The position numbers were made by a program, and so were the translations under genes. From Candidatus Zhuqueibacterota bacterium (lineage in GTDB: Bacteria > BS750m-G25): a DNA stretch of 34,881 bases. Location: assembly GCA_016783505.1 (NCBI GenBank), contig JADHWK010000021.1, positions 1 through 34,881 of the forward strand, read 5' to 3'. This document shows positions 1 to 34,881 of the stretch, piece after piece (positions within the stretch are counted from its first letter, which is position 1; each line of letters begins with the position of its first letter). The notes beneath the pieces are model-generated. The model had not been told where the DNA came from. It was given only the letters and a program-made list of their open reading frames with translations, and ran no database searches.

Positions 1-672
1 TTTTTTGCAGATCTCAATGTCCGTGAACCAGGCGCTTACGTAGATGACCATAATATCCGGTTTCATCCTTCGGGCCTGGGCCACAAAGTCAAACCCGTCA
101 AGCCCCACCATGCGGATGTCCGTCACAACAAGCTCCGGCCCAAATTGGCCAAAGACATTCAGGGCTTCTTGCCCATTGGCGGCCGTTCGAATGTCAAAGT
201 CCTCCATTTCAAGCATATCTTTCATGAGCTCAAGCATCTCACTCTCATCGTCCACTACCAGAATACGACGGCGTACTGGGATCTTTTGTTGGGTCTGGTC
301 CCCAGCAGGCTCTTCAACCCTCTTTTCAGGTATTGATGGTATGGTTTTTGGGGGTGTCGGGGTTTCCTGGGGCGGGCCAGGCCGCCCGAGTTTAACCCGT
401 TCTCCTATGATATCCGCTATATCCTGTGTCGGGGTTTCCCAGGCCGGGCCGCGTCGCCTGAGAGTTCTTTCCTCCCTTATCTTCTCTTCTTGTAGGACCT
501 TCTTGATGATTGTTTTTTCCTGGTAACGACGCCAGAATTGTCGTTCCCTTTCCTCCTTCTCCTCCCTTTGCTTTCTTAAAACCAGAAGGATCTGGGGAAC
601 GAGGCCGAGAAAGATCCAAAGGGTAAATCCGGAAGCGAGAAGAAAAGCTATGGATTTAACAGTATCGGACAT
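1..672 (-). CDS. membrane-anchored response regulator (3' end outside window)
   Basis: The minus-strand frame from the ATG at 672 stays open to the window edge (224 codons), so the C-terminus is missing. Residues 7-32 are a hydrophobic helix. Residues 33-75 are strongly charged and probably coiled coil. A Pro/Thr-rich linker (about 78-130) leads into a receiver (CheY-like) domain from about 136. Visible receiver residues are the acidic pair D141/D142 (VVDDE), the phospho-acceptor D185 (VVTDIRM) and the switch residue S213 (YVSAW); the conserved Lys would lie beyond the edge. Receiver domains accept phosphate from a histidine kinase. Having one tethered to the membrane through an N-terminal helix and linker is unusual. 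No output domain can be seen; one could follow the receiver domain outside the window. The start is fixed by an in-frame stop four codons upstream. No clear Shine-Dalgarno sequence is present. Confidence 0.88.
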   Translation of the reverse strand, partial: MSDTVKSIAFLLASGFTLWIFLGLVPQILLVLRKQREEKEERERQFWRRYQEKTIIKKVLQEEKIREERTLRRRGPAWETPTQDIADIIGERVKLGRPGPPQETPTPPKTIPSIPEKRVEEPAGDQTQQKIPVRRRILVVDDESEMLELMKDMLEMEDFDIRTAANGQEALNVFGQFGPELVVTDIRMVGLDGFDFVAQARRMKPDIMVIYVSAWFTDIEICKK

Positions 673-1083
673 GATTTCACAGCCCTAAAGAGCTTATTCA
701 TTCTCAAAATTAACAACTGCATCTTGGAACGTCATTACAAACCAAACAAAGGCAGATGGGCTAAGGGACGGCCCACGACGACATTTTCCCTTCGGGGGCA
801 TAGCCAAAAAAACATCTAATTACTAAACCGTTGTATTTTTCAGTTTGTCGTGTTTTATACCCAATGTCATTCCCGCCATGCCTGGTAGGGCAATCATTAA
901 GCGGGAACCTATTTCCAAACCTATGGATTCCTGTTAATCCCGAAGTTTCGGGACAGGAACGACAGGTTTTATTCAAATGGCTAACGGTTTACGATTTTTA
1001 CAATAGTTTTGTAATTAGTGAAAACTTGTCTATATGAGTCACCCAACGTGGGAGAATTGACCCCGTTTTTGTAGCTAAACCGC
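673..1083. other. gene-free stretch with palindromic intergenic repeats
   Basis: No convincing gene is seen here. The stretch holds a TCATTCCCGC-type hairpin region (about 860-905). It also has a palindrome, TCCCGAAGTTTCGGGA at 938-953, nested inside CCTGT/ACAGG arms (930-957). The 16 bases CCTGTTAATCCCGAAG at 930-945 recur exactly at 12096-12111, and the palindrome core recurs in variant form at 1355-1372. The part next to the broken tRNA (about 1027-1083) may be the end of a foreign element, because it replaces the expected 3' half of that tRNA, but no transposase is present. Confidence 0.5.
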
Positions 1084-1127
1084 CCTGATTAAGAGTCAGT
1101 TGCTCTGCTTGGTTGAGCTATGGACGC
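1084..1127 (-). pseudogene. 5' half of a tRNA-Lys(CTT), broken
   Basis: Read on the minus strand from 1127, the sequence gives an acceptor 5' strand (GCGTCCA), TA, a D-stem (GCTC/GAGC) and an anticodon arm with stem ACTGA/TCAGG(T) and loop CTCTTAA, so the anticodon is CTT (Lys). The D-loop AACCAAGCA lacks the conserved GG pair. After position 1084 no T-arm or matching acceptor 3' strand (TGGACGC) with CCA can be found. It starts only one base after the CCA of the intact tRNA-Lys(TTT), so the two probably formed a lysine tRNA pair. A very divergent functional tRNA is possible but unlikely. Confidence 0.7.
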
Positions 1128-1128
1128 T

Positions 1129-1204
1129 TGGTGAGGGTAGGGAGAATCGAACTCCCGACCAACGGCTTAAAAGGCCGCTGCTCTACCAGCTGAGCTATAC
1201 CCTC
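1129..1204 (-). tRNA. trnK: tRNA-Lys (anticodon TTT), CCA encoded
   Basis: A full cloverleaf can be drawn from 1204 down to 1132. The acceptor is GAGGGTA/TACCCTC, the D-arm GCTC with loop AGCTGGTA and GAGC, and the anticodon stem GCGGC/GCCGT. The loop CTTTTAA puts TTT at positions 34-36. The variable loop is TGGTC and the T-arm is GGGAG with loop TTCGATT and CTCCC. The discriminator A and a genomically encoded CCA occupy 1132-1129. It decodes AAA and AAG. All invariant positions checked (T8, G18G19, T33, TTC of the T-loop) are present. Confidence 0.97.
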
Positions 1205-1579
1205 TTACTGAGATCAAAAATGATTCTTTCCAAATTTCATTTGAGAAAAATCCGATCAGTCCGGTATCATCAGACGGGCCTGTTGCAGAACTATCGCACA
1301 GGAATAAATTCCTATGCTAACCCTAAGAAAGTATGTTGAAACATACTGTTATTAGTCCCGATGCTTCGGGACAAAATCCTAAACAAGACAATTTGGAAGG
1401 TTTTTTCCTTGCTTTTTGCGAAAGAGTCGGTAACGTTTTGAATCCGCCTGCGGCGTGACGATATTTGTGTTTTGGGTTTATTTCAATAGAACACTACAAA
1501 TTTCTTACACGGAATGAATAACATTAAAATCACAAGCAATTTAAATATAACAAAAAAAGGAGGTTTTATCAACAGAATA
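1205..1579. other. gene-free stretch between tRNA-Lys and purA, with two hairpins
   Basis: No coding region is convincing. Two perfect inverted repeats stand out: AGTATGTTGAAACATACT at 1330-1347 (8-bp arms) and GTCCCGATGCTTCGGGAC at 1355-1372 (7-bp arms), the latter belonging to the TCCCGAA...TTCGGGA family also found at 938 and 12103. The segment around 1277-1295 (GGCCTGTTGCAGAACT) resembles terminal repeats of some insertion sequences, but no transposase or second end is seen. The region holds the upstream flank of the minus-strand tRNA and the downstream flank of purA. Confidence 0.45.
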
Positions 1580-2857
1580 TTAATCTATCAGAATAGTTTT
1601 TTTTCGGTCTGAACCAAGGGATAGGATGTTGATTTTTACACCGAGGAGGTCTTCTAAAAAGGAGACATATCTCCGGGCCTGAACCGGTAGGTCGGGGAAG
1701 GCCCTAACTCCGGTGGTGTCATGACGCCATCCCTCAAAATCCACATACTGGGGATGGCAGGAATCAAGGATGTTGGGGTCACCGGGGAAATAGTCAAGGT
1801 TTTTCCCGTTGACCTGATAGGCCGTGCAGACCTTTATTGTTTCCAGTTGGTCGAGGACGTCCAGTTTGGTCAATGCCAGCCCGGTTACGCCGTTAATCAG
1901 GACGGAATGGCGTGTCAGGATCCCGTCAAACCAGCCGCAGCGCCTGGGTCGGCCCGTGGTGGCCCCGTATTCGTGGCCCATCTCCCTTAGCTTATCCCCA
2001 AGTTCATCCCGGACTTCGGTGGGAAAAGGGCCGTTTCCCACCCGGGTGGTGTAGGCTTTGACAACACCGACGACCCGGTTGATACGGCTGGGGGCCAGGC
2101 CCAATCCGACGCAGGCTCCCCCCGAAGTGGGATTGGAGGAGGTAACGTAGGGATAGGTGCCCATATCAACGTCCAGCAGGGTGCCCTGGGCACCCTCAAG
2201 TAGTATTTCCTCGCCTTCCTCTATGGCCTTATTTAACAGAATCGTAGTGTCGGCAAGGTAGGGCTTAAGTTTACGGGCATACTCAACATAGGATAACAGG
2301 ACCTCCTCCTCTTCCAGACCCGGGATCCCGTAAATGCGATCCAGGAGGAGATTTTTCTCCCGGATATTCCTAACTAGTTTATCCTCGAAAAGTTTGATAT
2401 TATCAAAATCCCCGATCCGAATACCCCGGCGGCTGATCTTATCCTCGTAGGCGGGGCCGATCCCCCTGCCGGTGGTGCCGATACACCCGGAACCATCCCC
2501 CCGCTCGCGGGCGGCGTCCAGCAGCTTGTGATGGGGGAGGACGAGATGGGCCCGGTCGCTGATCCAGAGCCTTCCCTCGGGGCTTATACGCCTCTTTTGG
2601 AGAAGATCAATCTCAGCCAAAAGCTCCTCCGGATCAACCACCACCCCGTGACCGATGAGGCATGTTACACAGGGATGGAGGATGCCGGTGGGGATCAGGT
2701 GCAGGATGATCTCTTCACCGTTAACCACTACCGTGTGCCCGGCGTTGGCCCCCCCTTGGTAGCGAGCCACGACATCAACGTTATCACTTAAGAAATCAAC
2801 GATCTTTCCCTTCCCCTCATCCCCCCACTGAAGACCGACAACGACGGTGACGGACAT
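1580..2857 (-). CDS. purA: adenylosuccinate synthetase
   Basis: It catalyses IMP + Asp + GTP to adenylosuccinate, the first committed step of AMP synthesis, in the cytoplasm. The 425-residue length is normal for the family. The N-terminal P-loop GDEGKGK (residues 12-18) carries catalytic Asp13, and NAGHT holds catalytic His41. GCIGTTGRGIGPAYEDK contributes to IMP binding. ATTGRPRRCGW and ALTKLDVLD are the substrate-loop and guanine-specificity motifs. The start MSVTVVVGLQWGDEG matches the usual N-terminus. There is no Shine-Dalgarno sequence; the leader is A/T-rich (ATTAAAATAACAAAAACTTC), as in many Bacteroidetes-like genomes. It is separated from secF by more than 300 bases of repeats and secF's terminator, so it is probably transcribed on its own. 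Confidence 0.98.
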   Translation of the reverse strand: MSVTVVVGLQWGDEGKGKIVDFLSDNVDVVARYQGGANAGHTVVVNGEEIILHLIPTGILHPCVTCLIGHGVVVDPEELLAEIDLLQKRRISPEGRLWISDRAHLVLPHHKLLDAARERGDGSGCIGTTGRGIGPAYEDKISRRGIRIGDFDNIKLFEDKLVRNIREKNLLLDRIYGIPGLEEEEVLLSYVEYARKLKPYLADTTILLNKAIEEGEEILLEGAQGTLLDVDMGTYPYVTSSNPTSGGACVGLGLAPSRINRVVGVVKAYTTRVGNGPFPTEVRDELGDKLREMGHEYGATTGRPRRCGWFDGILTRHSVLINGVTGLALTKLDVLDQLETIKVCTAYQVNGKNLDYFPGDPNILDSCHPQYVDFEGWRHDTTGVRAFPDLPVQARRYVSFLEDLLGVKINILSLGSDRKKTILID

Positions 2858-2939
2858 AATTTGAAGTTTTTGTTATTTTAATGAAATTGAAAGGCGGACA
2901 ACCAAAATCCAAACCTTGTTCTTTTTTTTATCATTCTAA

Positions 2940-3054
2940 ATGTAGCCGCAGGTCACGCCATAGGCGGATCTGCCTCAGGCACGACTTCATGCCTGCGGTC
3001 GGTTAGGTGCTCGACCGAACGGTAATTCCGCACCCATAAAGGGTGCGGCTACAT
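2940..3054. repeat. long-range inverted repeat element with nested hairpins
   Basis: ATGTAGCCGCA at 2940-2950 is the exact reverse complement of TGCGGCTACAT at 3044-3054. Inside lie a second pairing (CCGCAGG 2946-2952 with CCTGCGG 2992-2998) and a perfect hairpin, CCGCACCC-ATAAA-GGGTGCGG at 3028-3048. The centre contains a GTCGG...CGACCGA motif shared with other gaps in this window. The layout is that of a REP/BIME-like or MITE-like intergenic element able to fold as RNA or cruciform DNA. No coding potential is seen. Confidence 0.7.
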
Positions 3055-3105
3055 CTATTAAATTCTCATCTTCTCAACAAACACAGTTATAGTGTAATAG
3101 ACAAC

Positions 3106-3135
3106 AAAAAGCTCCGGCAGTTCTTACCGGAGCTT
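3106..3135 (-). terminator. rho-independent terminator downstream of secF
   Basis: On the minus strand, AAGCTCCGG (3135-3127) pairs perfectly with CCGGAGCTT (3117-3109) around a 9-base loop, and a run of five T follows (3110-3106, partly within the stem). It lies 27 bases beyond the secF stop codon in the reading direction of secF, so it very likely ends the secF transcript and separates it from purA. Confidence 0.85.
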
Positions 3136-3161
3136 ATCCTACCCCCTGTTTTGGATAGGAC

Positions 3162-4220
3162 TTAGGGTCTTCTCCCTTTTGCCTCGGCCCTTCGCTGCCA
3201 TTCCACCAGAATGGGGCTGGCCACAAAGATGGAAGAATATGTGCCCACTACCACCCCGATAAGCAGGGCGAGGGCGAAGTTGTGGATGACCTCACCCCCG
3301 AAGAGGAACAATATTACTACCACCATTAAGGTGGTCAATGAAGTAATGATCGTTCGACTTAAGGATTGATTGATGCTGGCGTTGATAATGACCTCATAGG
3401 GGTCTTTTCGCATTGCCTTTACGTTCTCCCGAATGCGGTCGAACACCACAATGGTATCGTTCAATGAATACCCCACGATGGTCAGGAAGGCGGCCACGAT
3501 GGCCAGGGAGATTTCCAGATTAAGCAGGGAGAAGATGCCCAGGGTGATGAGCACGTCGTGGAAGAGAGCGGTGATGGCGGCCAGGGAATATCTGAGGTTG
3601 AAACGGATGGAAAAGAAAACTACCAGAATAATGGAGACTACAATCAGATAGCCGATCCCGATGGTATTCCGAATAAAGGGCCAGAAGGAAAGCGCCAGGA
3701 TGATGAACAAAAGAATAATCAGTGTGATGATCCCGACAAGGGATTCCTTTTCAAACCTAAGTGAGATGTAGATGGAGATCAGGATAATGGCCCCCAGAAA
3801 GGCCAAAAGGGCGTTTCCCCGCAGCTCGCTGCCGATCTTGGGTCCCACCTTTTCGGACCTTAGCACCTGAAAGGGGTTGTCGGGAAAGGCATCTTTTAGT
3901 GTTTGTTGAATATCCTCGCGGGTTTCCATACCCCTTTCTGTTTCTTCAGCCCGGACGAGAAATTCCCCCCCGGAGCCGAACTCCTGTATTTCACTCCTCC
4001 CCAATCCGATTTTTGTCAGGGCCTCCCGAATCTGACCGACGGTCACCGGCTTATCAAACTGGATTTGCAGGAGGGTTCCCCCCTGAAAATCTATACTGTA
4101 ATTAGGACCATTATGTAAGATCAGGGAGACCAGTCCGATCAGGATCAGGGTGCCGGAGACTAAGAAGGCAAAGGTCCGTTTTCCCTGAAAGTCAATGTGG
4201 GGTTCTTTAAAAAAGCGCAT
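3162..4220 (-). CDS. secF: protein translocase subunit SecF, enlarged
   Basis: It is an RND-type inner-membrane accessory of SecYEG that uses the proton-motive force to help preprotein translocation. It has an N-terminal membrane helix (16-36), a periplasmic P1 domain starting with the conserved YSIDFQGGT (41-49), the VGPKIGSELR junction (125-134) and the signature IVGYSLNDTIVVFDRIREN (248-266). At 352 residues it is longer than the usual roughly 300. Between the helix ending ISLRFE (152-157) and the usual helix with ALFHDVLITLG (218-228) lie about 50 extra residues containing two more hydrophobic segments (about 161-180 and 188-207), giving eight predicted helices instead of six. secD lies 308 bases upstream on the same strand. 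A strong terminator follows. Confidence 0.96.
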   Translation of the reverse strand: MRFFKEPHIDFQGKRTFAFLVSGTLILIGLVSLILHNGPNYSIDFQGGTLLQIQFDKPVTVGQIREALTKIGLGRSEIQEFGSGGEFLVRAEETERGMETREDIQQTLKDAFPDNPFQVLRSEKVGPKIGSELRGNALLAFLGAIILISIYISLRFEKESLVGIITLIILLFIILALSFWPFIRNTIGIGYLIVVSIILVVFFSIRFNLRYSLAAITALFHDVLITLGIFSLLNLEISLAIVAAFLTIVGYSLNDTIVVFDRIRENVKAMRKDPYEVIINASINQSLSRTIITSLTTLMVVVILFLFGGEVIHNFALALLIGVVVGTYSSIFVASPILVEWQRRAEAKGRRP

Positions 4221-4528
4221 AATTTAGTTATTAGGTTATTAAGTCATTAAAAAATAATTAATTTTTGCCATTTAGATTAAAATCATGTCATTAGAAGAAT
4301 AGGGATATAACAATTAACTGGAGCGGGAGTTTAACAATCGGTCAGGTCAGTCTTGTCAGTTAGGCGCCCGACCGATGTGAATTTGCAATTCTAGCCCACG
4401 ATCTTACGATCCAACAACCTAACAGCTTAATTACTTAATGACTTAATGACCAAATGACCCGATGATCTTACCAAAACCGACCTTTTACAATTAAGAACAA
4501 CATTATTAATTTTTGGGGGACACTCAAC
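4221..4528. other. secD-secF intergenic stretch with AT-rich direct repeats
   Basis: No gene is seen. The secF-proximal end is AT-rich with reiterated TTATTAGG/TTATTAAG words (about 4225-4260). The secD-proximal end has repeated CTTAATGA/AATGACC words (about 4428-4460). In the middle, ATCGGTC (4337-4343) pairs with GACCGAT (4370-4376), and AGGCGCCCGACCGAT matches a motif found in other gaps of this window. secD and secF are usually adjacent or fused, so a spacer this long is noteworthy; it may hold a separate secF promoter. Confidence 0.5.
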
Positions 4529-6454
4529 TTAGATACTGAGCGTCTTGACCTCCATCCGGTCGGTCATGTAATCAAAGATCACCCGGGTGACTACCAGGGC
4601 GGTGAACATTGAGGCGATGATCCCGATCATCAGGGTGAGGGCAAACCCCTTGATGGGGCCGGTGCCGAACTGGTAGAGGACGATGCCGGCGATAAAGGTG
4701 GTCACGTTGGCGTCCAGGATGGTTCTGAAGGCCCTCGAGTAACCGTTGGCGATGGAAGCACGGATGGTCTTACCCGTACGTAGCTCCTCCCGGATACGCT
4801 CAAAGATGAGGACGTTAGCATCCACCGCTATACCGATGGTAAGGATGATGCCGGCAATTCCGGGCAGGGTCAGGGTGGCGTGGAAGCCGGCCAGGACAGC
4901 AAAGATGAAAAGGATGTTTAAAAACAGGGCCAGGTCGGCGATTAGTCCGGCTATCTTATAGTAAAAGAACATAAAGCACACCACCAGGACGAGGCCGATG
5001 ACGGCCGCGTTTTTGCCCATCCGGATGGAATCGCGTCCCAGCGAGGGTCCCACGGTTCTTTCCTCGACTATGTTTACCGGAGCCGGCAAAGCCCCGGCCC
5101 GGAGGACGATGGTCAGGTCCCTAGCTTCGTTCATGGACTCGGACCCCTCAATAATGGAGCGGCCGTCGGGGATCTTTACCTTGATGACCGGGGCCATGTA
5201 GACCTTGTTGTCCAGAATGATGGCCAGCCGTTCCCCAATGTTGGCGCCGGTTACCCGGGAGAAGATGCGGGCCCCCTTGCGGTTCATATTAAGGGCTACG
5301 ATAGGCCGCCCGGCGGTTTTGGGATCGTAACCGGAACCGATCTCCACCCGGGCCTCGGCCACAGCAGAGCCGGTTAGCTCGGGTTTGGGATTAACGACGT
5401 ATAATGTATAGTAAAGATTGCCATCCCCGAGGAGATCAGTCTTACTGGACCACAGGAATTCAGCCTCCCTCTCATAAAGTTTTCGGATATCTTCTCGTTC
5501 TATGATAGCCCGTAGGGCAGCGGCGTTCTTTTCGGGTACCTTGATGTCGTTTTGAAAACCCCGGACCAGGGCGGAGAAGGGCCGATCCTCAAAGATGCGC
5601 TCGTCCACCACCAGGGTAGCGTCTTCCCCTTTTTCGAGGGGGATCTTCGGGGTCTCCCCAAAAAGTTCCTCCACTGAGATTTCCTTGTCCTGGCTTTCCA
5701 CCGCTGGCTCCTGTTCGGCTTCCTGGGCTTTTGCGGTGTCGGGGGCTTCTTTTTCTTTAAGGGTTTCCACCGCTTCCGGGATGCCCTCTTCTCCACGCAG
5801 GACGTCGTCTATGGAGGAGATGAGATTTTGCGTATACTGGGCGGGTTTTAAAAGTTTAAACTCTAACAAGGCTGTTTTTCCGATTAGCGACTTGGCCCGG
5901 TCGGGGTCGGTTATCCCGGGGAGTTCGATGATCAACCGCCGACTTCCCTGCCTCTGGAGCAGGGGTTCGGATACCCCGAACTGGTCCACCCGGTTTCGGA
6001 GGATCTCAAGGGTGCGGTTGATAGCATCCTTGGCCTCCTTGTCAATCCAGTCCAGGATTTCTCCCTCGGTATCGCCACCCTCGTCAAAGTAACGGACCAG
6101 GTTGACCCCCGCATCCCTAAAGGTGCGGTTTAAAATAGAGAAGAAGTCCTCATCTGAGGTCGCCATCTCCCCTTCAATCTGCTCTTTCAGCCCGGAGAAT
6201 TTTTCATCCTTGTTCTTGACCAGGTTGTCAATCAGTTGGACCAGGTCAACCTCAAGCACTAAGTGCATCCCACCCTGAAGGTCCAGCCCCTGTTTGATGG
6301 TTTTGGCCTTAAGCTCCATCAACTCCGCCTGATCAAGCTCAGCCAGTTCATCCTCGCTCAGGGTGCTGTAGCGGTAGGCGGGATAGAGGAAATATAAAGA
6401 GAGGATGATGAATAGGGAAATCAGTATAATCCGAAAGGTGTAATTTCGCTTCAT
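4529..6454 (-). CDS. secD: protein translocase subunit SecD
   Basis: It is the RND-type partner of SecF in the SecDF complex, with one N-terminal helix (about 8-26), a large periplasmic P1 domain and five C-terminal helices (about 465-630). Recognisable motifs are LDLQGGMHLVLEVD (57-70), LRNRVDQFGVSEP, LIIELPG, the lead-in to the membrane domain (LRAGALPAPV, ERTVGPSLG), AVDANVLIFERIREE and the final FALTLMIGI. At 641 residues it is somewhat long. Residues about 221-280 are a Glu/Pro/Ala-rich low-complexity stretch inserted in the periplasmic domain. The gene starts MKRNYTFRI with no clear ribosome-binding site and precedes secF on the same strand. Confidence 0.97.
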   Translation of the reverse strand: MKRNYTFRIILISLFIILSLYFLYPAYRYSTLSEDELAELDQAELMELKAKTIKQGLDLQGGMHLVLEVDLVQLIDNLVKNKDEKFSGLKEQIEGEMATSDEDFFSILNRTFRDAGVNLVRYFDEGGDTEGEILDWIDKEAKDAINRTLEILRNRVDQFGVSEPLLQRQGSRRLIIELPGITDPDRAKSLIGKTALLEFKLLKPAQYTQNLISSIDDVLRGEEGIPEAVETLKEKEAPDTAKAQEAEQEPAVESQDKEISVEELFGETPKIPLEKGEDATLVVDERIFEDRPFSALVRGFQNDIKVPEKNAAALRAIIEREDIRKLYEREAEFLWSSKTDLLGDGNLYYTLYVVNPKPELTGSAVAEARVEIGSGYDPKTAGRPIVALNMNRKGARIFSRVTGANIGERLAIILDNKVYMAPVIKVKIPDGRSIIEGSESMNEARDLTIVLRAGALPAPVNIVEERTVGPSLGRDSIRMGKNAAVIGLVLVVCFMFFYYKIAGLIADLALFLNILFIFAVLAGFHATLTLPGIAGIILTIGIAVDANVLIFERIREELRTGKTIRASIANGYSRAFRTILDANVTTFIAGIVLYQFGTGPIKGFALTLMIGIIASMFTALVVTRVIFDYMTDRMEVKTLSI

Positions 6455-6656
6455 TTTTCAGTTTAAAATTAAGTTTGAACCACGGGGGAAAATATAAGGC
6501 AATTTTTCTTAAAAGTCAATGTTTTTTTAAGTTCGTGTTTTCCAAAAAACTGACAGACCTGACAAAGATGACAAAAAATCTTGTCACTTTAATTTAATCA
6601 AAAAACCCTCTATTTTCAACAAAAAATCCGTTATCCAATTGTCGAAACAATGTTTT

Positions 6657-7070
6657 TTATCCAAAAGCCTTCTTGAAATCTTCGGGAACCGGGACGGGTT
6701 TGTTGTTCCCGTCCAGAAAGACCGCCGTGATCTCGGCGTCTAAAATTTCCAGGTTGCTCTTTGGGTTTCTTATCTTCTGTATCAAGGTAATGCTGCTGTT
6801 TCCAAACCTTTTGACATAGCCGCTGATCTCCAACACATCCCCCATAAAGGCCGGAGCTTTGAAATCCAGACGGGCAGACGCAACAACGAAGTAAATGCCC
6901 CTCTTGAGAAAGTATTCAAACGAAAGCCCCACCTGTTCGAGGTACTCCACCCTGGCCTGTTCCAGGTAGTTCATGTAGACGGCGTTGTTCACGTGACCGT
7001 AGAGGTCCACCTCATAAGATCGGACTTTTATGGTAGTAGTGAATCGTTTTGCCATTCGTTTATTCTTCAT
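6657..7070 (-). CDS. acyl-CoA thioesterase, hot-dog fold (4HBT/YbgC type)
   Basis: This 137-residue cytoplasmic protein matches the single-domain 4-hydroxybenzoyl-CoA thioesterase superfamily. The catalytic-loop motif YEVDLYGHVNNAVYMNYLE contains Asp22 and His26. A typical central stretch (RLDFKAPAFMGDVLEISGYV) and an alternating strand pattern through ITLIQKIRN follow. Such enzymes hydrolyse short- or aryl-acyl-CoAs; the substrate cannot be told from sequence. The second Met (residue 6) is an alternative start. It lies about 200 bases downstream of the secD start on the same strand and is probably an independent unit. The assignment to superfamily is firm; the YbgC (Tol-Pal) label is weaker because no tol or pal gene is nearby. 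Confidence 0.9.
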   Translation of the reverse strand: MKNKRMAKRFTTTIKVRSYEVDLYGHVNNAVYMNYLEQARVEYLEQVGLSFEYFLKRGIYFVVASARLDFKAPAFMGDVLEISGYVKRFGNSSITLIQKIRNPKSNLEILDAEITAVFLDGNNKPVPVPEDFKKAFG

Positions 7071-7108
7071 CCCTTAATTTTTGGTATCAATTCAGTCCCT
7101 CAGGTCAC

Positions 7109-7139
7109 CCTGGGAGCGTAGCCTCCTATGGACCGGGCA
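7109..7139. repeat. dispersed intergenic repeat, copy 1
   Basis: CCTGGGAGCGTAGCCTCCTA at 7109-7128 is the exact 20-base reverse complement of 10653-10672. The adjoining GGACCGGGCA (7130-7139) is the reverse complement of 10626-10635. The two copies are in opposite orientation, 3.5 kb apart, both in gene-free gaps. The copy at 10626 has about 17 extra bases between the two blocks. Confidence 0.75.
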
Positions 7140-7222
7140 GGCGAAGACACCAAGATTCACCAGCTGGCGGATTCTTTTAATAAGGGTTTAAAACCTGTGT
7201 CTTTACTTTGTGTCTTGGTGCC

Positions 7223-8068
7223 TTAGTGGCGGAGCTGTTTCAATTTTTGAATCTGCTTCTTCACCCAATCCGCTTCTTCATGGTCTGGATGGTTTAACAA
7301 AAATTTTTCGTATTCGGCAATGGCCCTTTCCTTGTCCCCGGCCTTCTGGTAGGTATAGCCGATATATTCCTCGGCCTCAACCGCCAGTTCGCTTTCCGGG
7401 TAAAGTGATAGTAATTCCCGGAATTTTCTTACCGCCTCCTCATAGAGTTTTCCCCTCAGTCGCTGGCGAGCGATCTGGAACAGGGCGTCATCGCTTTTTC
7501 CGAGATTGTTTTCAGGATCGAGGTCAACAACCTTTTGGTAGATGGCATCCGCCTTTTCCCGTTCCCTCCGGCCGGAGTATTTCTCGCCAATCTCCATTAG
7601 TAAGTCCAGACTGTCAGGACGTTCCTTTTCCGATTCCAGCAAGGCGGCCAGGGTGCCCTTCCCTTGCTGGTAGTCGCGAATCTTTTGGATGAATTCCTGG
7701 GGGGGAAAGTAACCGTACAGCCGGTCCACCTCCTGGCCGTTTGGGTCCAAATAAACGATAGTTGGATAGCCGGCAATCCGGTAATTCTGTGCCAAAATCG
7801 TATCTTCTTTGGCGTTGACCTTCAGCATGACGAAGTCTTTGGAGAATTTGATAAATTCCTCATCGGTAAAAGTGGAGTCCGCTAATCTCTGGCACCATGA
7901 ACACCGGTCGGTATAGAAATCAATCAGGATTCCCCTTCCTAACTGTTGGGCTTCCTCTATCGCTTGATCGTATGACGATGCCCAGCGGATTTCCTCAACC
8001 CCTGATTTTTGGCAGCCCCATACGGACAGTAAAATTATCAAAAGGATTATTCTATTCTCAAGCTTCAT
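7223..8068 (-). CDS. lipoprotein thioredoxin-like protein with C-terminal TPRs
   Basis: The N-terminal signal has a lipobox SVWGC with Cys19, so the protein is probably lipid-anchored on the periplasmic side. Residues 25-135 form a thioredoxin-like domain with active site CSWC (Cys56, Cys59), preceded by ILIDFYTDR, and the cis-Pro motif GYPTIV (Pro102). This layout resembles DsbD-gamma/thioredoxin_7 proteins. Residues 150-281 are helical tetratricopeptide repeats (for example EKADAIYQKVVDLDPEN, YEEAVRKFRELLSLYPES and ERAIAEYEKFLLNHPDH). A thiol reductase or oxidase with a protein-binding module is likely; the partner is unknown. The short C-terminus ending QLRH and the MKLENR start look intact. 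Confidence 0.88.
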   Translation of the reverse strand: MKLENRIILLIILLSVWGCQKSGVEEIRWASSYDQAIEEAQQLGRGILIDFYTDRCSWCQRLADSTFTDEEFIKFSKDFVMLKVNAKEDTILAQNYRIAGYPTIVYLDPNGQEVDRLYGYFPPQEFIQKIRDYQQGKGTLAALLESEKERPDSLDLLMEIGEKYSGRREREKADAIYQKVVDLDPENNLGKSDDALFQIARQRLRGKLYEEAVRKFRELLSLYPESELAVEAEEYIGYTYQKAGDKERAIAEYEKFLLNHPDHEEADWVKKQIQKLKQLRH

Positions 8069-8171
8069 GTTGACCCATTTCTTAAATTTCAGAACTCATG
8101 ACAAATCAATTTTAAAGATGGCTCTTCCCACATGAAAGGGTGATTACCACCCAGCCTACACTTCATCCTTT

Positions 8172-8698
8172 TTACAAGTCCCCCATATTAAGGGGGGATT
8201 TAGGGGGGTGTTAAAACCTATTAAACGTTATTAAGACGTTATCCCTACTTTCCTCCCTCTCAATCCAATCCCTAATAAATGCCATTACACCTTCCATGTT
8301 GTTTTTTATATCAGAAACATAAAACCCTAAAAATTTTATACCTTGTTTTTCGATTTCCCTCTGTCGTATCTTATCCCCTTTGAATTTATTTTCATGACTG
8401 ATGCTATCAATTTCAATCGCCAAACGAAGTCTGCTGCAATAGAAATCTACAATGTAATTCCCAATAGGCTTTTGCCGGGTGAATTTATAGACTTTTACCT
8501 GTCTTCCTTTGATTTGCATCCAAATTAGAACTTCAGACAAGGTGCCTTCCCTACGCAATCTTCTTGAAAGTGCTTTCAGTTTTGGATTGTAATAAGTTTT
8601 CTTTAGCATGTCTTAAACACCCCCCTTTCATTCCCCCCTTCTTAGGGGGGATGACCACTTCACCCATCGCCATCCATGAACAGGAAATCTTACAAGTC
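8172..8698. mobile_element. inverted-repeat-flanked DUF559 cassette (putative)
   Basis: The DUF559 gene sits tightly between two G/C-run inverted repeats. The reverse complement of 8178-8212 starts AACACCCCCCTAAATCCCCC. The plus strand at 8616-8651 starts AACACCCCCCTTTCATTCCC, and both continue into a GGGGGGA run. Outside them the 9 bases TTACAAGTC occur as a direct repeat at 8172-8180 and 8690-8698, consistent with a target duplication. The stop codon overlaps the left repeat and the start codon is 7 bases from the right one. No transposase is present, so any mobilisation would be in trans. This is an inference from structure only. Confidence 0.5.
8211..8609 (-). CDS. DUF559 family endonuclease-like protein
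   Basis: This 132-residue protein matches the DUF559 / very-short-patch-repair-like endonuclease fold. Conserved features are TLSEVLIW (Glu26), the QKPIGNYIVDFYC motif (Gln46, Gly50, Asp55) and LAIEIDSISHE (Glu66, Asp68, His72). They are followed by basic helix residues and the strand IKFLGF. Asp55 and Glu66 would be metal ligands of a PD-(D/E)XK-type site; Ser69 replaces the usual Gly after EID. Biological roles of this family are not well established. It is AT-rich relative to the adjacent citF and is bracketed by inverted repeats, so recent arrival is plausible. It probably does not belong functionally with the neighbouring genes. Confidence 0.88.
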   Translation of the reverse strand: MLKKTYYNPKLKALSRRLRREGTLSEVLIWMQIKGRQVKVYKFTRQKPIGNYIVDFYCSRLRLAIEIDSISHENKFKGDKIRQREIEKQGIKFLGFYVSDIKNNMEGVMAFIRDWIEREESRDNVLITFNRF

Positions 8699-8778
8699 TT
8701 ATTAGTGGGAAAGAACTTTTGGAACCTTTATGAACAGGTATCGAATATTTGATTACCCACACAAAGTCGGGAAGAACC

Positions 8779-10329
8779 TTAAAAATCTTCATGTAATTCT
8801 TTAACAACATCAATGACGGTTCCATCACGGAATTCTATCAGAGCGACGATGCGATCGCCGAAGGTAGGTTTGGCCGGGGTGCCCGTCATGTCATGGGCTA
8901 TTTTTTTAAGCTTTTCGATGGGCATGATGGGCAGGGTGCTCCCTTTGAGCCTATCCAGCAGGTCCTCACGGCGGGGGTTAATGGCGATGCCCCTTTCGGT
9001 GACGATAACATCTATCATCTCCCCGGGGGCGGTCACCGTGGTCACCTCGTCCACGACAATGGGCAGCCGGCCCCGAATCAGGGGAACCGTGATCATGGTA
9101 AGCTGGGCGTCGGCGGCGTCGGTGAAGCCCCCGATGCCGTGCAGGAGCCAGCCGTCGGAGTGGGTGTTTACGTTGACGTTAAAATCAAGATCAATCTCCG
9201 TTCCCCCGAGGACGGACACTTTCACTAGGGAAGCAAAGCACCCCTTAGTATGGTAATTATAGGACACGAATGGATTGGTCTCAATGTGGAAGGGGTTATC
9301 CCTTAGGGAGCGAACACCGGTCAGGTCGAAGGCCTGACCGTCGAGGATGTACTTCACCCGCCCCTCGTTCAACAGGTTAACTAACACCTCGGTTGATCCC
9401 CCCCGGGCGAATGCGGCGGTGACTCCCTTCCGCCCCATGATCTCGGCTAAGTATTTGATGAAGGCCAACGATACCCCCCCGGCTCCGGCCTGGAACGAGA
9501 AATCCGGTTCATCAAGAAGCCCCGAGTCTTCCACGAATCGGGCGGCGTACTGGGCGATCAGAAGCCGGGTGGGGCTGCGGGTGATGCGAGTGGTCCCCGA
9601 GACAATCTGGGCCGGGTCGCCCAGAGAGTCAATCTCGACCACATAATCAATGTTTCCCCCTTCGATGCTCCAGGGGAAGCAGGGGAAGGGGACTAAGTGG
9701 TCGGTGACCACCACCACCCTATCGGCATATAAAGAGTCTGCCAGGGCGAACCCTAATGGACCGCAGGCCGAAGGGCCGTTTACTCCGTTGGCATTCCCGT
9801 GGCGATCGGAACAGGGGGCGGCGATAAAGGCCACATCAATGGGAAGGTCCCCGTCCTGGATGGCCCGGTAGCGACCTCCATGGGAGCGCAAAATGGCCGT
9901 TCCCCTCATCTTTCCCAATGAGCAGGCTTTTCCCACCGGTCCGTTCATGGAACCCTCGATATGGTGGATCACACCGCTTTCGATATGCCGGACCAAGGGT
10001 TCGTGGCAGGGGAACAGGGCCGATGGGGCCGGGACCAGATCCTTCAGCCCCCGCTGGGCCAGCTTGTCCATCACCAGATTGACCAGCCGATCCCCGTTCC
10101 GCAGGTGATGATGAAACGAAATGGTCATACCGTCCTTGATGTCACAGGCATTGATGGCCTCGTCCAGAGAGGTTAACAGCTTGTCCTGGTATTGGCTGGC
10201 GGCCCGAATCGGAGGGCCGATCTTTCTTCCACCGCCCTCATCGGAGTTTGCTCCACCAAAGGGCTTCAGCTTCCTGCCGTCAATCTCCTCGGGGATCAAC
10301 CTGCCGACGGCGTTTTCGATTATTTTCAT
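8779..10329 (-). CDS. citF: citrate lyase alpha subunit (acetyl-ACP:citrate ACP-transferase)
   Basis: This 516-residue CitF belongs to the CoA-transferase superfamily. In citrate lyase the alpha subunit swaps acetyl for citryl on the acyl carrier protein, and CitE then cleaves citryl-ACP to oxaloacetate. Typical stretches are GMTISFHHHLRNGD, SGVIHHIEGSMNGPVG, ILRSHGGR, AFIAAPCSDRHGNANG, FQAGAGGVSLAF, GGSTEVLVNLL and VTERGIAINPRRED. The length is normal. It lies downstream of the CitD-CitE fusion on the same strand, but 368 bases separate them and paired palindromes lie in that gap, so it may have its own regulated promoter. No citC, citX or citG maturation genes are in the window. Confidence 0.96.
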   Translation of the reverse strand: MKIIENAVGRLIPEEIDGRKLKPFGGANSDEGGGRKIGPPIRAASQYQDKLLTSLDEAINACDIKDGMTISFHHHLRNGDRLVNLVMDKLAQRGLKDLVPAPSALFPCHEPLVRHIESGVIHHIEGSMNGPVGKACSLGKMRGTAILRSHGGRYRAIQDGDLPIDVAFIAAPCSDRHGNANGVNGPSACGPLGFALADSLYADRVVVVTDHLVPFPCFPWSIEGGNIDYVVEIDSLGDPAQIVSGTTRITRSPTRLLIAQYAARFVEDSGLLDEPDFSFQAGAGGVSLAFIKYLAEIMGRKGVTAAFARGGSTEVLVNLLNEGRVKYILDGQAFDLTGVRSLRDNPFHIETNPFVSYNYHTKGCFASLVKVSVLGGTEIDLDFNVNVNTHSDGWLLHGIGGFTDAADAQLTMITVPLIRGRLPIVVDEVTTVTAPGEMIDVIVTERGIAINPRREDLLDRLKGSTLPIMPIEKLKKIAHDMTGTPAKPTFGDRIVALIEFRDGTVIDVVKELHEDF

Positions 10330-10398
10330 AGCTCTGTTATCTCTTTAATTTTTGTAAATGTAAAAGGTGCGTTTAATCTTTAATCATTTACTCCTCAT

Positions 10399-10462
10399 GG
10401 AATACGAGTAAAACATAATTTACTAACATTGGAATGTGAGTAAAATATATTTTACTAACAAT
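10399..10462 (-). promoter_or_regulatory. tandem operator-like palindromes upstream of citF
   Basis: Two 32-base direct repeats lie head to tail (10399-10430 and 10431-10462). Each contains an 18-base palindrome: AGTAAAACATAATTTACT at 10407-10424 (6-bp perfect arms) and AGTAAAATATATTTTACT at 10439-10456 (perfectly symmetric). Their centres are exactly 32 bp apart, about three helical turns, as expected for cooperative dimers on one DNA face. They lie roughly 78-127 bases upstream of the citF start. The cognate regulator is not identifiable from the window. Confidence 0.65.
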
Positions 10463-10625
10463 CCAAGAAAACCCTCATTCAAGAAAAAAGACGGGCACTA
10501 GCCGTCTATATGAGACAACTTCTTAAAAATTGGTCAGACGCCTGACTGATTTACACTTTGCATTTTACATTTTGCAATTTGAAGCTTCGCCAAATTTATG
10601 TTGTTTCCCCTCTCGTCGGGTTGCT

Positions 10626-10672
10626 TGCCCGGTCCGCCGTGCCCGGCTAGGGTAGGAGGCTACGCTCCCAGG
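10626..10672. repeat. dispersed intergenic repeat, copy 2 (in citDE-citF gap)
   Basis: TGCCCGGTCC (10626-10635) and TAGGAGGCTACGCTCCCAGG (10653-10672) match, in reverse orientation, the copy at 7109-7139. The flank also holds GAAGCTTCGC twice (about 10581 and 10679), the second inside the palindrome GCGAAGCTTCGC. The rest of the 368-base citDE-citF gap holds the operator pair at 10399-10462 and a GGTCAGACGCCTGACTGAT palindrome (10532-10550). No gene is seen in it. Confidence 0.7.
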
Positions 10673-10697
10673 GGGGCGAAGCTTCGCTAGATGAATT

Positions 10698-11885
10698 CTA
10701 TTCTGATTCTAACAATCCCATTCTTTTTGCCAATTCCAGTGTCCTTCGGGCCCGGGCAGCCACCGGGGCATCTATCATCTTCCGGCCCAACGAGGCGACT
10801 CCAGATCCCTTTTCTTCCGCTTCCCTTAAGGCGGCCAATACCTTCTGGGCGTGCTCAATTTGCTTCGGGGTGGGAGCAAAAGCCCGGTGAACCGGCTCAA
10901 TCTGACCGGGGTGGATCAAGCCCTTGCCGTCGAAGCCCAGGGAGATGGCCTCTTTAGTGCTGGCGATCAGGCCCTCGGTGTCGGCCACATCCGAGAAAAC
11001 GGTGTCAATGGCCTGGACGCCGGCGGCCCGGGCAGCCAACACCAATTGACAGCGGGCCAGGTAGCTTTCCCGGCCCTCCTTGGTCCGGTCGGTCCCGATG
11101 TCGGCGGTGAAGTCCTCAGCCCCGAAGCAGATGGCCACCACCCTGGGGCTGGCGGAGGCGATCTCAAAGGCGAGCAGTACCCCCTTAGCCGACTCAATGA
11201 TGGGCATCAAGAAGGTCTCCTTTTTCTGATCGAACCTCTTCTCAATACTGGCGATCCGTTCTTCAACAGCCTGTACATCTTCCTTTCCCTCGCACTTGGG
11301 GATGAGGATGGTGTCCGGTCCGGCGGGGATGATCTGCTCTAAATCATCGGCCCCAAACGGGGTCCTAAACGAATTAATCCTCACCATACGCTCGGAGCTT
11401 CCGAAATCCACCGCCCGGAGGGAGTTACGAACTAAAATCCGGGCGTCGGGCTTGTCGGCTGGGGCCACCGAGTCCTCCAGGTCCAGGATGATGGCGTCAG
11501 CACCGAACAGCCCGGCATTCAGCATCAGGTCGGGGTTGTTGCCGGGGATGTAGAGCCTTGATCTCCTTAACCGATCCCTGGTCACTTGAGGCTGGGGCCC
11601 CTTTGCCGGGGGCAGAACCCCGGGACCCTCGATGGGTAAAAGCTCGCGGGCGGCGTCCTCGACCCGGGCCATAATGACGTGGTCCAAGGCCCCCCGATCA
11701 TTCGCCTTTACGTGTACATGTTGGATACCCAGTTTTTGAAGGGTGTTCTGAATGGTCGCCTTTATTTGTTCCCCAAACAGTGTCTGCACAGAGCTGGTCA
11801 GGTCAATCCCAATAACTCCGGTCTCCCGTTTTTCCAGTTCGATGAGAATATCGCCCTTTTCGGCCCGTCCGGATGTTACCGTCAT
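10698..11885 (-). CDS. citE: citrate lyase acyl-carrier (CitD) / beta subunit (CitE) fusion
   Basis: Residues 1-85 match the CitD acyl carrier: SSVQTLFGEQIKATIQ and NDRGALDHVIMARVE align with the family. Residues 106-395 are CitE, the HpcH/HpaI-type citryl-ACP lyase: RSRLYIPGN, DAIILDLEDSV, ILIPKCEG, CFGAEDFTADIG and GFDGKGLIHPGQI. A Pro-rich linker (86-105) joins them. CitD normally carries its phosphoribosyl-dephospho-CoA group on a Ser in GTLES(S/G)D. Here the aligned motif is GRAEKGD, with Lys10 and Gly11 at the two candidate positions, so no attachment Ser is present. Either the domain is structural and the reaction uses free acyl-CoA, or the lyase acts on another substrate. The start ATG is followed at once by the CitD motif. 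It lies upstream of citF. Confidence 0.92.
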   Translation of the reverse strand: MTVTSGRAEKGDILIELEKRETGVIGIDLTSSVQTLFGEQIKATIQNTLQKLGIQHVHVKANDRGALDHVIMARVEDAARELLPIEGPGVLPPAKGPQPQVTRDRLRRSRLYIPGNNPDLMLNAGLFGADAIILDLEDSVAPADKPDARILVRNSLRAVDFGSSERMVRINSFRTPFGADDLEQIIPAGPDTILIPKCEGKEDVQAVEERIASIEKRFDQKKETFLMPIIESAKGVLLAFEIASASPRVVAICFGAEDFTADIGTDRTKEGRESYLARCQLVLAARAAGVQAIDTVFSDVADTEGLIASTKEAISLGFDGKGLIHPGQIEPVHRAFAPTPKQIEHAQKVLAALREAEEKGSGVASLGRKMIDAPVAARARRTLELAKRMGLLESE

Positions 11886-12387
11886 GATTCACACCTTTAA
11901 TTTTTTATTGCTCTTCCTGGATTAGCGTGTATAAGCATAGGTGATACGCTGTTACATAATTAGGATAAATCCCAAATTCCAAACAATATCAAATGACCAA
12001 AATTCCAATTAGTCGGGCGACCGATTGCGAAGCTCGTCTCGTTATTCGGAGGACGGTTGCCGTCAATGTTACACAAACCTTATTCACACGACTGACCTGT
12101 TAATCCCGAAGATTCGGGATAACCGAAAACCGCACCACGATGCGAGCCCTGTTAAATGCTCCTAACCTGTTTAACAGGGCGAGTAGCGTAACCGTGGGAC
12201 GTTTTATGCAACCTAACTAATTTTTTGTTGTAGTCAATTCTTAAAAATTCCAAGACGTTTAGTTACTGTTTAACCAACAGAAATCCGATCATTTGGGGTG
12301 GAGGAAAGCGAAGAATCAAAGGGTACCCTCCATCTTCTCTGCTCCCCTGCTCCCCAGCCCCTCTGCTAACATTAATACTAAGATACC
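11886..12387. other. 502-base gene-free stretch rich in inverted repeats
   Basis: No gene is seen. It contains ATCCCGAAGATTCGGGAT at 12103-12120 (perfect 8-bp arms), preceded by CCTGTTA as in the copy at 930. It also has a perfect 11-bp hairpin, GCCCTGTTAAA with TTTAACAGGGC around 13 bases (12146-12180), and AGTCGGGCGACCGAT at 12011-12025, related to motifs at 3000 and 4362. Near 12338-12366 is a low-complexity CTGCTCCCCTGCTCCCC stretch. The region separates pyrE from citDE and probably ends the pyr transcript, though no classical terminator with a T-run was found. Confidence 0.5.
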
Positions 12388-12972
12388 TCAACTTTCACTG
12401 ATTTTACGACTACCCGGCTTGACAAGTTCTATCCCCTGCTGACACAGGGGACAGTCTTCGGGGGAATAATTTCTGACATCCATCTTGATTAAAGAAAAAG
12501 TGGGAATATCAAACTTGGCTTTTCCCCCGCTGCGGTCCACCAGACAGCCGAACCCCACCACATCCCCACCCATTTCCCTGACCGCATTCATTACCTCCAA
12601 GGCCGACCCCCCGGTGGTGGTCACATCCTCCACTACCAAGGCACGTTCCCCTTTTCGGATCTCAAATCCCCTCCGCAGGGTCATCTTCCCCCCCTCCCTT
12701 TCGGCGAAGATAGCCCTTCTCCTCAGCGGCCTGCCCACCTCCTGGGCCACCACGATCCCCCCGATGGCCGGAGCGACGACCACGTCAACCTTGGAATCCG
12801 AAAAATAGTTAGCAATCTCCCCGCACAATCGTTCCGCATGCCAGGGATACTGCAGCACCTTAGCGCACTGGAAATATTGGGGGCTGTGCAGGCCGGAGCT
12901 CAGCAGGAAGTGGCCGTTCAATAAGGCCCCGGTCTCCTTAAATACTGATAATATCTCTTGTTTACTTAACAT
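12388..12972 (-). CDS. pyrE: orotate phosphoribosyltransferase
   Basis: It converts orotate + PRPP to OMP in pyrimidine synthesis. The 194-residue protein has HFLLSSGLHSPQYFQCAKVLQYP at the N-terminus, a VDVVVAPAIGGIVVAQEVGR core and the PRPP-binding motif ALVVEDVTTTGGSALE. The C-terminus has CPLCQQGIELVKPGSR, characteristic of the shorter pyrE type found in thermophiles and many non-enterobacteria; the Cys pair fits. Its ATG overlaps the stop of the upstream lipoprotein gene by one base (TAATG), which implies translational coupling. With pyrF upstream, the order is pyrF, lipoprotein, pyrE. Confidence 0.97.
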   Translation of the reverse strand: MLSKQEILSVFKETGALLNGHFLLSSGLHSPQYFQCAKVLQYPWHAERLCGEIANYFSDSKVDVVVAPAIGGIVVAQEVGRPLRRRAIFAEREGGKMTLRRGFEIRKGERALVVEDVTTTGGSALEVMNAVREMGGDVVGFGCLVDRSGGKAKFDIPTFSLIKMDVRNYSPEDCPLCQQGIELVKPGSRKISES

Positions 12973-14222
12973 TAGGGCTCCGTGGTAAATGAAAACGAAA
13001 ACGTTGCTGACAATCGGTCTCCACCCTGGGCCCGGCAGGTGGTATCAATTTCGATTTCATAGAGGGTGTTACGAACCAGGTTGTCTACTGGATCAAACGA
13101 AAATCGGACGTAATTCGTCCATTCAAAATTCCCATCAACTCCCGGGGAAATGGAAAAGGCATCTTCAACAGATTGTTGATCCATCAGGGTGTTAAACACC
13201 ACATAAGGGCTGTAGTTAATACTCACCCCCGTAGCCCCGTTGGCTGGCCAGTAGTATTCGACCCTCAACGGCTCCGTGGTAAACGAAAAGCTAAAGGTCT
13301 CTTCTAAGTGAAATCCATTTACGTCTTCCGCGGAGGTATCAATCGTTATAGTATAGAGGGTGTTGGAAAACAAATAACGTTCCCACGGTTCAAAATACAT
13401 AGTGGCAGTACGATGGTAAGAGGAGAATGTAAGATTGCCGGGGTTTTCGGGATTGATACCAAATGCCTCTTCCAAACTACTCGGTTTCATCTGGGTGTTA
13501 AAATACATGATAATATGATAACAATGCGTTGATACGTAACTCGAACCATCCTCCGGACGTGTATTTACCCTGATGGGTGCCGTTGTAAAAGAGAAAGAAT
13601 AATCGAATGACAGGCTATCACCGTCGAGGGTATGGGCACCCATGCCCAATGTTACCGTGTATTCGGTGTTAGGATAAAAGGAATAGGATGCAGAATAGAT
13701 ACAGACACTACGAAACCCATTCCAATCAAAGATGACTTCAATTGATGGATTAATATCAAAGGCATCTTCAACGCTCCCTTGGTCCATATCCTCCCGAAAC
13801 GAAAAACAAATAGAGGTATTTGGACGAACATCCCGTTGTCCGTCAGAAGGGGAGACAGACCATATTTGATCCGGAAATGGGGAGAGCTCAATTTCCGACA
13901 CCGCCGTTGTGCTCCCATCGTAAACGATCACATCATACCTTTGTGTGGTCCCGTAACCCTCGGCCGAGACCTCAAGGATATAGACCCCCGGCGGCAGGTC
14001 GTCAATCCGATAGCGACCCTCCGAGTCAATCACATCGCTCCCCACCGCCGTCTCCTGAACGGCATCCACCCGGGCGTTGGAATCTGCGGGCTTCACCGTT
14101 CCCACAATAGTCCCGTTTTCCTTTTCAACCATCACCGTATACTTATCCTCGCATCCGAAAAACACCCCCATAAAGGCCAGCAGAAGAACGGCCAACCAGA
14201 AAGAGGATTTTACTCGCAACAT
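12972..14222 (-). CDS. lipoprotein with carboxypeptidase-regulatory-like and three Ig-like domains
   Basis: The signal sequence MLRVKSSFWLAVLLLAF ends in lipobox FFGC (Cys24). Residues 35-113 form a transthyretin-like (carboxypeptidase regulatory) domain: GTIVGTVKPAD, YRIDDLPPGVYILEVSAEGY. Three Ig-like repeats of the SbsA/Big_5 type follow (about 115-214, 215-318, 319-416). Each opens with a P.(D/N)G..(V/D)S.(N/T) motif, contains M(D/K)..S(V/L)E(D/E)AF.I.P and ends SFSFTT(A/E)P. The protein stops exactly at the end of the third repeat, so homologues may be longer. It is a surface-exposed structural or adhesive lipoprotein with no catalytic motif. Its position between pyrF (82 bases upstream) and pyrE (one-base overlap) is unexpected. 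Confidence 0.85.
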   Translation of the reverse strand: MLRVKSSFWLAVLLLAFMGVFFGCEDKYTVMVEKENGTIVGTVKPADSNARVDAVQETAVGSDVIDSEGRYRIDDLPPGVYILEVSAEGYGTTQRYDVIVYDGSTTAVSEIELSPFPDQIWSVSPSDGQRDVRPNTSICFSFREDMDQGSVEDAFDINPSIEVIFDWNGFRSVCIYSASYSFYPNTEYTVTLGMGAHTLDGDSLSFDYSFSFTTAPIRVNTRPEDGSSYVSTHCYHIIMYFNTQMKPSSLEEAFGINPENPGNLTFSSYHRTATMYFEPWERYLFSNTLYTITIDTSAEDVNGFHLEETFSFSFTTEPLRVEYYWPANGATGVSINYSPYVVFNTLMDQQSVEDAFSISPGVDGNFEWTNYVRFSFDPVDNLVRNTLYEIEIDTTCRAQGGDRLSATFSFSFTTEP

Positions 14223-14304
14223 TTCCCCTCCTCCTTTTTTAGGGTACGATGCATCGTGCCTCTACATTTATCCACTTATCATTGAATTTCCCGACCCACC
14301 CCTA

Positions 14305-15135
14305 TTACTTAATTTTTCTTATCCGATTTATCGCATCCCTCAATTCAGCCGCCTTCTTCCTGGCTGCCCTTGCAAAATCCTTCCCTGATGAGGCGTAAAT
14401 AATAGACCGAGAGACGTTAATCAGGGCCAGTTCCCCGTTTTTGTCCGTGCCAACCTTAACAGTTGCCTCCAGATCCCCCCCCTGGGCCCCGATACCCGGT
14501 ATTAAGATGGGCATCCCAGGGGCCAACCCCCGGATCCTTTTCAATTCCTGGGGCCGGGTGGCCCCCACCACCAGCCCACAGTTATCCCTTACGTTCCATT
14601 CACGAACCTTTTCTATTATCCGCTCATATAGGGGAATGCGGCCGTCAGAAAAATACTGAAAATCCCGGGCTCCTTTGTTTGAGGTCAGAGCCAGGATAAA
14701 CACCCCCCTATCTTCATGTTCGAGAAACGGGGCCACCGAATCGGCCCCCAGAAACGGGTTCACCGTTACCGCATCGAACCCCAAAGAATCGAAAAAGGCC
14801 CTGGCATATTGCTTAGCCGTGTTTCCGATGTCCCCCCGCTTACCGTCGGCGATGGTGATGATGCCGGGGGGGATCAGCTTGACTGTTTCCTCCAACCCTT
14901 TCCACCCCCCGGCCCCCCGGGCCTCGTAGAAGGCGGTGTTCAACTTATAGGCACAGACTAAGTCTGCAGTGGCCTCCACGATTGCCCGGTTAAAGGCCAG
15001 AACAGGTGCTGTTTCTTTCCCAAAGAAGGGGGGGATCTTTTCTATATCCGTATCCAGACCGACACAAAGGAGAGAGTCATTGTCTCGGGAAATACGTTTT
15101 AACTTTTCCAGAAATTTCATGTTGGCTCGGGGCAA
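14305..15135 (-). CDS. pyrF: orotidine-5'-phosphate decarboxylase (long type)
   Basis: It decarboxylates OMP to UMP. At 276 residues it belongs to the long (TIGR02127-like) subfamily. Seen are LLCVGLDTDIEKIP, VCAYKLNTAFYEARG and the catalytic DGKRGDIGNTAKQYA (Asp-Lys-Asp). TVNPFLGADSVAPF, GLVVGATRP, PILIPGIGAQGGD and NVSRSIIYAS follow. Met6 (MKFLEKL) is an equally good start, as neither ATG has a clear ribosome-binding site. It heads a minus-strand group with the Ig-like lipoprotein and pyrE and is divergent from the orphan gene at 15347. The shared 211-base upstream region carries a palindrome cluster. Confidence 0.97.
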   Translation of the reverse strand: MPRANMKFLEKLKRISRDNDSLLCVGLDTDIEKIPPFFGKETAPVLAFNRAIVEATADLVCAYKLNTAFYEARGAGGWKGLEETVKLIPPGIITIADGKRGDIGNTAKQYARAFFDSLGFDAVTVNPFLGADSVAPFLEHEDRGVFILALTSNKGARDFQYFSDGRIPLYERIIEKVREWNVRDNCGLVVGATRPQELKRIRGLAPGMPILIPGIGAQGGDLEATVKVGTDKNGELALINVSRSIIYASSGKDFARAARKKAAELRDAINRIRKIK

Positions 15136-15198
15136 ATGGTATTTTTCTTTAAATTTAACATATTTTGGATAATAATCAATTAAAAAATAAAAATTTTA

Positions 15199-15290
15199 TT
15201 GACTAATTTTGTAAAAAGTCTTATTTTACCAAGTAGTATAATACCGAACGGTAAAATATTATTACACCGGTCGGTATTATACCAACCGGT
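15199..15290 (+). promoter_or_regulatory. divergent promoter region with ACCGNNCGGT palindrome cluster
   Basis: Between divergent pyrF and the gene at 15347, palindromic sites cluster: TACCGAACGGTA (15242-15253), ACCGGTCGGT (15266-15275) and ACCAACCGGT (15281-15290), with a degenerate ACCAAGTAGT at 15228-15237. Two of them continue into TAAAAT. A plausible plus-strand promoter lies just upstream: TTGACT (15199-15204), 17 bases, TATTTT (15222-15227). A TATAAT also occurs at 15237-15242. Symmetric ACCG/CGGT cores are typical of dimeric repressors (for example TetR-type), but no such regulator is encoded nearby. Confidence 0.5.
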
Positions 15291-15346
15291 AAAATCTACT
15301 GCCTGGTTTTTAAGAAATGGACTCCTAAATTGTAAAACTTGATGCG

Positions 15347-16432
15347 ATGCTAACTACACTGAAAAAATATCCGGCTATTTTGAAATTCTTCTACCAAAAC
15401 TTATCAGGACCTTTTGAGGAAAAGTTAGATGAATTGCATCCTCTAATGAAAGCAATTATTCATAACTCTCCCTATCTAAAATTTGTGAATAACTTTCTCG
15501 AAAATTTTACTTTTTTGGGAAAAGAATATCACAATAAAATTGAAGAAATTTTAAAACGGCCCATTTCTGACCCTAACGGAAACGCTGGTATTGTAGCCTG
15601 GCATAATATTTTGGCCGAGTTAACGGCCTTATATATTCTATCAAACAAACTGAATCTCAAAGTAACAGGACTTGAAAGAGTTTCACACCGATATTCTGTA
15701 CAAAACAGGGGGAAATGTGATTTTAGGGTCGAAAACAATCATAGAGAAATTTACTTTGATGTAAAGGACAAAAGTAGTGAATTAAAGCAAACACCCCCAC
15801 CCCGTCTTGATAGAAAATTAAAGGAAATAAAAAGCCCCTTTGTGATCAGTCCTCAATTAAGGAATCGTAATTATAAATGTGATAACCTCGATCAAAAAAT
15901 CGAAACCATTAAAAATGGAATTAATCAAAAGAAAAAAGAGGCAGCTCAGCTAAAAAGACCTTTATATGGATTCAGGTTGGACCTGGAAGATTTCGAGGTT
16001 TTTCTCACCCCCAAAAATAAGGACTTGGCAGATAATTATTATGGATCCGATTTTTTTAACCCTGATGATTCAATTGAGGATTCTTCAAATTGGCTATTCG
16101 GCGAAAATAGCAAGGTAAAAGAAAGTGAACCAAAAAAGCCTATGGTTAAAATTGCTGAAGAAAAGGGCGCGGACTACTTGATGTGCTTAATAAATCCATG
16201 GATCGGAAATGGGATTAAGACATTTGATGATTTCATAAAAGGTCTATTCTCTAACAATGTCAAGACGGCCTACATATTAAAACCCACAAGTGAAAAATGT
16301 AAAAGAATAAGAATTTATGAAAGCACCGACATAAGGTTAGGAACAAAAATTTCAGGTATCATAATCTTTTTGTCTAAAGGTCACTTTCGCATTATTAATA
16401 ATTTGAATAGCAAATATGGATTCTATATATAA
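15347..16432 (+). CDS. orphan protein with PD-(D/E)XK-like motif
   Basis: I do not recognise the family. The 361-residue protein has no signal peptide or membrane helix. The N-terminal 70 residues are helical. Then come WHNILAELTALYIL (85-98, with Glu91) and CDFRVENNHREIYFDVKDK (124-142). The spacing Asp125, 12 residues, Asp138-Val-Lys140 fits a PD-(D/E)XK nuclease core, with Glu91 as the possible helix acid. A Lys-rich segment (about 180-205) and a C-terminal alpha/beta region follow. The gene is clearly more AT-rich than pyrF and the right-hand cluster, suggesting transfer. It stands alone behind a palindrome cluster with no methyltransferase or toxin-antitoxin partner. It could be a solitary restriction-type nuclease or an unrelated protein. 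Confidence 0.6.
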   Translation: MLTTLKKYPAILKFFYQNLSGPFEEKLDELHPLMKAIIHNSPYLKFVNNFLENFTFLGKEYHNKIEEILKRPISDPNGNAGIVAWHNILAELTALYILSNKLNLKVTGLERVSHRYSVQNRGKCDFRVENNHREIYFDVKDKSSELKQTPPPRLDRKLKEIKSPFVISPQLRNRNYKCDNLDQKIETIKNGINQKKKEAAQLKRPLYGFRLDLEDFEVFLTPKNKDLADNYYGSDFFNPDDSIEDSSNWLFGENSKVKESEPKKPMVKIAEEKGADYLMCLINPWIGNGIKTFDDFIKGLFSNNVKTAYILKPTSEKCKRIRIYESTDIRLGTKISGIIIFLSKGHFRIINNLNSKYGFYI

Positions 16433-16475
16433 AACCCGAATATTATTGCGTGATTAGATATTGGAAGAAATTATA

Positions 16476-16682
16476 ATGAAACTTCCCAAGCTTCAACTTT
16501 CCACCCAGATCTTCATCGGAATTCTCATCGGCATCATCGTCGGTGTGCTTTTTGGCGAAAACCTCCAAATCGTCAAATCACTTGGCGATATCTTTATCCG
16601 ACTTTTAAAAATGATTGTCGTACCCCTGGTTATCATACCCATCACCACCTTCGTCATTACATCTAAAACAGTCCTAAGTTAA
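16476..16682 (+). pseudogene. N-terminal fragment of a DAACS-family symporter
   Basis: From the ATG at 16476 the 68 residues contain LSTQIFIGILIGIIVGVLFGE and LGDIFIRLLKMIVVPLVI. These match the first two helices of dicarboxylate/amino acid:cation symporters (GltP/DctA type; family 400-450 residues). After VVPLV the sequence departs from the family and stops at 16680-16682. A TTG 15 bases upstream is an alternative start. The stop overlaps the ribosome-binding site of the intact symporter that follows. This is a truncated duplicate; if translated it could not form a transporter by itself. Confidence 0.8.
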
Positions 16683-16696
16683 GGAGGCATTAACAA

Positions 16697-18325
16697 ATGG
16701 TCAAAAAAGACTCTCCAAAATCCTACAACCAATCTGCTAAGTCCGCCTCCCCTAACGAAGGCAACGGAAAACACCGACGCATCCTCTTCGGTATTATCAT
16801 TGCCATTATCGTCGGCACCCTTATGGGGGGTTGGCTTCCGGATCTCGCAGTGAAAACCTCAATTCTTGGCGAGATTTTCCTAAATTCACTCATGATGATC
16901 GTAGTCCCACTCGTTATGTTTTCAATGATCGTTGGGATTACGGGTCTGGGTGATATTCGCAATCTTGGCTCGATTGGGGGGCGTACTATCCTTTATTATA
17001 TGGTGACAACAGGAATTTCGGTTCTCATCGGCATTATCTTGGTCAATATCGTCCAGCCGGGTAAGGGGATTTCCCACGGTGAGGAACACGCAGAATTTAC
17101 TTATCTAATTGGTGGCGTGAACAATCGCACAGTCACGTTAACAAACGGAACCTGGGAAAAGACGCGTTATAACGAGAAGTATTTGTTGATTCTACAGGAT
17201 CAGCAGGTTCAGGGCACCATTGAATCTATTTCCGAGAATTCTGCGACGGTGAAGTTGTGGGAATCACGTCAAGCAGGCGATGTGTTCTATATCCCCGCAG
17301 AGGATGGCACACGCTTGCCGTTTCGTCGTGTTAGGGGACGGCTTGTGTCTGCCGAACCAGAGCTTGTCCCTTCTGGGAAGGGTGTTGAAATCGCCTTACC
17401 CGTTGTCCAGAAATTGCGTGGCAAGAAAGAGAGGGGTATCGGTAACACGCTGAAGGAGGTCTTGGTCGGAGACAAAGCAATCGGAAAAGAGGGAATGATT
17501 CCACGCAACATTTTCAACGCGATGGTGCGTATGGACATCCTCCCATTGATTGTTTTCTCACTTTTGTTGGGTGCGACGCTTTCCGTCCTTGGTGAACGAG
17601 GACGCTCTGCCATTGATGTGATCTCGATTCTAAATGATGCTGTAATGCGACTTGTCCACTGGATTATGGTCGTCGCGCCAATTGGCATTTTTGGATTAAT
17701 CGCAGCGCGTATTGGTCACGCCGGAGGATTTAGCGGTTTTCTGCCGGAACTGCTTGCACTGGGGAAATATTTTTTCACCGTTTTGCTGGGGCTCGCAATG
17801 CATGGTTTCATTGTACTGCCACTCATCCTCCTGCTCATCGGACGACGAAATCCTCGACTGTATGTAATAGGTGTGGGTTCAGCTCTGCTGAACGCTTTCT
17901 CCACAGCGTCGAGCTCTGCCACTCTGCCGTTGACCATGGAGGGCGTCGAGAAGGAAAATGGGATCTCAAATCGGACGGCAAGTTTTGTTCTGCCACTTGG
18001 CGCCACAATTAACATGGACGGTACTGCCCTCTACGAAGCCGTCGCCGCGATGTTCATCGCACAAGTTTATGGAATATCATTAGGGCCGCTGGAACAAATG
18101 GTCATTTTCCTGACGGCGACGTTGGCGGCTATCGGTGCAGCAGGGATTCCCGAAGCGGGACTCGTCACAATGGTAATTGTCCTTAGAGCCGTTGGGTTAC
18201 CGATCGAAGGTATTGGGCTCATCCTAACGATTGATTGGCTCCTGGACCGATTCCGCACGACCGTCAATGTCTGGGGTGATAGTGTCGGCGCAGGTGTTAT
18301 CGAGACACTTGAAATGAAACGATGA
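16697..18325 (+). CDS. DAACS-family dicarboxylate/amino acid:cation symporter with inserted loop domain
   Basis: It is a sodium- or proton-coupled importer of acidic amino acids or C4-dicarboxylates in the inner membrane. Family hallmarks are present: the serine-rich hairpin FSTASSSATLPLTMEGV (401-417), NMDGTALYEAVAAMFIAQ (439-456), AAGIPEAGLVT and LLDRFRTTVNVWGDSVGAGVIE (515-536). At 542 residues it is about 120 longer than usual. The excess is a hydrophilic block, about 127-250, between helix 3 (ending VNIVQPGKG) and MIPRNIFNAM. This loop faces outward in known structures, so a small periplasmic beta-rich domain is likely. GGAGG lies 9 bases before the ATG. Related gene fragments lie on both sides. 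The substrate is not predictable. Confidence 0.93.
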   Translation: MVKKDSPKSYNQSAKSASPNEGNGKHRRILFGIIIAIIVGTLMGGWLPDLAVKTSILGEIFLNSLMMIVVPLVMFSMIVGITGLGDIRNLGSIGGRTILYYMVTTGISVLIGIILVNIVQPGKGISHGEEHAEFTYLIGGVNNRTVTLTNGTWEKTRYNEKYLLILQDQQVQGTIESISENSATVKLWESRQAGDVFYIPAEDGTRLPFRRVRGRLVSAEPELVPSGKGVEIALPVVQKLRGKKERGIGNTLKEVLVGDKAIGKEGMIPRNIFNAMVRMDILPLIVFSLLLGATLSVLGERGRSAIDVISILNDAVMRLVHWIMVVAPIGIFGLIAARIGHAGGFSGFLPELLALGKYFFTVLLGLAMHGFIVLPLILLLIGRRNPRLYVIGVGSALLNAFSTASSSATLPLTMEGVEKENGISNRTASFVLPLGATINMDGTALYEAVAAMFIAQVYGISLGPLEQMVIFLTATLAAIGAAGIPEAGLVTMVIVLRAVGLPIEGIGLILTIDWLLDRFRTTVNVWGDSVGAGVIETLEMKR

Positions 18326-18340
18326 TTTGTTTTAAAACAG

Positions 18341-18474
18341 GTGAACCTCACGCTTGAAGGAATCGGCATCATCACCGCTGTGGATAGAATCCTCGATAGG
18401 TGCCGAACCACTATGAATGTCTGGGGTGATCGGTGGGCACCCGGATTATTGCCCATCTGGAAGGAAAAAACTGA
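18341..18474 (+). pseudogene. C-terminal fragment of a DAACS symporter, frameshifted
   Basis: Read from 18341, the residues [26 protein letters not shown] repeat the end of the intact symporter (IEGIGLILTIDWLLDRFRTTVNVWGD). Directly after GD the frame must shift: skipping the two bases CG gives [13 protein letters not shown] and a stop at 18472-18474, which matches the normal family ending. Unshifted, the frame runs to a stop at 18482-18484 with unrelated residues. It is therefore a decayed 3' remnant of a second symporter gene. The fragment differs enough from the intact gene not to be a recent copy. Confidence 0.8.
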
Positions 18475-18545
18475 AATGGAATAATGGAAGGATAGGGGAA
18501 AGCCCATATTCTCCTACCCTCTCTTGTTAACTTACATATTCATTT

Positions 18546-18563
18546 TACGACAAATTTGTCGTA
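18546..18563 (+). promoter_or_regulatory. 18-bp perfect palindrome upstream of spmA
   Basis: TACGACAAATTTGTCGTA is perfectly symmetric and ends 28 bases before the spmA start codon; a strong AAGGAGGA ribosome-binding site (18581-18588) lies between. The position in the 5' leader or promoter suits a repressor operator. No T-run follows, so a terminator is unlikely. The regulator is unknown. Confidence 0.6.
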
Positions 18564-18591
18564 TACATTTTTATCGTAATAAGGAGGAAAT

Positions 18592-19230
18592 ATGCTTAAT
18601 TACATCTGGCTTGCTCTCATGGTAATTGCAATAATCGTCGGAGCAATCAATGGACGTATTGAGGAAGTCACAAAAGCCGCTGTGGAAAATGCCAGTACTG
18701 CTGTGGATATTTCTCTGGGGCTCATCGGTATAATGGCTTTGTGGTTGGGAGTCATGAAAATCGCTGAGAAAGGGGGAATTATTCAAATTCTATCACGGGC
18801 AATTCGTCCTATTGCGCGTTTTCTATTTCCAAGGATACCCAAAGACCATCCAGCTATCGGAGCAATGCTAATGAATATCATAGCTAATTGGCTGGGACTT
18901 GGAAATGCGGCTACACCCCTTGGTTTGAAAGCGATGGAAGAGCTACAGACCCTCAACAAGTCCAAGGATACTGCTACCAACGCCATGGTTGTTTTTCTCG
19001 CTCTAAATACGGCAAGCATTACTATTATACCAATGACTGTCATCGCTGTTAGAGCAAAACTTGGTTCAGCCAACCCCTTTGAAATTATCAGCACTGCAGT
19101 ATTTGCGTCTACATGTGCTACAATTGCAGCAGTGACAGCTGCTAAGTTGATGCAAAAGCCACGTGTAATACGAAGATCCGATCCGGATCTCACAGACAGA
19201 GGCAGGAAGAAAGGAGAAGAAGATGCTTGA
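18592..19230 (+). CDS. spmA: spore maturation protein A homologue (nucleoside-recognition/Gate domain)
   Basis: This 212-residue polytopic membrane protein matches SpmA: NYIWLALMVIAIIVGAING near the start, STAVDISLGLIGIMALWLG, and the signature MLMNIIANWLGLGNAATPLGLKAM with MEELQ following. LNTASITIIPMTVIAVR completes the core. In Bacillus SpmA and SpmB affect spore-core dehydration; homologues are widespread in non-sporulating bacteria, where the role is unclear (Gate-domain transport is suggested). It overlaps spmB by 8 bases. The gene has a strong AAGGAGGA Shine-Dalgarno sequence and a perfect palindrome just upstream. Base composition is more AT-rich than the right-hand cluster. Confidence 0.93.
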   Translation: MLNYIWLALMVIAIIVGAINGRIEEVTKAAVENASTAVDISLGLIGIMALWLGVMKIAEKGGIIQILSRAIRPIARFLFPRIPKDHPAIGAMLMNIIANWLGLGNAATPLGLKAMEELQTLNKSKDTATNAMVVFLALNTASITIIPMTVIAVRAKLGSANPFEIISTAVFASTCATIAAVTAAKLMQKPRVIRRSDPDLTDRGRKKGEEDA

Positions 19231-19840
19231 TTCCCTCTCTACCGCAGCAGCTATAGATACAATAAATCAGGTAGTCCAAACAGCTACTGGTGGTTCAGAG
19301 TCCCTTTTTGTTATCATTATGAAGGGATTCTCAAACTATGCTATACCTTTTCTATTGCTTGTAATTCCGATTCTTGGATTCGCTAAAAAAGTAAAGGTAT
19401 ACGAGGCATTTGTTGATGGCGCCAAGGAGGGATTCCACGTGGCAGTGCGAATTATCCCCTACTTGGTAGCCATCTTAGTGGCCATTGGGATGTTCCGGGC
19501 TTCAGGGGCCATGGACTTCTTCGTCAAGCTCCTTTCGCCCCTCACCAACCTGGTCGGCATGCCCGCCGAAACCCTGCCGGTGGCCCTGATGAGACCGCTG
19601 TCGGGCTCGGGGACGTTGGGGCTGGTCACCGAATTGATGAATCAATTCGGCCCCGACTCCTTCATCGGACGGCTGGCCTCAACCATGTTTGGCAGCACCG
19701 AGACCACCTTTTACGTGCTGGCGGTTTACTTCGGTTCCGTGGGCATCCGTAGGACCCGCCACGCCGTGGCCGCTGGCCTGATCGGCGACATCACCGGACT
19801 TTTAGTAGCGGTGCTCATCTGCCGGGTGGTCTTTTTGTAA
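19223..19840 (+). CDS. spmB: spore maturation protein B homologue
   Basis: This 205-residue membrane protein matches SpmB: YAIPFLLLVIPILGF, VYEAFVDGAKEGFHVAVRIIPYLVAILVAIGMFRASGAMD, MPAETLPVALMRPLSGSGTLG and the late STETTFYVLAVYFGSVGIRRTRHA. It is translated from an ATG inside the end of spmA (8-base overlap), so the pair is probably coupled and works as a complex. The first third of the gene (to about 19440) has the AT-leaning composition of spmA, while the rest is visibly GC-rich like the sugar cluster. The protein nevertheless reads as continuous and normal, so any junction was in frame. Confidence 0.94.
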   Translation: MLDSLSTAAAIDTINQVVQTATGGSESLFVIIMKGFSNYAIPFLLLVIPILGFAKKVKVYEAFVDGAKEGFHVAVRIIPYLVAILVAIGMFRASGAMDFFVKLLSPLTNLVGMPAETLPVALMRPLSGSGTLGLVTELMNQFGPDSFIGRLASTMFGSTETTFYVLAVYFGSVGIRRTRHAVAAGLIGDITGLLVAVLICRVVFL

Positions 19841-19872
19841 TTTGGGGACATCAAAACAATTAAAAAAAATCC

Positions 19873-19901
19873 TTGACTTTTTTGTTTTTTTTTATTATAA
19901 T
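19873..19901 (+). promoter_or_regulatory. sigma-70-type promoter of the sugar operon
   Basis: TTGACT (19873-19878) and TATAAT (19896-19901) are separated by exactly 17 bases, nearly all T. It lies 98 bases before the start codon of the LacI-family gene and is the best promoter match in the window. A dyad operator follows within five bases. Confidence 0.85.
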
Positions 19902-19905
19902 ATGG

Positions 19906-19919
19906 TCGAATCGGTTCGA
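19906..19919 (+). promoter_or_regulatory. LacI-type operator overlapping the transcription start
   Basis: TCGAATCGGTTCGA is a dyad with a central CG step and matching arms in 12 of 14 positions, the form typical for LacI/GalR-family regulators. It starts four bases after the -10 element, so bound protein would block initiation. The first gene of the operon encodes a LacI-family protein, so autoregulation and operon repression are the simplest reading. A second weaker dyad, TTTCGAAA, lies at 19991-19998 next to the start codon. Confidence 0.7.
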
Positions 19920-19998
19920 TTTTATTCTTTTATACTTACCCATAGATCGTCCCTCCAGTTACCGCAATTTCCTTTTATTTTATAAAACCGTTTCGAAA

Positions 19999-21045
19999 AT
20001 GACGGTAACGATCAAGGATGTTGCCCGCCGAGCCGGGGTCGCTCAATCCACTGTCTCTTTGGTTTTAAACCAAAAAGAAAACATTCATGAGCAGACCCGT
20101 CTTAAGATCCTTAAAGCGATAAAAGAGCTCAACTACCATCCCCGCAGGTCCGCCCGCGGACTGGCTACCCGCAAGAGCAACAATATCGGTTTTATCCTTA
20201 ATACCCAATTCTTTACCCAGACCGAACCCTTCTACACCAAGGTTTTTTTGGGGGCCAGTTTTGAAGCAATCAAGCACGGTTATTATGTTCTGCTGGCCTC
20301 GGTGGACGATAATTTCGATCCCAAAAAGTCCCTTCCCAATTTTCTGTTAGAACGGCATGTGGATGGGGTTGTTCTGGCGGGGCGAGTACCCGATAGCATC
20401 ATAACCTACATTCGGCAACAGGATATTCCCATCGTACTGGTTGACTATCGAGTGGATCATTTTGCCACCCATGCCGTCCTGATTGACAACCTTAATGGGG
20501 CCTACGAAGCCGTCTCCCACCTCATCAATCAGGGACATCGAAGAATCGCCTTTGTGGGTGGATCTTGCCACCACCCCAGCATCCAGGAAAGATATGATGG
20601 ATATAAGAAGGCCATAGGGGTTTTGGGATCACATAATGAACTGAACGATAAGTTGGTAGACCTGCGAGAGGAGGAAAGTTCCCCCCAGATCGGCTTTGAT
20701 TCCACCAAAAAACTTTTGAGCCTGAAACCGAGACCAACGGCCTTCTTTACGGTGAACGATGCGGTCGCCATCGGGTGTATCAAGGCTTTAAGACAGTCCA
20801 GCCTTCGGGTCCCCGAGGATGTGGCCGTGATCGGATTTGACGACGTGGAATGGGGCTTGCACATGGACCCCCCCCTATCCACCGTGCGGGTGTTTAAAGA
20901 GGAACTGGGTGCAACGGCAGCCAGGAAGATCATCCACATCATCCAGAATAAGACTACCGTTATCGAAAAGACGATCATTGGGACCGAGTTGGTAATACGA
21001 GAATCCTGCGGTGGAATGAGAACCAAAGACAAATATGAATTTTAA
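19999..21045 (+). CDS. LacI-family transcriptional regulator
   Basis: It is a DNA-binding repressor that responds to a sugar ligand. I take the ATG at 19999, because TIKDVARRAGVAQSTVSLVLN (the helix-turn-helix, residues 4-24) then sits at the N-terminus as usual; this gives 348 residues. An upstream TTG frame would start inside the promoter. The hinge is about 47-60 (RSARGLATRKSNNIGF). A periplasmic-binding-protein-like core follows, with DGVVLAGR, IVLVDYRVD, VSHLINQGHRRIAFVGG, PTAFFTVNDAVAIG and VIGFDD. It is first in the operon, under a matching operator, and its end overlaps the glycosidase gene by 11 bases. The ligand is unknown but is presumably a product of the cluster. Confidence 0.95.
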   Translation: MTVTIKDVARRAGVAQSTVSLVLNQKENIHEQTRLKILKAIKELNYHPRRSARGLATRKSNNIGFILNTQFFTQTEPFYTKVFLGASFEAIKHGYYVLLASVDDNFDPKKSLPNFLLERHVDGVVLAGRVPDSIITYIRQQDIPIVLVDYRVDHFATHAVLIDNLNGAYEAVSHLINQGHRRIAFVGGSCHHPSIQERYDGYKKAIGVLGSHNELNDKLVDLREEESSPQIGFDSTKKLLSLKPRPTAFFTVNDAVAIGCIKALRQSSLRVPEDVAVIGFDDVEWGLHMDPPLSTVRVFKEELGATAARKIIHIIQNKTTVIEKTIIGTELVIRESCGGMRTKDKYEF

Positions 21046-23005
21046 GAACACCTGTTTCCAGGATAAAGAAGGGAATCCCCTTTTCTTAATCGGCATCAAC
21101 TATTGGCCCAGGAAAACCGGCCCCCTCATGTGGTCCCGATGGAATCCGGGGGAAATTCGGGCTGAGCTAAAGCAGATGAAATCGCTGGGGATAAACGTCT
21201 GCCGCTTCTTCCTTTTCTTCCCTGAGTTTATGCCGTCACCGGACAAAATAAACCCTCAAATGGTAGCGAGGTTAAGACAATTCCTGTCAATCTGTGATGA
21301 TGAAGGGCTTTATACCCTCCCCACTTTTTTTGTGGGACACATGTCAGGTGAGGACTGGGACGTGCCCTGGCGGGATGGCCGAAATTTTTACAGTGATCCC
21401 TGGATGGTGGAGAGGGAAGTGGCTTTTGTCCAAGAAATAGCCGGGCAATGTAAAAACGAAAAAAGTGTAGTGGGCTGGATTTTATCCAATGAGATCCCCA
21501 ATTACGGGGGCTATGGTAATGACGGTGAGATTACCCCCTGGGCGAAAACACTGATTCAAGCCATTCGAGAGGTTGATCCCGGTCATCCCATTTCCATCGG
21601 GGACGGTTGCTGGAGCCCGGAGGTCTATGGGGAGGCTACCCGTTTCTATCTCAGGGAGCTAAAAGAGGTTGAGGACTTTTTCGGGCCTCATTTTTATCCG
21701 GAGGAGGAGGATGAACTACGGCATGCTTACTATCCCTCCTTTGTCATCAAGATGTGTCAAAGCTGGGGTCGGCCGGTGCTTCTGGAAGAATTTGGCACCT
21801 CCAATACCATGGCCTCGGAGGAAAATCAGGGGGGCTATTTCCGTTCCATTTTGAGTAGCGGTTTTTTAGCCGGAGCCGTGGGGGCCTTAGGATGGTGCTA
21901 TTCCGATTACAATTTAACCCGCCAGCGTCCCTACACCCACCATCCCCACGAGCTTCGATTCGGGGTAACCCGCAGTAACGGATCGGTGAAACCGGCAGGA
22001 CAAGAGTTGGTCCGGTTCCGTAGGATTATGGACGTTTTAAATGATGAAGACTGGACTCTCTGGGAAGACCCAGTGGGGTTGCTTATTCCCAGTTATTATT
22101 ATTATGAATATCCTTATTCCAATGACAACAAGCCGTTGATGTTTCGTATCTTTTTGCACACCTACACCCTGATGAAAAAAGCCCACCTGAACGGGTGTTG
22201 TTTCCCAGAACCGCCCCTTAACGACCAGGATATAGAAAGCCCTCCCCCGGCGGCCATTCCTGAAGATATTAGGCTGCTGGTTTCGCCTTATACCCAGAAA
22301 CTAACCGTTCCCTTCTGGGAAGAGATTTTGAGATATGTGGAAAGGGGAGGGGTGTTTTACTCCTCCCATGCCCCCGATGGATGGGTTCATGTGTTTGAAG
22401 AACTCTATGGGGCGAGGCACCATCTGCGTCCCGGTCTGGTGGATTTACCCGGGGAGAAGATAAGGCTGGTGTTTGTCAAAAACTTCGGTCAGCTAAAAAA
22501 GGGGGATGAGCTGGTATACCATTTTACCCCCGGTAAAAGGGAAGGGGCTTTCTGTCCCCTAGAGCCAACTACCGCGGAAGTTTTGGCCGTTGATTCCGAA
22601 GACCGGCCAGCAATCATATCAAACAAAATTGGAAAAGGCAAGGTCTTTTTTTCCGCCTTCCCCATAGAATACTATCTTTCCCAGATTCCGGACCAATCCC
22701 AAGATGATAACAGCCATCGCTTTTATGATTCATTGGCCTCATTAGCGGGCGTTAAGGCCCTTTTTTCTTTATCAAACCCCTTAATTGAACTGGGGACTTT
22801 ACATTCCTTTAGCAATGGAGATTATATTCTTTATCTGATCAACCAGGGATGGAGGGAAGAAAGGACGGAAATTCATTGCAGGCGTCAAATTTCTTTCGCC
22901 AAGGATATAGAAACCGATCAGGTAATTCCAGCTCAGAACTCTGAATTAGAACTTACCCTTCCCCCCAAGGGGGTAAAGGTTCTTCGGATAACTCCGACCC
23001 AATGA
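21035..23005 (+). CDS. clan GH-A glycoside hydrolase (GH5-like) with amidotransferase-like domain
   Basis: This 656-residue protein has no signal peptide, so it is probably cytoplasmic. Residues 1-350 form a TIM-barrel of the cellulase/mannanase type: FLIGINYWPR at the start, acid/base Glu153 in ILSNEIPNY, and nucleophile Glu252 in VLLEEFGTSN. Residues about 360-560 (VGLLIPSYYYY, RLLVSPYTQKLTVPFWEEIL, YVERGGVFYSS) resemble the amidotransferase-like trimerisation domain of GH42 enzymes, and a small beta domain follows (about 590-656). The presence of GH130 downstream makes a beta-mannoside or related oligosaccharide a reasonable substrate, but this is inference. It overlaps the regulator gene upstream by 11 bases and the dehydrogenase downstream by 4 (ATGA). 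Confidence 0.85.
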   Translation: MNFKNTCFQDKEGNPLFLIGINYWPRKTGPLMWSRWNPGEIRAELKQMKSLGINVCRFFLFFPEFMPSPDKINPQMVARLRQFLSICDDEGLYTLPTFFVGHMSGEDWDVPWRDGRNFYSDPWMVEREVAFVQEIAGQCKNEKSVVGWILSNEIPNYGGYGNDGEITPWAKTLIQAIREVDPGHPISIGDGCWSPEVYGEATRFYLRELKEVEDFFGPHFYPEEEDELRHAYYPSFVIKMCQSWGRPVLLEEFGTSNTMASEENQGGYFRSILSSGFLAGAVGALGWCYSDYNLTRQRPYTHHPHELRFGVTRSNGSVKPAGQELVRFRRIMDVLNDEDWTLWEDPVGLLIPSYYYYEYPYSNDNKPLMFRIFLHTYTLMKKAHLNGCCFPEPPLNDQDIESPPPAAIPEDIRLLVSPYTQKLTVPFWEEILRYVERGGVFYSSHAPDGWVHVFEELYGARHHLRPGLVDLPGEKIRLVFVKNFGQLKKGDELVYHFTPGKREGAFCPLEPTTAEVLAVDSEDRPAIISNKIGKGKVFFSAFPIEYYLSQIPDQSQDDNSHRFYDSLASLAGVKALFSLSNPLIELGTLHSFSNGDYILYLINQGWREERTEIHCRRQISFAKDIETDQVIPAQNSELELTLPPKGVKVLRITPTQ

Positions 23006-24012
23006 AATGCATTGTCCTTTATGCACCCCACCAATTAGGGGTCGAGGAAAGAAAAATAGCCCAAGCCGGTCCGGATGAGGTTTTAGTCAGGGTCAAAGCC
23101 TGCGGGGTGTGTGGAACCGACATCCATATTTTCGAAGGAACGGCACCAGCCAACCCGCCGGTGGTCTTGGGCCATGAATTTGTGGGCGTAATCGAGGATG
23201 TCGGTTCCGGCGTCCGTTCTTTGAAAAAAGGGGATCGGATAGCCGTTGATCCCAACCTTAGCTGCGGCGGTTGTTATTACTGCCGCCGGGGATTAGGACA
23301 TTTATGTCAAAACCTGAAGGCCCTGGGGGTGACCATGGATGGGGGGTTCTCCGAATATTGTCTCGTTCCCCAATCCCAGGCCTACCGGCTTCAACCTGAT
23401 CTTAATTTAGAATGGGGATGCTTTTTAGAACCCCTATCCTGCGCCGTCCACGGGATTGATCTGGTTAATCTGCAGGTCGGTGACAGCGTGGTCATCCTGG
23501 GGTTAGGCCCCATTGGACTAATGATGGTGCAATTGGCGAGACTTAAAGGAGCGACTAGAATCATTGTGGTGGAACCCGTTGGGGGACGGCGGAAACTGGC
23601 TGAAAGGTTAGGATGCGACAGGGTGATTGATCCCGGGGATGGGGACCCCGTATCGGTGGTGATGGAAAACACCGTTGAAGGGGCTGATGTCGTTCTGGAG
23701 TGCTCGGGAACCCCCCAGGCGGCCGGACTTTCCCTAAGGTTGGCACGGCGGGGGGGGACGGTGCTGTTCTTCGGGGTATGCGACATAGATGCCACCATAC
23801 CCTTAAAACCTCAACAGATTTATTTTAAAGAACTGACAGTGTTGGGTTCCTACATTAATCCCCATACCTTTTCCCGGGCGCTGGACCTGCTGGAGGCGGG
23901 AAAAGTCAGGGTTGATTCCTTTTCCATCGAGAAATTTCCCCTGGAAAGGGTACTGGATGCCTTTGAATTTCATCGGTCGGGAAAGGTACCGAAAACACTG
24001 GTCATACCTTAA
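23002..24012 (+). CDS. zinc-dependent medium-chain dehydrogenase (sorbitol/threonine dehydrogenase type)
   Basis: This 336-residue cytoplasmic oxidoreductase oxidises a polyol or secondary alcohol with NAD(P). Catalytic zinc ligands are Cys37 (GVCGTD), His58 and Glu59 (GHE). The structural zinc site is Cys88, Cys91, Cys94 and Cys102. The Rossmann motif GLGPIG is near 167-172, and VVEP at the end of the second strand, with its acidic residue, favours NAD. Cys141-Phe-Leu-Glu-Pro is the usual mid-barrel motif. Next to a PfkB kinase it suggests polyol to ketose to ketose phosphate. The start overlaps the glycosidase stop (ATGA). The exact substrate (mannitol, sorbitol or another polyol) cannot be read from sequence. 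Confidence 0.9.
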   Translation: MKCIVLYAPHQLGVEERKIAQAGPDEVLVRVKACGVCGTDIHIFEGTAPANPPVVLGHEFVGVIEDVGSGVRSLKKGDRIAVDPNLSCGGCYYCRRGLGHLCQNLKALGVTMDGGFSEYCLVPQSQAYRLQPDLNLEWGCFLEPLSCAVHGIDLVNLQVGDSVVILGLGPIGLMMVQLARLKGATRIIVVEPVGGRRKLAERLGCDRVIDPGDGDPVSVVMENTVEGADVVLECSGTPQAAGLSLRLARRGGTVLFFGVCDIDATIPLKPQQIYFKELTVLGSYINPHTFSRALDLLEAGKVRVDSFSIEKFPLERVLDAFEFHRSGKVPKTLVIP

Positions 24013-24036
24013 TGGGGTAAAAAATCTAGGCCAAAA

Positions 24037-25014
24037 ATGGTGAACAGGCCCCGGGTCATCTGTCTGGGCGAAGCCCTGATTGACTTTGTCTCGGCAAAGA
24101 GTGGAGTCAGTTTAGGTGATGCCGATCAATTTATCAGAGCACCCGGGGGAGCACCGGCCAACGTTGCCGTGGGACTTTCCCGGCTGGGGGTACCCACCGC
24201 CTTTATAGGTAAAGTGGGGGACGACCCCTTCGGCAGGTTTTTGAAAAAGACCCTGAAAGAGAACGGGGTGGATGTTTCCAACCTTCTATTTGACAAAACC
24301 CACAAAACCCGCCTGGCGTTTGTCTCCCTGACACCAGATGCGGGAAGGGATTTTGAATTCTTTGGGGATCCCGCTGCCGATTCCCAATTGAGGGAAGAGG
24401 AAATAAATTCTGGTCTTTTCGAAAAACTCAAGCTCTTTCACTTTGGCTCCATCTCGCTAATCTCAGAACCCAGTCGTGGGGCCACCTTTTCTGCCGTATC
24501 AAAAACCCAACAGTCCGGGGGAATGGTTTCCTTTGACCCCAACCTGAGGCTAGCGTTATGGAATGATGGGACTCAGGCTCAAGCCTGGATTATTAAAGGG
24601 ATAAGGTGTGCGGATGTGGTTAAAGTTAGCGGGGATGAATTGGATTTTATCGCTGGCGGCGAAGACCTTAATGAAGGCTGTCAAGAAATCCTTGGGTATG
24701 GGGCCAAGTTAGTCATAGTCAGCCTGGGGGCGGAGGGGTGTTATTTTCAGACCCCAAAATGCCGAGGATCGGTGGAAGGATTCCCGGTAAATGCGGTGGA
24801 TACGACCGGGGCCGGGGATGGATTTGTGGCCGGGCTTTTAGCCATGATTGCCCATGCCGATCAGCCCATTGAGGAAATGTCTAAGAAATGCTTGTGGAAC
24901 ATCTGTCGGTTTGCCAATGCTGTCGGGGCTTTAACCACCACCAAACCGGGAGCCATTCCGGCGCTGCCCGCCAAAGACGAAGTGACGGAATTCCTGACCG
25001 GAAAAATAGAATGA
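24037..25014 (+). CDS. PfkB-family sugar kinase (fructokinase-like)
   Basis: This 325-residue ribokinase-fold kinase phosphorylates a sugar with ATP. Signature 1 is GGAPANVAVGLSRLG (37-51, substrate binding). Signature 2 is DTTGAGDGFVAGLL (255-268) with catalytic base Asp261 and the anion hole GAGD. CLGEALIDFV at the start and FDPNLRLALW (166-175) are typical of bacterial fructokinases, so fructose is the most likely substrate; ketodeoxygluconate or other ketoses remain possible. It lies 24 bases after the dehydrogenase and is followed by 150 bases without a convincing gene before the secreted protein. Confidence 0.92.
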   Translation: MVNRPRVICLGEALIDFVSAKSGVSLGDADQFIRAPGGAPANVAVGLSRLGVPTAFIGKVGDDPFGRFLKKTLKENGVDVSNLLFDKTHKTRLAFVSLTPDAGRDFEFFGDPAADSQLREEEINSGLFEKLKLFHFGSISLISEPSRGATFSAVSKTQQSGGMVSFDPNLRLALWNDGTQAQAWIIKGIRCADVVKVSGDELDFIAGGEDLNEGCQEILGYGAKLVIVSLGAEGCYFQTPKCRGSVEGFPVNAVDTTGAGDGFVAGLLAMIAHADQPIEEMSKKCLWNICRFANAVGALTTTKPGAIPALPAKDEVTEFLTGKIE

Positions 25015-25164
25015 AGACGGCTATGCAAACTATAACAAAAAGGAGGAATTTAAAGGGGCTATTTTCAAAAGATCATCAGGTTTTCAGCAACTGCGTTAGG
25101 AATGTTTCGGGCAATTTTTACGTTAATCCCACATACAATCCAAAAGTAAAGGGGGGGTAATATA

Positions 25165-27966
25165 ATGATTAGAAAAACATTTTGCATTTGGGTAATAATT
25201 TCGATATCGTTGATTATCTCTGGCCGGGTCTCCTTCTCCCAGGATCCAAATGTCGGTGACCCCATGTACACTAAGTGGGGCTGGATGGACGGGAATCAAA
25301 TCCGTATCCAGTTTGCCAACCACTCTGAAGTTGGCCACTGGCCCGATCCTCTATCCGGGGAATGGCCGCGGGGGTCTGGCACAGCCTACATTGACGGGGT
25401 GGCTTTCATAGTGGCCGCAGAAGCGGTTGATGTTAATGGGAACACCTTTCACACGGCGGAGACCCAATACCGGGAGTTCATGGACAATATGGCTGTTCTG
25501 CCCTGGGGTTTTTATCCCCTGCCCGGATACTGTAATTCCTTGGGAAATTCCCCAGCCATAAGCGATGATCCATACACCTGGCCGGATCATTGGCCCGGTC
25601 AGCCGGATAGTATGGACGGGCACTGGAATGGGTATTTCGGTATGGACAATTTTTATCCTAATCTGGAATCCTATTTTGTAATAGATGATGATAAAGACCT
25701 GGAATTTGATTTTTACCCGGATTCTACCGATAGCTCACGAAGGGGACTGGGTATAGAAGTATCTATTCGGGGTTTCCAATGGGACCATCAGCTGGCCGAA
25801 GATATTCTAATCTGGCAGTATGATATTATTAATGAAGGAACGACAGACTATGACCAGGTACATGTGGGAATTTATTTCGATTCAGGGGTTGGAAATGACG
25901 CCGGGTCGGATGACTGTGGGTTCTACGACGAAATGTTGGATTTAGCCTACGCTTGGGATTACGATAATATTGGGGGACATCCACCAAACACTTGGAGTCC
26001 AGTAGCTTACACAGGGTTTTCCTTTTTGGATACCCCGGATCAGTCAGGTCTAACAGGATTTCAATGTTTTCCTGTACATTATATTGAACTTGATGATGAT
26101 GAATTGGTCTGGGAAGCCTTTTCAGGTCCTCCTGCTGCAGATCCAGTTTTAAACGTGAATCTTGGCATGCTTGCTTCATCAGGGCCTTTCTCACTAAGCG
26201 CCGGAGAAACTAAGCGGGTTACTATGGCCATACTATTTGGATGGGACTTGGATGACCTCTGCAACAACGCCTATTTTGCCCGGGCTTTCTGCAATGGGGG
26301 ATACAGCTTCGACGTTCATTACGTAACAGTAACTTACCCCAACGGGGGTGAAAACATATCCGGGGAAACTACTATTACCTGGACCACAGATGGCTTAGAA
26401 GATACATCGAAAGTCACTATCTTAGTAAGTCCGGATAATGGGGATAGTTGGGATTGGTTGGCTGGGGGGGAAGAAAACGATGGGGTTTATGACTGGAACA
26501 CCACCGATCTTGAGGATGGGGTTCTTTACCGTGTTCAAGTATTTGCAATGGACGAAAATGGCGTGGGTGGGGATATTTCTAATTCCTTCTTTACCATAAA
26601 CAACCCCGGCCCCGCCAGCCCCAACGTGGATGTGCTAACCCCCCAGAATGGGGAGGAGATTCAGGGAACCTATGACATCACCTGGGTGGCCGGGGATGCC
26701 GATGGGGACAGCGTGTGGCTGACGTTATATTACAGCTACGATTGGGGTTATTCCTGGCAGCCCATCTCTGTTAATGAACTCAATGACGGGATTTATGAAT
26801 GGGATACCGGGCCTTATCCCAACACCAACAACGGGAAGATTAAAGCAGTGGTGACCGATGGGGAACTTTTTGGCGAAGATTTATCCCCAGGTTTTTTTCG
26901 GTTAAATAATTTCCATCCTATCTTAGCGGATTCCCTTCTGGAACATATTTCCGGGTTCAGCGATGGATATATTTCCGTAAATGTCGTTGATGCAAGTGTT
27001 CTTACCGGCCACCAGTATGAGATCATCTTTGATGATACGTCAGATACAATGACAACCTATGATATTTACGATTTAAACGATGGTCAATATGTAGTGGAAA
27101 ACGCCGACGAAATTTATGGTATGGAGGGTCCCTTTTTCGATGGACTTCGCCTCTGGATGGAAGATATTATTGATATTGTCCCCAAAGATTCACTAATTGA
27201 ATGGATTGTCGGTGATTGTAATTTAGAGTTGCAAGTAGGATTAGATCTTGCTTATAGCAGCGAAACTAATCCAATGCTTGATTTTAATGTTGCCTATCCG
27301 GCTGACTATGAGATTAGATACTATGATACAATTGTGGATACCTCAACTAATTTCTTAGGTAGCTTTCCGGCTATTCCCACCTATTTTGAAGTTTGGAACC
27401 TTACCGACAGTGTAAATTCGCTCTTTGCATTTGGTGACGCTGACGGAGATTCCCTATTTTCCCTTGGCGACTCTATTATCATTTTAGTCCCTGATGAATC
27501 ATTCTGGTACGGAATTAGAACTACCTGGAAGATTTCCTTTAGAATGCCGGATACTACATTAATTCCCCCTGATGCCGGGGACGTTGCTTATATCCCCATC
27601 TGGAAGCCGTTCAGCAGCCGCGATGTCTATCGCTTTCAAGCCCCCACAGCCGGGATTCCACAAAGTGGGGGAGATGGTAGCCTACCTCAAGAATACTCCT
27701 TAAGCCAGAACTACCCTAATCCGTTTAACCCGACCACCATAATTAATTATTCAATCCCCGCCCCCGAAAAGGTAAAAATTATCATTTATAATGTCATTGG
27801 CCAGGAGGTTAGGACTCTGGTAGATAAAGATCAAACAGCCGGCATCTATCAGGTTGTCTGGGGTGGAAAGGATGTTTGGGGCCGGGATGTGGCCAGTGGG
27901 GTTTACTTCTGCCGGATGCAAGCGGGGAATTTCTCAAAAGTTATCAAGATGTTGCTTATCAGGTAA
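25165..27966 (+). CDS. secreted multidomain protein with type IX sorting (FlgD-like) C-terminus
   Basis: This 933-residue protein begins with a signal peptide (about 1-26, ending VSFSQ). The N-terminal half (27-375) is a Trp/Gly/Asp-rich beta domain with no enzyme motif I recognise. Two Ig-like repeats follow, each opening V..(Y/L)(P/T)(N/P).G(G/E)E(N/E)I.G...ITW and ending in F(T/R)(I/L)NN. A beta-rich acidic region leads to the C-terminal sorting domain: SLSQNYPNPFNPTTIINYSI, VKIIIYNVIGQEVRTLV, VASGVYFCRMQAG and KVIKMLLIR. Such C-termini direct outer-membrane export and surface attachment by type IX secretion. Lying inside a sugar operon, it may bind or process the polysaccharide at the surface. 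A G-run precedes the ATG, and the stop overlaps the next start (TAATG). Confidence 0.9.
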   Translation: MIRKTFCIWVIISISLIISGRVSFSQDPNVGDPMYTKWGWMDGNQIRIQFANHSEVGHWPDPLSGEWPRGSGTAYIDGVAFIVAAEAVDVNGNTFHTAETQYREFMDNMAVLPWGFYPLPGYCNSLGNSPAISDDPYTWPDHWPGQPDSMDGHWNGYFGMDNFYPNLESYFVIDDDKDLEFDFYPDSTDSSRRGLGIEVSIRGFQWDHQLAEDILIWQYDIINEGTTDYDQVHVGIYFDSGVGNDAGSDDCGFYDEMLDLAYAWDYDNIGGHPPNTWSPVAYTGFSFLDTPDQSGLTGFQCFPVHYIELDDDELVWEAFSGPPAADPVLNVNLGMLASSGPFSLSAGETKRVTMAILFGWDLDDLCNNAYFARAFCNGGYSFDVHYVTVTYPNGGENISGETTITWTTDGLEDTSKVTILVSPDNGDSWDWLAGGEENDGVYDWNTTDLEDGVLYRVQVFAMDENGVGGDISNSFFTINNPGPASPNVDVLTPQNGEEIQGTYDITWVAGDADGDSVWLTLYYSYDWGYSWQPISVNELNDGIYEWDTGPYPNTNNGKIKAVVTDGELFGEDLSPGFFRLNNFHPILADSLLEHISGFSDGYISVNVVDASVLTGHQYEIIFDDTSDTMTTYDIYDLNDGQYVVENADEIYGMEGPFFDGLRLWMEDIIDIVPKDSLIEWIVGDCNLELQVGLDLAYSSETNPMLDFNVAYPADYEIRYYDTIVDTSTNFLGSFPAIPTYFEVWNLTDSVNSLFAFGDADGDSLFSLGDSIIILVPDESFWYGIRTTWKISFRMPDTTLIPPDAGDVAYIPIWKPFSSRDVYRFQAPTAGIPQSGGDGSLPQEYSLSQNYPNPFNPTTIINYSIPAPEKVKIIIYNVIGQEVRTLVDKDQTAGIYQVVWGGKDVWGRDVASGVYFCRMQAGNFSKVIKMLLIR

Positions 27967-29276
27967 TGACCCACACAACAAAGATATCAGGATCATTCAT
28001 ACTGGTTTTGTTTATAATTGTCCAGATCTTCTTGGGCTGCGGCGCCAAAAAGTCCCAGGAAGATGGGGTGGTCAGGCTTACCTATTGGTGCTCCTCCAAC
28101 CAGTTCGAGATCGAGCTGGCCCAGACGGTAGTTCGGGAATGGAACAGCGCCCATCCCGGGGTTCAGGTAGCCTTCCAGCCCATCCCTGCCGGCCAGTCCA
28201 GCGAGGAGGTGCTGCTGGCCGCCATTGTGGGGAAGACCACCCCGGACCTGTGCTCTAACATCTGGCCGGGCAGCGTGGCCCAGTATGTGGAGGCGGGGGT
28301 GGTGGTGGCCGTGGACACCATGCCCGGATTCCATGAGGCGGTGGAATTAAGGACCCCGGAAAGTCTGGTAAAGGCCTATCGCTCCCGGGACGGACACCAG
28401 TACCAGATCCCCTGGAAGACCAATCCCATCATGATTGAATGCAACCTGGGCCTGTTCCGGGAGGCCGGGGTGGAGTCGCTGCCTAAGACCTACAGCGAAT
28501 TCTATGAGGCGGCTGAGAAATTGGTCCGGGATCGGGACGGGGACGGCTACGCCGACCAGTGGGCCGCCTACCGGGATGTTAAGGTAGACTGGTGGCAACG
28601 CTTCTTTGACTTTTACACCTTCTATGCCGCCGCTACTGATGGAAAGGCCCTTCTGGATGGGAACAGGGTAGCTTTCAATAATGCCGAAGCAGTGGAAGTT
28701 TTTCGGTTCTGGTCCGAAGGATACCGGAAGGGCTATCTGCCCAACGCCCGTTTTGAGGGGGACGCTTTCTTGCTGGAAAAGTACGCCATGCACATCACCG
28801 GACCCTGGAACATCGCCCATACGGAGAAATTCAAGCCGGAGGGATTCGAATACGACTTCATCCCCATCCCGGTGCCCGATGGCCATAAAGGCCCGGTTTA
28901 CACCTATGGAGACCAAAAAAACATCGTCATCTTCAGCACCACCCGACACCCTGGGCAGGCCTGGGAGTTTGCCCGATTCTTAATCTCCAAAGAGAACGAC
29001 CTTAAGTTGCTGGAGTTATGCGGTCAATTGCCCCAGCGGGTCAGCCTGCTAAAAGATTCCACCTTTGCCGACTATTTTGAACGTAACCCGATGATGAGGA
29101 AGTTCGCCGCCCAGGTGCCCTATACGGTAGCGGTGGACAATTCGCCCTACATCCAGGAGGTCTTCGACGCTATCTCCCAGGAATATGACGCCGCCTGCAT
29201 CATGGGGGTAAAGACCCCCGAGCAGGGCATCGCCGATGCCGCCAAACGGTCCCGAACGATTTTGTCCCGGGGATAA
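27966..29276 (+). CDS. ABC transporter sugar-binding lipoprotein (family 1)
   Basis: I place the start at the ATG at 27966, which overlaps the preceding stop by one base (TAATG). A longer frame exists but would add an N-terminus out of context. The 436-residue product has a lipoprotein signal ending FLGC (Cys25). The mature part shows features of family 1 solute-binding proteins: VRLTYWCSSNQFEIELAQTVVREWN, PDLCSNIWPGSVAQYVEAG, IPWKTNPIMIECNLGLFREAG, FLLEKYAMHITGPWNI and PGQAWEFARFLIS. DRDGDGYADQW resembles a calcium-binding loop, as in maltose/trehalose-type proteins. It feeds the two permeases downstream. The ligand is likely an oligosaccharide released outside the cell. Confidence 0.94.
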   Translation: MTHTTKISGSFILVLFIIVQIFLGCGAKKSQEDGVVRLTYWCSSNQFEIELAQTVVREWNSAHPGVQVAFQPIPAGQSSEEVLLAAIVGKTTPDLCSNIWPGSVAQYVEAGVVVAVDTMPGFHEAVELRTPESLVKAYRSRDGHQYQIPWKTNPIMIECNLGLFREAGVESLPKTYSEFYEAAEKLVRDRDGDGYADQWAAYRDVKVDWWQRFFDFYTFYAAATDGKALLDGNRVAFNNAEAVEVFRFWSEGYRKGYLPNARFEGDAFLLEKYAMHITGPWNIAHTEKFKPEGFEYDFIPIPVPDGHKGPVYTYGDQKNIVIFSTTRHPGQAWEFARFLISKENDLKLLELCGQLPQRVSLLKDSTFADYFERNPMMRKFAAQVPYTVAVDNSPYIQEVFDAISQEYDAACIMGVKTPEQGIADAAKRSRTILSRG

Positions 29277-29307
29277 AGACCGGTCAAAGATAGCTAAAAG
29301 TTTACGC

Positions 29308-30189
29308 ATGAAAATCAAGCATAAAATAGAAAAAGGAAATCGGGTAGGATATTTATTCGTATCCCCCTACATTATTTTCTTCCTGCTGTTCACCGCCTAC
29401 CCTTTGATTTTCTCCTTTGTGCTGATCTTTCACAAGTGGAACATTATTGGGCCTATGCGCTGGGTGGGTTTGGACAATTTTATTACCCTCATCCACGACG
29501 CCCTGTTCTGGAAATCCCTGGCCAATACCTTCATCTTTCTGGTCATTCATATTCCCCTGCAGATCGTCCTGGCTCTAATAGCGGCAGAGATGTTAAACCA
29601 AAAGATGCGTCTGAGGGTGTTTTTCCGGGGCGCCTTCTTCCTGCCGGTGGTCATCTCCGGGGTGGTGGTGACCATCCTCTGGCAGCAGTTTTACTCCACC
29701 GACACCGGGTTGTTCAACGCCCTCCTGACCCACATCGGGCTGCCCCGGGTGCCCTGGCTTACCAGCACCAAGGCAGCCATGCCCTCCATCGCCCTCATGG
29801 CCACCTGGAAGAACATGGGGCTGTACATAGTGCTGTTCCTGGCGGGGCTGCAGGGCGTCCCCAGATATTTGTATGAAGCGGCAGAGATTGATGGGGCGGG
29901 AAAGCTCCAGCAGTTTCTGAAGATCACCATCCCCGCCATCAATCCCACCGTGGTCCTGGTGGTTATTATCTCCACCATCGGTGGATTTTCCCTGTTCATC
30001 GAGCCCTACGTGATGACCCAGGGAGGGCCGTTGAACTCCACTATGTCCTGCGTGCTGTACATCTACAAGCAGGCCTTTACCTTCTACAAGATGGGCTATG
30101 CGGCCGCCTTCGGGTTCATTTTAGCCTTCATCATCTTAGGGGTGGTATGGGTGCAGCGTAAGGTGGTGGAGACGGAAGTCTATACTTAG
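29308..30189 (+). CDS. ABC sugar transporter permease 1 (MalF-like)
   Basis: I choose the ATG at 29308 (MKIKHKIEKGNR), 31 bases after the previous stop, which gives 293 residues and the normal family N-terminus; a longer frame overlaps the binding-protein gene. Six membrane segments are predicted, starting VGYLFVSPYIIFFLLFTAYP. The ATPase-docking EAA loop reads YEAAEIDGAGKLQQFLKITIP. YVMTQGGPLNSTMSCVLYIY is typical of UgpA/LacF-type permeases. It works with the permease at 30203 and the lipoprotein. No ATP-binding subunit is in the cluster, so a shared MsiK-like ATPase elsewhere is expected. Confidence 0.94.
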   Translation: MKIKHKIEKGNRVGYLFVSPYIIFFLLFTAYPLIFSFVLIFHKWNIIGPMRWVGLDNFITLIHDALFWKSLANTFIFLVIHIPLQIVLALIAAEMLNQKMRLRVFFRGAFFLPVVISGVVVTILWQQFYSTDTGLFNALLTHIGLPRVPWLTSTKAAMPSIALMATWKNMGLYIVLFLAGLQGVPRYLYEAAEIDGAGKLQQFLKITIPAINPTVVLVVIISTIGGFSLFIEPYVMTQGGPLNSTMSCVLYIYKQAFTFYKMGYAAAFGFILAFIILGVVWVQRKVVETEVYT

Positions 30190-30202
30190 ATTCAAGATTC
30201 AA

Positions 30203-31027
30203 ATGACCGGTAAAATCATAAAGAAATGGCTCTTCTACATTGTCCTGACGGGAGCGGCGGTGACCTTCATCTATCCCTTCCTGTGGATGGCGGCCGGGTC
30301 GCTGAAGCCAGAAATTGAGATCCCCAACTTTTCTCTGCTTTCCCGCAACCTTTCGGTGAACAGTTATAAAGTGGTTTTGGATAAGATCCCTATCATACGG
30401 GCTTTCTTCAACTCGGTGCTGGTGGCCACCTCGGTCACCGCTTCGGTGTTGGTGTTCAGCTCCATGGTGGGCTATGCACTGTCTCGACTCCGGTTCCGGG
30501 GTCGGGAGCTCATTTTCACCGTCATCCTGTTCACCATGATGATCCCCTTTCAGTTGACCCTCATTCCCCTGTATACCCTGATCGTTAAGTTTGGGTGGAC
30601 GGATACCTACTGGGCACTGATCGTCCCATATATGATCAACGCCTTCGGTATCCTGCTCTTCAGGCAATATTTCAAGGCTGTTCCCCAGGACCTTATTGAC
30701 GCCGCCCGGGTAGACGGGTGCGGGGAGCTCCGGATCCTGTTCCGGATCATCTGGCCCCTGTCCGTTCCGGCCCTGGTCACCGTGGGGATTATTGTCTTTA
30801 TGATGACCTGGAACGAGGTCCTGTGGCCGTTGATCGTCGTCCGCAAAGAGACCATCATGACCATGCCCCAGATGGTAACATTATTTGCCGTGGGGGGGCG
30901 GGTGGAATCCCAGGTGGGGGTGAAACTGGCGGCGGCCATGATGCTGACCCTGCCCATCGTGATCGTCTATCTGTTTTTCCAGCGCCATTTCATCGCCTCG
31001 ATGGCGACCACGGGACTAAAAGGATAG
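30203..31027 (+). CDS. ABC sugar transporter permease 2 (MalG-like)
   Basis: This 274-residue partner permease has six predicted helices, opening WLFYIVLTGAAVTFIYPFLWM. The family pattern SLKP.IEI, FFNSVLVATSVT, MIPFQLTLIPLYTLI and the EAA loop IDAARVDGCGELRILFRIIWP are all present. It ends ALMVFFQRHF-like (VYLFFQRHFIASMATTGLKG), the usual MalG-type C-terminus. It starts 13 bases after the first permease, without a strong ribosome-binding site, so coupling is likely. The downstream gap to the GH32-like gene is only 28 bases. Confidence 0.94.
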   Translation: MTGKIIKKWLFYIVLTGAAVTFIYPFLWMAAGSLKPEIEIPNFSLLSRNLSVNSYKVVLDKIPIIRAFFNSVLVATSVTASVLVFSSMVGYALSRLRFRGRELIFTVILFTMMIPFQLTLIPLYTLIVKFGWTDTYWALIVPYMINAFGILLFRQYFKAVPQDLIDAARVDGCGELRILFRIIWPLSVPALVTVGIIVFMMTWNEVLWPLIVVRKETIMTMPQMVTLFAVGGRVESQVGVKLAAAMMLTLPIVIVYLFFQRHFIASMATTGLKG

Positions 31028-31055
31028 GGAAAGCAACAGTAGCCAAAACACAATA

Positions 31056-31991
31056 ATGAAAAACAATTATTCCCCAAAAGGAAAATATCTTTGGGATGCT
31101 TGGTTTTTTAAAGTAGATAAAGAATATCATATGTTCTACCTTCAAGCCCCAAGATTAAGAAATCCGGCTAAACGTCATCATATCTCATCTATTGGACATG
31201 CTATCTCAAAAGATCTAATTCATTGGAAGGAATTGCCAACCGCTCTGACACCAGACAAATTAGATTGTTGGGATAATTTAGCTTTATGGACAGGCAGTGT
31301 TATCGAAAAAGACAATAAATACTATCTATTTTATACTGGCAGAAATACTAAAGCTTTCTGGATTCAAAAAATCGGCGTAGCCATATCTACTGATTTAATC
31401 CACTGGAAGAAATATCCTGATAACCCAATTATCGTCGCAGATGAGAGGTATTACCATATGGATAATAAGAAGAATGAACTAAACGTAGCACCAGCATGGA
31501 GGGACCCCTACGTTTTCAAGGATTATAAATCAGACAGATATTATATGACAATTTCAGCAAGTACTCAGGGAAATATCCAAATATACAACGGATGCATAGC
31601 AATAGCTCAATCAACCAATCTTATTGATTGGGAGATTTTATCCCCAATACTTGCACCCGGGAAGTTTGATGAAATGGAAACTTCTCAGGTGATTTTCCAC
31701 AATAGTTATTATTATCTCTTCTTTTCCACATGGGCAAAAAAGTATGGCACACATACTGGACTTCATTGTTATTTTTCAGATAATTTGTTTGGGAACTATA
31801 AACCAGTCAATGGAAATTGTGTAGTGCTTGACAACGGAGAAGAAATATACGATGTTAGGCTGTTAGATAATAATAACAATGAATTCTTAGCAATTGGCTG
31901 GTTAAACGAAGATAAGAATGGGAATTTTATTGGCGAATTATCCCATCCTTTCAAAATCACAATTGAAGGAGATAGAGTATTTAAGCAATAA
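31056..31991 (+). CDS. GH32/GH68-like five-bladed propeller glycosidase, AT-rich
   Basis: This 311-residue protein has no signal peptide and is probably cytoplasmic. Beta-propeller repeats with DLIHWK and YYLFYTG motifs and the three-acid pattern of clan GH-J are visible: Asp14 in YLWDAWF, Asp150 in the WRDPYVF motif (transition-state stabiliser) and Glu208 in MEMETSQVIF-like context (DEMETSQV, acid/base). GH32/68 enzymes act on fructosides such as sucrose, which would suit the fructokinase-like gene. GH43 or another propeller family is possible. The gene is markedly more AT-rich than every neighbour, with many AAT/AAA/TTA codons, although it sits within the operon (28 and 30 bases to neighbours). 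It looks like a separate acquisition. Confidence 0.8.
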   Translation: MKNNYSPKGKYLWDAWFFKVDKEYHMFYLQAPRLRNPAKRHHISSIGHAISKDLIHWKELPTALTPDKLDCWDNLALWTGSVIEKDNKYYLFYTGRNTKAFWIQKIGVAISTDLIHWKKYPDNPIIVADERYYHMDNKKNELNVAPAWRDPYVFKDYKSDRYYMTISASTQGNIQIYNGCIAIAQSTNLIDWEILSPILAPGKFDEMETSQVIFHNSYYYLFFSTWAKKYGTHTGLHCYFSDNLFGNYKPVNGNCVVLDNGEEIYDVRLLDNNNNEFLAIGWLNEDKNGNFIGELSHPFKITIEGDRVFKQ

Positions 31992-32021
31992 CCAATTTAG
32001 GAAAGGGGAAAAAAGAAGCCC

Positions 32022-33011
32022 ATGACAACCATTACTGATTATGTCGGATTTTCGGAACTTTTTCGGCGCTTTGATAAGAACCCCATTTTAACCCCGGCTA
32101 ACTGGCCCTACCCCGTCAACGCCGTCTTTAACCCCGGCGCCACAAAATTGGGGAATGAGACCTTATTGCTGGTGAGGGTTGAAGACATGGAGGGGTTTTC
32201 CCATCTAACCGTCACCCGTAGTGAGGATGGGAAAACCAATTGGCATATAGACTCCCAACCAACTCTGTTACACGATCTTAAGTCCCATCCCGAGGAGGTC
32301 TGGGGCATTGAAGACCCTCGGATCGTATGGCTCGAAGAACGCCAAGAATACGCTATTACCTATGCCTCTTTCTCCCGTGGGGGCCCCCTCGTTTCCCTGA
32401 CCATGACCAAGGACTTTAAGACCTTCAAGCGGATGGGGGCTATTATGCCGCCCGATGATAAAGATGCTTCCCTCTTTCCCCGACGTTTCGGCGGTCGCTG
32501 GATCCTAATTCATAGACCTATGCCAGTTTCCAATGGTATGGGGGCTCATATCTGGTTTTCCTACTCACCGGATTTAAAGTATTGGGGGGATCACCATGTC
32601 GTGATCGAGGCACGACAGGGGGGATGGTGGGACGCCAACAAGATCGGCCTCGGTCCCCAACCCTTAGAAACGGAGGAGGGCTGGCTCATCCTCTACCACG
32701 GGGTACGACGCACCGCATCGGGCTCCATTTACCGGTTGGGATTGGCCCTTTTAGACTTAGAGGAACCCTGGAAAGTGATTCGCCGGAGCAATGAATGGAT
32801 CTTCGGACCTAAAGAAGTCTACGAACGGATTGGGGGTATCCCCAACGTTATTTTTCCATGCGGTGCTGTTATTGACCGAGAGACGAACGAACTTCGGCTT
32901 TACTATGGAGCCGCCGACACCACCATCGGGCTGGCAATGGCCAAGATGGATGAGCTGCTGGATTACATAAAGTCGTGTCCTGGTCCCAAAGAATGGCGAA
33001 CCAGAGCATGA
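32022..33011 (+). CDS. GH130 beta-mannoside phosphorylase
   Basis: This 329-residue cytoplasmic five-bladed propeller of family GH130 releases mannose 1-phosphate from beta-mannosides by phosphorolysis. Motifs in order are FNPGATKLGNETLLLVRVED (36-55), VWGIEDPRI with catalytic Asp98, KDASLFPRRFGGRWILIHRP (147-166), NKIGLGPQPLET (206-217) and WLILYHGV (221-228). Basic residues at the phosphate site of known phosphorylases (Arg, Arg, Lys, His) appear conserved as Arg154/155, Arg165, Lys207 and His226, which favours phosphorylase over hydrolase activity. The linkage specificity is not known. A purine-rich GGAAAGGGG precedes the start. Enzymes that use mannose 1-phosphate are not in the window. 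Confidence 0.93.
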   Translation: MTTITDYVGFSELFRRFDKNPILTPANWPYPVNAVFNPGATKLGNETLLLVRVEDMEGFSHLTVTRSEDGKTNWHIDSQPTLLHDLKSHPEEVWGIEDPRIVWLEERQEYAITYASFSRGGPLVSLTMTKDFKTFKRMGAIMPPDDKDASLFPRRFGGRWILIHRPMPVSNGMGAHIWFSYSPDLKYWGDHHVVIEARQGGWWDANKIGLGPQPLETEEGWLILYHGVRRTASGSIYRLGLALLDLEEPWKVIRRSNEWIFGPKEVYERIGGIPNVIFPCGAVIDRETNELRLYYGAADTTIGLAMAKMDELLDYIKSCPGPKEWRTRA

Positions 33012-33020
33012 TCCTGGCTT

Positions 33021-34481
33021 ATGAAAAGTTTGATCCATTGGAATAGGGCTAAATTCCGGGCCCCCTGGCTTTTTTTCATCATCTTCGGATGCGGAGCCCC
33101 ACCCCGGCCCGGGGATTTCTCCCGATTAATTAACCTTTCCCATTTAGATTTTCTAAATGAAGCGGTGGAAATTGGGGGAACCCCCATGCTCATCACCCAC
33201 ATCTATTCTGAATTTCCGGATTATCAATGGGTGGATGCCGAGGGGGAAGGGATCGCCTGTGTGGACGATGTCAGCAGGGCCGTCTTGGTTTATCTTAAAC
33301 ATCATGAACTGTTCAATGATGAAGAAAGCCTCCAGAAGGCTAGCCTGGGGTTGAACTTTGTGATGTATATGGAGGAGGACGGGGAATTCTATAACTTCAT
33401 CCATCAGGATTATACCATTAATAAAACGGGAAGGACCAGCAAAAAGTCCTTTAATTGGTGGGCTGTCCGGGGGCTGAGGGCCCTGTGTTATGGCTACAAG
33501 GTTTTCAAGGATCAGGATGAAGAATATGCCTCAAGATTGAAGGATCATATTGTAGCTACATTTGAACCCCTAAATGAGATTCTGAGTTCTTATGGGTCAT
33601 ACCTTAAATTTTCTGCAGTATCATTAGTATTTGAACCGGATACAACTGACGTTAAATATTTTCAGGGCCCCCCAGCCTGGTTGGTGAACAACGGTGGTGA
33701 TGCCACCGCTGAAGTCGTGCTCGCCCTTTTGGACTACTACGGGATGGACCCCGATCCAAGCGTCAAGGATATGATCGAAAAATTCTCCGAGGGTTTAGTC
33801 CAGTATCAGCGGGGTGACGGGCAGACGTTTCCCTTCGGGGCCCATCTGAGCTGGCGGAATGTCTGGCACGCCTGGGGAAATTCCCAGACCCAGGCCCTGG
33901 CCCGGGCGGGAAGGAGCTTCAACCGGCAAGATTGGATTGAATCAGCCAAAAGGGAGGCGGACAATTTTTACATTTATCTTCTTTCCCAAAATTATCTAAA
34001 CCATATCGAGTTGAGAGAAAGTTGCCAATATCAGATTAAGATTTTTCCCCAGATCAGCTACGGGATACGGCCCATGGTCTCCGGATTGTTGGAACTATAT
34101 AAAACCACTAATGACGAAAAGTACGCCCAATCGGCCGGGCTGGCCGCCTCATGGCTGCGGGGGAATAATCCCGCCGGGAAGGCCATGTACGACCCCGCTA
34201 CGGGCCGTTGCTATGACGGCATTCAAAGCCCGGATGAGATCAACAGGAATTCTGGGGCCGAATCTACCATTGAGGCCTTAATGACCTTATTGGAAATTTC
34301 CCAAAATCCATTAGCATCTTCTTATTACTTTAACGATTTAATTATGACCCAGAAGGACAAAGGTGCCTACCCCGTTCCCGAAAAACGCACTATCATTTAT
34401 AAAGACAAACACGGAAACAGGATAAGGGTTGGCTGGAACGAGAAAAGCCAAAGGTTTTACATAATGAAAGGTGGGGTTTAA
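33021..34481 (+). CDS. lipoprotein resembling six-hairpin (alpha/alpha)6 glycosidases
   Basis: This 486-residue product starts with a positively charged hydrophobic signal ending IFGC (Cys24), so it is probably an anchored lipoprotein. The rest is rich in aromatic and acidic residues in a repeating helix-hairpin pattern: EGIACVDDVSRAVLVYL (about 77-93), SFNWWAVRGLRALCYGY, VNNGGDATAEVVLALLDYY, WRNVWHAWGNSQTQALARAG, GAESTIEALMTLLE. Such toroids are found in GH8/9/88/105/127-type and related enzymes. Asp82/Asp83 and the C-terminal YDGI...INRNSGAE motif may line a catalytic or binding groove, but I cannot assign a family. It is the last gene of the cluster, 9 bases after GH130. Its location suggests removal of sugar residues at the cell surface. 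Confidence 0.72.
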   Translation: MKSLIHWNRAKFRAPWLFFIIFGCGAPPRPGDFSRLINLSHLDFLNEAVEIGGTPMLITHIYSEFPDYQWVDAEGEGIACVDDVSRAVLVYLKHHELFNDEESLQKASLGLNFVMYMEEDGEFYNFIHQDYTINKTGRTSKKSFNWWAVRGLRALCYGYKVFKDQDEEYASRLKDHIVATFEPLNEILSSYGSYLKFSAVSLVFEPDTTDVKYFQGPPAWLVNNGGDATAEVVLALLDYYGMDPDPSVKDMIEKFSEGLVQYQRGDGQTFPFGAHLSWRNVWHAWGNSQTQALARAGRSFNRQDWIESAKREADNFYIYLLSQNYLNHIELRESCQYQIKIFPQISYGIRPMVSGLLELYKTTNDEKYAQSAGLAASWLRGNNPAGKAMYDPATGRCYDGIQSPDEINRNSGAESTIEALMTLLEISQNPLASSYYFNDLIMTQKDKGAYPVPEKRTIIYKDKHGNRIRVGWNEKSQRFYIMKGGV

Positions 34482-34498
34482 ACATCTAAACTTTATTC

Positions 34499-34527
34499 TT
34501 GACATTTACCCATCGTTTATTTATATT
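34499..34527 (+). promoter_or_regulatory. sigma-70-type promoter for the last gene
   Basis: TTGACA (34499-34504) and TATATT (34522-34527) are separated by 17 bases. It lies 18 bases after the stop of the lipoprotein gene, so the downstream secreted protein probably begins a new transcript. A short imperfect hairpin (GTTTA/TAAAC, about 34476-34491) just before could be a weak terminator of the sugar operon. Confidence 0.75.
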
Positions 34528-34529
34528 AT

Positions 34530-34655
34530 AGAAAGGAGGTGAAAATAAATTCCCACTACCAAACCAATAAAGAAAGGAGGTGATGGCAGAAAAAAAGCAA
34601 TTCTTTTAAACTGGATGCAGTGAAAAGAAAAACAGAAGTTAAAAAGGAGGTAAAG
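34530..34655 (+). promoter_or_regulatory. leader with three Shine-Dalgarno-like motifs
   Basis: The same 13 bases AGAAAGGAGGTGA occur at 34530-34542 and 34571-34583, and a third AAAAAGGAGG at 34641-34650 precedes the real ATG at 34656. The second copy is followed at two bases by ATG for an eight-codon frame (34583-34609, MAEKKQFF). That spacing is too short for normal initiation, and the first copy has no suitable start codon. The extra anti-16S motifs may be ribosome standby sites or remnants of duplicated leader. Confidence 0.55.
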
Positions 34656-34881
34656 ATGAACAAGGAAAATTGGAAGAAAGTGGTAGCAATCCTGCTCCCC
34701 GTTCTTCTGGTGATGGCGATGCCGCTCTTCGCCAGCGACAATGTCATCCTGAACGCCGATTTAGAGACCGATGCTCCATTTGCCTGGAGCCCTTATCCGG
34801 CGGCGGATGCCGAGTTGATCTGGGCTGAGGATGAAGCCTACACCTATTTCCGGTCCTTCAAGATAGCCAAAACCAGCACCG
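34656..34881 (+). CDS. secreted protein with signal peptide, N-terminal part only
   Basis: The frame is open to the window edge (75 codons). GGAGG lies five bases before the ATG. A clear signal peptide (VVAILLPVLLVMAMPLFAS) ends with a likely cleavage near FAS-D at residue 27/28. The mature part begins NVILNADLETDAPFAW, which resembles the opening strand of carbohydrate-binding modules of the CBM4/9/galactose-binding-like fold (N.(D/N)(F/L)E). With the preceding sugar cluster this could be an extracellular polysaccharide-degrading or glycan-binding protein, but the main domain lies outside the window. It has its own promoter. Confidence 0.85.
   Translation, partial: MNKENWKKVVAILLPVLLVMAMPLFASDNVILNADLETDAPFAWSPYPAADAELIWAEDEAYTYFRSFKIAKTST

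Follow-up and report, generated by a model that had tools for sequence, protein, structure and literature searches.

A conserved CitD-CitE variant with a basic residue at the prosthetic-group serine position suggests a citrate lyase working with free CoA

Citrate lyase normally depends on a tethered phosphoribosyl-dephospho-CoA arm and on three helper proteins, CitC, CitX and CitG. We take the attachment serine of CitD to be the one numbered Ser14 in K. pneumoniae, two residues ahead of an Asp. As Dimroth and Eggerer reportedly described in 1975, the isolated subunits of citrate lyase act on CoA esters, as an acetyl-CoA:citrate CoA-transferase and a citryl-CoA lyase. In the sister malonate system, the carrier MdcC bears its anchor Ser25 on an exposed inter-strand loop, at its tip; in the malonate decarboxylase holoenzyme, a CoA modelled into the transferase active site has its 2'-hydroxyl about 10 Å from this serine (PMC5534430). 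Here we analysed a CitD-CitE fusion protein whose carrier domain has a lysine at the position of this serine, a variant of which we found no earlier description in the open-access literature.

The fusion gene, citDE, lies on the minus strand at 10698..11885 of the window, i.e. the whole analysed stretch of 34,881 nucleotides, and encodes 395 residues from an ATG start. Since an in-frame stop is found two codons upstream of this ATG, with one sense codon between, the protein has no longer N-terminus; a Shine-Dalgarno-like run, AAAGGTG, was seen by eye just 5' of the ATG. The CitD-like carrier domain (residues 1-87; 11625..11885, minus strand) matches the Pfam ACP family PF06857 over residues 2-81, against profile positions 3-82 of 83 with equal lengths (E 5.8e-22), and scores 69 bits against NCBIfam citD TIGR01608, above the cut-off of 63.5. 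A linker (residues 82-104; 11574..11642, minus strand) leads to the CitE domain (residues 105-390; 10716..11573, minus strand), which matches PF03328 (E 5.7e-62) and, at 330 bits, falls below the equivalog cut-off of 443 for TIGR01588, citE being still its best match and over the full length. These profile matches bear out the CitD-CitE fusion that an earlier note on this DNA had read from the open reading frame. Downstream by 368 bp, on the same strand, citF (8779..10329) encodes the 516-residue alpha subunit (transferase), above the equivalog cut-off of TIGR01584 (557.8 against 501.45 bits) and matching PF04223 (E 2.2e-151).

The motif of the window's CitD reads S5-G6-R7-A8-E9-K10-G11-D12, with Lys10 encoded by AAG at 11856..11858 on the minus strand. 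This agrees with the earlier note, which had given the motif as GRAEKGD and the two candidate serine positions as Lys10 and Gly11. In canonical CitD the aligned motif is G-[TS]-x-[EQ]-S-[SMN]-D. Only the anchor position is invariably Ser there (16/16), two residues ahead of the Asp; therefore Lys10 is the equivalent of the attachment serine, and the window's CitD has no arm-bearing serine at that place.

After duplicate removal we had 74 CitD-CitE pairs, 16 of them canonical and 58 in the clade of the window. Among these 58 distinct sequences the anchor position is Lys in 21, Arg in 33, Ser in two, and Ala and Asn in one each. Because Lys or Arg stands there in 54/58 sequences from many families and several phyla, neither chance nor a sequencing error can account for it, and the interchange of Lys and Arg points to charge and argues against a covalent anchor. 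Attachment of another cofactor to the Lys, in the manner of biotin or lipoate, was considered and is ruled out for the clade by the 33 members with Arg. The loss of the anchor serine proposed in the earlier note was thus upheld by the alignment with related CitDE proteins, while the emphasis on a motif free of serine needs refining, since near relatives often read Lys-Ser-Asp, with a Ser one residue past the anchor position.

This neighbouring serine raises the possibility that the arm is kept and attached elsewhere, for instance at that Ser, by an enzyme unrelated to CitX. It is present in most of the clade, where the motif ends in RSD in 33 sequences and in KSD in 10. However, the residue is Gly in 10 members, the window (Gly11) included, and Asn in two, and it varies in canonical CitD as well (Ser, Met or Asn). 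As judged from the alignment, the position after the anchor, sometimes Ser, is not the anchor position. The anchor serine is not simply lost but exchanged for a conserved basic residue, so that the loop that carries it may retain a job.

We next consider the cofactor genes. CitX, CitC and CitG were searched for in 44 genomes, comprising 33 with only the Lys/Arg type, 10 with only the canonical type and one (G109) with both. In whole-genome searches, CitX, CitG and true full-length CitC were each found in 0/33 of the Lys/Arg-only genomes, and the same searches recovered CitX in 9/10, CitG in 9/10 and CitC in 10/10 of the canonical ones. The genomes are joined by one protein clade, so that the p-values of a Fisher test on this tally overstate independence and the 33 absences do not count as 33 independent events. 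The window's own genome (G000) is 60% complete, which makes the absence there weak when taken alone, and the result rests on its relatives; as 21/33 genomes are at least 90% complete, genome incompleteness is not the cause of the missing genes. CitC-family matches in G000, G086 and G012 were rejected as CitC, being CoaD (TIGR01510, 191-210 bits), and other short matches to the family among the 33 genomes were weak and partial. G109 provides a natural control, since it carries a fused Arg-type copy together with canonical copies, and here the cofactor genes are present, CitC and CitG sharing a contig with one of the canonical copies.

The set of CitX, CitG and CitC by which a carrier-dependent citrate lyase (EC 4.1.3.6) is recognised in a genome was therefore found neither in the window's own genome nor in the 32 others of the same type, as the earlier note had predicted for the source genome, and the canonical controls were positive. 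The absence of both the CitX and the CitG family from every Lys/Arg-only genome also speaks against an arm attached elsewhere, which we regard as very unlikely.

As for the spread of the variant, a scan of named genomes gave six relatives, from Calditrichota, KSB1, Krumholzibacteriota, Zixibacteria and one unclassified bacterium. Whole-genome searches widened this set: in the phylum to which G327 belongs, 35/82 genomes contain a match to the query, in nearly every case a CitDE fusion. No relatives were found in viral contigs. The fusion is common but not required, as CitD and CitE are separate neighbouring genes in three loci (L006, L007 and L019, the motif region being the same in the last two). 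In L006, L007 and L060 the two were seen unfused although the CitD is of the Lys type, with the motif KGD.

CitE-like enzymes lacking CitD were used to root the CitE tree, in which the Lys/Arg-type sequences make up a single clade (support 96/89). The two Ser, the Ala and the Asn sequences fall within its Arg branch, and the CitF tree gives the same split into two groups with a single change. We do not take the Ser at the anchor of L013 and L024 as the original state: both are nested in the Arg branch, in genomes lacking CitX, CitG and true CitC, and we treated them as later drift. As to whether Ser or Lys/Arg came first in citrate lyase, the rooted tree only puts the Ser sequences on one side, at a support of 77/62. 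Ser is likewise the anchor of the sister carrier MdcC (PMC5534430), which makes it the likelier ancestral residue and its loss the simpler reading. On this evidence from alignments and trees, the window's protein is an ordinary representative of a conserved variant, which belongs to the whole clade and is not a quirk of a single genome.

Turning to the catalytic subunits, the active-site residues of CitE are kept in all clade members of the alignment, namely the Arg of VRIN, the Mg-binding Glu and Asp and the lid Asp of MIDAP, their roles in binding magnesium and substrate and in the lid being assigned by analogy with the CitE superfamily (PMC3832036). Two further CitE residues are exclusive to the clade: Arg110 (58/58; Met, Leu or Cys in canonical sequences) and Gly322 (58/58; Ala or Ser in canonical sequences). 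CitF has more than 20 clade-specific positions, including Ser252 (52/52) and Arg255 (50/52). It also has a Gln at the place where, by eye, the Glu that is catalytic in family I CoA-transferases presumably aligns, which agrees with a transferase that forms no covalent intermediate. Taken together, the clade-specific residues of CitE and CitF look like signs of a subfamily adapted as a whole, and not of one broken residue. Most loci have citF adjoining citDE, just downstream.

Considering the above results, we propose a citrate lyase free of the prosthetic group, in which free CoA is the carrier, CitF and CitE are active and CitD is a structural or docking piece; we put the probability of this reading at roughly three in four. 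CitF would transfer CoA from acetyl-CoA onto citrate, giving citryl-CoA and acetate, and the CitE domain of CitDE would then split citryl-CoA into acetyl-CoA and oxaloacetate, with the CitD domain placed between CitE and CitF in a structural or docking role. In sum, citrate would be converted to acetate and oxaloacetate, free acetyl-CoA being the recycled carrier. Such a mechanism would explain why CitX, CitG and CitC are gone together, since free acetyl-CoA as the carrier leaves nothing to attach or to acetylate. We counted in its favour that characterised CitE-like enzymes outside citrate lyase act on free CoA thioesters (PMC3832036) and that the decarboxylase of the sister malonate system is reported to work on free malonyl-CoA (PMC5534430). 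The earlier note had likewise proposed a CoA-dependent, carrier-independent citrate or citramalate lyase in which CitD survives only as a structural domain, and sequence and genome content, the kinds of evidence at hand, support it. Free CoA as the carrier, citrate as the acid that is cleaved, the part played by CitD and the way the reaction runs in the cell are our inferences from this evidence.

Among these points, the substrate is uncertain because the CitE part scores below the citE equivalog cut-off, and the enzyme might be a CoA-dependent lyase for another acid, such as citramalate, methylcitrate, homocitrate or similar. The canonical citCDEF set of Peptoclostridium adjoins methylaspartate-pathway genes, and hydratases next to the Arg-branch genes match the homoaconitase and isopropylmalate dehydratase families, both of which would agree with such a substrate. 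On the other hand, CitF exceeds its own equivalog cut-off, the dehydrogenases of the Arg-branch loci can fit citrate, without proving it, and none of the context genes in the window's own branch indicates another acid. Thus, we consider a different acid unlikely, and keep citrate as the preferred substrate.

The gene neighbourhoods differ between the branches. Arg-branch genes are often accompanied by one or two hydratases of the aconitase/homoaconitase family and by an HD-domain gene, and in several loci by a dehydrogenase of the isocitrate/isopropylmalate/homoisocitrate family. Such clusters were found in nine loci (L053, L054, L055, L057, L058, L064, L071, L072 and L074), with the hydratase present as a large-small fusion, split, or both, and with an HD-domain protein in most; seven of them (all except L055 and L057) provide the dehydrogenase-family and hydratase examples, for which the NCBIfam matches leave the exact substrate unfixed. 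Such operons suggest a role in that part of central metabolism which handles citrate. The simplest chain that the neighbours suggest would link oxaloacetate and an acetyl unit, citrate, isocitrate and 2-oxoglutarate, in either direction. No aconitase/dehydrogenase cluster was seen in the Lys branch, to which the window belongs. Instead, as judged by eye, secD, secF and purA follow citDE-citF in the window (1580-6454) and in L002 (7121-11901) and L004 (10863-14710), which are from other lineages. This order, conserved without an obvious metabolic link, suggests vertical inheritance of a household gene. A lack of citrate synthase was also considered as an explanation of the variant, with mixed results: the window's genome encodes the enzyme, as do many others, but it was not found in several nearly complete genomes.

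Long intergenic stretches flank citDE in the window (10330-10697 and 11886-12387), whereas citDE and citF abut in close relatives. Beside citDE we noticed a two-copy 32-nt direct repeat (10383-10446) overlapped by an inverted repeat with 19-nt arms (10429-10466); the flanks also hold another inverted repeat (12137-12189) and two 15-nt repeats containing GAAGCTTCGC, 97 nt apart. Elsewhere in the window, a small ORF with the look, by eye, of a DUF559/Vsr-like endonuclease lies between citF and its downstream neighbours (8211-8609), and an apparent carbohydrate-use cluster, again recognised by eye, spans 19873-34481 (LacI-type regulator, glycoside hydrolases, sugar ABC transporter, kinase). In two related genomes a gene of about 815 residues, sensor-like and GGDEF-like by eye, stands between citDE and citF (L059 3944-6403 and L061 5602-8037). 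In G327, citDE is directly preceded by genes for a PduT-like microcompartment shell protein and an RnfC-like protein (L050 9239-11126).

The AlphaFold2 model of the whole fusion has a mean pLDDT of 80.9, that of the isolated CitD domain 84.5; in the linker region, block means fell through 80, 69 and 57 over residues 81-110. The best PDB match of the CitD model by VIA-align is MdcC (5vit_C; Z 10.9, rmsd 1.9 Å over 81 residues). Foldseek gave a TM-score of 0.80 to MdcC by query length, and placed EF-G domains slightly ahead by E-value, with a much lower TM-score. A PDB sequence search with the CitD domain returned nothing significant, so that MdcC surfaced by fold search alone. The CitD domain is therefore predicted to still have an MdcC-like carrier fold, and Lys10 is located in the loop between strands one and two of the model. 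For the CitE part, the closest solved folds are malyl-CoA lyases and CLYBL (Z 26-28), whose use of free acyl-CoA also speaks for our main reading.

The predicted fold bears on a further possibility, that CitD is in decay and the complex has lost its function, or that CitF and CitE act only separately. The D domain does diverge relatively faster in the clade, with median identities of 34% against 56% for CitE, compared with 35% against 44% in canonical sequences, and a few members (G012, G334 and G246) have no citF nearby. Yet a full-length D domain is kept across the clade, with a confident predicted fold, the conserved basic residue and the GALD...AR motif, and we give hardly any credence to decay. 

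What the basic residue might do can be approached through malonate decarboxylase. Given the distance between the MdcC anchor serine and the 2'-hydroxyl of CoA, one can hypothesise that a basic residue at the anchor position could meet the 3'-phosphate of free CoA. Such a contact would fit the Lys/Arg interchange, which an inter-subunit salt bridge would fit equally well. In a bolder version, the former carrier would have become a docking domain for free CoA, the Lys or Arg on its exposed loop forming a salt bridge to the 3'-phosphate and so keeping CoA or acetyl-CoA at the active site of CitF, in place of the covalent tether; in the Arg branch, the arm-free lyase, an aconitase-family enzyme and an isocitrate dehydrogenase would together make up a TCA-cycle module that cleaves citrate reversibly and may run reductively. 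We offer this combined proposal tentatively, and think it possible but doubtful.

If our main reading is true, a large clade with the enzyme but without tether and helpers would show that the complex can run without them, and provides a natural test of the tether's purpose. Likewise, citC, citX and citG should not be a prerequisite for calling citrate cleavage in a genome and, if the enzyme acts in the TCA cycle, carbon-flow predictions would change for many uncultured bacteria.

Compared with the known citrate (pro-3S)-lyase CitDEF of Klebsiella, Enterococcus and others, the clade has the three modules in the same order, with CitF and CitD above their cut-offs and the catalytic residues of CitE kept; it differs in that CitD and CitE are mostly fused, the anchor is Lys or Arg, no citC, citX or citG was found, and CitE and CitF carry clade-specific residues. 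MdcC (5vit chain C) is the nearest solved fold of the CitD domain and has its Ser25 on an exposed loop tip, but it is a separate subunit with its arm on Ser, whereas the window has Lys at this site and no arm-making genes were found. Similarly, malyl-CoA lyases and CLYBL, the nearest solved folds of the CitE part, use free CoA thioesters, but they are stand-alone enzymes for malyl-CoA-type substrates, without a CitD domain or a CitF partner. Finally, the isolated subunits of citrate lyase are said to perform on CoA esters the same free-CoA chemistry that we propose; there it is a side activity outside the carrier-dependent complex, while in this clade it would be the natural mode.
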